Source: Austropuccinia psidii (Eukaryota > Basidiomycota > Pucciniomycetes > Pucciniales > Sphaerophragmiaceae). Taken from it: DNA of 64,000 nucleotides. Positions 1-64,000 of this stretch are shown piece after piece. Below the pieces are notes generated by a model. It made no database searches. It had not been told where the DNA came from and saw only the letters and a program-made list of their open reading frames with translations. A program made the translations under genes and the position numbers. Positions within the stretch are counted from its first letter, which is position 1; each line of letters opens with the position of its first letter. Where the stretch lies: positions 41,121,185-41,185,184 of the forward strand of contig JALGQZ010000003.1 of assembly GCA_023105745.1 (NCBI GenBank). Direction: 5' to 3'.

Positions 1-3000
1 TACCCACAAGAAAGACAAAGGACTATATCCTCAACTTTGATGGAAGTGATTTTGAAAAAATTTTCAACACAGCTGAAAGGATAGAATCAATTGCATGAGA
101 AAATGAGAGGTATTTGGAGTTTCCAATAGCATTCTGGAATGAATTTGAGGATATAAGATATGAAATTGCAAGAATTGCCTGATATGAAATTGCAAGAATT
201 CCCCGATATGAAATGGAGGATTCAGATTGATTGAAAAATGTAAAAATCAGTAGAAGGGGAAAGGTGGAACCAGAAAGAAGACATAGGAAAGACTTATTAA
301 AAGACTATTATATAAAAACCAACAGGAAGGAGGGGTTAAGAGTTTATCCCAATACAGAAATCTTGTCTCAGAATTAAAAATAGCTTAGGTATGGGTATAT
401 TAAAAAGGAAAATGATTATCATGAGGATGTCTTTGATTCTTTATCACAGGAAATTGGAAGTAGTGTTACTGAAGAAAGGATAAAAGACAGGACCATGGTT
501 CAAGCAAGAGATGGAGGATATTTCTTACCTGAAATGGATATTCTCAGAGATTATATTCAGGCAGAATTAGAGGCAGCAGTTTTTATTAAAGTAAAATCAC
601 ATTTAACAAATTCAGATGGAATAAAAATTAAAATTAAGACCAAATTTGAAGATAAAAGCTGGGAGGAGATTATAAAACAAGTGAAGTATATCACCAAGAA
701 AATAAGGAGTCCACCAGCTCAACAACCCCATGTTCAAGAAGCCCCCCAAAAAGGAAATTCATTGAAGGATGTTTTGTCCCAGTTGAAAGAACTATCAGAG
801 GATTTTAATTCACCAAAGAAGGTCTGGAAGGATAAACCACACACACAAGGATCAGGCTTAGCACCAAATGAACAACCATTCAGACCATGAAATACCCAGG
901 AACCTTTACCTACAAATTATTGACCTTATGTGCCAGTAAAAATTTATCCAAGACCACCCTTACAGTGCTAGTAATTTTTTGAAAATGGTCATTCAGTTAC
1001 AAGATGAAGCTATTTGGACAAGATAAGGAAAATAATATTGTCAGTAGGCAAGAATTAAACTTCTTTTACCCTAATTTTGAAAGAGTACCCTCAGAGGGAA
1101 ACAAATCTCCAAAGGAGTTAGTCAGGGAATTTTTAAGGAAAAAAACAAATCTCAAAGAATATAATTGAAGATGAAAATCCTCTATTCAGACCAGAATATC
1201 CAAAGATAGTTGAGCCAAAGAAGGAAGAAAAAGAAGTTTAAATTTCTCAAGTAGAATACTGGAATAATTGGGAACCACCAACAGTATCTTCACTCATGGA
1301 GATTTTGGAAACAAATGCAACTCTTAGACAGGAAAAGCAAAGATTGGCTAAGAAAGAAAGCCAACATAAATAAGAGTGTCAAACTAAAAACCCCTACTAC
1401 CAGGAACCTATTATGAGGATGAAGCGGAAGAAAAGATGAAGATGGTTGTTCCAACCAAATATAAAGATAAATATATTACAATAAATGAAAAATTAGAATG
1501 AACTGAAAGCAAAGAAAATTACCATTTTGATGAGGAAAGTAAAAATTCCAATAAAAAGATTGCTCATCAAAAAACTCAAGAGAAATAAATCATAAAGGAA
1601 AACAAAAACTTAAACCAAAATTAGCAATTGAAAATTCAATAAAGATAATCTTGGAACAGAAGATAAACTTAACTTTGGAAGGAGTATCATCAGTATTACC
1701 CACCTTTATTCCAAAATTACAGGGAATTTCTCTTGAATGAAAGAAAGCACTAAAATAATTTGATAATTTGGACATAAAAGAAGACATTATTTCAATAAAG
1801 ATGAAAGACTTTGAAGAACCAAGGATTAATTATGCCTGTCCATTTAGATTCATGCAGGTGTTGGTTAAGAAAGAAGATTATCCAGTAATGGAGCTTGTTG
1901 ATACAGACTGAGACCTAAAATTGATCACTGAAGATGCAGAAATAAATACTTTACTCCCAACCAGAAAGCTCAAAATGAATTTAAAAGTTTTTGGAGGACA
2001 TACAAAATCATTAATTGGAACAGTTGAATTAACACAAGTACTGTTTCCTTCTGGAAAAGAAAAAGAAATTCATTTCTCTGTTTCCAAAGGAGCAGTAAAT
2101 AGAGTCCTTGAGAGGCCTTTTTTTCAGGGAATAAAATTATATTAGCCTTTCACATAAAAAAAGAGAAATATTCATCTATCAAGAAGCAGATGGTAGAAGA
2201 TTATGTATGCCAATATGCAAACCCCATAAATTAGGATCAAAAACAGGAGCACCAAGAGCAATGGAGCTTTTCTCAATGGGAAAATTTCAAGAGTGGTTTG
2301 TAAAGAGAGAATAAAAGAGCTTCAAAAACAATTCTTCTTCCAGTAGATAAATTTCTTTAAAATTCAAAAATAAAAGAAGTGACCCAGACCAAAAAAACTG
2401 GGCATATCAGGAGAAGAAAAAATATTATTCAGAAATTATGAAGACATGGAAGATAGTGAAATAATAGAAGGAATTGAAGAAGGACAAATTTTGGGAACAC
2501 AAGAACCAGAGAAAGGAAAATCTTCAGGAATCACTCCCAACCATGTACAAGGTGAACAAGAGCAAAAACCATTGAGCTGGTACTTGGAGAAAGCAGTTGA
2601 AGAGAATAAATAATGGGCCACCTCCAAACAAAATAAATGAAGTTAATTGGTCAACAACACCTTACCTCCCACCAGTGAATATGAAAATACATCAAAAATA
2701 GAGCGCCTGAATCCAAAGATATAGTTTTTAGTCCAGATGCAGAATTTTAGAAAACTGAAGATTAAACTGAAGACAATAAGTCTTATATATGAGAAAAAGA
2801 TGAGAAAGAAAACTTGACCATGAAATAATTCTCTAAAAAAGGAGATTCAAACAAACTTATTAATTTTGAGTCAATTGATGATAGAAAAAAAACCTATAAG
2901 ATACTTGTGAATGGCTCCAAAATAATCACTGGACCACCAATTTATCTTAGAAAAAATCTTTCAATAATTTTCGAGGAAAGAGAGCCTTCCAAGAAACATG

Positions 3001-3960
3001 AGTATGAACCAAGGATAAATGAAAATGGGATTCAGGAGCAAGGTATTCATTCTAATTATATCAAAAATGAATTATTAAACCTTTTTCAGCACAACAACAC
3101 CTTGGAAGAATTCAATGAAGAATTAAAAATGAAGTCTAATGAGGTAGAATATGAAGATTTTCAATAGCTCCCAATGAATAAACTCAAATATTCTCATGGT
3201 TTTGAACATATTAAGGAAGAATTCCTGAATAAGGAGATTATTTAATATCATAAGAACCATGAAGAATAAATCTTTCCAATGGAAAAAACCTTATGAGCTC
3301 TCCCATGGGTATGGTCTGGATCCAGAAAACCCATGGAGAATTTATTAAGACTATTACATGGACTTGGACAAAGAAAGTTTGTTGAACTATTAGGATGAAA
3401 GTTGATCCTGGAAAGTTCCAACACCTGAAGAAGAGCCAGAATACTTGATTCTTCCTTACATAAAATTCAAAGACATCTGCTATGAAGCTCCAATCAAAGA
3501 AAAAGGAAAGAAATGGCTTGCGAATCTTCCCGGATTGAATCTTTCAAGGAAAGAATTAATGGATCTTTTAATTTAAGAAGGTGTTAAAGGAAGCTTAGGA
3601 AACAAATGCTGGGAGTAAATATTCTCTTTTTATGAACAAACAAGGACAGCTCTTTATGACAATAGAGGTTGGCCACAAGAACACTTCAATTTGCATAATA
3701 TGGAACCTCTTGGTGGATGACATTACTGCAAAGAGTATGCATATCTCTTTATACACAAAGAATAAGGATTTATCAGGAATTGGAATGGTGAAACATCAGA
3801 AGAAAGAAAGAAGGGAAGAGTTTTACTGGGAGAAATAGCAAAGGACATATGTATTAATAGAATTATGAGAATAAAGGAAAATAAAAATGGGCTTCCTAAT
3901 GAAGATTTTCACTCAAGAAAATTAAGAATAAAAAAATGTAAATAAATGCAAAACAATTTA
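1..3960 (+). pseudogene. Gag-protease pseudogene of element 0
   Basis: Capsid-like gag, a glutamine/proline-rich linker and an aspartic protease are recognisable by comparison with the intact frame of element III. The longest clean piece (495-890, 131 codons) matches the segment of III that starts MVQALDGGY. A protease remnant lies near 1870-2150. Its catalytic DTG has become DTD followed by a stop (near 1905), and the downstream GGHT and GRPF-like blocks survive as GGHT and ERPF. A C-terminal domain (LPYI-F-D then LPG-NLS) can be followed to about 3720 and a basic tail to about 3950. It cannot make a working protein. The parallel with III is seen directly; the protease assignment rests on family knowledge. 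Confidence 0.8.
157..214 (+). repeat. 24-bp tandem duplication inside gag remnant
   Basis: A 24-bp unit starting gatatgaaattgc occurs at 157-180 and 181-204, and a third partial copy begins at 205. It lies within the capsid-like part of the gag pseudogene and looks like replication slippage after the gene decayed. Confidence 0.85.
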
Positions 3961-4254
3961 AAAGATTTAACATAAATAGATAAATAATTAAAATAGGGAA
4001 TTAACTATAGATTGGTATTATAGTTTTCTCTTCAGTAAAGTAATTAGTAATCTATAAACATGATGTATTATTATAAAAAATGGGGGTGGGTTTCTGTTTT
4101 TTATTCCACCTCTGATGGTTTAGGTCTTGTAGGATGGAATCCTTGGGAATATCAAAATACATCTTAATATAATGAATCTTAAAGTCTTAAAAAAATGAAA
4201 GAAATTGATAGAATTGTAGGCTTTAAAACTTAACGAAAATTCAATATGCCAAAG

Positions 4255-4570
4255 CTTTCATGTTATGGGAATGAATGTTTGGAGGATGAAGAAAAGTTTG
4301 GTCAAAGGCAATACAAAAAATTTCTTTTTAAATCTGAAGACAAACTTCAAGGATATCAGGAATCACTTTTTAAATCAAGGGAATAAAAGGATAATTTGGA
4401 AGAAAGAAAGTTGTTATTTGACGAACTTAGAGTTTTGGATAAAAAAAATATCCCATTATGGAAATTACTTAGCATAAATAAATGGAGTACCACTGAAGCC
4501 AATTCAAAACACCTACAACTTATATCATTAAGAAGCAAAGGAGAGAAGAGAATGAGTAAGATTTAATTTA
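4255..4570 (+). pseudogene. Post-gag coding remnant of element 0
   Basis: After an AT-rich gap (3960-4250) in which I see nothing, one frame reads as an acidic and basic helix-like peptide containing KKNIPLWKL. A similar block, INKENLWHF, is found in element III between the gag stop and the first hairpin repeats (34857-35144). The shared position and the weak sequence likeness suggest a small coding exon downstream of gag in this family. The function is unknown. Confidence 0.35.
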
Positions 4571-4592
4571 AATAATAAACTCCAGTATTTGT

Positions 4593-4697
4593 GGCAGTTA
4601 CTTCCTGCCTTATAAAAGAGAACCTATTTTTTTACTATATAGGTTTACACATAACCATATTGTCATTCAAGAAATTATTGGCAGTGGCTTCCTGCCT
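4593..4697 (+). repeat. Two GGCAG/CTGCC hairpin repeats
   Basis: Two copies of a GGCAG...CTGCCTT motif lie at 4593-4610 and 4680-4697. They correspond to the sense strand of the array in element III (34637-35325), so the motif belongs to the post-gag region of this family and is not peculiar to one insertion. The second stem seen in III has decayed here. Confidence 0.6.
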
Positions 4698-4759
4698 TCA
4701 AAATCCAAAAAGTAATATTACAGAATCTACTTGATATAGTTTCCTATGTTTAATAATCA

Positions 4760-5171
4760 ATTGAATTTAAAAGTACCTCAAAAACCCACTTTCTATAATG
4801 TTTCTATAAGCTAAAATGGAAGGAATTGAAGTAATTTGGATCAGTGAAAATTTTCTGGAAATTAATTATGAAAATCACATATGGGGCTTACCAATCATTG
4901 AATACTTTAAGTGAAAATTATTGAAATTATCCCCTTCATTGAAATTCAATATTTGTTTGGAAATGGGGATATGACTCAAAAAAAATCTACAGAAGCCTCT
5001 TTAAGACAACTTCCTGGATCAAAATCATCAACACTAGAGTATAGGGATATACTTATTTGTGATGGAATCAGAGGAAATCTGGCTAATTGTTGTTGGAATA
5101 AAATATTTCATATGGAAGAAGATATAAGGAAAGGTTCTTATTGGGGTACAAACAGGGCTCAAGCATGGTTT
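4760..5171 (+). pseudogene. Second copy of the gag C-terminal domain
   Basis: The frame at 4911-5177 reads IIPFIEIQYLFG then RQLPGSKSS, GIRGNLANCCWNKIF and WGTNRAQAWF. This matches the last domain of the gag-protease protein of element III (LPYITFEDLYG, CQLPGANLN, GIKGNLSNQFWDKAF, FNQIWAQWY). The same domain was already met at 3440-3720, so element 0 carries it twice. The copy is cut by the LTR of element I; the last two codons of the open frame are LTR sequence. Confidence 0.7.
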
Positions 5172-7088
5172 TGTTAGCCTTGAGGTATATTTTACATACC
5201 CAAATAAGCCACAATTATCTTTAAAATAAATTCTGAACTATGAATCACCCATAAGTCATGCATGTATTCAAAATAAATCATTTTTGATTTCAGAAAAGAT
5301 GGAAAACCTTTTTTGTGAGTAAGTAAATCCATGGATTTAAGGCCAGATTTGGATTCTACACAAAATGTTGCCTAGGGTAGCTCCATAGAGTGAATAAGCT
5401 TAAATTATCTCTATGAGGTGGTAATATGGAAAATCCTTCAATACCAAATCATGATTACCACATAAAAGAGTTGTGAAAATTTGGTTTCTCTCAATTTCAT
5501 GCCAAACTAATGGGAATGTGAGAAATCCAATGTTAAATATACACTACAAATAGTGTTATGCATGTTTGTGGCACTTAATATTATGGTATTCTTACAAAAA
5601 GTCTTTATATGTCCATAGTGAATATCAGTCTTTAATCCTGAATTTCTATTTTTGACATGAAAATAGCTGAGGGTGACAAAAGACATCAAAGAGAGCCAGG
5701 GTGCCCAAATTCTGAGGCCTCTGAGGCATAGATATCTCTAAAGATTGGATTCATCGCTGATCATGGACCAATTTGTATACTAGACTTTTTGGGAACCTAT
5801 CTACCAAGATAAACTCTCATTAAATCATAAGAGAATTGCAAATAACCTGCTATTTTGACATGCCAAGGTGGTGAAGAGAAGCTTAGACCCCTGTAACCAT
5901 GTCAATTCTTAATGATTTTCCATGGATAAACCTGGAAAGGGTAATTTAAACCCATTTTTCACTAGTATCCATTGATTTACCTCATAGCAACCTGCCATAC
6001 TGTGCTCTTTGCAATCCTATGTAGAAATGAGGTATAAACTTCAAAAGTTAATTAAAAATATAATTCTTAATGAATCTTTCTGAAGATTGAAGTACCAATG
6101 CGGATGGTATGACTCATAAAGAAACCAAAAAAAAATATGCTCCATAAGTAACAACAGAAGTTTTACTTACAGTCTATTTTTGATGATTCCACTTGAAAAA
6201 CTGAATCTTCCAAAATTCACCAAAAATACAACCTTGGATGAATTTTCCAATGACATTGATTACTTTGAGAAATCAATGTTTATTTTTAAATAAAAGAATA
6301 TTTAAAGTTGTTTCTCCTTTTATTTTAACCATGAATGGGTTGGTAGTCATGTTAAAGTATCAATCAAGTAATCAGAATAATCTTACTTGACAACAAATGA
6401 TGAAAGCAATAATCCAAAAAGGAGCATTGTTTTCCCACTCACTGGTATCTTAGTTTTCTCCATGGAACACATCTGTGAGCTGTCTTTGACTTAAAAGAGG
6501 CCTCCTGTTGCTGTTTTTTGCAAATCATCTTATTATCCAATTATATCATTTCTGCCAACAAGTAGGTATTAGTAAAAACCTTTGTTGAGTGCTTTATTCT
6601 TTCAGAATAAATAAGACGGATGTGAACTCATAAAAATCAACTATATATCGCTGCAATACTGTTATAAATCAGTTTTGATACCATAAATACACAATTTATC
6701 CATCAACTCTCCCTATCATATTCTTTCCAAGGTGCATTGAATATTAGTGAGTGGTTTGAATTGAATACTTAAAGTTTTTCTCTTGTATTTGTTTTCTTCT
6801 AGAATTCTATTTATAAGGATTGTTGTAGAAGATAATTATATATTAAAATAATTTCTTTATTTTATTCAAGAAGTTTTATTATTTAAATACTTCTTGTAAT
6901 TTATTCTTGTAGACAATTACTTTTTACTTTTATATTCACTAGTACTGTATAACAAGTAACAGAAAGAATGAATCAATTATTTATTTATATTGTGCTTAGC
7001 ATAATTGCATCATTATGTTTCATAAGATCAATCTGTGTATTGTTGACTAATAGTCATATTATCAACAATTTCATAGGCACATCTTACA
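5172..7088 (+). repeat. 5' LTR of element I
   Basis: It starts TGTTAGCC (TGTGAGCC in the 3' copy) and ends CATCTTACA, giving TG...CA ends. It aligns along its length with 15613-17308, for example at the shared block from gatttcagaaaagatgg through ccatggatttaagg, with many small differences, so the insertion is old. Its right end resembles the ends of the LTRs at 9879 and 57121 (CCTTACA). Several short AT-rich ORFs inside it are taken as chance. Confidence 0.88.
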
Positions 7089-7112
7089 TTTGAGGGCCTG
7101 GCCAGTTTTTTG
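7089..7112 (+). promoter_or_regulatory. Primer-binding-site position, GC-rich block
   Basis: Immediately after the LTR comes TTTGAGGGCCTGGCCAGTT, a GC-rich block in very AT-rich DNA. The same block, with a few changes, follows the LTRs of elements II (48110-48132), IV (51079-51097) and V (57122-57140). Its position is that of a primer binding site, but I cannot name a matching tRNA. Confidence 0.5.
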
Positions 7113-7480
7113 AACCTTGCACCCTTAATTAATATATTTTTAAGCTTTAAAACATATTAATTGAATAATTTTTTTCTTTCAATTTAAAGTTAAATTTATT
7201 TTTATTTTTGAGATTGTCTTTAAAATCCTTTTCATTGAGGAGTTTGGTTAAATTTTATATTTTTTTTACATGTGGCTTTTTCATATCCAAAAATTTATAA
7301 AACTATTCATTGAGTTACTCAGAAATAGCTTTGAATAAAAATAATCAATTTTAATTTTTTTTCTTTAGAAAGAATAATATTTTTTTGATATCAAAAAATA
7401 AAAACTTTAAAAAAAATCTTATAAATATTTTAAAAAGTAAAAAAAATAATAATTCTTATTTTATTAATTTTTCTCTCTAG

Positions 7481-10400
7481 TGTCTTTAATCAAGTATAGT
7501 GCAGCTGGTAATAAGCTCAGTAAGAGATATATTACTATTCCAGAATCTGAAGAAAGAATTGAAGTGAAATTTGCCAAAGGAGGCACTTTAGTGAGAGAAG
7601 AACAAGCCAAACAACCACCAAAAGGTGTGTGTTTTCTGTCTTTATCTTTTATTCTCTATTAAATTGACGTTAAAATGGTACAAGCCAGAAATGGAAGCAA
7701 CTATTCAGTCCAACCAGATGGATCTGGACAAGGAAGAGGCAACACCAATGTGAGCCTGTGCGCTATGTATAACATACCCATAAGGCCACAAATGACTTTA
7801 TATACAGTTGATTTAGTCTTCAACAGACTTTTCAATTGAATTTAAAATAAAAAATAATAAAAAATAAGTATAGCTTTTTTTGGATAAACAAAGTTATAAA
7901 TATTATGTCATTTTTGGATTCTACAGCAAAAATGACCTAGGGTACACCCATAGGGTGTTATACCCAAAAATGCTTATCTCTTATGTTATTGGAAGATTTA
8001 AGAATCTCACATTACTAATGTAAATTTTTTGACATTTTTTTAAAATTGTTAAATTTAAGCTTAAATAAGCTTAAATTTAAATTTGCATAAGGTTTATGCA
8101 AACTTACGAAAATTTTAGTTTAAATTGAGGTGTTCTGTATATTTACTGAATAGGCTGAGGATTAGCCACACGGAATGTAAATCCTGTGTGAGCTCAATTT
8201 AAAAGGGTTTAAGGCCATAGTATGGCTTAAATAAATAAAAGGAAAAAACCCACGCAAAAAGGTGGGACAAAGGAAAAAGACCAAACAGAGCTAAGGTACC
8301 TAACTTTTTGGATCTGCAAGGATTCAATTAAGGTTTTCCACCTTTATTGGAGGATTGACAACCTTATTGAACTTTAAGATTAGACTTTGATCCAACCTTA
8401 AGGTTTAAACTAGTTTTAACTCAATTTGGACAAGAATTTCAAGCTTCCAAAGGGTAAGTCCCAATGCGCAGGCTTGATATTAAAGTTTTGAAACCTGTCA
8501 AAGCTTAAATAAGCTTAAAACTTTAAGGTTACAAGCATTAAAACCTTATCAAAGGTTAAGGATTGGTGTGTATTGCTATTTTACGTGGAAAAGTAGTAAT
8601 AACTTCAAAAATTCATTCAAAATCCAATTCTTAATGGATTTGCTTGAAATTTCCCACAGCTTACAACTTAATATTATCTATATATAAATTAAATTTTAAG
8701 TATCTTTTATAAAGGTAATTCCTGGGTAATTAGCCTGGAAAGCTACTCTTTTAATTATAATTAAAGAAAATTAAGATTTCTTTGAAAATTCATTAAAAAT
8801 TGAGTTTAAGAGATTTCTGCTTGAAAGTATATCTTTAAGTTTTTCATGTGATGAAGGTTAATATAAATAAACTTATTTTATATTAAAACTCAAATTAATT
8901 AACTTAAATGAGGATTAAAGCTACTTGGAGTTAAGAATAACACTGGTAACTTTAAATTGGAATTCAAAATAAGTTACGTTAAGTTAAGAACCTTATTTTT
9001 AAGATTTTTTTTTCAGTTTTGGCCTGAGAACGCCCTCTAAATACATTATGAATCATGACAGCTTCCCTTTACACATAAAAACAGTCTTTTCATCACTGTT
9101 TTTGCCCATCAGAAATTATCAATTCAATCATATTAGACATTTAAACAGGTCAAGTTTTATTATATATAGAATCTTATTATTAAAGTATTTCTTAAGTATT
9201 TTATTCTTTGTAAGTCCTAAATTAAACAATTGAAATCATAGAAACTAGATTATTGTTGTAATCACCTATAATATATTTGATTTTATAGAATTATTGCCTT
9301 TAAAATATGTTTTGAAATCCACAAATTCTTCTCAAAAACTCTTTAAATCATGATTTTTCTTAGAAAAGGTTGTTTTATCTCTATAAATATTGATTTTTGG
9401 CGTGTTTTTAACTCATAAGTATTATTTAATATAATAACTGTTGTTGTTTGACTTATTGTATTAAATAAATATTACTAGTAAGTTTTCTCTAAAATTCTAT
9501 ATCTGATTTATCTATTATTACTCTTTTTATATAGAATTTTTCTATAAGAATTATTTCTTCACAGTGTGTGTTTTAATTATTTTATAAATAATACTTATAT
9601 ATTACTTAGAAGTGGTTAAATACTTATATTTTCCATTTTTAATTGTCTCATGAAGAGCTTTAAACTTCTTATTGTTATAATTGTCAGTGACTATAACAAT
9701 AATAGAATAAATATAGCTTATTATGATTATTATATTTATATATATATATAATTATTTTTAATGATTATATTGAAATTTGTGGTTATAATATCTTATTATA
9801 TTATATTTTTGTACTGAGGATAGTCATAGTACTCTTGATATTGTTACTATTATCAAGACTTTCATAGACAAACCTTACAACCAGGGCCAGATCTGATAAG
9901 TCTTCCTCAGCAAAGACATGTCTGGAGGATGCCAGAGTTTCCCCCCATCCCCCAAGGTCTGTACCTACAAGCTTTGATGTGAACTCTGAGCCTGAACTGA
10001 TTCAAGGTAATATTTTAAGGTCTTAACCATTTCCAAGTGGAAGCCATACAAATTTATCAGCCCAAGTACAAAAACTGGTACAAAGAAGCCAAGGAAGAGG
10101 AGTGGGAAATATTCCCAAGCCTTTGGTGGGGGGCGATGAACTCCTACTTACATATCAAGAGGTTTATGGGTCAGGAGAAGACCATAAAAATAGTGGGAGG
10201 GTGGAGCCCTTTTTTTTTGGAAAAACAAGGTCAAAAATATAAAGAATTGGTTGAATAACCAAAGTTTTTCATCCATAGACCTGAGGAAGGAGTTGGAATT
10301 GACCCCAGCTTTGGAGAAAGAAGGTCCAGTGGTGTCTGAAAGCTCCAGAAATTCCCAAAGACAAGCCCAAAGGACCTAAGACAAAGCAGAAATGTCTCAA

Positions 10401-10600
10401 GAAACATTAGGGCAAGGGCAAAGGCAAAGCCAACTGGCACAGACCTTACCCACAAGGGTACAGGACCCCAGAATTGGAACTTTTAGCAGTGGACAGTGTT
10501 TTCAATAAGGCTAGATCCCTTATGCAATTCACAGCCACAGAGAAGGAAAGGATGAACAGGAATTTTCCATGCAAATAATATATGTAATACAATTTTTTAA
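7481..10600 (+). pseudogene. Accessory gene of element I, split by intron and solo LTR
   Basis: Exon 1 (7481-7624) has no ATG and follows a pyrimidine-rich acceptor (tctctag, ending at 7480), so its start codon would have to come from an upstream exon. A 64-nt intron (GT at 7625, AG at 7688) interrupts the frame at phase 1. Exon 2 opens at 7689 in the accessory frame, is split by the solo LTR at 7749-9879, and resumes as a Trp-rich segment (10037-10258: NSYLHIKRFMG, GGWSPFF) and a basic stretch with PYPQGYR near 10450. These blocks match NSYLTVRRFLG, NGWQPL and PYSQGYR of element V. Stops and one frame change break it. The function is unknown; the shared blocks are seen directly. Confidence 0.6.
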
Positions 10601-11785
10601 ATCTAGTATTGAAATAGAACTTGGGAAATGTGATGCAGAATCAAATAAAATAACATCAGATATCAAGGAATTGAAAATAATGACATAATTTCTGCTGATT
10701 TGCATAAATTAAAAACTTCCAGAATTTAATTCATTTCCTATATATGTGACAGATTTGGAAGTAAATATCAAGTCCAAGATGATGGAATAGAAGATCTTTC
10801 CATTTCAAACAATAATGACCAGCTTAAAATTCTAGAAAATCATGTTTTAGAAATCGTTGATAATACCAATCTTTTTGCCACATACTTAGAAAGATGACAG
10901 TGAGAGGCAGAAATTGAAGGATGAAATAATTGCACATGTGGAACAAATTCATAAGAATTATGAACCAAATTCACATATGCCCAGAAATTACACACTTTTA
11001 ACTGAAGAGAAGCTTTCTGTGGAAGGAAGTTTGACCCCTTTTCTAGGAGAAAATTCAATTTCTGAAAGTAATATTCCCAGAATATAATAATGGCCAACAT
11101 TCTCTTGTGAAGGTGAATATAGTAATACTGAGTTCATCAGAACAATTGATATTTTTCAGGAAGATTTTCATATACCTGATGAAATTGTAGTGGGTAAATT
11201 GCACTATTTGTTTGACAGAACTGCAAAGAGACAAGAAGATGGAATACGTGTTTGGTCTTTGCGGAAATCTGAAATCCTTGCCAAGTGGGCCAATAACTAT
11301 TGGAGGTTTAAAATGGAAAATGCTTTTGAAAGTGCCTTTTTTAACTCAGAAAAATATAAACCACTTACTTGGTTCCTCAAACCAAAAGATAGATTATCTG
11401 CTTTACACCCAGATAAGTCTGACTCCATGATTATTATGAGAATATTGAGAAGATGTGGAGGAGAACTAGAACTGCTATCAAGTATAGTTGTGTAGAGACC
11501 TGTTCAACAGAAGACTACATTAATGCCATGGAAGATCTCATTAATAGAACAAGAATTGGTAAAACCTGGATTAGAAACCCTATGGAATCCAAAATTATCC
11601 CAAAGATTGCGAAAGAACATAAGAAACCTGTCTTGAAGTGTCACAAATGTGGAATAACCTCACATTTAGCCAATAATTGCATCAAAAAGACTAAAATCAA
11701 TGAAGTTCAAGTCATAGAAGATGTTCAGTGTGCTGGACAGAAAGAAGAATCTGACCGATATTCTGCAGTCTCTGAAGACACGTAA
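7675..11785 (+). pseudogene. Gag pseudogene of element I
   Basis: The likely Gag start is the ATG at 7675, 11 nt before the intron acceptor of the accessory gene. The frame is +1 relative to the accessory frame and is split by the solo LTR. The capsid-like part (about 11100-11500: GEYSN-EFIRTID, FESAFFNSEKYKPLTWF) matches element V (GEYYHMEFIRGID, FESAKFNADKYKALPWF). It ends in a zinc knuckle CHKCGITSHLANNC (about 11640-11680), the nucleic-acid-binding motif of Gag. Several frameshifts and stops are present. Confidence 0.75.
7749..9879 (+). mobile_element. Solo LTR in element I
   Basis: A 2131-bp LTR starts TGTGAGCCTGTGCGC and ends CAAACCTTACA. The flanks accaa (7744-7748) and accag (9880-9884) fit a 5-bp duplication with one change. 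The flanking accessory reading frame resumes after it. The start resembles the LTRs of elements I and V, but the body differs, so it belongs to a related subfamily. Confidence 0.85.
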
Positions 11786-11842
11786 GTAAAATACTATTCT
11801 ATTAAGAGCATTACAGCTTTTTTTGAAGTCACTGAAGTCCAT

Positions 11843-12307
11843 ATGCACTTGCCACCATATAGTGATGATTGCTACAACCTGATCAATATAAAGAATGACA
11901 GAATGTGTAAGACTAAACCTACTAAAGGAAAAGGATACACTTCTGGAGCATCTTGTATCACATCAATTCTGATGAATGATGTTGAAGCCAAAGTTAATTT
12001 GGACACAGGGGCATTTTGCACTTGTATAGGCAAAGATTACCTTCAAATTGTACTCCCTGAATGGAAGAACCATCTATTACAAACAAAAGGTGTGCAATTT
12101 AGTAGCTCCAATAATAATATGTACCTTTTGGGCATATTGGACACTAATCTTGTACTTCCACACCCTTCAGAAAGTTTAAGAATGAAGACAGAGCTAGTAG
12201 TAATTGACAATTGTACATCTCAACATATCATTTTTGGAAATGATTTTTTGAATATTTATGGTATTGACATCAATAACCATGAGGACAGATGTTTTACAAT
12301 TGAATAA
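11843..12307 (+). pseudogene. Aspartic protease of element I
   Basis: The 154-codon frame contains NLDTGAF (active-site DTG near 12000) and a C-terminal IIFGNDFL block typical of retropepsin-like proteases. It should cleave the Gag-Pol polyprotein. The active site is intact, unlike those of elements 0, IV and V, but the frame is isolated by stops on both sides. The upstream knuckle frame ends at 11785. Confidence 0.7.
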
Positions 12308-12379
12308 AATAAAAGAAAAAAGGTTCTTTTTCCAATATGCCAAAACAAAAATCAATAGTATCTTCAAATAAAGATACTT

Positions 12380-13870
12380 AGAAGAAGGAATTTGTCAATA
12401 ATCAACTTATTGAAGCATACATTGATCAATCATTATCACCCAAAATGAAGCATGAGATTTTCAATGTGTTGTATGCATATAAAAATGCATTTGCCTCAGA
12501 TAACTAACCTTTAGACATTATAAAAGGACATGTAGTTGATATTACTCTTAATATGGACAGACCATACCCTCCAGTAACTAGAAGGCCAGCTTATCCAGAA
12601 AGTCCCAGAGCTAGAGAAGCCTTGGAAAAACATATCCAAGAGTTGATATGACTTGGTGCACCAAGAAAGGTAGGCTATAATCAGGAAGCTTAAGTGAAAA
12701 CTTCTGTTATTATTTCTTGGAATGATGTCGAATAAAGAATGGTTGGAGATTTCAGAGCATTGAATACCTACACAGTTCTAGATAGGTATCCAATTCCTAG
12801 AGTCCAAGAATATTTAACCCAATTGTCTAAAGCTAAGTATATAAAACAAATGGATGCATCAAAGGGCTCTCATTGAAATTTCCTTGACCCCCAAAGGCAA
12901 GAAATTACTTAGAATTATCACCCACTGTGGTATTTACCAGTATCTGTGAAGGCCATTTGGTATTGAAAATTCTCCGTCTTATTATCAAAGAATGAGGAAT
13001 ACCATATTTCCCACAGTATTATCTGAAGGTTGGCTCATTATTTATATGGATGATAAAATAATATGTTGAGATTCATGGTATTTAAACCTTGAAAGACTGG
13101 CAAGAGTAATTGACAAATTTGGAGGAGTGAATATGAGAATTTGACTCAAGAAATGCAACTTTGGCTTTGAGGAACTTAAAGCCCTAGGACATATTGTTTG
13201 TGGTTTAAGCTTGGGTATTGAAAAAAATAAATTATCAGCAGTATTACTTAAACCAATACCCCATAATCAGAAAGAAATTTTGTCTTTTCTCAGATTTTCC
13301 AGTTATTATAGGCAAAACCTGAAGGATTTTCTGATTCTAGCCAAGTCACTCTATTGAATCTGTGATCAACAAAAAGTATTTGAGATGACACAAGAAAGAA
13401 TTGAAGCTTATGAGAAGATGAGGAAAGACCTTACAGAAGCACCTTTACTCCTAGTTCCAGACTGGAATATACCTTTCAAATTTTACATTGATACATGTTG
13501 AGATGGATTTAGAGAAGCCCTACATCAAGTCCAGATTATTGATGACAAAACTACAGAATGACAAATATATGATATCTAAAGGCAAATTGAACAAAGAGAA
13601 TCCAGATATGGTGCAAGCCAAATGGAGTGCTTATGTTTGGTATGGGAACATGAGAAGTTACATTATTATCTTGATGGGAGTGATTTTGAAGTCATAACTG
13701 ACTTTATTGCAGTGAAATAATTTCTTAACATAAAGCCACCTAAGAGACATATGTTGAGATGGCAGATAGCCATCCAAGAATATAGAGGAAACATCACTAT
13801 ACTCCATAAATCAGGTAATATTAATAAGAATTATGATGGACTTAGTAGGTGGTATTTAAGAAATAACCCT
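12380..13870 (+). pseudogene. Reverse transcriptase and RNase H of element I
   Basis: Across several frames one can read RT blocks: VGDFRALNTYTVLDRYPIP, a finger-palm region, the active site IIYMDD (near 13040), CNFGFEELKALGHIV and a SYYRQNLKDF block. RNase H blocks follow (FKFYIDTC, then [17 protein letters not shown] and DGLSRW, with the open piece beginning at 13751). More than ten stops and indels interrupt it. The YMDD aspartates are still encoded. The arrangement matches the better preserved copies in elements II and V. Confidence 0.78.
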
Positions 13871-13879
13871 GATACCCCA

Positions 13880-15470
13880 GCTTATGTTCCTTTGGAAGGA
13901 GAACCACAAATTCCAATTGAAGGCATGAACATAACTGATATGGGGTCCAAATTCTTTGAGGAAGTCAGACAATCTTATAAGCAGCACAAGAATTTCCATA
14001 TGTTTAAATGCTTACTATATAAATACTGCAAAGACACAGATTTGGTTACTTCAATAGATAAAGTATGGAAAACTTCCTATTCTGAAGGAATATTGCACTT
14101 TTTTGACATAATAATCTACCACAGGACCAAACATTCCTGTTTAATGAAATTATGTAGTAGATTACTTATCAATACAATTCTTCATGAATATCATGATGAA
14201 ATCTACTATGAACACCTTTCATGAGACAGAACACTTGAAAAAGTGCAAAAATGTGAATGATGGCCATCTTGTAGAAACAAAACCATTGACTATTGCCACA
14301 CCTGTGACAGATGCCAAAAAGCAGACAGGAGTATAGGCAAGAAATTTGGACTTATGATTCATATTCAAGAACCAAAATCCCCTTGGGAAGATTTTCAAAT
14401 CGATTGGTTCACATCACTCTCTCCAAGTGGTGACGGAAGTTATAAAGCTTGGTTAGTAATTGTAGACAGATATAGAAAAACACACATATTCTTACCATGT
14501 CATAAATATGACACTGCTATGGATACAGCTCTTCTTCTATGGAATAGAGTTATTTCCCATAAAGGGTTATTTAATAATATCATAAGTGATAGAGATCCCA
14601 AATTCACGTCTGAACTTTGGACAAATATTCATAGATTGTTTGGGACCACATTTTTATTTTCTACAGCATTTGAACCTCAAACTGATGGGCTAGCACAAAG
14701 AATGATCCAAAATCTAGAGGAAATGATCAGAAGATTCTGTGCTTATGGATTAGAGTTCAAAGACTACAATGGCTTTACCTATTACAGGTGCACTCTAATA
14801 CCTGCATTGGAATTGTCATATAAGACATCAGTCCATTCTTCCACAGGTCAGACTCCTGCTATTTTAGAAAAACAATGGAATCCAAGACTCCCAACATACA
14901 CACTGAGGAAAGACTTAATAAAGATCCATCCTACAGCTTACAGCTGCAAAATGATTCTTGATAAAGTGAAACAATATGCAAAACAGAAGTGGGACAAGAG
15001 TCATAAAGTACCAGAATTCAAAGTATGGGACTTAGTTCTAGTTTAAACCTTCAATTTTAATAATATCAAAGGCCCAAAGAAACTCAAAGATTTTTATGTA
15101 GGACCTTTTGTTATTTTTGCCTTACATGAAACTAATGCAGTTCCAGTGGAATCGAGTTTTGAATTATAAAATAAACAATCAACTTTTCAAGTAAGCTTGT
15201 TAAAACCTTATCAAACAGCTGACAAAGAATTGTTTCCTTCAAGGAACCCAACTCCTTCAACTGTACCACCAGTGGAACAGAGTGAAGACAAAAAGATAAA
15301 GGAAGTCATTGAAGAAAGGAGACTGAGGGGTAAAAATCAAAGATAATATCTTTTCAGATATAGAAATACAGTACATGAAGATGAATGGATGGGAGAATCA
15401 GAAATACCTGAATCCAATAAACCCTTGAGAAGATTTAGACATGAAAGAAGGCCACAAGCCTGAATATGTC
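13880..15470 (+). pseudogene. Integrase and chromodomain of element I
   Basis: A zinc-binding HHCC region (YCHTCDRCQK near 14290-14325) precedes the catalytic core in the open frame 14354-15046: [16 protein letters not shown] and LAQRMIQNLEEM hold the D, D and E positions. A beta-barrel-like tail (DLVLV, FYVGPFVI) follows, then a chromodomain-like segment near 15290-15460 (ERRLRGKNQR, YLFRYRN, EDEWM-ESEIP, LRRFRHERRP). Chromodomains direct integration of this Ty3/gypsy group to heterochromatin, per family knowledge. Stops lie between the parts. Confidence 0.8.
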
Positions 15471-15601
15471 TATAAATGTACTTTAAGTTACTTGATCTGA
15501 GTAATGTAAAGAATTTTTTCAGTGGAGATAAATTCCTTTTGGAGCCTTTTTCTTCTTTAAAAAATATCATTCATAAAATTGTAGTAAAATTTTATTTTTT
15601 G

Positions 15602-15612
15602 GTGGGAGGGAA
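15602..15612 (+). promoter_or_regulatory. Polypurine tract of element I
   Basis: The purine-rich run GTGGGAGGGAA directly precedes the 3' LTR start TGTGAGCC at 15613. This is the expected primer for plus-strand DNA synthesis. Confidence 0.7.
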
Positions 15613-17308
15613 TGTGAGCCTTGATATATATTTTACATACCCAAATAGGCCACAATTATCTTTAAAAGGAATCTGAACTATGCATAACCCATAATTCTGG
15701 AATATATTCAAAATTAATAATTTTTAATTTCAGAAAAGATGGAAAACATTTTTGTGAGTAAGTAAATCCATGGATTTAAGGCCAGAGGCCAGATTTGGAT
15801 TGTACACAAAATTTTACCTAGGGTAGCTCCATAGAGGTAATGACCTTGAATTAACTCTATGATGTGGTAATATGGAAAATGCTTCAATAAAAAATCATCA
15901 ATACCACATAAAGGAATTGTGAAAATTCTTGTTTTTCTCAATTTCATCCCAAAATAATGTGAATGTGAGAAATACCATCTTACATATACACTAAGAATAG
16001 TGTTATTCATGTTTGTAGCACTTAATAATATGGTATTCCTAAATAAAGTTTTGATACACCCATAGCGGATATCAGTCTTGAAGCCTGAATTTCTATTTTT
16101 GTTGTGAAAATAGCTAAGGGGGACAAAATACATCAAAGAGAGCCAGGGTACCCAACTTGGGAGGCCTCTGAGGCATGGATATCTCTAAAGCTTAGATTAA
16201 TCACTGATAATGGCCAAATTAGTATACTAAAGCCTTTTGGGAACCTAGTTACCAAGTTAAACTCTCATTAAATCATAAGAGAATTGCAAATAAATTGCTA
16301 TTTTGACGTGCCAAGGAAGTAAAGAGAAACTTAGACCCCTTTAACGATGTCAATTCTTAATTCTTTTCCATGTATGAACCTTAAAAAAGTGATTAAAACT
16401 CATTTTTGACTAGTATCCATTGATTTACCTCATAGCAACATGCCATACTGTACTATTTGCAATTCTACGTAGAAATGAGGTAAAAACTTCAAAATTCATT
16501 AAAAATAAAGATTTTTATTGAATATTTCTGACTCTTTCAGTACTAATCAGGAGATGTATGACTCATAAATAAACCAAAAAAAATTATGTTTCATAAGTAA
16601 AATTAAAAGTCTTACTTACAGTCCATTTTTGATGATTCCACTTGAAATACTGCATCTTCAAGAATTCACACATAATACAAACTGGGATGAAATTTCCAAT
16701 AAAATTTATTACTTTGAGAAATTATTTTTTATTTTCAAATATGGGAAGAGTTACAGTTGTTATTCCTTTTATTCTTAACCATAAATGCTTTGGTAGTCAT
16801 GTCGAAGTATTAACCAAGTAATTATGATAATCTTATGTGAGGACAAATGATGCAATCAATAATCCAAAGATTATTATTGTTTTCTCTCTCACTGGATTTC
16901 CATTTTTCTCTATGGAATGCCTCTATGAGCTGTCTTTGGGTACAAGAGGCCTTCTCTTGCTGTTTTCTCTAAATAATCTTATTATCCAATCATATCTTTG
17001 TTACCAACAAGTAAGTATTAGTTTAATATTTTTGTTATGTGTTCTATTAATTTTAAATTGATAAGAAGGACGTGAAATCATAGAAATCAACTATATATTG
17101 TTGTGATACCGTTATAAATCAATTTTGATACCATAAATCCACAATTTATCATCAAAGCTCTCTGCCATATTATTTTCCAGGTTCACTGAATATTGCTGTG
17201 TGATTTATTATTAATTCTTAAGCTTTTTTTCTAGTATTTGTTTTCTTCAAGAATTATATTAATGATTATTCTTGTAAAAGATAATTATATATTAAAACAA
17301 TTTCATTA
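15613..17308 (+). repeat. 3' LTR of element I, end cut off
   Basis: It starts TGTGAGCCTTGATATA and follows the 5' LTR closely until the block ataattatatattaaaa near 17290. After TTA at 17306-17308 the sequence changes to GGGGGCGCAAAG and does not return to LTR sequence, so about 220 bp of the LTR end are missing or displaced. Confidence 0.85.
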
Positions 17309-17323
17309 GGGGGCGCAAAGTCA

Positions 17324-17356
17324 CCAAATCCTGCCTTACAATAATGCAGGATTTGG
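17324..17356. repeat. 11-bp perfect inverted repeat
   Basis: CCAAATCCTGC (17324-17334) and GCAGGATTTGG (17346-17356) form a perfect stem with an 11-nt loop, 15 bp inside the putative transposon end. Confidence 0.85.
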
Positions 17357-17866
17357 AACCCAAATCCCAACACTAAATGCCAGGTTTATTATGTATAAAT
17401 CACATGGAGTTTTAACTGAGTCCCCTGGTATTTTGACAAAATCCCATGTATCCATGATTTCAGTTTGAAGCCTATCCAAATGAGTATTCACAATTCTTAA
17501 CTGTAGAAAATATTATTCTATTCTCCATTTTGGAAAATCTGACAAACAGCTTACAGTCCATTTATACTTCTTCATCCATATCATAATGCCTTGTTCCAAA
17601 AAATACAAATCAATTCAGATATGAAGATCACCTCTGGCCTGCCTCATCCATCAGCTCACTTGAAATGTACAGATTATTTAACCATAATTAATTGGCTTTC
17701 AATCAAATCCAATTTCACGTCATGTTTTGGTGCTAGTGGTTAAGCATCTATTGCAAGACCTCCTTCCTCAAAGAAGCATGGATTTCAGCTTATTGCCATT
17801 GAGGTAAACAAAAACTCACAAAATCGCCTAAGCCTTAGCTCAAGCAGAATCCAAGATTGATGGCCA

Positions 17867-18806
17867 ATGTATAAAAAGAATTATATTGCAGCCAAAAAAT
17901 TTGAAAATTTAACTGGTGATGGACTAACAGACGGAGATGAGAGTAAAGGAATAAAATCAATGAGTGTTAAGATTGAAAGTATGTGTCCTTGCAATGCTGA
18001 AATGGATGTGCTCTTTGGCCACAAGCCCAATGTCACTCCCATTGCAAGCTATGTTTTGCAGGAAAAAGACAGCTTGAATGGTGATTATGATGATGATGTT
18101 TTGCTTGATAAGGTAAGTTATCATCTCTTCTTCTTTTTACCTGTGACAATTAAAGGTAATTTACTTTTTAAAGGAGAATAATGGTTTGCAATCACCTCTA
18201 AATCTTGCTCCTTTGATTCATAATGAAGATGACTTGGTTCAAGAAGAAAACATTAAAGATGAATCAGTAATTATGTGTAAGACTGATACTTATGAAATCC
18301 ATTGTTGATTATTTCTTCTTTGACCAGAAAAGTAAATCCATTACACATTCAACACAAAAGCATATTAAAGCATTGATGCCAAACTTGAATGACAAGAGTG
18401 GTTCTAGGAGAAGGCCAATGGATATGTTTTCACCAACATATGCAAATTTTCTTCAATGATGGCAAAAGGGTGTGTTTTGAACTTATGGTTACTGTGATAA
18501 ATACCACTGACAAAAGTCATGATTCTTAGCCCATGAAGCCAATGAAAATGCTTGTTTGGAGTGGGACAGCGAGAGATGGAATGAAGAGAAAGCAAGAAAT
18601 GATTTGAAGGAGTCAAGATTCGAAGGCAAATGGAGTTTGATGAGAAGAAACACACCAAGAAACATGAATTTGAAAAAGAAAAGTGGAATTGGAAATGTGA
18701 GCTTAAGGAAAGCAAATGCCAGATGGATATTACTATAGCAGCCTTGTCATCAAGCAGGTCAATTGATGGGCTGGAACACATTTTAAAATTAATCAATAGA
18801 AAATAG
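17867..18806 (+). pseudogene. Myb/SANT-like rust family protein, broken
   Basis: The first exon (17867 to about 18112) contains FENLTGDGLTDGDESKGIKS and CPCNAEMDVLFGHKPNVTP, a pattern I recall from multicopy rust proteins with Myb/SANT-like or NAM-associated domains. A GTAAGT donor follows at 18113, with an acceptor near 18174, and the frame then resumes with ENNGLQSPLN. A second GTAAGA donor near 18276 and a tttgaccag acceptor near 18327 fit a second intron. A later frame reads HEFEKEKWNWKCELKESK and ALSSSRSIDGLEHILKLI, the usual helical C-terminus. Stops near 18460 and frame changes make it non-functional. The intron positions are inferred. Confidence 0.55.
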
Positions 18807-19113
18807 CATATTAGGTATATGTGATGTGATGATGTTATATGTGGTGATTTGTTCAATAAAATTGATTTTTATTCTAAAGTGGGCCACCAATTTTTGATTG
18901 ATCTTCTGTTGTGTAATTTAATTGAAATTTATTACAAAATTAAAACTTCAGGCAAGTTTTGCATCAATATTTTATGTGCCAAATACCAAAGTCCAAGTCT
19001 TTTCCAATTGAAATTTAAGCCTCCCTCTGTATTACCTTTCTTTTGGATTTTTTGCCAAATACAAGTGGATGGGTGCTTTTTTGTTTTGTTGAAATTTTAT
19101 TTGATGTTATTTT

Positions 19114-19192
19114 ATGTTTTTTATGTTTTTTATGTTTTTTATGTTTTTTATGTTTTTTATGTTTTTTATGTTTTTTATGTTTTTTATGTTTT
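19114..19192 (+). repeat. 9-bp microsatellite (ATGTTTTTT)n
   Basis: About nine perfect copies of a 9-bp unit. Because the period is a multiple of three, it yields an artificial repeating peptide in open frames of both phases; these are not treated as genes. Confidence 0.95.
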
Positions 19193-19889
19193 CTTGTTTT
19201 CTATAAATTTCTTAAATTTATTTTTGTTTTGTTTTGTTTTATTTTTCTGTATTCAATTTTGGCATTTTGTTTTTAATTTTTGGATTTATTTTTATATATC
19301 TTTATAGGTTTTTGTTTTTTTAGTTTAATTTCTTTTTTATTTTGATTCACTTTTTTTTTTTTTTTAAAAAAAAATTTTTCTCCCAACTCTCTATTTAAAA
19401 CTGATTTTTTTAAGATTATTCAATTTTTTTTTTCATTTTTTTTAAATCAGTTAAATTCTCTATTTTTTGATTTTTTTAACAGGTTCAACCTCTCACTTCT
19501 TCACCCCTCACTCTTCAATTCAATTATTTTTTCTTTTTTAGATTATTCCAAAGAAGTACTTTTTTTGATAATTCAGGTACGTATTTTCATTTTTGTTTTT
19601 TTCACAGGCTCCACCTCTCACTCAAACTCTCTTTCTTTTTTTATAGATTATTCAAAAAAAATTTCTTTTTTTTATTATAAATAATCCATTGTTATTTTCA
19701 TTTTTTAGCAGTTTCCTCCTCCCATTCATCCACCTCCAATTTCACTCAACCCTTCACCTTCAACCCCCCATTCATCCATCACCAACTTCACCTCCCACCC
19801 CCCCATTCATCCACCACCGCAACCAGTCACCCTGAAACCTCCGAAAAAGGCTCCTGGCAGGTTTCAGGATTTAGGCACTCTATATCACT

Positions 19890-19947
19890 CCAAATTGATT
19901 TGGAATTGATTTGCAAGGCCTCTCAAATTGATTCCAAATCAATTTGG
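19890..19947. repeat. 17-bp perfect inverted repeat
   Basis: CCAAATTGATTTGGAAT at 19890-19906 pairs with ATTCCAAATCAATTTGG at 19931-19947 across a 24-nt spacer. It lies next to a second palindrome at 19971-19992 and after a C-rich patch, an arrangement that could be the end of a short non-autonomous element. Confidence 0.9.
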
Positions 19948-19970
19948 TGCCTTTTTTGGATTTTTGCTGT

Positions 19971-19992
19971 TAATGGCCTCTGGAGGCCATTA
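19971..19992. repeat. 10-bp palindrome TAATGGCCTC/GAGGCCATTA
   Basis: A perfect 10-bp inverted repeat with a 2-nt centre, followed at once by the smaller symmetric AATGAT...ATCATT. Confidence 0.9.
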
Positions 19993-20570
19993 AAAATGAT
20001 TAATTATCATTATTTTTACCAATGAATAATCTTTGTTGAATCACTTACTGACTCTATTTCTATTTTTTTTCTCATATCCATCATAATTCATTGAGGTTTT
20101 TTTAATAATCATCATAATTCATTGATGATTTTAATTTTAATTTTTTTTAATTCCTAATCATCTTTCATTCATGCTGATTTTTTTTCTTTTCTTTTTGATT
20201 GTTATGATTACTAACCCTCTTTTTGTTTTTTGTTTTTTTTGATGATCATTATTATTACTGACCCCATTTCTTTTAATCATCATCATAAATTATTTTTTAT
20301 TTTTTATTTTTATTTTTTTTAAAAAAAATCATATTTAATCTATGATTATTTTTTTTCTTTTTTTTGATGATTATCATTACTGACCTATGATTCTTATTTT
20401 ATTTCATTACTTTTAATTCTTGTTTAATCTTTTTACTTATTTGTTAATATAGGGGTGGATCATTTATAAGGGGTTCTTTTGCAATGGAATTTAATTTCAC
20501 TCCCCTTCCATAATAATCAAGATTCAAAATAACACCCCTTTATTCTATAACTCTTCAAATAATTCTAATG

Positions 20571-20673
20571 ATGTCATGGTTAGGACTAAACCAGACTCAT
20601 CACATCACCAGAATGATTTGAAAGATGATGACACTAATATTCCTTCTTTTATGTCATGGTTAGGACTAAACCA
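20571..20673 (+). repeat. 23-bp direct repeat, two copies
   Basis: An identical 23-bp sequence beginning ATGTCATGGTTAGG is present at 20571-20593 and 20651-20673, close to the left end of element II. It is not part of the LTR. The origin is unknown. Confidence 0.85.
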
Positions 20674-20688
20674 AATATAGAACATCAT

Positions 20689-22127
20689 TGTCAGGCTGAG
20701 TCTATGATAAAGGTGTATATGAGTATTTACAAGCTTTAACTATGACTGTGACACGGTAAAAATGGTTTCAAAAGATGATAAGATTGATAATAAATGATTT
20801 AATTTAAGATTTAAAGGGCTTTACTATAAAGATATAGTGGTGGTGAGCGCTGTTAAAAGCCCTGGGTGCAGCTTTACCTGTTGGATTACAATAATAAAGA
20901 CTACAATACTTTAAATTCAGAGTATACCTGATTATTTAACCAAGAGTAAAACTGTTTTTGACAGTTTACTACGTAGGTTATTCAAGAGCAGGATGAGGAA
21001 AGGTTTTTGGCTGTGAAAAGCCCTCCTTTTATCCTGAAATTGAGGTGGAAAGGCTGCTAGACCTTTCCACGTAGAGGAAGTGAAGATTTTTCACTCTCCA
21101 GGACAGGCTTGTGGTTTGCAAACAGCCTGTATACCCTGTATTGGGCTCAGATGTGGTTTTGAAACCACATCTGGGCAGTTTTCACCAATACAGGGTGAAA
21201 ACTTTCATCTGAGGACCTCACAGCCTGATTCTGACGTGTATGACGCGTAGAATGCTGTACAGAAACTGTATGGGACCCCAGTATTGACTGACATATGAGG
21301 TATTGAAGTAAAAACATGCTTCTTCGTCTATTTGACACCTCATATTCATGGTTATGGGATATTATCCCATGGTAAGGCTGTATCTGACAGCAGGTGGGAT
21401 TTTGACCTTAAAATGGCCATAACTCTGTCAGTTTTTGAGATATCAAGCTCATAGGTGGTTCGTTGAATAGCCCTGTATGCGCTCTACACAATGGTACCCA
21501 ACTTGACATGGTTATCATTAAATATGACAAAGTTATCCCATGTACAAGTATTTTTGTACATTGGCATGGTCTGGTCAAAAGCTGTATTAAGCTTGTTTGG
21601 CCAATAACTTCTGTTGTAGTTGAGTTATGAGGAAATGGATGGCACCATCAGATAGCCCTGATTGTGCTCTTTCCAAAAAGACCCCAATTTAGGTATCTCA
21701 CACTAAAACTGTAAAAGTTAGATGAGAGGTGAATGTTTTGTTCTCCCTTATTTGGTCTGAATTTGACCATAACTCAAGTAAAACTGGTGCTAGCTCAGTT
21801 TGGCTGGTACCATTGGATAGCCCTGGCTTAGAGCTTCACTTTGAGTACCCATTTGATGGGGTTAAGCCTCTCCTTCTAGATTTTAGATGAGAGGTGAAAT
21901 TTAAGGTTTATGCTCAGCAATAACTTGGAGCAGGAATAACTTTGTTATTTCTTGTCCTATGGTGATGGGACTTATATTTTCAGAAAGAGGTGAGTTTCCT
22001 CTTTCTTCTGATACCTTTTGAGCTAATTTGGCTCAGTTCCATGTTTTGGTGGTATTTTGGCTATACCATTGGTTTATGGTATTTTGGCTGTCATGCTTGT
22101 GCTCTGGTTTTGAGTCACAGGCTGACA
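20689..22127 (-). repeat. 3' LTR of element II
   Basis: On the - strand it starts TGTCAGCCTGTGACTC and ends GACTCAGCCTGACA. It is nearly identical to 48133-49554. The visible differences are scattered substitutions and a short deletion in the other copy near 48889. It also matches the LTR of element IV (49644-51078) and, more distantly, the solo LTR at 59486-60992. Confidence 0.93.
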
Positions 22128-22220
22128 TACCCTCCCTCTAAAAAAGGCTCATCATTGATGAGACTGTTCAGTCCTCCTAGAGGCTCTGAATCTCCTTAAA
22201 TGGAGGTTCCCATCTGGTAT
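22128..22220 (-). pseudogene. Displaced end of element II: chromodomain tail and polypurine tract
   Basis: On the - strand this 93-bp piece continues the chromodomain frame that stops at 41403. Read across the insertion it gives a DGNLHLRRFRASRR ending followed by two stops near 22150-22160, and then the purine run AGAGGGAGGG directly before the 3' LTR. It therefore supplies both the Pol stop codons and the plus-strand primer of element II. Confidence 0.85.
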
Positions 22221-24189
22221 TGTGGGAACTCCTCTTGTGTGGGATTAAAATGAGGCAGTACCTGGAGGGGGAAATCACAGGTAACTAGTTTTGAATTGCT
22301 AATAACTCCTGTAACCAAGGGTGGCAAGGGTGTATTGCCTGCCCCTCCTAAAATACTGAACAAAATCTTCCTTTGAGCTCACAAACCAAAATAAAATTAG
22401 TAAGTGGCTTTACAACTGCAGAAGACAAAATTCAGCAGTCTCAGATCAGACCTATTCAATAAATAATATGAAAAATAATGTCAGTAATTTGGTTAATTTT
22501 TAGATTTAATGAAATACTTGTCTGTTTTAATTTTAATAGTTTTTGGTGAAATTGAGGTGAGTTGTTTCTTCTTGGTTATAATTCCTTGGTAGGATGGGTT
22601 ATTTAAGGTTTTCTGGAAAATTTGATTGGTGTTGATAAAGGTAGTTTTGTTAAGGTATAGTTATAATAGAGTAAAATAATTTTTGAAAGGTTTGTTATTT
22701 TTTTAAGAGTGTTTAATAATAAGATAAAATTTTATTTGTTAAATTTAAGTGGTAAGGTTCTTTGATATTGGATTTTTAAAGGGGTAAGTTAATTTTAAAT
22801 CTTGATAAATTGTTTAATTTTACTGGATAAAATATCTTAATAGAGTAGTAACCCTAATCTTGGGTACTGGGTAATTTTTATTTTTTTATTTTAATAATAA
22901 TAAGATTCCACTGAGCTTAGCTACTGGGTAATCTTCAACACTATACTTCCACTGAGCTTAGCTACTGGGCAAGTAAATTTACTATAATATACTGGAGTAC
23001 CTCCCAGGTGAGGGATGACTTATTCCTGTGCTTGTAATGTGCAGAGGATATATTGTGCATGGGGGGGATTTTGAAATTTGGGGGGAGAGAGCCTCTCTAT
23101 TTATACCTTTTGGGAGCCCAGGGGGCCCTCCATGTGAGCTGTCTTTTTCCACTTTAATTCCTCTTGATTTCATCATGTGACTCCATTTTTGGTGAGGACC
23201 TTTCTTGCATGGGTCAGGTGATTTAAGGTTTGGTGATAATTTTTCTCTGCACAGCCTTCTTTCATCACATGATGGTCTTTTGGTGAGCTAATTATGATGT
23301 GATTTTCTTGGATTTTTCTTGCATGCATGAGGTGATTTCATTTTGGCTGAGGATTTTTCTTGTGCACAGCCTTTTTTCTGTCACATGACATTCTGTTGGT
23401 GGATGCAGTATCACATGATAACCTTGTAATTCCTTTGCATATGTCCTAATTTAGGCTGGGTAGAAATGGCTGTGTAATTTATGCAGGTGTCATGTTTGTT
23501 TTTCTTCTTTTTGAACTTTAAAATGAAGTCAGGTGATAACTTCTTGCATTGGTGAATTTACTGTTTTTTATGAGATGATGTGATTTTTGATTTTGACACA
23601 TGCTGTGCATAGTCATGTGGTTGTGATTGAATTGGAATTGTGTACTGCATGCAGCCTGTTGTAACTAGCTTTGGTTTGCATGAGGTGATGAGTAGTGTAA
23701 ATAATTATGTTTTAAGGTTTTAAGTGGGGATACTGTGGATATAAGATAAGGTACTCCTGGGGCTGTGTTGTAAATGAATTGCAGGAATTCCATGGAGTTG
23801 AGCTTTGCATCATGTAACTTTGAATGCAAGTTGGCTGTATAACTAATGCATGTGTCATTTTCTTGCTGCATGAGTCCTGTGGCTGTAAGGGGGTGTAAAG
23901 CTGGGTGGGGTGTGTAATTTAAAGGGTGGTACCTCATTTGTTGTAACTAGTTTGCTATATGTAAATTGATTTTTTACATATGCATAGTGAAATTGAATAA
24001 GTTATTTAAACACATACACTTCCCTTTGGTGCCTGTGCCATGGTTTTATGAGTTAAATCCAGCTTCTTGCTGTAAAATTGACCTTTTGGTGTAAATTTTG
24101 AGTGTAAGTCTGCCTGTAGGCTGGATTTCCTGCTGTTATAGGGTACTATGAGCTTGAGCCTGGTGAAAAAAATGGTATGGAATACCACA
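22221..24189 (-). repeat. 3' LTR of element III
   Basis: On the - strand it starts TGTGGTATTCCATACC and ends AGGAGTTCCCACA. It aligns end to end with 39429-41402. Most of it is almost identical, but the block 22490-22990 differs at many more places from its partner (39700-40210). The sequence ccactgagcttagctactgg occurs twice (around 22909 and 22948). A 90-codon frame (23665-23937, -) is open in both LTRs, but there is no other sign that it is used. Confidence 0.95.
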
Positions 24190-24206
24190 TCCCCCTCTCC
24201 ATTTAA
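24190..24206 (-). promoter_or_regulatory. Polypurine tract of element III
   Basis: On the - strand TTAAATGGAGAGGGGG lies immediately before the 3' LTR. It is the expected plus-strand primer. The same 16 nt recur at 28496-28511. Confidence 0.85.
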
Positions 24207-24237
24207 TGCTGTCCCCAGCATTCCAGGTGAGAGCTCT

Positions 24238-27200
24238 CTATTCTTCATCTAATTCTGTGGTCTCCTCAAATACCTCTTCCTCATTTATTGATTCATCTTC
24301 TTCACTTTGTTCTTCTTCTGTTTCTTCTTTTGTGTCTATCAACTTTCCTCTTGGGTAGAACCTCTTGACTTGAGATGCTGCAAATCTTCTTGCTAATTCT
24401 GTTCCATCAAGTTCTTCAAGTTCATATGGTCCATTCTTTATTTGTTTGATTACTCTGTAGGGTCCATTCCATTTGTTTTTGAAAAGTAGTCCCCAATTAG
24501 TTTCTATTGCTTTGTTGTAAACCAGGACCAAATCTCCTGGATTGAGTGGTGATCTTAGTTGGTGTGCCATTCTTCTATCCCAATGTTTCATTGAGTCTTC
24601 CCTTGATTTTTTGAGTTTTTCTGCTGCTTTTCTTCTCATCTCTTCTTTTCCTTCCAACTGCTTGGCTCTGGCTTCCAATAATTCCTCAGTTGTGGATATT
24701 TTGTGCCATTCTACTGCTAAAAAGGTTTTTGTTTCAATGTCAATTGGTAATACTGGTAGTTGTCCAAATTGGAGTTCAAATGGTGAGAAACCAGTTGTCC
24801 TTTTAGTGGAGATTCTGTCAGCCAATGTAACCAAAGGTAGATATTTTTTCCATTTTCCTCCATTTTCTCCACACATCTTGACTAATGCATCTTTAAGTTG
24901 TTTATGGCCCCTTTCAACCATTCCTTGAGACTCTGGGTAATAGGGTGTGGTGACTCTGATTTTTGATCCTGCTTTCTTTACTGCATCTTGCAATTCTTTT
25001 CCAAACTCTGGCCCCCCATCAACAGTTACTTCTTTTGGTGAGCCATACCTGCATATCCATTCTGAGGTGAACCATTCTGAAACTGCTTTTGCTATTAATT
25101 TGACTAGTCCAACTGTTTCTGGCCATCCTGAAAAATCATCTCTGGCCACAACCATATACTTCCATCTTCCAGATTTGATATGGACTGCATCCATGCTTAC
25201 CCTTTCAAAGATTGTTGATGTTGCTGTAGGCCTCCCTTGTTCCCTTTGTAAGTTTTGACTTCTCTTTTGGCAGGCTAGGCAAGATTGAACCCATTTCTTG
25301 ACTGATTTCTTCATTCCTTCCCACCAAAATCTTGCTTTAATTCTTCTGTAAGTTTCATTTTCCCCTCTGTGGCCCATGTCTTCATGAAGTGACTTTAAAA
25401 TGTAATTTTGAACTTCTTGACTTGATATCACCAATTGAGGGTTAGGGTTATTTCTTCTTTTGAGTTGGCCATCTTCCAAGAAAAAGTTGGATGACCTTCT
25501 TTTTATCCTTCTAAATTCTTCATCTTTACTTGATTGTGGTTTTTTCATTGTACTTAAGTATTCTTGCATTCTTTTCCAAAATCCTTCTTGTTTGGTTGGT
25601 ACTTGTACTCCTGAAAAATGGAGTGAATTTACATTCTTAGCCCCAAATCCAGGGTGTGGCTTGATCCAATCTTCTTCTTCATCAAATTCTGGTGCATCTT
25701 CATCTTCTTCTTCTGAGTTTTTTGGTCTTCTGGATAGCCCATCTGGCATAGTGAAAGTTTTCCCTGGTTTGTGTACCAAATCAAAGGAAAATAGTTGAAT
25801 GAAAGCCACCCATCTTGTCATGGGGGCATTGGGTAAGCAAGGGGTGTTGATCATTTCAATTAAGGCCTTGGCATCAACCTGTAATTCAAAATGTTGTCCC
25901 CAAAGTATGGTTTGAAGCTTCTTGAGAATTCTTGCAACTCCACAGAGTTCCAATTTGGGTTGTGAGTATTTTGATTCCAATTTTAAAAAAGTTATTGATT
26001 CATATAATACTGGTCTGTCTTTTCCTTCTTTATCTTCTTGAGTGAGTACTGCTCCTGCAGCAATGTAGCTTGAATCTACTGCTAGCTTAATTTTTCCTGC
26101 TCCTTTGTCATAATCCAATTTCTTGAGAGTTATTTCTTCTCCAACTATTCTTCTGAGCTTATGGAAAGCTTCTTCACATTTTTGATCCCAGTCCCAGTCA
26201 ACATCTTCTCTGGTGAGCCTTCTGAGTGGTGATGCAACTTGTGAGAAGTTTTCAATGAACATCCTTACATAGGCACAAAGACCAAGAAATCCCCTTATTT
26301 CCTTCTTGTTAAGAGGTGTTGGCCAATTTTGAATCTTGTTGATCTTTTGTTTTGAGATTGTTCTTCCTTTGAATGATACAACATGCCCTACTATGTCCAA
26401 AGCTGGAACACAGCATGCAAACTTGGATCCTGAGATAGTAAGTCCTGCTTCTTCAATCCTGAATAAAATTCTTTCTAAGGTTATGGCATATTCCCATATA
26501 AACCTTCTTATTGATGGGTTTTCTGGTAGTGTTTCTTGATTGTAAAGTGATCTTGGTCCTTTTATTCCTCCATAATCAATAAAAATTCCTACACTTTCTG
26601 GTATTTCTTCTTGGAGTATCCAGGTCATTTGGGCTTGGTATACTGCTACTGAGTTGGTGGCTCCTTGGGGTAGTCTTGTGAGTTGCATCCTTCCAAGGGG
26701 TGTTTCAAAAGTGGTGAGGGGTCTTGTAGTGAAATCTAATTCTCTTTCATCATATCCTCCCATGATGTCTCCTAGTCCATAGCATGCTCTTCCTGCAAAG
26801 GCATCTACAAATTCCTCAATATGAGGTGGTAAGCCAGCATCCTTGATGGTGACTTTGTTGAGTTCTTGAAGGTCATGGACAATTCGGAGTTTTCCATTTG
26901 ATTTGGCCACACAAAATATTGGGCTTGTGTAGCTTGAAGTGGATTGCTAATAGAGTCCAGTCCTGATTCTTTCTCTGATTAATTCAGTAAACTGAGGTAA
27001 AATTGATTTGGGTATGGGAATTGGTTTCTTCTGCCAAGGTTCATGGGGTATTACTGGTATCTTGTAAGGTTTTCCATATGAGTGTTTGAGTAATCCTCTT
27101 TCTTCTTCACAGAAAGCTATTGCTTTTTCCCTTAAGGTAATAACATTTTTGAGTAAATTGATTTCTTCATTTGATAACCATCCTGGTGGGCCAAAATTGA

Positions 27201-27399
27201 CTGCTTGCAGTCTTTCATGGGTGACCTTGAAGGTTTCTTGAAATATAGGTGGGTTGGGTGATAAAGGTGTTTCATAAGGATCTCTTGACAAAGGTGGTCT
27301 TTCCAAAGGTGGGTTAAGGTCTTGAGGCATTGGCTCATTGACTGGTCTCACCTTCTTCAGGACTGATTTGTATTTGGCTGCTAAAATTTGGTGATCCAT
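24238..27399 (-). pseudogene. Pol of element III: RT, RNase H and integrase
   Basis: The frame opens with an ATG at 27399 (MDHQILAAKY) and is interrupted by one amber codon (26947-26949) in a TGLY*QSTSSY context; the same frame then runs 890 codons to 24238. Order within the 890-codon part: RT (LRIVHDLQELN, LPQGATNS), RNase H (AVDSSY near residue 277, DGLSRRP), integrase zinc region (GHRGENE, CLACQKR, about 510-545), catalytic core (MDAVHI, VDGGPEF, VERGHK, about 570-665), then GPYELEELDG and an acidic tail. The RT active site near residue 110 reads FIDYGG. The second aspartate of the usual xxDD is a tyrosine (TAT for GAT), which should abolish polymerisation. Pol has its own ATG and no link to gag, so its translation strategy is unclear. 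Confidence 0.9.
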
Positions 27400-27518
27400 C
27401 TTTAATTAGTTATTTTGTTTTTCTTCTTCTTTCTTTTAATGATTTCTAAGAATTTGCTAGTGTCCTGAAATCTTGAGGTCTTCACAATTCTTCTTTCTTC
27501 TTTCTTCCACAAAAAAAA

Positions 27519-28012
27519 ATGTAGTTTAAGGTCATACAGGACCTACAACTAGGTGTGTAACCCCTGTATATTAGGTATACAAGTCCTGCAGTTTAAGTCA
27601 TGCAAGGACCTCCTGGCTTAATCCAAGGGCTTATCTTGATTCTTGAGCTCCTTTGGGCTTGATTTTGGATTCCACTTGACTCTTGTTTTATTCTTCAATC
27701 TTCATGATTACCACTTGATGCAAGATTGTTCTGGTTGTTTTATTTATTGATAAGGAATTTTCTTGTCTTAATTGATGGCTTGAGGCTACACTTTGTTCAT
27801 CTTGGCCAATTTGATAATGCTAAACACCTGTAAAACCCCTTGTTCCTGTTACACAAAGGGAGCAGTTTATTGTCATGCTGAGGACAAAAATGGTCCTTCA
27901 GCACTTCTCCTGACTAGGACAATCCCCTCCAGCTTCTTGGCTGTTATTTTTTTTATAAGTTTCCCTGCCCAAGTCTACAGGGGAAGCAGTTTACTGTAAT
28001 GCTGAGGACCTC
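27519..28012 (-). repeat. Pseudoknot-like repeats before pol (4 copies)
   Basis: Copies start near 27520, 27587, 27861 and 27985. On the + strand each has two interleaved stems, in the order stem 1 left, stem 2 left, stem 1 right, stem 2 right. Stem 1 is TGTA/TACA, TGCA/TGCA, AGCA/TGCT and AGCA/TGCT in turn. Stem 2 is AGGTC/GACCT, GTC/GAC, TTGTC/GACAA, and lost in the fourth. GTTTA between the left arms is constant. In the sense direction of the element they lie within about 600 nt upstream of the pol start codon. Confidence 0.7.
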
Positions 28013-28495
28013 TTGAGTCTTCAAGCTTCTTTAAGATCCCAAGGGCAATTTGAGTTAAGTGTTTTTACATCATCTTGTTCTTCCATCCTGTGAGTGAGTC
28101 CTGAGTCCATAATTAATCCAGTGAGTCAACCTTCAGTCCATAAATCCTGACCACTTATTCTTGAATTCCAAATGAGTTTCAATCCAGAATCAAAGAAGTG
28201 TCCAAGGTCTTGTGTTGTCCAGAGGTCAATCCATAAGGAACTCCTGTTTTTCTTCATAAATAATCTTCTTCATTTTCAGTATTGTGAATAATTGCCCTAT
28301 GATAAATTGTTTCCAAATTCTCTTGCTATTTCTTAAAAATAATGTATGTCCTTTTGTTCTTTTGTATTCCTGAATTATACCTGTTATAAAGAAATGAAAA
28401 AATAAGAAATTGTAATAATAAGGTGATTTGAAAATTGATTTTAATATTAATTTATTGATAAATATTGTTTAATAATATTTGTTTGGATGAGGGGC

Positions 28496-28511
28496 CCCCC
28501 TCTCCATTTAA
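28496..28511 (-). promoter_or_regulatory. Central copy of the polypurine tract
   Basis: The 16-nt sequence TTAAATGGAGAGGGGG of the 3' polypurine tract is repeated exactly here on the - strand, about 1.1 kb upstream of pol, and extended by one more G. It is followed by CCCCTC, so GAGGGG...CCCCTC can also pair (28489-28502). No LTR follows. A second plus-strand primer would be the direct reading. Confidence 0.6.
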
Positions 28512-28519
28512 AAATCTTG

Positions 28520-29312
28520 AGTTGGTTTTCAAATTTTGAAGAGAATATGTTCTCATTCCCCCAAAACTTCCACTATAAGGGATAGTGTAAGAAATAAGTT
28601 TACCCACCCCTTATTTTTTATAGTGATTTTGATAAGGATAAATAATGATACAGTAAATATACATAATTTTATTTTGATGATGATTCAATAATAAGTTTTT
28701 TTTTTTTTTTTTAATGTAAGTATAAAATAACCATTAAGTGAGATATCTGAGTAAAAATCACAATTTAAAAGAAATAAACCTGAATCACAATTAAGATCAT
28801 GGAGCTGTTTGGTTGAAGGTGGTAATTTGTGCCAATCAGTAAAAATTGGTGCTCTTGAGAGGTTTTATAATTAATATGACATAATTGAATGATCATAATT
28901 TGAGTCCTTTAATCATATAATGACCCTTATGATGCCACAACTCTTCCTTTTGGAATCATCATTGTGACTCAGACTTTATTTCAAGTCCATCCCCTTTATG
29001 GTTCAGATTTTCTGTTACCCATAAATGCATTTGAGTTGTTAAAAAATATAAACAGTGAAATTGAAAATTTGTACAATTGAAAAAAACTCTTCTTTGCTTT
29101 TTGGGGGGCTTTCAAAATCCCATTTGGAATAAACAGCACATTGAGGTGTTATTAATATGTAAATTCCCCAAATTATGTCATCAATTTATGAGTTTCTAAT
29201 ATAAATAACTCCTTCAGAGTTCAATTAATGCCTTCATGGCACAAATACTTCTTCTTTTCAAACAAGTTCCAATCACTCTCTTGTAATTGAAGAAATATTT
29301 CAAATAAATTGA

Positions 29313-29350
<38 letters not shown>

Positions 29351-29860
29351 AAAGGTCTTGATTTAGAGTTTGTTTTTTTTTTTTTTTTTTTTTAATTATT
29401 ATTATTTTTGAGTGGAAACATTGAGCCAATTTAATGGCTCTTATTGTAATAGTAGGAAAATTATAATAGAAAAAAATAGAATATTCTTGAGATCATGAAT
29501 GGGATATGCCCCTAATTCTTAGTAAAAATAAATAGTTGAATTTTGGATAAAAAATAAAATAAAAATATGTTCAAAAAGCATAAGTCAGTATATCTTTCCA
29601 ATTCTTTTTTTTTTTTTTTTTTTTTTTTAATTTTAATTTATTTTTTTGATTTATTTTCTTCTTCTTTGTAAAACAAATCATCAGTAAATTTGAAGATATT
29701 GAAGAAAATCAAAAATAAATAAGTAGATTATTTATATTCTTTTGTCAGTTCCATTCATTCAGTTTATTAAGTTTTTTTTTTTTTTTTTTTTTAGAAAATA
29801 AATGAACAAAAATAAAGACAAGAACCATCAGTCAAGCTTAATTTTAATAAAAATAGAAAA
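28520..29860 (-). other. AT-rich gap with sense-strand poly(A) tracts
   Basis: No coding pattern is seen. On the - (sense) strand there are A runs at 29315-29346 (32), 29373-29393 (21), 29605-29628 (24) and 29772-29792 (21). Confidence 0.7.
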
Positions 29861-29867
29861 TAAAAAA

Positions 29868-30730
29868 TAAACAGTTTAAAGTCTTGTTTAGGACTTTTAT
29901 TGTTTATTTTTTGTAGCCAAGCAGTTTAAAGCCTTGCTTAGGGCTTTTATTATTCATAGCCCTATAGCACATCAAAATGAAAAATGTCAGCTTAATTTGA
30001 TTTTAAGTAGAAAATGCAAAAAGTCCAGCAGTTTAATGTCTTGCTGAGGACATTTTTTTTATATTATTTTAAGCCACTTTTTACAGCCCTTTAGCATCTT
30101 AAAATAAAAAAATCAATTAGAACATTGAAAAATCAAAATCATAAGAAAAAGGAATTAAGCAGTTTTAAGCCATACTGAGGGCTTGCATTGTCCTTTATGG
30201 CCCTGTAGCACATAAAAGGTAAAATATGTCAGTTCAATTTAATATCAAAGATAAAAAGATCATGAGAAATAAAGTAAAAGAAGCAGTTTATAGCCATACT
30301 GAGGGCTCATTTGTATATTGAAGACCTGTAGTATTCAAAATAAAGTATTTCAGTATGGTTTAATTGTCAAAATGTAAAATTTAGCAGTTTAATGTCTTGC
30401 TGAGGACACTTTGTTTATTGAAAACCTGTATAATTTAAAATTGAATAATTCAGTATGATTTAAAAATAAAATCAAATTAAATAAAAGAGTTTCAGCAGTT
30501 TAATGTCTTGCTAAGGACATTTCTGTTTTCTTTAAATTTCTAGCCATTGATCAAAAAAACAAAATAACAGCAAAACAAGCAGTTTAAAGCCTTGCTGAGG
30601 GCTCTTGTTTTCTTTAAATTTCTAGCCCTGTAGCAATCAAAATGTCCAATAAAACCAGTTATGAAAGAAAAAAATAAAAAAAATGAGTAAAATAAAAGAA
30701 TCCATCAGTTTAAAGCCTTGATGAGGGCTC
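29868..30730 (-). repeat. Nine-copy pseudoknot-like repeat array
   Basis: Copies begin near 29868, 29919, 30026, 30159, 30283, 30383, 30494, 30578 and 30703, at 50-130-nt spacing. Each keeps GTTTA or a close variant between the left arms and usually GAG or AAG between the right arms. Stem 1 varies in a paired way (TAAACA/TGTTTA, AAGCA/TGCTT, CAGCA/TGCTG, CATCA/TGATG). So does stem 2 (AAAGTC/GACTTT, AAAGCC/GGCTTT, AATGTC/GACATT). Two copies (30159 and 30283) have the shifted stem 1 CAGT/ACTG. Many copies are followed by a GCCCTGTAGCA-like tail. The stems can form on either strand. Confidence 0.8.
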
Positions 30731-31401
30731 TCTTTTCTTATTTTCTTTTTTATTTATTTTATATTCATTTATTATATATTATTTTGTTTTATTATTGGAA
30801 GGTAATGCAGTCAGCTTTACAGGCTGATCTAGAAGACCCTATCACCTTTGCCATGCTTTGGATGGCTGTTTTCATTGCTGATCTTTTTGAAAAGCACTTT
30901 ATTTTGCTTCAAACCACTTCACGTGGTCTTTTATTTGATATTTGGGTGTTTCAAACCCCTTACTTTGTCAAAATAATTGAGTCGACTGAGGTGTATGGTG
31001 TTCTAATGTAGTCGGGTGATTGTAGAGACATTTATATGGGTTTTAATACCCCGTATCCTGTCTAGAACAGTGTTGGGTAGCTGTAGTTTGGTTGAAAATT
31101 GAGTCGGTTTGGGTATGGGGTTCTCTCATACCCTTTCTGGGTGGTGAAATTGGTGTCGCAAGCAGTCGTTGTAGCCTAGTTCAACCTCCTAGGACTCATG
31201 ATTGCTTCGAAAACTGTTGTAATACGTCTTCATAGGGTTTTGGTTGATTCCTGACCTGCAAGTGGACTTCAGATGTGATCATAAACACATTGACTGTCAG
31301 TGTTTGGTGCTTGAACTCTCCTCCGATCTACATCCACTGTAATAATTAGACCTTTCGCTTGCTGTCTCTAGGGAGTTAGGAAGCAAGCTCCCTGTTGTGA
31401 T

Positions 31402-32649
31402 TGTACAGTACAGCTATCCTGCAGTCCATCGCGAAATGGTGTTTTCTTTGTTTTTCTACCTAGAACTTTAGACATGGTACAGTACTGTACTGTACAATAC
31501 AGTTCATGCTTGTTTTGGGTGATAACGTTAAGCCGACTCGCAGCTGTCATATGCCGCCTGCTGTTGTCAAGATATTTCTTGCGTAAACGTCTGCATGCAT
31601 TGCACTATTTGATGAAAACTTGTTGAGGGGATTCTGCATGCTCGTATGCAAGCATTAGATGCTGCATCATGTGCAGTGGTTTTTTATTAGCTGCAATATT
31701 ATTAAGAGGTGTTTTATTATTAACATTTTAGCTATTCCTTTAGTACAGCAGTGTATTTATTGAGTCGGAAATAATGCTCCAATGCCATTTGGTTTTGTTT
31801 TGACGGTATTTTTTTTTTTTTTTTATTTTATTCTATCCTTTGTGACAGAGCGAAATCCACTTGCAGCGGCTTTAGGTATGGTGTCGGCAGAGTTCTTGGC
31901 TTGGAATCGTAATTCCGAGTGGATTTCTTTCAATCTACAAATTCTGCTACCCTTCCTCTTGAGGCAATCTGTTTCTGCATGTTAGGTACGCCAATGGATT
32001 TCCCTGTCTTTTTTCGCTTGCTTATTGATTACAAATCTTCTTACTGGTAAAAGGCGGGCTGGAAGAAGCCACCAAGCTTACTTTGATACTTTCTTCTGGT
32101 TGAAGTCGTCAAAGCCATCAATCTCTGTTTCCTTCTTTTTTTTTTTTTTAGTTGCTTTGCCTGGTATACATGTCGGAGGAGTTGTTAGATTTGCTGGATC
32201 AATTAAAATTATTGAGGGTACTGGCAAGCTTCTGCACTACTGTTAGGGGTGCAGTAAATCTCAAGTTGTCATCACACTTTGAATGAAGAATTAAGTGATT
32301 AATCCATATTTCGTAATCACTTCTTTCTAGTCGGTTTTGTTGATTGCAATGACAGCAGATGCTATCTCCTCTGAATCGTCTGTATTTTGTACACTACTGG
32401 TTTTGAGAAGCTGTCATGATAGATTTTAGCTTGTCCGATGGAGTATTTGATGTGCTACAGCAGGGTACGTTAATGGCGATTTGTTATGCACTGCATAATG
32501 GTTCTTAACTCCCAACATTAGTGTAGCTGTATAGAAGTACAGGTGAGGTTGTCCTCCAAAGGCCCTTCTGCTATGGATTAGCTCCATTCTAAGGCCAACA
32601 TCACCGAGCTACTTGGCTAAGTATTTCCTGTTCCTACTGTACAGTACAG
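31402..32649. repeat. Dispersed TGTACAGTACAG palindromic motifs
   Basis: TGTACAGTACAG occurs at 31402-31413 and 32638-32649, and the perfect palindrome GTACAGTACTGTAC at 31477-31490, extended by another TGTAC. Such dyads are possible binding sites for a dimeric protein; nothing further supports this. Confidence 0.6.
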
Positions 32650-32833
32650 TAAACTACACTATTAATCACGTTCTAACTTGTTATGTTTTGTTTGTTTTGT
32701 TGATGTTGGGATAACCGAAATTGATATCTCCTCCAAAAATTTCATCGTAAGCGCGAGAATGCTTTTCAGTGTTAAAGCTGATTTAGAGTGGTTTTAAGCT
32801 GCAGCCAGAGTAGTTGAGCTGGTTAGCCATGAC

Positions 32834-33119
32834 TATAAATACTGTAGCCCTCCCACCCATGTGGGTGCACTTCCTTCAGAGCCGAAAAGATTGTTTTCTT
32901 TTAATTACATCAGCACTACCTCTTCCAGTAGCTGATAAGGAGGAATTTTTTATGTGCATGATCCAAACATGATACGGTCAGAATTCTAAGCCAAGCATGG
33001 CTTATTTGATTAAACTAAGGTAGGTTCTTGGTAAGCTTGTTGAAATATGCTATTATTAGTCTACGTCGTTGCATCCCAGGGGTTTTGCCCGTGACTATAA
33101 ATACCCCCCCTTCTTGGGG
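32834..33119 (+). promoter_or_regulatory. Two TATA-like boxes each followed by a C-rich hairpin
   Basis: TATAAATA occurs at 32834-32841 and 33096-33103, both in a GACTATAAATAC context. The first is followed by CACCC...GGGTG (32854-32867), the second by CCCC-TTCTT-GGGG (33107-33119). The paired arrangement looks like two core promoters on the + strand, antisense to the element. No ORF follows. Confidence 0.35.
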
Positions 33120-33480
33120 ATTATTGTCCCTCTTTTTGCTCGTTTGAATTTCTTGTTTGTAGAAATACAAATTAGTATAGATAATGAATTGAATATTATT
33201 ATTTAGGTCTAGTGATACAGCTCAAATTCCTTCTAAGAGAAACTTTGTGCGATCAAAAATTGAACTTAGCTATTGATCCAACTCTAATGAAGCAAGTTGA
33301 TCTCGTTTTCCCTTTAAGTCAAAAATAAATAAGTAGTCTAAGTGTGTTTGATAATTGTTGGGTTGGGGTTGTAGAACAATTCTTCAAAACCTATTTGTAT
33401 GTTAAGTTTTATTGATTTTGGTTCTTGTTGCTTGATCGCTGCTTTTTGATTTGAATGTTATCTTTAGTCACCAACATCGA

Positions 33481-34630
33481 GTATATTTTTTTTATGAGGA
33501 TTTTTATTGATAAGGGCTTGGAGACCCAAAAATAACTCCATTGAGTTGATAGTTGAGTGGAGATGTTGACGTTCTAGAATAAATTCAATTAGATAGGAGT
33601 TAACTTCCCTTTTTTTAAAAAAAATAAAATAATAAAACAATAATATGATAACAAAATAAAACATAAAAAAATAATATGGTAAGATGATGGAACAATAAGG
33701 TGAACTAATGTAAAAACTGAAGTCATAGTCTGTAATTGCCTCTTTATGATATTTGTATAAGCATATCTTATCCTCCAGATGATCATTTCTCTTATTTTAT
33801 TTTATTTTCTTTTTGTAATATTTATTTAATAATTTTCTATGAATGAAATAAAATGAATAGTGAAATAAGAAAAAATAAATAAATGAAACATTTTCAATAT
33901 CATGTAGGTTTTTTTCTTTAGTTATCATCTACTGATTTGAACCAAACTGAAACTGATTGTGATTTTATTGATTCTCTTTTTTTTCAGACTTAATGATGAT
34001 AATTATTTATATATATATATTTTTTTTTTTTGATGTTAAGAAAAAGAAATATAAAAAATCTTAAATATCAAGTAGGTTTATATTTTAATTATTCCTTCCA
34101 AACTTATATAAACTGAAGCTAATTTGTTTGTTTTTTTTGTTTTTTTTTTTGTTTTTTTTTTTTTGTTTTTTTTTTTCTTTTTTTAGGATGATCATGAAAG
34201 GAAAATTAAATAGTAATAAAGATAAAAATTAAAATAAAATAACCAATAAAAGCAATAAATGATGATAATAATAATATTAATGGAAAATAGGAAAAAATCA
34301 AAGAATTGGGGACTTAGCAGGTGAGATGTTTTTTTTTTTTTAGTTCTTTTGACCAAGTATTTTCTTTACTAATTCATTCTTCATAAATCTTTGTTTGATA
34401 AGTTTCTTTTTTTTTTATTCATCCAACATCCTTCCTCAATCCAGTTAATGTATGAATTCATTGATCAGGTATTTTATCCAGTTAAGATCCATGATTCTAT
34501 GTTGTAGGATTTGATGTGTATGAAAGTGTTAAGGTAAGATTAATTGAGAATAGTATCATAGAAAATAGTTTGAGGGTAGGTTTGATGGGATTTGGATGGT
34601 AATTTAGGGTAAGAATTTGGATATTCCTCT
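33481..34630. other. AT-rich gap, nothing recognised
   Basis: Composition returns to AT-rich with T and A runs (for example near 34130-34170). No gene or clear repeat is seen before the hairpin array that starts at 34637. Confidence 0.6.
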
Positions 34631-34856
34631 TTGATAAGGCAGGAGGTCACTGCCTAGTGATTTAATGGTTTGGGTGAGTGAATTTGGTTATTTTGGTTTG
34701 ATAAGAAATTATTTTCCTCTTTGTTAAGGCAGGAGGTCACTGCCTAGTGATTTTATGGTTAGTTATTGTGTTTTTTATTGGTGAGTGGAATTATTGATTT
34801 GATTTGATTGATAAAAATTTTGGATTTTCCTCTTTGATAAGGCAGGAGGTCACTGC

Positions 34857-35144
34857 CTAGTGATTAATTAAATTTGAATCTGACTTTTTTCTTTGATTTT
34901 TTGATTTTTTAGAGCTGTTATGTGTCTTCAAGATGGGCCTTGATGGTTTGAAATCTAATTGTTCCATTAATTCTTGAGTAATTTGATTATTGGTTTTGTC
35001 AGAAACCTCCAAAAATTTAAGCAATTCCTTGATTTCTTCAATTTCTTGGTTTCTTGATATTGATGAAGTATCCTTAAAGTGCCAAAGGTTCTCTTTATTG
35101 ATATCTTTATATTCTGGTTTCCAAATTGAATATTTGGTGTTCTT
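34857..35144 (-). CDS. Short ATG-less open frame between gag and the array
   Basis: A 95-codon frame opens after a stop at 35145-35147 and reads WKPEYKDINKENLWHF, then an acidic helix (EIEEIKELLKFLE), then a basic tail. Its TAG stop (34857-34859) lies inside the third GGCAG repeat. There is no ATG near its start, so it would need splicing or read-in from upstream. Element 0 has a weakly similar block in the same position. The function is unknown and the call is tentative. Confidence 0.3.
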   Translation of the reverse strand, partial: KNTKYSIWKPEYKDINKENLWHFKDTSSISRNQEIEEIKELLKFLEVSDKTNNQITQELMEQLDFKPSRPILKTHNSSKKSKNQRKKSDSNLINH

Positions 35145-35219
35145 TTATTGATTCTTCCCCATAGGATCCAAAAAATTGGTGAATTGGCCATGGTGGAGGT
35201 GATTGATATATTTTTTTGT

Positions 35220-35222
<3 letters not shown>

Positions 35223-35263
<41 letters not shown>
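35223..35263 (-). repeat. A41 run on the sense strand after gag
   Basis: An uninterrupted run of 41 T on the + strand, hence A41 in the element's sense RNA, about 160 nt downstream of the gag stop codon. Confidence 0.95.
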
Positions 35264-35268
<5 letters not shown>

Positions 35269-35423
35269 TTAAGGAATAATTTGTTGATGAATTTCTTCTT
35301 TGTTAAGGCAGGAAGTCACTGCCCTATAGAAAAAAAAATGAAATAATAAAAAAAACTATTGATACATTTTATGGGTGATACTGGTACATTTTAGAGAAAA
35401 AATCTTGATTTTGTTGGTTTTAC

Positions 35424-38400
35424 TCAAAGTTGAGCTCCCCCAAGTGGGAAAGGTGAGTGTCTGTTGAGCAATCTGGCCAAAATAAGGTCTTTGAGGGCTT
35501 CCACAAAGTTATTTCTTTCCTCAATCTCTGGTTCTGATGGAAATTCTGACCACCATAAGTCTTCATCAATGAATATATATCCATCTCCAATCCATTTTAT
35601 TCTTCCAGTTTGATATGTTGATCCATTTAATCCAAGGTACCACTGGGCCCAAATTTGATTGAAGTAGAGACCTCTTCTTGGTAAAGTTCCCATTGAAAAT
35701 GCTTTATCCCAGAATTGATTTGAGAGGTTTCCTTTAATTCCTTCTTCAGTTAATATCTCTAAGAATTGGATTTTGTTCAAGTTTGCTCCTGGAAGTTGAC
35801 ATAAATATTTATCTTCAAATAAAATTTCTTGAGCTTCATCCCCATAAAGGTCTTCAAAGGTAATATATGGCAGATAAAGGTAGTTGTATTCATTTTCTAG
35901 GATGGATTCTGTTTCATCATCTTCATTGGGAGGTTGCTGGATAAATTCAGGGTTTTCCAGTTGCCATTCATAAGGTTCTTCTTGGTTGTTCAATGGTCTG
36001 TCCAAGAAGTTGATATGGTATGTGTCTTTTAAATTTTTGTCTCTTTCTTCCATAATTATGAGGTCTTTTTCAATGTCCTTTATAATTTCTTCATCTGAGA
36101 GCTCATGATGTTCACTCAATCTGACTTTCTTCTTTTTGGGTTTAGGTTTGAAAGGGTTTCCATGTATTTTCTCATTTCCATCCACCAAAATCTGGAAAGT
36201 TTCTTCATTATTGTTATTTGGCTTGTAAACTATGTTGGGTAATTCATCTTCAGAGTTTGGGTCTTCAAGTTGTCTTTTGAGGTTGTTTGGCCATTGGGTA
36301 TTTTGTAAATCTTGGCCAAATTCATCACCTTTTGGAGATATGGATAACTCTTGGGTCTTCTGGGTTAAATTGATTATGGTATTGTCTCTTTTTGCATTTT
36401 GATGCTTCTTTCCTGGGGTATTTCTGACCAATGTTGCCATATTGCATAAATCCATTCCTCTAGGTGGACCAGTTTGCCATCCAAGTGCTTGAGGCTTGCA
36501 TATTGGCATGCATAATCTTCTTCCATCAGGTTCTTGATAAATTAGTATTTCACCTTGTTTATGAGAAAATTCCAGCCTGATATTGTTGTCTGCCAAGAAA
36601 GGTCTTCCAAGTACTGTATGGACAGATCCTTTTGCAATGAAGAAATGAATTAGAGTTTCTTCACCTGAAGCCAAAATGATTGGAGTAAATTCTGATAGTG
36701 CAACCAATGAAGTAGTATGGCCTCCAATTCCCCTAAGGTTCATGTTAAGATTTCTTGTTGTGAGTGAAGCTTTGATTGCTATTTCTTCTGGTATGATGTT
36801 GAGTTCTGCCCCAGTGTCCACTAATGCTCTGATAGGATATTCCTCCTTTCCAATGAAGATTTCCATAAATCCCAAAGGACAAGCATAATGAATCTTGGGT
36901 TTTGGTATTTCTTTGAATCCAAAGGTTAATAGTCTTTCTTGAAGATCCATTGAGTTGAGTGATTTAATCTTTTCCTTGTCTTTTTCTGATAATTCCTGTA
37001 ATTTATGGACAAAATTTGGTGACATCCTCAAAATTTCTTCAATGGTGAGGTTGATCTTTTGTTGCATAATTTTCTTGATAATTTTGTCAATTTCGAATTT
37101 AGTTTCAACTTGTTTCTTTTGAGGCTTGCTGACTTTATTTTCTTGTTTTGGAATTTCTTCATCTTCATTTTTATTGGCAATGTTTTCAATTTCCTCCTCA
37201 GGTTGGTCTGGTTTTGGAATATTTGAATTTTGGAATTTGGTGGGAATTATTACTCTTTCTTCCTCTTTTTCTTCTTCAATGTAAGTTCCTGGAATTTCTG
37301 CTTTCTTCTTTGGTTCTTGACTTTGGGATTGTCTTTCCATTCTTTGCTTGGTCTGCCTTAATCCAATGTGTGATTCAAATGGGTCATTGGCTGAGGAAAT
37401 GGTAGGTGGTTTCCAATTTGACCAATCTTCAACATGTGCAATTGAGGTTGATTTATCCTCTGGTTTCTTTTCAGTGGGCTTAATCTCTTCTTCTGGCTTT
37501 GGTTTGACAGTAGGTTTCTCCATAAATTTCTTGTTGAGTTCTGCTTGTTCCTTTGCAAAAGCTCTGACTATGTTTTTGGCACTTTCATTTCCTTCCATAG
37601 GTACTCTCTGATAATTGGGGAAGAGGTAAGATGCTCCTTGGGTTCTGACAATTCTTCTGTCCAGATCTTCAGCAAGGTGAGTGCATCTAGTTGCTGTATG
37701 ACCTTCTTCCTTGCAGTAAGCACACTTCAATGGTGGTCTTGGAGCCATTTGAGCTGGTATGTAAGGTTGATAACTGGATGAAAATGGTGGTAAAGGATTC
37801 CTTGGCCTATATGGCTGGTTATTTTGAGGTAATCTTTGCTCTTGATTATTGTTCCAGTTCCTTCTTGGTGGATTCACTGCTTCTGAAAGGCTTTTGAGTT
37901 GATTCAAAACTTCTTTAACTGATTCTTTTCCCTCATTTCTTGGTTGAGGCTCTGGTTGTGGAGGATTTTTGATCTTTTGGGTGAGTTCTTTTACTTGTTT
38001 TAAAACTTCATCCCAGCTTTCATCCTCAAATCTTGTTTTCTTTTCTGGAGGTTTTGATTTAGAAAATTCTTTTTGTTGAATAAGTACCTTGGCCTCCAAG
38101 TCCTGTTCAATGTATAATTTCAAAATATCCAGTCTTGGAATGATGTAACCTCCATCCAAGGCTTGAACCATAGCTCTGTCTTTAATCATTTCTTTGTAAA
38201 TTGATTCTTGAACACTAGTGGAAAGGCTGGCCAATATTTCCTGGTTATGATTGATATCACCTTGGATATATTGGTATCTTTTGAGGTAAGTGATGATTGC
38301 TTCATATTCCCCAATAAACTTTCTGTATTGAGTCATGTTCCTTATTCCACCTTCTTGTTGAGTTTTTGTGAATAAATTGGTGATTGAGGATAATCTATAT

Positions 38401-39149
38401 CTTCTTTCAGGTGAGACTGTTCCCCAACTTCTTTTCATATCCACTTTTAATTGATCCCAATCAGCTGTTTCATATCCTGGCATTCCTTCAATATGATAAC
38501 TGATTTCTTCATCTTTTGTCCAAAATGCTATTTGTCTTGCAATGTCTCTTCCACTTTCTCCTTCAATTTCTGCAATATTTTCAACTTTCTTGATGAATCT
38601 TTCAACATCCTTTCCATCAAACCACAAGTTATAGTCCTTGGCTCTGATTTTCACTATTGGAGTAGTGTTTCTTGCAATTTCTTGATGTAATGGAGTTGGC
38701 ATTTGGGAAGAAATGTTGACTCTTCTTGGTAAGGTACTTTGTCTTTGTTCTGTATAAGGTGTTGATGTGGCCATGGGTCTAGGATAAGGTGAAGGTGATC
38801 CATGTTGCCTGAATGATCTTGGAAGGGTGGTCTGTTCCTCAAGTGGACTATTTTGTGGAGTATAACTTGATGATTTATTTTTGCCTTCCTTTTTGATTAG
38901 TGCTAGTAATTCTGCTTGCATTTCTAGCATCTTCTGCTGAAGTCTCTCTGTTGAAGACATTTCTTCCTGTCCTTCAACAGTTTCTTCATTAAAGTTTTCT
39001 TCCTGGATTTCTTCAATACTACCAGGTAATTTTGATGATGAAGGTTTATCCATTTTTGATTGATTTATTTCTTCCTTTGATTCTGGTATTGAGTTATTAA
39101 TTTTATTTCTTTCAAGGAGATCAAGGAAAAATTTCTCCACAACCTTCAA
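35424..39149 (-). CDS. Gag-protease polyprotein of element III
   Basis: The 1241-codon frame is fully open. N-terminal low-complexity region with a coiled-coil-like segment (RLQQKMLEMQAELLALIKK); capsid-like gag from about residue 165 to 350; glutamine/proline-rich linker; zinc knuckle CAYCKEEGHTATRC near 475-490; a long acidic and basic linker; an aspartic protease near 770-860 (ALVDTGAELNIIP, GGHTTSL, VLGRPFL); and an acidic C-terminal domain with LPGANLN and GIKGNLSNQFWDKAF. The first codon of the open frame here is TTG. The first ATG is codon 33, at 39053, and no ATG lies upstream in frame before a stop near 39271, so translation probably starts at 39053. The frame ends well before pol, with no frameshift link visible. 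Confidence 0.9.
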   Translation of the reverse strand: MKVVEKFFLDLLERNKINNSIPESKEEINQSKMDKPSSSKLPGSIEEIQEENFNEETVEGQEEMSSTERLQQKMLEMQAELLALIKKEGKNKSSSYTPQNSPLEEQTTLPRSFRQHGSPSPYPRPMATSTPYTEQRQSTLPRRVNISSQMPTPLHQEIARNTTPIVKIRAKDYNLWFDGKDVERFIKKVENIAEIEGESGRDIARQIAFWTKDEEISYHIEGMPGYETADWDQLKVDMKRSWGTVSPERRYRLSSITNLFTKTQQEGGIRNMTQYRKFIGEYEAIITYLKRYQYIQGDINHNQEILASLSTSVQESIYKEMIKDRAMVQALDGGYIIPRLDILKLYIEQDLEAKVLIQQKEFSKSKPPEKKTRFEDESWDEVLKQVKELTQKIKNPPQPEPQPRNEGKESVKEVLNQLKSLSEAVNPPRRNWNNNQEQRLPQNNQPYRPRNPLPPFSSSYQPYIPAQMAPRPPLKCAYCKEEGHTATRCTHLAEDLDRRIVRTQGASYLFPNYQRVPMEGNESAKNIVRAFAKEQAELNKKFMEKPTVKPKPEEEIKPTEKKPEDKSTSIAHVEDWSNWKPPTISSANDPFESHIGLRQTKQRMERQSQSQEPKKKAEIPGTYIEEEKEEERVIIPTKFQNSNIPKPDQPEEEIENIANKNEDEEIPKQENKVSKPQKKQVETKFEIDKIIKKIMQQKINLTIEEILRMSPNFVHKLQELSEKDKEKIKSLNSMDLQERLLTFGFKEIPKPKIHYACPLGFMEIFIGKEEYPIRALVDTGAELNIIPEEIAIKASLTTRNLNMNLRGIGGHTTSLVALSEFTPIILASGEETLIHFFIAKGSVHTVLGRPFLADNNIRLEFSHKQGEILIYQEPDGRRLCMPICKPQALGWQTGPPRGMDLCNMATLVRNTPGKKHQNAKRDNTIINLTQKTQELSISPKGDEFGQDLQNTQWPNNLKRQLEDPNSEDELPNIVYKPNNNNEETFQILVDGNEKIHGNPFKPKPKKKKVRLSEHHELSDEEIIKDIEKDLIIMEERDKNLKDTYHINFLDRPLNNQEEPYEWQLENPEFIQQPPNEDDETESILENEYNYLYLPYITFEDLYGDEAQEILFEDKYLCQLPGANLNKIQFLEILTEEGIKGNLSNQFWDKAFSMGTLPRRGLYFNQIWAQWYLGLNGSTYQTGRIKWIGDGYIFIDEDLWWSEFPSEPEIEERNNFVEALKDLILARLLNRHSPFPLGGAQL

Positions 39150-39408
39150 GTCCCTTTTATTGGTTCTTGGTGTTGCAATTGGGAAATTGGAATATTTATT
39201 TGATTCCTCCCCTAGTTCTGTTTCTTGCTTTGGTGGATAGAAGTAATGATCAGAGTGAGTTGATCATTCAGATTTTTGAGATGATGGTTTTGGCTGATTT
39301 TGATTATTTGAATCCAGTTTTTGTTATACAAAATAGTATTCTTGAGTATTTAAGAATTTTTTAATTTATTGTAATTTAATTGATTTTTTATTGAAGTTGA
39401 GGTTATCT

Positions 39409-39426
39409 GCCACTGTTGGGACACCA
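39409..39426 (-). promoter_or_regulatory. Primer binding site of element III
   Basis: On the - strand, two bases after the 5' LTR, comes TGGTGTCCCAACAGTGGC. Its complement ends in ...TTGGGACACCA, with the CCA end of a tRNA, which is a convincing primer binding site. The tRNA species was not identified. Confidence 0.75.
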
Positions 39427-39428
39427 GA

Positions 39429-41402
39429 TGTGGGAACTCCTCTTGTGTGGGATTAAAATGAGGCAGTACCTGGAGGGGGAAATCACAGGTAACTAGTTTT
39501 GAATTGCTAATAACTCCTGTAACCAAGGGTGGCAAGGGTGTATTGCCTGCCCCTCCTAAAATACTGAACAAAATCTTCCTTGGAGCTCACAAACCAAAAT
39601 AAAGTTAGTAAGTGGCTTTACAACTGCAGAAGACAAAATTCAGCAGTCTCAGATCAGACCTATTCAATAAATAATATGAAAAATAATGTCAGTAATTTGG
39701 TAATTTGAGATTTTAATGAAATACTTGTCTGTTTAATTTTAATATTTTTTTTTTAGTGAAATTGGGGTGAGTGGTTTCTTCTTGGTGATACAAATTTGGT
39801 AAGATGGGTTTTTTTTAAGGTGTTCTGGAAAGTTGGATGAGTGTTGATAAAGGTAATTTTGTTAAGGTAAAGTTATAATAGAGTAAAATAATTTTTTTAA
39901 AGGTTTGTTATTTGTTTTAAGATTTGTTGATAATGAGATAAAATAGTATTTGTTATATTTAAAAGGTAAGATTCTTTGATATTGGATTTTTAAAGGGGTA
40001 AGTTATTTTTAAGTCTTGATAAATGGTGTTAATTTTACTGGATAAAATATTTTAATAGAGTAGTAACCCTAATATTGGGTACTGGATAATTTTTATTTTT
40101 ATTTTGATAATAATAAGATTCCACTGAGCTTAGCTACTGGGCAATCTTTAACACTATACTTCCACTGAGCTTAGCTACTGGGTAAGTAAATTCACTATAA
40201 TTTGCTGTACTACCTCCCAGATGAGGGATGACTTATTCCTGTGCTTGTAATCTGCAGAGGATATATTGTGCATGGGGGGGATTTTGAAATTTGGGGGGAG
40301 AGAGCCTCTCTATTTATACCTTTTGGGAGCCCAGGGGGCCCTCCATGTGAGCTGTCTTTTTCCACTTTAATTCCTCTTGATTTCATCATGTGACTCCATT
40401 TTTGGTGAGGACCTTTCTTGCATGGGTCAGGTGATTTAAGGTTTGGTGATAATTTTTCTCTGCACAGCCTTCTTTCATCACATGATGGTCTTTTGGTGAG
40501 CTAATTATGATGTGACTTTCTTGGATTTTCCTTGCATGCATGAGGTGATTTCATTTTGGCTGAGGATTTTTCTTGTGCACAGCTTTTTTTCTGTCACATG
40601 ATATTCTGTTGGTGGATGCAGTATCACATGATAACCTTGTAATTCCTTTGCATATGTCCTAATTTAGGCTGGGTAGAAATGGCTGTGTAATTTATGCAGG
40701 TGTCATGTTTGTTTTTCTTCTTTTTGAACTTTAAAATGAAGTCAGGTGATAACTTCTTGCATTGGTGAATTTACTGTTTTTTATGAGATGATGTGATTTT
40801 TGATTTTGACACATGCTGTGCATAGTCATGTGGTTGTGATTTAATTGGAATTGTGTACTGCATGCAGCCTGTTGTAGCTAGCTTTGGTTTGCATGAGGTG
40901 ATGAGTAGTGTAAATAATTATGTTTTAAGGTTTTAAGTGGGGATACTGTGGATATAAGATAAGGTACTCCTGGGGCTGTGTTGTAAATGAATTGCAGGAA
41001 TTCCATGGAGTTGAGCTTTGCATCATGTAACTTTGAATGCAAGTTGGCTGTATAACTAATGCATGTGTCATTTTCTTGCTGAATGAGTCCTGTGGCTGTA
41101 AGGGGGTGTAAAGCTGGGTGGGGTGTGTAATTTAAAGGGTGGTACCTCATTTGTTGTAACTAGTTTGCTATATGTAAATTGATTTTTTACATATGCATAG
41201 TGAAATTGAATAAGTTATTTAAACACATACACTTCCCTTTGGTGCCTGTGCCATGGTTTTATGAGTTAAATCCAGCTTCTTGCTGTAAAATTGACCTTTT
41301 GGTGTAAATTTTGAGTGTAAGTCTGCCTGTAGGCTGGATTTCCTGCTGTTATAGGGTACTATGAGCTTGAGCCTGGTGAAAAAAATGGTATGGAATACCA
41401 CA
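39429..41402 (-). repeat. 5' LTR of element III
   Basis: Partner of 22221-24189, with TG...CA ends on both strands. The outer flank at 41403 repeats gtat. Promoter signals were not resolved. Confidence 0.95.
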
Positions 41403-41961
41403 GTATGGCATCCTCTGCCAACCATTTGTCTTTGTCAGCTGTCTGGTTCTTGAATCTGACTAGATATTGTCTCTGATCCTTCCCATTGAGTCTGATTTTT
41501 CTGGCCCTGATGATCTTACTCACAGGTCCAGGAGAGTCCTCTACTTCCACTATTTCAGGTGGAGTGATGTTTTTCTTCCTGGAGGGGAATTTATCCTCTT
41601 CTGTCTGGAAGTATGGTTTGACCAGGCTTACTGGAAAGACTGGGTGTTTCCTAGAAAACTCCTCAGTGAGCTTGACCTCTACTGCATTCTTCCCTATCAA
41701 CTTAATGATAGTGAAGGGCCCTACAAATGAGTCTCTCATTTTCTTGGGTCCTTTGAGATTGTTAAAGTTTAGTGTAGACACTAACACCTGGTCCCCTTCT
41801 ATGAAGTCAGGTTCCATATGTGATTTGTCCCACCTCTGCTTATTATACTCTTTGGCCTCAGCTATGCATTTGGCAGCAGTATCACAGGCTTTCTTCCACA
41901 TATCATGGAAGTCTTTGGCTGTGGGGTGGATGGTCAGAAGATTTTTCTTCAGGTGATCCAC
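41403..41961 (-). pseudogene. Integrase C-terminus and chromodomain of element II
   Basis: The frame reads YNKQRWDKSHMEPDFIEGDQVLVS, FVGPFTIIKLIGKNAVEV, then KHPVFPVSLVKPY and a chromodomain-like RARKIRLNGKDQRQYLVRFKN and KWLAEDAI. It is separated from the integrase core by a 1-nt frameshift near 41975. It is cut at 41402 by element III and finishes at 22220-22128. A chromodomain would bind histone marks and guide integration. Confidence 0.85.
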
Positions 41962-43519
41962 AGGTAACAGGGGATTCCACCTTTCTCTACCAGTGCAGGT
42001 GTTTTTCCTGTGGTAGAGTGCTGGCTTGTATTATAAGCCAGTTGGACTGCTGGTAGGAGGGTGACCCAATCATGGGTATATCCTTCATGGTCCTTGTATT
42101 CCATGCCATAGGCACAGAACCTCCTGAGGATGTCCTCCATTGTTTGGATCATCCTCTCAGCTAGGCCATCTGTTTGTGGATGGTAAGCTGTGGAAAAAGC
42201 AAGCTTGGTGCCTAGCATGTCATATAAATTGGTCCAAAATTCAGATGTGAATTTTGGGTCCCTGTCACTAATTATGATCTTAGGGACTCCACAGGTGGAT
42301 ATGATGTTATTCCAAAATAACAGAGCAGTTTCCATGGCTGTGTCCTCTTTATGGCATGGTAGACATCTCATGCTCTTGCTGAACCTATCTACTATGATTA
42401 GGCAGGCATTGTAGTTTTCTTTGCCTCCTGGGACAATTCCTGTGACCCAGTCCATGTTGATGGTTTCCCATGGGTGTTTGGGTTCTTCTATGTGTTGAAG
42501 CAACCCATATTTTTTCCCATGTTTTCTATTTGCCTTTTGGAATCTTTCACAAGTGTTGATGTATTCACTCAACTCTTGCTCCCACTTGGGGCACCAAGCT
42601 GTGCTTGCTACCCTCTCTTTAGTCCTGTCCTCACTCATGTGTCCCATGTAGGGGCAGTCATGGCTTTCCTTCAGGATTAAGGAGATGTGGTCTCTGTCTA
42701 TCACTGTGAGTGCACTGGTGTGCTTTTCTCTGTGATAAATCAGGCCATCTATAAGGAAGAATTTATTGTCCTTATAGGCCCTCAACCAGGGTTCCTCCAG
42801 CTGGGTTTCCAGTTCTGGGCTCCTGTATTTTTGTTGAAGGAGTTGGAGTAGTATGCTACACTGTTTGTGTTTAGCATAGGATTTCAGTACTGCATTGAAA
42901 AATTCATTGTGCAATTCTGAGGAACTTATTCCCAGTATGGGGGTTTCTGTCCCTTCTGAATCAGTGTTTCCACTGTCAAGGGTACCACTCCCTGGTGCCC
43001 ATTCAGAGAATCTGAAGTTCTTTTTCCTATTTATTTCCATAAAATGGATAGGAATTTTTGCAGCAACTTCAGGGTCATAAGCTGGATTGCTTTTGACATT
43101 GTCCAGTGGCCATCTGCTAAGGCCATCTGCATTGGTATGGCTTTTACCTTCCTTGTATATGATGGTCATGTTCCCTCTATACTCCTGGATGGCTATTTGC
43201 CATCTCAGCATGTGTCTATTAGTAGTCTTCATGTTTAGTAAAGACTTCAAGGCTGTGCAGTCTGTGTATACTTCAAAGACTGCACCCTCCAAATAATAAT
43301 GGAGTTTTTCTAGAGCCCAGACTAGACATAGACATTCTGTCTAGGTGGCCCATACCTGGATTCTGAATCTTTCAGCTGCCTAGAGATGTAACATATTACA
43401 CCTTCTCTTGGCTCACCATCCACAATTTGTCTTTGGTGAAGGGCTGCTCCCAAGCCTTGGCTGCATGCTGCATCTATATATAACTTGAATGGTAGTTCAA
43501 AGTCAGGCAAGATGAGCAC
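41949..43519 (-). pseudogene. RNase H and integrase of element II
   Basis: RNase H starts in 43519-43322 (LYIDAACSQGLGAAL) and, after a frameshift with an added stop near 43335-43370, continues in the frame at 43292 ([34 protein letters not shown]). The integrase zinc region follows ([12 protein letters not shown]...INTCERFQK). Its last zinc ligand, expected to be Cys, is Phe. The catalytic residues are present: [16 protein letters not shown] and LAERMIQ. It ends in a frameshift at the GGIP/GWNP position. Confidence 0.85.
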
Positions 43520-43552
43520 AGGTGCATTTGTGAGTTCCTATTTGATCCTCTC

Positions 43553-46500
43553 CTATGCATCCCTCCTTTCCTTGGTTATTTCAAAAACTACATCCTTTGA
43601 GCATAACTTGTATAAACTACTAGTTATGTGAGCAAAGTTTTTGATGTGGTTTCTATAGTAGCTAGCAAATCCAAGGAAAGATTGCATCTCTTTGATGTTC
43701 TTTGGTACTGGCTTTTGCAGTACTGCTGCTACTTTGTTCTGGTCAATTGCCAGACTAAGGCCTGAGACTTTGTGTCCTAGAGCTAGTAGCTCTTGTTGTC
43801 CAAAATTACACTTTTTAAGTGAAATTTTCAGATTGATGGGTGTACATTTACTTAGCACTCTGTCTATGTATTGTACATGGTCTTCCCATGTCTCTGAGTA
43901 TATAATGATATCATCAATATACACTACCATCCAGCCTTCCATTATTTCTTCTTGAAATATGGTATCCATCATCCTTTGGAAGTGGGCTGGTGCATTCTTG
44001 ATGCCAAATGGCATCCTGGTGTACTCATATATGCCCATATGGAATATTATTCTGAGCAACTTCATGGAATTTGGTTTAACTCCATTTTGGTGGAAGCCTT
44101 TCATACAATCCATCTTGGTTATGTATTTGGCTTTGGCTAGCTTATCCAAGGCATGAGTTATCCTTGGTATAGGGTACCTGTCTGCTTTTGTGTAGTTATT
44201 CAGGGCTCTGAAATCTCCACACAATCTAGACTTGCCATCATGCCAGGTGATTAGGACAGGAGTGGTGATTTCCACTATTTCATTATGTCCAATCTTCCTA
44301 ATGACATCCATGTCCAGGAGTTCATTGATATGTTTCTCAATCTCTTTCCTGGTCTCCAGACTTGCTGGGTAAGGAGGTCTCCTTAACATGGGTGGATAAG
44401 GCCTTTCCACATCCAGATATAGTTCTATATCATGGCCTTTGATCTTGCCTAATGGTTCTTCACCAATGGCAAATGCTGGTCTATTCTTCCTCAGCATCTT
44501 CAGTAAACTTAACTTTTGTTTACTGGTGAGGGTAGTGCTAAACTGTCCCTCTCTGAATTCTTTCAGAAGTTCTTCCAGTGGGTCCTGAGAAGATATCTGG
44601 TATATATCAAGAGAAAATTTCTTTTCCTTGTTAGTACCAATGGTAATGTGCCTATTTTTACTATTGTAAATATCTATGCCATACATCCTCTGGTAATCTG
44701 TTCCCAGTAAAAACCCTTGGATGTGGGCATCTTCAAGCACTACAAACTCTGGGTTGAGTCTGATATTACCTTTTCTGTGGGGTATAATTCTCTCTTTGAT
44801 AATTGTCCCAATAGAGGTCATCTTTCCAGATGCACTCTTAAAGTTCTTTGCCCTGGTGGGCAAGAGTTCTTTTTCCAAGTTTGGGAAGTGGTTATCCAGA
44901 TAATTTCTGGCCACTATGGAGCAGTGTGCTCCACTGTCAATGATCAGTGGATGCTGAGCATTGTCAATACATACAGTCATTTTTGTGGCTGTTCCATGTA
45001 TGTATGCCATTCCTTTGGTTGGTGTAACCAGGAATGTTTGTGCATCTTGTGTATGTTTACAAAAATTCTTGTTGGCAGTGTCTTGTGGCATTCCTGCTTC
45101 CAACTGTATATCCTGGATTTCTAGTGGGGTTTCCTCTTGGTATTCCACTAGAAATTCCTCTCTTGGGTCTTGATCCTCATCAGATGGTTCTCTAATGGCA
45201 TCACCCATAGAGTCTGATTCAGAATCCTCTGTTGGAGGTTCTTCTTCAGGGACTTTTTCTATAGCATAGACTTTCTTCTTTGCTTTTGGACAGTTGTTGG
45301 CATAGTGGTCTGTTGAACCACAATTGTGACAAGAATTCTTCTTCTTTGCCACTTCTGCCACTCTTTCTCTGGGTTTGTCTTTAAACTCCACCCTGAAAGG
45401 TTGTTTCTCTTTGAAACTACTGCTTCTATATGGGGTGAATTTCCCTATATTAGTCCTTTTCCTTATGTCTTGTAAGGTATTGGCTATATCATCTAGAGTG
45501 CAATTTTGGTTGCATCTGCACTTTACTGCATGCTCTAGTTCTCCTGGCAGTTGTGTCAGAAGTTTATGATTCCTCATTTGAATGTTCATTTGAGGATCAA
45601 TGGCTTTAAGTCTTTTAGACTGTCTAAGACACCACTCATATGGATCTTTGTCAACAGAGTATTTGTCATTTTCAAATGACATGGTCTTTTGCCATATCCA
45701 AGTTCCATTACTGTACTTTTGGATTATTTGACTCTTCCACCATGGCCAATTTCTTCTGCCATGGATTTCCTTCATTTCAGTGTACCATATACTTGCATGA
45801 CCTTTAAATGCAGTATTCAGTCTAGCAGTAATCCACTAATCTGGTATGCTTGGTACATCAATGAAGAGTCCATCAATATAATCTATGAGTTCCATATGAT
45901 CATATTCTCCTGATCCAGAGAATTTGGGCCAGCTTGAGGCCTCAGGAAGCTGTTTCAAGGCTTCCTTCTCTGAATAAGACATGCCAACTCCATCCTGGTA
46001 TTGTGATGAAGATCTTGCCTTATTCAACAACATGGCATCTGGTTTGATGTCATCTGGTTGATATGGATTCTCCATAGCTTGGCCTTGTGGTTGGGGCTTT
46101 AAGCTATGGTAGGAATCAAACAATTTGTTGATGTCTTGGTTCAGACACTCCCTGTCCCTGCTACTATGGTGTTGTTCTTCAGAGACTTGATTCAGTCTCT
46201 TGTTGGTTTCTTCAGAGGCTTTGCTCAGTTGAGCATATCCTTCCTGAAGGTTTTTAACTATCTGCTCCAATGAGGCTTGAGTTTTTCTCATCCTCTCTTG
46301 GGCAGCTGCAAATTCTGTAGCCTGCGTTGCAGATTGCTCAGCATATTGGGACATTTGTAACCACAGTGTGTCACTGTTGATGTTACTCTCAGATGTGATA
46401 ATGTTATTTTCAGTCTGAGTGGGGGTAATGTTTCTATTACTAGGACTACTGATTCTAGAGTGGTTTACAACTACTTCTGGTTCTTGTGTACTTCTTTTAC

Positions 46501-47191
46501 CAAATCTAACAGCTTCTGGATCATGGGGTCTGACTCTTTCCTCCTCTGGTTGAAGGAGGATTTGTTCTTGCCCTTGTTGCCTTGTCTTCTCCTGGAAACT
46601 TCCTGGAATTGTGAAGAATGGTGACTCTTGGCCACTGATCTCCTGGTTTCTGAATGGTGTGAAGCCACTGGAGAGCTGATTTGGCATGCTCCTTGTGAAC
46701 CTCAACGAATCTGAGTAGGCCCTGTCTGGGTTAACTGTTCTTCTATAGCTTGGATAGTGGCTTGATTCTCCCTTATCCTCTGTGCCCTTGCCTCCAGGAG
46801 TCTGTGCTGCCTGGTAGGATTCCAACCGTTGGTGATTACCATAAGGTCTTTGAAGTCTATCTCTTTGAGACAGATCTTCTGGCAACTTGATCCCAGTTCT
46901 GCCCAGTGAGTTGCTAGGTTGAACCTCCTGTTGTCCATGCTCCATTGAAACAAATCTTTGAGGAGTTGGTGGATTTGAAGAACTTGATCCATATCCTTCC
47001 AGTCCTCTGGTTTGAGGTTTCTGTTGAATTGGAGTGTGAATGGCAAGGTTGATATTATCTCCCTCATTGTTTTGCCATCCACCACTGTGTCCAATGTGTC
47101 TTCTTTCAGGTCTTCTGGTTCTAGACATTCCTGCTCTATCCTCTGGCTGGTTCCTTTGGAAGCCAAGGTCTCTGAGGTATGCAGGGGACAT
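43553..47191 (-). pseudogene. Gag-protease-RT frame of element II
   Basis: The ATG at 47191 opens a 451-codon frame to an amber codon at 45836-45838, and the same frame continues 740 codons from 45775 to another amber at 43553. Order: disordered Ser/Gln-rich N-terminus; coiled-coil-like region (QASLEQIVKNLQEGYAQLSKASEETNKRLNQ); capsid-like gag across the first amber; zinc knuckle [14 protein letters not shown] (about 45290-45330); protease DSGA (near 44930); RT with [12 protein letters not shown] and YIDDII (near 43910). The start codon lies inside the intron of the overlapping accessory gene, so only unspliced RNA can encode Gag. Both RT aspartates are kept. Confidence 0.88.
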
Positions 47192-47539
47192 ATCAGTGTT
47201 TGCAAGCAGTCAAAAACTTTATGTTCTTAGGGTATTTACCTTTGACTGTGCCTTGTACAAATTTGTTATCTGCTGATTTGGTCAGTTTGCCTTTGGAGGT
47301 TACAACTGGGTTAATAATTGTAATCTTCCCTGTACAAGTGGTTAAGGTTGGTTTACCTTGTATTGAAGCAGAGTTTCGTGGTTTTCTACTCCTCTGAGTG
47401 GCTATTGGTGTCCACTTCTTGGCTGTAATGAGGCCTTCACTAAGCCTTTTTTCTTTACCCTTGCTGCCCTCTGGTTCTGAGGGTGTCACTGGTGTGTTGG
47501 CCTGTGACTGGGTTTCAAGTGGGATGTAGTTTTCTTCCA
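46471..47539 (-). CDS. Spliced accessory gene overprinting gag in element II
   Basis: Exon 1 is 47539-47240, with no Met codon and with its upstream edge at a CAG acceptor. The intron is 47239-47172 (68 nt, GTAAAT...CTCAG, phase 1). Exon 2 is 47171-46471. Splicing joins VK and E to TLASKGTSQRIEQE in frame. Exon 2 encodes a Trp-rich helical domain (FQWSMDNRRFNLATHWAELG, DLMVITNGWNPTRQ, ATIQAIEEQL), then a Ser/Lys/Arg-rich linker and a last helix (MIQKLLDLVKEVHKNQK). It lies +1 to gag, which is open over the same DNA. One TGA (46702-46704) breaks this copy; element IV has TCA there. It looks like a real protein, but its function is unknown. Confidence 0.65.
47172..47239 (-). other. 68-nt intron carrying the Gag start codon
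   Basis: The donor AAAG|GTAAAT and acceptor ATACCTCAG|A enclose 68 nt. The Gag ATG (47191-47189) lies inside, 17 nt before the acceptor end. Element IV has the same intron (52000-52067), also 68 nt, with the ATG at 52048. Splicing would remove the Gag start. Confidence 0.65.
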
Positions 47540-48086
47540 CTGAATCAAGACAGGAAAAAGAGGGCTTATGTCAGTTAAGACTTCTTAAAAGGCTGGTTTT
47601 GCACGTCTAAGAATGGCCTCTGGGCTTGTATATTATTACAATATGCCCTTGTATAATGACAGTGTAATTGAATTAACAATTTCACGTCAAAAATACAGCT
47701 TATGGTGCCCTGTCACACTGTTTGTGTGCCAGTATCCCACAGATACACTTGTGGTTTTCAAGTGTATTCTGTACAAGTGGTTTTGTATAGGTGTTATTGA
47801 GTCAACAATACACTTAATCCACGCCTCAACTGATGGTTTTTCAGTCAGAGGTGTCCTTATTCAGTCAAGAATACAGGACTTATTGATGGCTGATGTGTTT
47901 TATATACAAAACACGCCAAAAATAATTATTTTCAGTGGGTATTAGCCACGTGAAAAATACTCTTTTATAATATGAGTATATGAAAAAAGATAAAAATATA
48001 TAAAATATACATATTTAAATGGAAATTACACCTAAAAAAAGATGAAACAATGTGTTAATAAGTCATAAAAAAGAGAAAAGACTTAC
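47540..48086 (-). other. Putative leader intron of element II
   Basis: A consensus donor ACCA|GTAAGT begins at 48086, 47 nt after the LTR, and a pyrimidine-rich acceptor (ctgtcttgattcag) ends at 47540, where the ATG-less accessory exon begins. Element IV has the counterparts (donor GTGAGT at 51125, acceptor at 51699). The exon that would supply the ATG was not identified with certainty. Confidence 0.45.
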
Positions 48087-48109
48087 TGGTAAGGTCCAAA
48101 AAGTTAAAA

Positions 48110-48132
48110 AAAAAACGGCCAGGCCCCAAAAC
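48110..48132 (-). promoter_or_regulatory. GC-rich block after the 5' LTR of element II
   Basis: On the - strand, GTTTTGGGGCCTGGCCG directly follows the LTR. It is the counterpart of the blocks at 7089, 51079 and 57122 and stands in the primer-binding-site position. Confidence 0.5.
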
Positions 48133-49554
48133 TTTCAGGCTGAGTCTATGATAAAGGTGTATATGAGTATTTACAAGCTTTAGCTATGACTGTGACACGG
48201 TAAAAATGGTTTTAAAAGATGATAAGATTGATAATAAATGATTTAATTTAAGATTTAAAGGGCTTTACTATAAAGATATAGTGGTGGTGAGCGCTGTTGA
48301 AAGCCATGGGTGCAGCTTTACCTGTTGGATTACAATAATAAAGACTACAATACTTTAAATTCAGAGTATACCTGATTATTTAACCAAGAGTAAAACTGTT
48401 TTTGACAGTTTACTACGTAGGTTATTCAAGAGCAGGATGAGGAAAGGTTTTTGGCTGTGAAAAGCCCTCCTTTTATCCTGAAATTGGGATGGAAAGGCTG
48501 CTAGACCTTTCCACGTAGAGGAAGTGAAGATTTTTCACTCTCCAGGACAGGCTTGTCGTTTTCAAACAGCCTGTATACCCTGTATTGGGCTCAGATGTGG
48601 TTTTGAAACCACATCTGGGCAGTTTTCACCAATACAGGGTGAAAATTTTCATCTGAGGACCTCACAGCCTGATTCTGACGTGTATGACGCGTAGAATGCT
48701 GTACAGAAGCTGTATGGGACCCCAGTATTGACTGACATATGAGGTATTGAAGTAAAAACATGCTTCTTCATCTATTTGACACCTCATATTCATGGTTATG
48801 GGATATTATCCCATGGTAAGGCTGTATCTGACAGCAGGTGGGATTTTGACCTTAAAATGGCCATAACTCTGTCAGTTTTTGAGATATCATTTAATAGCCC
48901 TGTATGAGCTCTACACAATGGTACCCAACTTGACATGGTTATCATTAAATATGACAAAGTTATCCCATGTACAAGTATTTTTGTACATTGGCGTGGTCTG
49001 GTCAAAAGCTGTATTAAGCTTGTTTGGCCAATAACTTCTGTTGTAGTTGGGTTATGAGGGAATGGATGGAGCCATCAGATAGCCCTGATTGTGCTCTTTC
49101 CAAAAAGACCCCACTTTAGGTATCTCACACTAAAACTGTAAAAGTTAGATGAGAGGTGAATGTTTTGTTCTCCCTTATTTGGTCTGAATTTGACCATAAC
49201 TCAAGTAATACTTGTGCTAGCTCAGTTTGGCTGGTACCATTGGATAGCCCTGGCTTAGAGCTTCATTTTGAATACCCATTTGATGGGGTTAAGCCTCTCC
49301 TTCTAGATTTTAGATGAGAGGTGAAATTTAAGGTTTATGCTCAGCAATAACTTGGAGCAGGAATAACTTTGTTATTTCTTGTCCTATGGTGATGGGACTT
49401 ATATTTTCAGAAAGAGGTGAGTTTCCTCTTTCTTCTGATACCTTTTGAGCTAATTTGGCTCAGCTGCATGTTTTGGTGGTATTTTGGCTATACCATTGGT
49501 TTATGGTATTTTGGCTGTCATGCTTGTGCTCTGGTTTTGAGTCACAGGCTGACA
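48133..49554 (-). repeat. 5' LTR of element II
   Basis: Read on the - strand it starts TGTCAGCCTGTGACTC. It ends CCTGAAA where its partner has CCTGACA. It pairs with 20689-22127 and lies head to head with the LTR of element IV, 89 bp away. Confidence 0.93.
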
Positions 49555-49643
49555 ATCATGAGGATAATAATACCAAGTAAAATCATAAAAGAAAACTCAC
49601 CTGAAGCCAAATACAATAGATCAATGATTCAAAAAAAGTCATA
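49555..49643. other. 89-bp spacer between elements II and IV
   Basis: It begins with the second atcat of the target duplication of element II and continues the pre-insertion DNA that ends at 20688. Nothing else is recognised. Confidence 0.8.
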
Positions 49644-51078
49644 TGTCAGCCTGTGACTCAAAACCAGAGCACAAGCATGACAGCCAAACACCATAAATCA
49701 ATGGTGTAGCCAAGATACCACCAAAACATGGAGCTGAGCCAAATAAGCTCCAAAGGTATCAAATGAAAGAGGAAATTACCAATTCCCAAATATACAAGTC
49801 CCATCAACATAGAACAAGGAAGAACAAAGTTATTCCTTCTCAAAATTGTTGCTCAGCATAAAACTTAATTTTCACCTCCCATCTGACATACAGAGTCAAA
49901 GGATTAACCCCATTAAGTGGTTATTCAAAATGAAGCTCTACGTCAGGGCTATCAAATGGTACTAGCCAAACTGAGCCAGCGCCAGTATAACAGATGTTAT
50001 GGCCAAATTCAGGCCAAATAAGGGTGAAGAAAATATTCACCTCTCATCTAACTTCTACAGTTTTAGTGTGAGCTACATAAAGTGGGTTCTTTTTGGAAAT
50101 AGCACAATCAGGGCTATTTGATGGTGCATTAATTGCCCAATATCTGATCTGGACCAAAAGGTATAAGGCAAACAAGCCAAATGCAGCTTTTTGCCTAAAA
50201 CACGCATATTAACAGAAATGTTGTACATGGCATAACTTTGCCATATTGAATGAGAACCATATCAAATGGGGTACCAATGTGTAGAGCACATAAAGGGCTA
50301 CACACTAAACAAATTTTGAGGTTGATATCTCAAAACCTGACAACGTTATGGCTGTTTTAAGGTCAAAATCCCACAGTTTGGCCAATACAGCCTTACCATG
50401 GGATAATATCCCAAAACCATGATTATGAGGCGTCAAACAGACAAAGAAGCTTGTTTTTACTTCAATACGTCATAGTGCATTCAATACTGGGGTCCCATAC
50501 AGGTTCTGTAAAGCATTCTACGTGTTATACACGTCATAATCAGTCTGAGTGGTTCCCAGATGAAAATTTTCACCCTGTATTGGTGAAAGCTGCCCAGCTG
50601 TGGTTTCAAAGCCACATCTGAGCCCAATACAGGCTATACAGGCCTTTTTCAAACCACAAGGCCATCCTTGAGAGTAAAAAATCTTCACTTCCTCTACGTG
50701 AAAAGGTCTAGCAGCCTTTTCACCCCATTTCAGGATAAAAGGAGGCCCATTCACTTCCAGAAAAGGAATCCCAATCCTGCTATTGAATTCCTATGTAGTA
50801 CAGCTTTTAATAACAGTTATACTCTTAGAAAATAAACAGGTTATACTTTAAGCTTAAGTATTGTAGCTCTTATTATAGTAATCCAACTGGTAAGACTGCA
50901 TGCAGGGCTTTCATCAGCGCTCACCACCACTATAATATTATATTAAAGCCCTTAATATCTTAATTAAAATCATTGATTATTACAAATCAACTCTTTTTTA
51001 AACTATTTTCACTGTCTCAAAGTAATAGTTAAAGTGAAAATACTATTATACACCTTTTATCATAGACTCAGCCTGACA
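49644..51078 (+). repeat. 5' LTR of element IV
   Basis: It starts TGTCAGCCTGTGACTC and ends GACTCAGCCTGACA. It is the reverse complement of the LTR of element II at 48133-49554, with more differences than the two LTRs of II show between themselves. Confidence 0.93.
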
Positions 51079-51699
51079 TTATTGGGGCATGGCCATGTTT
51101 TTTTTACCTTTTTGGACCTTATAAGTGAGTTTTTCTCTTATTCTCCTTATTCTGACAAATTGTTTTATCTTTTTTAGGAGTAATGTTTTAATAAAAATAT
51201 ACATAATATATATCTTATATATATTTTTACAGTGGTATATATCCTATACCACCATTATTTATCTTCTTTAATCATATTGTTGCATGGTTGATTATATTTT
51301 AATCACCACAACACCCTTTTTTTGGCGTGTTTTACATATAAAAACCCTTTAAACCATTAGTAAAGTCCTTTTTTTAATTAAATAATGACACCTCTTACTG
51401 TAGAACCAACAGTTGAGGAATAGTTGGGTGTATTGTTAATTCAATTACCCTCTTACATACCACTTCTTATCAGATTAAACTTTCTAATTACAAGTTAATC
51501 TGTGAGATACTGGCACAAAAACAGTATACCAGATATCTGTAAGCTGTATTTATGAAGTGAAATTGTTAATTCAAATACACTGTTATTATACAAGGGCATA
51601 TTGTAGTAACATACAAGCCCAGAGGCTATTCTTAGACTTTAAAACAGCCTTTTCAGAAGTCTTAACTGACATTAAGCCCTCATTTCCTGTTTGATTCAG
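51079..51699 (+). other. Leader of element IV with putative intron
   Basis: It opens with TTATTGGGGCATGGCCATG in the primer-site position. A donor-like AA|GTGAGT stands at 51125 and a gattcag acceptor ends at 51699, matching the leader intron of element II. It contains no ORF of note. Confidence 0.5.
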
Positions 51700-52768
51700 T
51701 TGAAGAAAAGTACATACCACTAGAGACACAGTCACAGGTCAACACACCAGTGACACCCTCACAACCAGAGGGCAGCAAGGGCAAGGGAAAGAGGCACAGT
51801 GAAGGCCTGATTACAGAAGAAAAGTGGACAACCATTGCTACTCAGAGGAATAGAAAACCACAAAACTCTGCTTCAATATAAGGTAAAACAACCTTAACCA
51901 CTTGTACAGGTAAGATTACCATAATTAACCCAGTTGTAACCTCTAAAGGTAAATTGCCAAAATCAGCAGACAATAAATTTGTACAAGTCACAGTCAAAGG
52001 TAAATAACCTAAGAACATAAAGTTTTTGACTGCTTGCAAACACTGATATGTCACCTGTACCCCTCAGAAACCTTGGCTTCCAAAGGAACCAAATGGAGGA
52101 CAGAGAAGTCTTGTCCTGACCCAGAAGACCTGGAAGAGGACACCTTGGACACAGTGGTGGATGGCAAGAAACTGAGGGAAATCATACCAACTCTGCCATT
52201 CACTTTCCAATTCAACAGGAGCCTCAAACCAGAGGACTGGGAAGACATGGATCAAGTTCTTCAGCTCCACCAATGCCTCAAAGTTTTATTTCAATAGAAC
52301 ATGGACAACAAGAGGTTCAACCTGGCATCCCACTGAGTAGAATTTGGAGCAAGTTTCCAGAAGATTGTTCTCAAAGAGATATAATTCAGAGACCTTATGG
52401 TAATCACCAAAGGTTGGAATCCCACCAAGAAGTTCATACTCCTGGAGGTGACGGCAAAGAGGATAAGGGAGAACCAAGACACTATCCAAGCTATAGAGGA
52501 ACAGCTGACCCAGACAGGGCATACTCAGATTCCTTCAGGCTCACAAGGAGCAGGCAAAATCAGCTCTCCAGTGGCTTCACAACATTCACAAACCAACAGA
52601 TCAGTGGCCAATAGTAAACATTCTTCACAATCCCAGGTAGCTTCCAGGAGAATACAAGGATACAAGGGCAAAAACAAGACCACCTTCAGTCAGAAGAAAG
52701 GAGATTCAGACCCAATGATCCACAAGCTGTTGGAGTTAGTTGAAGAGGCGCATAGGAACCAGAAGTAG
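51700..52768 (+). pseudogene. Accessory gene of element IV, broken
   Basis: Exon 1 is 51700-51999, the intron 52000-52067 (68 nt, phase 1, same sites as in element II), exon 2 52068-52768. The frame joins VK and E to TLASKG as in II. It has a TAA near 51880 and a stop at 52295-52297 with more before 52397, but 52397-52768 is open through the basic linker to the same end (MIHKLLELVEEAHRNQK). The region where II has a TGA is open here. Confidence 0.6.
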
Positions 52769-55330
52769 TTGTAAATAGCTTTAGAATAAGTAGTCCTAAT
52801 AATAGAAATATTACCCCCACTCAGATTGAACATAATGTTGTCACACCTGAGAGTAACCTAAACAGTGATGCACTGTGGTTACAAATGTCCCAATTCGCTG
52901 AGCGAACTAAAGAGCAGCTTGCAGAACTTGAAGCAAGCCATGAGAGCATGAAAATATTAACAGCCTCCATAGACAGAATTGTTAAAACCCATCAAGAAGG
53001 ACATGCTCAATTGAGCAAAGCCTCTGAAGAAACCAGCAGAAGACTGAATCTAGTCTTTGAAGAACAACACCACAGCAAATGGGACAGGGATTGTATGGAT
53101 CAAGACATGAAAAAACTGTTTAGTTTCTACCATAGCATGAAGACCCAACAACAAAGCCATGTTATGGATAATTCATATCACCAGGATGCCATGCTGATGA
53201 ATAAGACAAGATATCCATCGAAATCCCAGGGTGGAGATAATATGTCTTATTCAGAAAAGGAAGCCTTGAAACAGCTTTCTGAGGCCTCCAGCTGGGCCAA
53301 ATTCTCTGTAACTGGAGAATATGATCATATGGAACTTATAGACTATATTGATGACTCTTGATTGATGTAACAAGCATCCCAGACTACTGGATTACTGCTA
53401 TACTTAATACAGCATTTAAGAGACATGCTAGTATGTGGTACACAGAAATGAAAGAAATCCATGGCAGAAGAAACTGGCCATGGTGGTAGAGTCAAATCAT
53501 CCAAAAGTACCGCAATGGTACTTGGATATGGCAAAGGACCATGTCATTTGAAAATGAAAAATACTCTGTGGACAAATATCCATATGAGTGGTGTGTCAGA
53601 AAATCTAAAATACTTAAAGCCATTGATCCTCAAATGAACATTCAGATGAGGAATCACAAACTCCTGACACAAATTCCAGGAGAACTAGAGAATGCAGTGA
53701 AATTCATATGAAACCACAATTGCACTCTACATGACATTGCAAATACCTTACAAGATGTAAGGAAAAGAACTAATATAGGGAAATACCCCCATATAAAAGC
53801 AGTGGTTTCAAAGAGAAACAAACTTTCAGGGTGTAGTTTAAAGAAAAACCCAGAGAAAGAATAGCAGAAGTGGCAAAGAAGAAAAATTCTTGTTACAACT
53901 GTGGTTCAACAGACCACTATGCCAACAACGTTCCAAAGGCAAAGAAAAAATTATATGCCATTGAGAAAGTCCCAGAGGAGGAATTCCCAACAGAGGATTG
54001 TGACTCAGACTCTATGGGATATGCCATCAGAGAACAATCTGTGAAGAGCAAGACCCAAGAGAAGAATTTCTATTGGAATACCAGAGGAAATCCCACTAGA
54101 AAGCCAGGACATACAGTTAGAAGCAGGCATGCCACAAGACACTGCCAACAAAAACTTGTCCAAACACACAAAAGATGCACAAACATTCCTGGTCCCACCA
54201 ACCAATGGAATGGCATAAATACATGGAACAGCCACAAAAATGACTTTTTGCATTGATGATGCTCAACACCCATTTATCATTGACAGTAGGGCACACTTCT
54301 CCATAGTGGCCAGAAATTCTCTGGAAAACCACTTCCCCAACTGGGAGAAACAACTCTCGCTCACCAACGCCAATAACTTTAAAAGTGCTTCAGGGAAGAT
54401 GACTTCAATTGGGACAATTATTTAGAAATAATTATACCCAATAGGAAGGGTAATATCAGACTCAACCCAGAGTTTGTAGTGCTTGATGATGACCACATCC
54501 AAGGGTTTTTACTGGAAACAGATTACCAGAGGATGTATGGAATAGATATTTACAATAGTGAAAACAGGAACATTACCATTGGTACCAACAAGGAAAAGTA
54601 ATTTGCACTTGATATATACCAAATATCCTCCCAAGACCCTCTGGAAGAACTCCTGAATGAATTAAGAGAGGAAAACTTTAGTACTACCCTCACCAGTAAG
54701 CAGAAACTAAGTTTACTGAAGATGCTGAGAAAGAATATACCAGCATTTGCCATTGGTGAAGAACCATTAGGCAAGATTAGAGGCAATTATATGGAACTAT
54801 ATCTGGATGTGGAAAGACCTTATCCACCCATGCTCAGGAGACCTCCTTACCCAGAAAGTCTGGAAACCAGGAAGTAAATTGAAAAACATATCAATGAACT
54901 CCTGGACATGGATCTCATCAGAAAGATTGGACATAATGAAATAGTGGAAATTACCACTCCTTTCCTGATCACCTGGAATGATGGCAAGTCCAGGCTGTGT
55001 TTAGATTTCAGAGCTCTGAATAACTACATCAAAGCTGACAGGTACCGTATACCCAGGATACCTCATGCCTTATACAAACTGGCAAAAGCCATATACATAA
55101 CCAAAATTGATTGTATGAAAGGCTTTCACCAGAATGGAGTTAAACCAAACTCCATGAAATTACTAAGAGCCATATGTCATATGGGCATATATGAGTACAC
55201 CAGGATGCCATTTGGCATCAAGAATGCACCAGCCCACTTCCAAGGATGATGGACACCATATTTCAAGAATAAATATTGGAAGGCTGGATGGTAGTATATA
55301 TTGATGACATCATTATATAATCAGGAACAT
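52048..55330 (+). pseudogene. Gag-protease-RT pseudogene of element IV
   Basis: Gag starts at the ATG 52048 inside the accessory intron. The coiled-coil part (52885-53361) and the capsid part follow. The zinc knuckle [14 protein letters not shown] (about 53890-53935) has lost its last Cys, and the protease reads IIDSRAH instead of DSGA (near 54285). RT can be followed through [17 protein letters not shown] to YIDDIII at about 55300, where element V interrupts. Many stops and frameshifts are present. Confidence 0.85.
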
Positions 55331-57121
55331 TGTGTGCCTTAGAGGTATTTTTATATACTCAAAAGACCACAAATGATAAATTAAGATAAAAATATAAATA
55401 AATAAGAAATTAAAAAAAAATTGAAATATAAATAAAAATTTATATTTAAAAATTAAAATTTTAATCATAATTTAAAAATAAAAATTACAATAAAATTTAA
55501 AATTATGAAACTACATTTGTACTTGTAAAAATTAAGTAAAAATGAATTTTTGATAAACATTATGAAATCAAAATGTTTTTGGTGAAAAGTTATATAAAAT
55601 ATATTATAGCTTTTATCCAATAAATAAACATAAAGAAATTATCACACCATTGGATTCCTCATAAAAAATAAAGTGGGGTCACTTCTGGATGAAATTTCTG
55701 TAACTCAAATCTAAATATGCTTAAATTAAGTTTTTAGTATTTTTTGTACAAAAGTATGACAATCCTCAAAAGCTTAATTTAATTCACACCGCATGTGGTC
55801 TTAACCATTAATTTTTGTGTTAAAATTGAGGTGTTGTGTTTAGTTTAAAAGCTATGAGGAATAGAAGTATTTTCAATTGAAATGTCAAAATGTGCGTGTG
55901 TATTACATAAGTGAACTTCAATTTACATATGAGGTATCAATTATGACAGATTTGTAATTAAAAGCTTGATTTAATTACATATGTAAATTATAATTGCATT
56001 ACATGATGAGGAATTAAAGAAAAAAAAATTGGAAAGATTAATTCTGGGGGGGGGAAAGGACACTCTAGCTCTAAGGGGGAGCTAGACCCCCAAGATCCTT
56101 GCTGACTGGCGTGAGATGTCAAAATCCATGCAAAGGCTCATTACTTTTCCCTGGAATTGAGTCACAGGGTCTGTGACTCAATTGATGATGAGGTTTTGAT
56201 ACCAACCAGGGTAGTTTTAACTGCTGCAAAGAGGGTGAAACTACCCTTAAGTTTAAACAATGTTATTCAAAAAAGTTTTAACTGATTTCTACGCCTATTA
56301 CACACATTCTGACTTGCTTTGAAGGCTCTAGACCAGGTATTGCTATAGTAATCGCTGATCTAAGGCTCTAAAATGGCTTAAACAAGCCCTTTTTTGGTCT
56401 AAACCAGGGTTCAATGATGCCATAATTGGCTTTTCTGTTGTCAGACTGTTTTTCAAGACTGACAAGAATAAATTTTACTTTTTGAGTAAGAAAATTGATG
56501 GCTATAAAAGAATGTTTTCTTTGCCCCACTTTTCTCTTCATGTTAGAATCTTTTCCTTTTATCATTAGTTTCAACACTGTTAAACCAATAAATAAAAGAT
56601 TACAACCACCCTTTTTCAACATTTTAAACCTTTTAACCACATTAAAAAATCATTATAATCATTTTTTGTAACTCATAATCATTTTTACCCCTGAACCACC
56701 CCAAAAGTGAATTAAAGCATCTTTCATCACTGTTCACTTTGTCACTTTGTTTCCAAATTCACTCTGGTCATTTTTGGGCATGTTTTCTCTTTAATTATCT
56801 TTTTAAAGACTTTGCTCTTTAATTAATTGCTTGCAGTTCTTTGCTCAATAAATTCCAATTCAAATTTCTTTTGAAGAAATTTCTTTTGTAGCCTTAAATA
56901 TCTCTTTAAGAGTATTTTTGGATAAATCTTTATTGTTGGTAAAACAATAGATTTTATTATATTATTGTTTTATACTTAAAAAGTTAAAAACAATAAAATT
57001 GTTGAGTTTTCTCCTTAAAAATGCTATTTCTTACTATTTTTAAACAATTTTACCTTATACATATTTTGAGGACAGGAAAAGTACTTCATATTTTATCAAA
57101 GTTTTATATCCACACCTTACA
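55331..57121 (+). repeat. 5' LTR of element V
   Basis: It starts TGTGTGCCTTAGAGGTAT and ends CCACACCTTACA. The ends resemble the LTRs of element I and the solo LTR at 7749. It contains the short runs ggggggggg and gggggagctagaccccc near 56046-56095. Confidence 0.88.
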
Positions 57122-57349
57122 TTTGGGGGCCCAGCCATGATATTTTACCTGTGACATAATTTTTTTACTTTTTTTAATCTTTTTCCTTATATTGAAAAAA
57201 CCCAAAATATATAAAAAATACTCATAATTCAAAAAATCCTTAAAAAATAATTCATTTTTATAATTATAAGTGAGCCTTTATTTTTCTTTTGTAAAACCTT
57301 TTTTACCTAATTAATTGTTTTTTTTTCATTAATTTTAGTGTGTGACAAC
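57122..57349 (+). other. Leader of element V
   Basis: It begins TTTGGGGGCCCAGCCATGA, the GC-rich primer-site block shared with I, II and IV. A pyrimidine-rich acceptor (attttag) ends at 57338, just before the first short ORF. Confidence 0.5.
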
Positions 57350-58250
57350 ATGGTAAGACAAGAAAATATTGAAACAGCCTCAACAGTTAATAGCATTATT
57401 CCTGCAAGCACTGTGATTTCTGATCATAATAGCACTGTTATTATAACTCAGAATAACCAACAAGAGCCAATTTCTTCTGAATTGGTCAATGTGGATATCA
57501 GTAATACTCTTCAAAAAGCCAAAAATTTGGCAAATAGTCAGTTTTTGATGTAAAATTACTATTTTAAACCTTTTGAATCATAAAATATGCCTTCAACCTG
57601 ATCAGGAGCAAGCTATACGCCCTCAAGCAGCTCCCAAAAAGGTCATAGACATGATTATGGTAGAATCCAATCAGATACAGAAGGACAAGGGTCAGTAAAA
57701 GACTTCTGCAACAATAAATTGTCCAATTCGGAAGCTTATGTCACTATTTTACCTTCAAAAAGAGCTGACACCGCCACAAGAAGCCTCAGTAGACATTTAC
57801 AAAGCCAGCCAAACGGCTTACAGCAAGGCATTGCAGCACAAAGAGTACCAGATCCTTGCATATCTGTGGAAAAAGTGCATGAACTCATACCTGACTGTAA
57901 GAAGATTCCTGGGTCATCCCAACACTTGCAAGTTACTCAATGGATGGCAACCATTGACATAAAAGAAGAATATGATGCTTTTAACAGCAGAATGGAGGAA
58001 AGAAAACCCTCCACCACCAAAGAAAGTGCCAAGACCAGCCCCAGTAGCCAGCAGCAGCAATTTCAACATGAAAAAGCAGCCACAAACTCCAAACAAGGGC
58101 AAAGGGAAGGCACCAGCCCCAAAACCTTACAGCCAGGGCTACAGAATCCCAAAGATTCAGCAGGATGCCATGGAAAATGTATTTCAGATGGCCAGAACCA
58201 TGATGGAAGTACAGAAGAAGCAGGAAGCCAGATTAAGATTCCAGAAATGA
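57350..58250 (+). pseudogene. Accessory gene region of element V
   Basis: A short first ORF (57350-57553) is followed by an acceptor-like gatcag at 57605. From 57606 the accessory frame is open apart from TAA codons at 57696 and near 57963. It encodes a Trp-rich segment (NSYLTVRRFLG, LLNGWQPL), a Pro/Lys-rich stretch (NKGKGKAPAPKPYSQGYR) and a final helix (MENVFQMARTMMEVQKKQEARLRFQK). It lies +1 to gag, as in elements I, II and IV. The matching donor could not be placed in the right phase. Confidence 0.55.
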
Positions 58251-61240
58251 TTTCTGATATATTTGATTCCATCCCAGAGTTGTATGAAGCTATAAATGAT
58301 GTGAAAAATCATCTTTCTGATAAAAATGAAACCATTTGTAACAACATTAAAACAAACAACTTGAGTTGGTGCCAAATTAATGAAACACTTATGTGTTTTG
58401 AAATTTTTTTAAGAACAATTAAAACTTCCAATAATGATAGTTCTTCTGGAAATAAAATAAATGAACAATCTGCCATTATTAAAGAATTAAAAGACAAATA
58501 TTCTAAATTTAATATTGATGAAATAATTGAAACAAGAAGTAAACAAGCCATAAATATTATCAAGAAAGATAACAAGAAAGTCTTTGATGACATTTCAAAT
58601 TCATTTACTGAAGTAAAGACCTATACCATTGCATTAAAAAAGTGTTTTGATGCTTCACAAGAAGAAGTATCAAAATTATCAATGAAATTAAATCAAGTCA
58701 CTACTTATAATAAAAGACAGACAGAGGTATGGCAAGAGCTGAAACATAAGGAAGACATGTATAAAATTGAAGTATTAAATTTAATACAAGCCTTCCAACA
58801 TGAATACAGAGATTCCCAAAGGTGTAGCAACAGTAAAATGAATGATATTGAAAAAATACTGAACACCTTACCAAGAATGTCTACACCTCTGAATCAAAAT
58901 GAGGGCACAAGAACTCCAAATCCATAAGTGATTGATCCTGATAATTCACAGTTAAAAAATGAATTTCTGCTTCTTTTCATAACTTGAAACCATCAATGGG
59001 CCAAGCACATTTGAAAGAAGTACCAAAACTTAAAGACTGGCCTTGCTTCGTAGTGAAGGAGAATATTACCATATGGAATTCATCAGAGGAATTGACATGA
59101 ATGAAGAAGATTTTGAATTACCAGACAGATTGGTAACAGCAAGATTTAACACCTTGTTGACCAGATCAGCTCACAGATGGTATATCAAATTAGGACAAGC
59201 ACATGGAAACAAAAGTTGGACTTGGTGGAAAACCCAAATTATCAACAAATGGGCCAATCATGCCTGGAGATTTAAAGTGGAAACAGCCTTTGAATCTGCC
59301 AAATTTAATGCAGATAAATACAAAGCTTTACCATGGTTTTGCCAACAAAAAGACAGAATAACAGCATTATATCCTGACATGTAAGAGTTTATGATCCACA
59401 GAAAGATTCTGAGACAATGTGGAGGTGACTTAGAGCATGCTGTCAAAGGCAGGACTACTGACCAATATTCAGCAGAGGATATTATTGTCAGGGTGAGTCT
59501 ATATAGTAGCTATAAAATGTAGTGACAAGCTAGTATTATGACTGTGACACGTCAAAAAACAAATAAATTTAATTCTTCAGGTCCTACTGCTACATGGTAA
59601 CAGTGGTGATGAGTCTGTTGAGGACCTGGGTTGCAATACTCTAATATCTTTGAATGTAAAGAAGTGCTACAATAATTATATTCTAATTATATCTTGAATG
59701 ATAATTCTAAGGACACTACTTATTGATAACAGTTTTGTCATGTAAGAATATGGATAATGAGATAAAGATGATGGGTTTTCAAGGAAAAAACCCTTTTTTT
59801 ATATCTTTCAAGACTGTCAAGAGTTATTAACTCTTCACACGTCAGAGGAGTGAAAATTTTCACTCCAATGATCAGTCTGTGGTTCCGGATCATCAATTCT
59901 GACGTCAATAGAGGCAGAATTGTGGTTTTGGAACCACAAATGATTATTCTGGATCAATACAGGGTGAAAACACTTTTCACCTGCCACGTCAGCACTTGGA
60001 TGACGTTGTTCTGGTGTCTGTATGATCAATAATGATGATCTTAGAGAGGTTATATCTTCATAAGTATATTATTTTAAGTATGAGAGCAATACTCTTTGAT
60101 ACAAGTTTGATATAGTCATGTATTGCTAGAAAAACCTTCCAATCATGATATCCCAGTCAGATATTAAGATATCAAGAAACCAAGAGCACAGAATTGAAGG
60201 GCTTAGTGAGTTCTTCAAGTTGGTATGCTTCATGTTTGCCCTTCTTTAAAAGAGCAAAAGTTAGAATGGTTTTAAGTTTTTGGATGTATTTTTGTACATC
60301 AGTATGAGGCTTAAAAAACTTCCATACCAGATATATTCTTCAATTTGGAAGATATCTGTATTCTGATGATACAGTATTGTAGGGCTTGATTAGCTCTACA
60401 GTCTTGTATATTACACTGTACAGTTGTATGAGTGTATGCCAAAGATACAGGGGTTTGTTTACATTGTTGTTTTCAGAATATCTGTATTTTGGTGGTTAAA
60501 CCTTTGAACCAAGATCCCTCAGTCAATTTAAGAGATACAGAGGTCTAAGGAGTCTCAAATTAAAGCTCTTGTTTAGATCTTTAATTTGGTTATACTTTTG
60601 TACAGTTTTGTACAAGCTGTCTTTGACTTTCAGGGGGTCTTGGTTTTAAAATAAATGTCATATGGTATCTCCAGTTGTAGTGCTGTTACAGCAACATGGA
60701 TGATACCATTTTGTAGCTCTCTATGTGAGCTTTAAGAAAATATTTCTTTGGTATAGAATAACTTAAACATGCATAAGTTAGATGAGAGGTGAAAATAAGG
60801 GTTTTGACTTGTTTATTCTCCTCTGGGTTTCCTTATTCTGTTTGGATAAGGTTGGTGTTTGATTTAAGAGGTGTTTTTCCTCTTATTTATTACCTGTATT
60901 GACTATGTTTGTTCAATACTTGTCATAAAATTATTTATGGTATGTTGGATTTCATGCTATTGGTGTGCTCTGTTTTGAGTCACAGGCTGACAATTATCAA
61001 TATATTAGAAGCAGTAACCACCAGAACCAAAATTGGTTATAGTAGGGTGAATCTCAAAACAAGGCTTGATACACCTTAGTAAGATTCAGTGGACAAAAAC
61101 CCCAAAGAAAACTCTCATAATGTTAAGTATAAATCTGCAGATAAAGTCAGAAACTGCCGTATTTGCCAAAGCGCCACCCATCTAGCCAATACATGTCCAA
61201 AAAGGGGGAAAATCAATTAAATTGATAAGGAAAGGAACCT
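57587..61240 (+). pseudogene. Gag of element V, split by a solo LTR
   Basis: The gag ATG (57587) lies 16 nt before the acceptor at 57605, followed by an early TGA. The same frame then runs openly through 57719-58927 (Ser/Gln-rich N-terminus; coiled-coil region with KTYTIALKKCFDASQEEVSKLSMKLNQV). The capsid-like part is in 59043-59384 (FIRGIDMNEEDFELPDRLV, WTWWKTQIINKWANHAWRF). The solo LTR at 59486-60992 splits the frame after AEDI; it resumes with NILEAVTTRTKIG and reaches a zinc knuckle CRICQSATHLANTC (61154-61195). Confidence 0.8.
59486..60992 (-). mobile_element. Solo LTR of the element II/IV family
   Basis: On the + strand it starts TGTCAGGGTGAGTC and ends GAGTCACAGGCTGACA, so its sense direction is -. 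It is flanked by a perfect 5-bp duplication, attat at 59481-59485 and 60993-60997. It is more diverged from the LTRs of II and IV than those are from each other. It represents an insertion followed by LTR-LTR recombination. Confidence 0.92.
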
Positions 61241-61345
61241 GATTTTGAAAAAGATGACATAATTGGAGACAATTCAGATGATAAGTCATCAATATTTTCT
61301 GAATCTTCAAAAGATATAGAAAATATCAATGCCACTTTTGACATC

Positions 61346-61765
61346 ATGCAATCTTATTCCCACTTGCCGAAATTGAGCAATGGTCAAATTGACTTATCAA
61401 AAGTTCAAGATGCACAGCTTATGAAAACAAAACCAAACAGGGGGAAAGCTTATACATCTGGTAACTTCTGTATAACAGAAGTCATGATTGAAAACAAGCC
61501 CACTAAACTTTTGCTTGACCCAGGAGCCTTCTGCTGTTGTGTTGATAAATCTTTTCTTAAAAATTGTGTACCAAATTTTGAAGACCAATTGTTACCAATT
61601 GATGGTATGAAATTCAATAGTGCAAGTAATCCAATGAAAGCATTAGGAATTTTTGAGACCAAGGTCATATTCCCACACATTAATGGGAATTTAAGAATCA
61701 CAGTTGAATTTTTTGTTATGGAAAACTGCTCTAGTACCCATTTTATATTGGGATATTACTATTGA
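61346..61765 (+). pseudogene. Aspartic protease region of element V
   Basis: The 139-codon frame contains KLLLDPGAFCCCV and STHFILG, matching the protease of element I (VNLDTGAFCTCI, SQHIIFG). The catalytic DTG is DPG here. This may be a subfamily variant or a defect. The frame is cut by a stop at the GNDY-like position (YYY then stop). Confidence 0.7.
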
Positions 61766-61989
61766 ATCATGTATGGGATAGATTTGCAAAACAAAAAGAC
61801 AGATACTTTACTATTGGAGACAATAAGAATCAGAAATTTGCCTTTTTACCATTTAAAAGACAAATTACAGTAAATGAAGTATCACCAGTCAACTTAGAAC
61901 TGTAAAAATTCAAATCTGAACAGTTGAAGGAGGCTGAAATAAGCCTTCATCTGACTGATAAACAAGAAAATGAACTTTCTTCCCTTTTT

Positions 61990-62870
61990 TACAACCACAA
62001 AGGAGAATTTGCTTGAGAAAAAGAACCTCTAGGAGCAATTATTGGTCATGACATTGACATCATTCTCAATATTGAGAGACCCTATCCACCACTCTTGAGA
62101 AGACCTGCATACCCAGAAAGTCCCAATTCAAGAGAAGCTCTGGAAACTAATATCAAAGAACCTCTAGACCTTGGTGTAATAAGAAAATTTGGCCATAATG
62201 AAGAAGTAGAAATAACTACACCAGTAATAGTGGAATGTCACAATGGAGAATCCCGAATTGTTGGAGACTTTAGAGTTCTGAACACTTTCACTGTTCCAGA
62301 TAGGTACCCAATACCAAAAATCCAAATTTCCCTTACTCAAATTTCTCAAGCAGTTTATATAACCACTATGGATGCCCTTAAAGAATTCCATAAAAATGTG
62401 GTGACACCAAGAGCAAGAAAGTATTTGAGAATTATTGTTCATTGTGGAGTGTATTAATATTTAAGAATTCCCTTTGGTATCAAAAATGCACCTTCACACT
62501 TCCAAAGAATGATGAATGAAATCTTCCCTGAAGAACTTTCAGAAGGATGGTTAATCATTTACATTGATGACATTTTTGTCTGTTCCAAGACTTGGGAAGA
62601 GAGCATATACAGATTGTCCAGAGTTTTGACAAAAATTGAATCAGTGAACACAAAAATCTCTTTGAAGAAATGAAATTTTGGATTTGAAGAACTTAAAGCA
62701 CTAGGACATGTTGTATCTGGTTTGTCCCTTGGAATTGACAGAAACAAAGTTGCAGCAGTATTGCTAAAACCCATGCCTCAGAATAAAAAGGAAATTCAGT
62801 CATTTTTGGGTTTGCAGGATATTACAGGCAACACATTAAAGCTTTTGCATCCATAGCAAGACCACTTTAT
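61990..62870 (+). pseudogene. Reverse transcriptase of element V
   Basis: The open part 62095-62457 holds the N-terminal RT blocks (VIRKFGHNEEVEITTPV, RIVGDFRVLNTFTVPDRYPIP, ARKYLRIIVHCGVY). After a stop the next part holds [16 protein letters not shown] and the active site IIYIDD (near 62565), then GFEELKALGHVVSGL and a frameshift at FLGLQDITG. The catalytic aspartates are present. Confidence 0.85.
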
Positions 62871-62873
62871 AAA

Positions 62874-63494
62874 TTGTGTGACAAAGACACAGTATTTGAA
62901 ATGACTGTTGACAGAGTAAAAGCTTTTGAGTCTCTCAGAGAATCCTTGACCACTGCTCCACTCTTACTGATGCCAGACTTTAAATTGCCTTTTAAATTGT
63001 ATATTTATGCATCAGGGGATGGGATGGGTGCTGCACTTCACCAAAATCAGATCATCACTGATAAACCTGTGGAAGGACACATATGCTTCATATCCAGCCA
63101 AATCAAACCAACTGAAGCCAGATATGAAGCAAGTCAAATGGAATGTCTATGCCTTGTCTGGGCCTTGGAAAAATTGAACTACTTCTTAGAGGGATGTGTT
63201 TTTGAAGTGATAACAGATTGTACAGATGTCAAACCACTTTTAAACATGAAAACATCTAACAGACATATGCTCAGATGGCAAATAGCCATAAAAGAATACA
63301 GAGGCAATATGAATATTGTTCATAAAGATGGGAATATTCATAAAAATTTAGATGGACTAAGCAGATGGCCATTACCAAATCATATTGATAATCCTGCTTA
63401 TGTGCCAGAAAAAGCTTCACCACAGATCCCAATAGAAGGAATAAGGGTTAAAGACTTGAACACCACCTTCTTTGAAGAAGCAAGGAATAGTTAA
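62874..63494 (+). pseudogene. RNase H of element V
   Basis: The 206-codon frame contains [45 protein letters not shown] and [21 protein letters not shown] with DGLSRW. The first catalytic aspartate (YIDAS in element I-like copies) is Tyr here. It continues into the linker to integrase and ends at a stop in NS*TQ. Confidence 0.82.
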
Positions 63495-64000
63495 ACTCAA
63501 TATACGAAGTGTAGCATCTTATGCCAATTACTTCACAAAGACTGTAAGGACAACTCTCTGATACATGCCTTGGATGAATTATGGAAGAAATCTTATGATG
63601 AAGGAAGATTTCACCTACTGGATGGTTTAATTTACCACAGGACCAAGCACAAATGTGTCATGACAGTTGTGGACAGTTAATTAATCAATCTTGTACTAAA
63701 AAAATGCCATGATAGCCCCTTTTCAGGACATCTGTCTGAATACAGAACAAGAGAAAAAGTAAAGACCTGAATATGGTGGCCAATGTGGCAGAAAGATGTT
63801 GCAGAGTACTGCAAAACCTGTGACAGATGCCAGAAGGGAAATAAATCCACTGGAAAGAGACTTGGAAATATGATAAAAATCCAAGAACCAAGCAGACCTT
63901 GGGAAATTGTCCATATGGATTGGGCAACTGGCCTACCACCAGGAGGTGACAGAATTTAAAATGCTTGCCTAGTGATTGTAGACAGATTCAGGAGAACTCC
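63495..64000 (+). pseudogene. Start of integrase of element V
   Basis: The frame reads HLLDGLIYHRTKH, a stop in VVDS*LI, then the zinc region (CHDSPFSGHLSEYRT, another stop, EYCKTCDRCQK) and the beginning of the core (HMDWATGLPPGGD, then CLVIVDRFRR). It is cut by the window end before the second catalytic aspartate. Confidence 0.82.

What the first reader, a model, noticed from the sequence alone, without database searches (positions are those of the whole stretch)
46471..47539. Gag start codon sits inside a short intron of an overlapping accessory gene
In element II a 68-nt phase-1 intron (47239-47172) joins an ATG-less ORF to a second ORF that is +1 to gag and overlaps about 700 nt of it. 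The Gag ATG at 47191 lies within the intron. Element IV keeps the same two splice sites, the same 68-nt length, phase and ATG position (52000-52067, ATG 52048). Element I, a diverged family, has a 64-nt phase-1 intron (7625-7688) with an ATG at 7675. This suggests a splice switch: unspliced RNA makes Gag-Pol, spliced RNA makes an accessory protein, as in complex retroviruses but built differently.
Basis: partly seen in the sequence, partly recalled or inferred. Interest (0 to 1): 0.92.

Follow-up and report, generated by a model that had tools for sequence, protein, structure and literature searches.

The report
Splicing chooses between two start codons
In several jumping-gene families of what looks like the myrtle rust fungus, a small intron holds the start of the virus-like shell protein, so splicing the RNA seems to switch production from that protein to a second, overlapping one whose own start codon appears to be made by splicing.

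The parts
48087..48445 (-). Element II putative 5' UTR exon (part of the LTR plus leader) ending ...ACCTTACCA; its start is assumed from a TATA-like TAAAAGG in the LTR
   Evidence: the only strict GTRAGN donor between 48445 and 47540 is at 48086
47540..48086 (-). Element II proposed leader intron, 547 nt, GTAAGT ... TTAACTGAC...TTGATTCAG; splicing would make A|TG
   Evidence: donor and acceptor align with IV
48032..48086 (-). Element II alternative short leader intron, 55 nt, GTAAGT...TTTTTTTAG
   Evidence: similar sequence in IV
47240..47539 (-). Element II accessory exon 1, first codon N|TG then GAA GAA AAC TAC (EENYIPLETQ...), no ATG in any frame
   Evidence: 24 of 38 substitutions against IV at third codon positions
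47172..47239 (-). Element II 68-nt phase-1 intron
47189..47191 (-). Gag start codon inside the intron
   Evidence: 108 of 120 listed Gag-frame models start here
46471..47171 (-). Element II accessory exon 2, +1 frame of gag; nonsense at 46704-46702 in this copy, family stop at 46473-46471
45836..47191 (-). Element II Gag frame up to an in-frame stop (45838-45836); the same frame goes on into the CCHC motif and RT
51125..51699 (+). Element IV proposed leader intron, ...CCTTATAA^GTGAGT to TTGATTCAG^TT
   Evidence: three other GTRAGN sites lie in the same stretch
51700..51999 (+). Element IV accessory exon 1 (one stop at 51879-51881)
52000..52067 (+). Element IV 68-nt intron with Gag ATG at 52048
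52068..52768 (+). Element IV accessory exon 2 overlapping gag (both frames carry stops)
7481..7624 (+). Element I accessory exon 1, AG^TG TCT TTA ATC
7625..7688 (+). Element I 64-nt intron with Gag ATG at 7675
10019..10255 (+). Element I accessory frame downstream of an apparent insertion
57270..57338 (+). Element V proposed leader intron, 69 nt, TTATAA^GTGAGC...CTAAT...TTTTAG^TG
57339..57549 (+). Element V accessory exon 1 (A|TG TGT GAC AAC...); 3' boundary uncertain
57550..57605 (+). Element V second intron, 5' boundary uncertain; Gag ATG at 57587
57606..58250 (+). Element V accessory exon 2, +1 frame of gag (two internal stops in this copy)
57602..58927 (+). Element V gag-frame ORF, open for 441 codons

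Best explanation
These are Ty3/Gypsy-type LTR retrotransposons with a two-exon accessory gene laid over the start of gag in another frame. Unspliced RNA: the accessory ORF has no start codon, scanning ribosomes meet few AUGs before the Gag AUG inside the short intron, and Gag-Pol is made. Spliced RNA: one splice joins a noncoding leader exon ending in A to an acceptor followed by UG, making the accessory AUG (A|UG); the second splice removes the Gag AUG and joins exon 1 to exon 2 in the +1 frame of gag. One splicing decision therefore toggles which protein is made. SHOWN by sequence: the sites and ATG positions, exon-1 codon periodicity, openness of gag beyond chance, accessory-frame conservation between families I and V, A before the leader donors of II, IV and V, TG after the acceptor in I, II and V. 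INFERRED: that splicing happens, that the leader splice supplies the AUG, that Gag starts at the intronic ATG, and any function. The role I think most likely, a guess from precedent, is a nuclear or RNA-handling factor acting on the element's own unspliced RNA.
Against: No transcript evidence; the MF-1 gene models are predictions, and of 120 listed 27 show a gap at the junction (another splice or a kept intron) and 1 is too diverged. In V 43 of 120 listed models show the junction, 13 show a gap, 64 do not span it, and the reference for that count was itself made from such models. Accessory stops given the Gag protein are not fewer than chance in II (P 0.68) or IV (P 0.97); V 0.015, I 0.012. 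In I the gag frame given the accessory is not unusual (P 0.18). Codon periodicity in the overlap of II and IV is not significant (49/29/36, P 0.07), nor in the gag-only tail (39/34/41, P 0.71). IV has AG^TT, which with A gives ATT, not ATG, and three other GTRAGN sites in its leader; element I has no strict leader donor. V's ATG depletion is not significant (P 0.068), and V has 3 ATGs between the start of exon 1 and the Gag ATG. In the upstream leaders TGC and CTA are depleted as strongly as ATG. Predicted accessory start exons differ between models. Accessory proteins of II and V show no detectable homology.
Confidence: 0.72

Rival explanations
1. The short intron is always spliced, the intronic ATG is unused, and Gag-Pol is made as an extension of the accessory protein by frameshifting or by reinitiation near the end of the overlap; the long gag-frame N-terminal part is not translated.
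For: The accessory frame is the one conserved between families I and V while the gag frame is not. The gag-only tail shows no codon bias between II and IV. In V the accessory stop overlaps a gag-frame ATG (ATGA, 58247-58250).
Against: The gag frame is kept open across the whole overlap in II and V against 8.56 and 7.65 expected stops, and 108 of 120 listed Gag models run from the intronic ATG. Accessory exon 1 lacks Met and few ATGs precede the Gag ATG, which this model does not need. In II no gag-frame ATG lies at the accessory stop.
Confidence: 0.14
2. The leader intron is spliced but the short intron is kept for Gag: ribosomes start on accessory exon 1, stop in the retained intron and restart at the Gag ATG.
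For: In II the retained-intron stop TGA lies one base before the Gag ATG (TGATATG); in I a TAA ends 12 bases before it.
Against: A 100-codon first ORF is a poor setting for reinitiation (general knowledge, recalled). A V-family model (P0248) reads through the intron without a stop. ATGs are few inside the long leader intron of II (2 against 10.2, 0/2000) and fewer than expected in IV (4 against 8.7, P 0.03), which suggests that RNA keeping that intron is translated; but other trinucleotides are as low.
Confidence: 0.1
3. Chance: decayed retroelement sequence with accidental open frames and splice-like sites.
For: II, IV and V carry stops in one or both frames and I is interrupted; splice consensus motifs are short; the gene models are predictions.
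Against: Same layout in three families about 50-60% identical in RT, hundreds of predicted relatives (867, 890 and 478 hits, 120 of each listed), codon-level and between-family conservation.
Confidence: 0.04

Closest known systems
CERV of Cer1, a C. elegans Gypsy/Ty3 element (PMC10309623; abstract and passages seen)
   Same: An LTR retrotransposon with a lineage-specific accessory protein from a spliced mRNA; one exon (exon 4) is in a different frame from gag; unspliced RNA makes Gag and Pol.
   Different: [quoted passage not shown] Here the accessory gene sits over the start of gag, shares no frame with it, and the intron holds the Gag ATG.
Yeast GCR1 intronic start (PMC7826247; passages seen)
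   Same: Unspliced RNA starts translation at an ATG inside the intron, spliced RNA at another ATG.
   Different: A host gene whose two products differ at the N-terminus but share a frame; here two unrelated proteins in overlapping frames.
BARE1 and EVD Ty1/Copia spliced Gag mRNAs (PMC3735527, abstract and section list seen; PMC8892269, passages seen)
   Same: An LTR retrotransposon uses splicing of its RNA to change which protein is made.
   Different: There the spliced RNA makes Gag; here splicing would remove the Gag start codon and make another protein.
MDG1-group sORF1 and sORF2 upstream of gag in Drosophila (PMC11952523, a preprint; passages seen)
   Same: Accessory ORFs between the 5' LTR and gag.
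   Different: No evidence of splicing was reported for the full-length transcripts there, and the ORFs are described as upstream of gag rather than overlapping it in another frame.
HTLV-type tax and lentiviral rev (recalled, nothing read for this)
   Same: Splicing joins exons of a regulatory gene that overlaps another gene in a different frame.
   Different: Infectious vertebrate retroviruses; no homology tested here.

Membership tests
Ty3/Gypsy LTR retrotransposon | RT, RNase H and integrase in that order, with a CCHC motif before them | tested here: met
   Pfam zf-CCHC and RVT_1 on the 43553-45835 ORF; RT_RNaseH, Integrase_H2C2 and rve on 41949-43340; no protease family was reported for these ORFs at E up to 0.001
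Ty3/Gypsy LTR retrotransposon | Flanking long terminal repeats | tested here: met
   II LTR segments 48135-49200 and 20691-21780, 1047 of 1066 aligned bases identical; full LTR ends were not mapped
Retroelement with a spliced accessory gene (Cer1/CERV-like or complex retrovirus-like) | Spliced and unspliced RNAs both exist | not testable with these tools
   No transcript data; sites and gene models only
Retroelement with a spliced accessory gene (Cer1/CERV-like or complex retrovirus-like) | A conserved coding frame distinct from gag and pol | tested here: met
   exon 1 periodicity, I-V conservation
CERV protein family | Sequence homology to CERV | tested here: inconclusive
   No nematode protein among the 120 listed of 867 hits or the 120 listed of 478; the unlisted hits were not seen, and CERV itself was not fetched or compared
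Split start codon (A|TG) | Leader exon ending in A joined to an exon starting TG | tested here: inconclusive
   Sites in II and V fit; IV has TT; I has TG but no strict donor; no RNA

The most novel reading that the evidence does not exclude
The two start codons exclude each other by construction. The Gag AUG exists only while the intron is kept; the accessory AUG exists only once a splice junction has been made (A^UG). A single splicing decision thus toggles the element between particle and template production (Gag-Pol) and an overlapping regulatory protein, in several rust-fungus Gypsy families. By analogy with CERV the accessory protein may act on export or use of the unspliced RNA.
Probability: 0.5. 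Interest if true: 0.85.

Novelty: new variant of a known kind. Interest (0 to 1): 0.72.

Why it matters
Fungal LTR retrotransposons are usually thought of as simple gag-pol elements (general knowledge, recalled). Here, in what is probably a genome reported to be over 90% transposable elements and mostly Gypsy (PMC8063080, passages), families with hundreds of predicted relatives appear to carry a dual-coded, splice-switched accessory gene. If true it is a compact solution to a general retroelement problem, how one RNA serves as genome, Gag-Pol mRNA and accessory mRNA, and it can be tested with RNA data that the genome paper reports having made. It would also mean that many 'hypothetical proteins' of the MF-1 annotation are copies of retrotransposon accessory genes.

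Tried and rejected
Genome-wide DNA copies: the genome search (own) gave 'busy or cannot be reached' (16 times), so DNA tests rest on the window's own copies. Genome-contig scan with the accessory alignment: 98 pattern matches, none confirmed. Pfam, NCBIfam and solved-structure searches of accessory proteins: nothing convincing (P0002). AlphaFold models of the II and V accessory proteins: mean pLDDT 57.3 and 55.4, helical with low-confidence parts, too weak for a fold search, which I did not run. Homology between II and V accessory families: not detected. Element III (35424-39263): I looked only at ORFs from 38000 to 39900 and noticed no comparable upstream gene; this was not a rigorous test. 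A fixed ATG upstream of accessory exon 1: some MF-1 models read through the acceptor from an ATG (P0005, P0011, P0032, P0117), but II and IV both have TAA in that stretch, so I prefer a spliced leader. ATG-specific depletion in the upstream leader alone is not clean, since TGC and CTA are as low.

Literature: I saw nothing describing this layout in the listings of searches of the held open-access library (listings are capped; subscription papers are not held). One search was for the MF-1 annotation method and did not settle it. The main text of PMC12210899, on rust-fungus transposons, has no occurrence of 'intron' or 'gag' (passages). PMC8063080 was seen as passages only.
Full report
WHAT THE WINDOW IS. 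The window is 34.6% GC and holds several nested Ty3/Gypsy-like LTR elements. The 120 listed of 867 relatives of the spliced accessory peptide, the 120 listed of 890 relatives of the Gag N-terminal part and the 120 listed of 478 relatives of the element V accessory peptide are all named Austropuccinia psidii MF-1 hypothetical proteins; the unlisted hits were not seen. The A. psidii genome is reported at 33.8% GC and over 90% transposable elements, mainly Gypsy (PMC8063080, passages). I therefore take the host to be A. psidii or a very near relative; this is inferred.

In element II the 68 nt from 47239 to 47172 run GTAAAT...CTGAT...CAG, and the Gag ATG at 47191 lies in its last 20 nt. Removing the intron joins the ORF 47539-47240 to the ORF that is +1 to gag. 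Element IV has the same at 52000-52067 with ATG 52048. Of the first 51 nt the two introns differ at one, against 15.7% in the first part of the overlap and 24.7% in the aligned leader; over all 68 nt they differ at 5. Element I has a 64-nt counterpart with ATG 7675. In this copy of II the accessory frame has a nonsense codon at 46704-46702 and gag-pol one at 45838-45836; IV has 4 internal accessory stops and 5 gag-frame stops in the overlap. The copies are damaged; the layout is shared. II is fairly young: its LTR segments match at 1047 of 1066 aligned bases.

A FOURTH COPY AND THIRD FAMILY. A tblastn of the element I accessory frame hit 57777-57956 with 35% identity over 60 aa, E 4e-12. This is element V. 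It has a leader donor TTATAA^GTGAGC at 57270, a 69-nt intron to TTTTAG^TG (57338/57339), an exon 1 whose relatives nearly lack Met, a Gag ATG at 57587 inside a second intron that ends CAG at 57605, and an accessory frame +1 to gag from 57606 to 58250. This copy has a TGA shortly after its Gag ATG, where some related models read on (MPSTRSGASY..., P0302), and the 5' end of its second intron cannot be fixed.

BOTH FRAMES LOOK CODING. (1) Exon 1 between II and IV: 24 of 38 substitutions fall at third codon positions (P 0.0005). (2) Holding the accessory protein fixed and permuting synonymous codons, the gag frame would have 8.56 stops in II and 7.65 in V; both have none (0 of 5000; P 0.0002). In IV it has 5 against 10.5 (P 0.014), in a short piece of I 1 against 2.4 (P 0.18). 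The reverse test, accessory stops given the Gag protein, is weak: P 0.68 in II, 0.97 in IV, 0.015 in V, 0.012 in I (the counts include the accessory gene's own final stop in II, IV and V). (3) Between families I and V the accessory frame aligns 20.7 s.d. above shuffles (0 of 1000 as high), while the overlapping gag frame is at 0.1 (419 of 1000). The accessory frame is thus the one with conservation detectable between these families; the gag extension over it evolves freely in sequence but is kept open. The overlap's codon periodicity between II and IV is only suggestive (49/29/36, P 0.07), and the gag-only tail has none (39/34/41). II and V accessory proteins show no detectable homology, nor do II and I or V by pairwise shuffles (88 and 180 of 1000), so shared ancestry of all three accessory genes rests on position and layout.

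GENE MODELS OF OTHERS. Of 120 listed accessory models 92 carry the exact II junction (ungapped 8 residues either side, at least 9 of 17 identical), 27 have a gap there, 1 is too diverged. Of 120 listed Gag-frame models 108 begin at the intronic ATG. In family V 43 of 120 listed models span the junction without a gap, 13 with a gap, 64 do not span it. These lists are chosen by similarity to my query, and the models are predictions whose method I could not establish; they are not transcripts.

WHERE THE ACCESSORY ATG COMES FROM. In I, II and V its first bases after an acceptor with a pyrimidine tract are TG (AG^TG), with the frame set so that the first codon is N|TG. The strict donor GTRAGN occurs once in the II leader (48086, after CCA) and once in V (57270, after TAA); the homologous IV donor (51125) also follows A, but IV has three more GTRAGN sites. 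Joining A to TG gives ATG, in II within ACCATGG. Exceptions: IV has TT, and I has only a weak GTAAAA donor (7437). In 120 listed II-family proteins the residue before the EENY block is V (20), L (16) or M (11) and never I or F, 10 models are 5'-partial starting exactly at EEN, and 63 have no recognisable block; this fits NTG as the family state, though many V cases are read through from upstream rather than spliced. In family V 16 of 120 listed models are partial starting at SDN or alike and 2 start M-SDN or alike.

WHY AN ATG-LESS EXON MAKES SENSE. From LTR end to Gag ATG there are 2 ATGs in II (13.1 expected, 0 of 1000 shuffles as low), 1 in I (7.0, P 0.001), 6 in IV (13.7, P 0.002) and 4 in V (7.6, P 0.068); the antisense strands of all four leaders and the stretches downstream of the Gag ATG in II and V have ordinary counts. 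From the start of exon 1 to the Gag ATG there are none in II, IV and I and 3 in V. Met is nearly absent from accessory exon 1 in the models (II 7 of 10240 residues against 387 of 17223 in exon 2; V 6 of 2916 against 876 of 20181). This is what is expected if unspliced RNA must be scanned to the Gag ATG. Caution: in the pooled upstream leaders of II, IV and I ATG is the third lowest of 52 trinucleotides, behind TGC and CTA, and taken alone the I leader upstream of exon 1 is not significant (1 against 3.8, P 0.07).

MECHANISM. Unspliced RNA gives Gag-Pol; fully spliced RNA gives the accessory protein. Shown: the anatomy and the selection signals. Inferred: the splicing, the split AUG and the Gag start. 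The accessory protein's function is a guess. In II its exon-1 part and its C-terminal tail are basic (pI 10.0 and 10.8) and the middle acidic (pI 5.3); low-confidence models show helices in the middle and at the C-terminus. A role in handling the element's own unspliced RNA, as shown for CERV of Cer1 (PMC10309623), would be the natural first hypothesis.

KNOWN RELATIVES OF THE IDEA. CERV (spliced, partly in a different frame, needed for genomic RNA export), GCR1 (start codon in a retained intron, PMC7826247), BARE1 and EVD (splicing to favour Gag, PMC3735527, PMC8892269) and MDG1-group sORFs upstream of gag (PMC11952523) each share one feature. I saw no description of this combination in the listings of searches; the library lacks most subscription papers.

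Noticed in passing
57699-57770 and family V proteins P0245-P0283: Family V accessory models come in two forms, with or without a stretch like GQLMTSKLINYVILKLIILFYLQ, as if a second alternative intron lay inside accessory exon 2.
   Followed up: partly
47195-47189: If the short intron is kept, accessory exon 1 ends at a TGA one base before the Gag ATG (TGATATG); the TGA is also part of the branch-point-like CTGAT.
   Followed up: partly
20691-49200: Element III (repeats near 22.2-23.2 kb and 39.4-40.4 kb) appears to lie inside element II, whose own LTR segments are at 48.1-49.2 kb and 20.7-21.8 kb.
   Followed up: partly
48135-51070: The 5' LTRs of II (minus strand) and IV (plus strand) stand almost head to head.
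   Followed up: no
family V proteins P0253, P0274, P0277, P0281, P0301, P0355: UniRef names several accessory proteins 'No apical meristem-associated...', but Pfam gave no such match at E up to 1.
   Followed up: yes
58247-58250: In element V the accessory stop overlaps a gag-frame ATG (ATGA).
   Followed up: no
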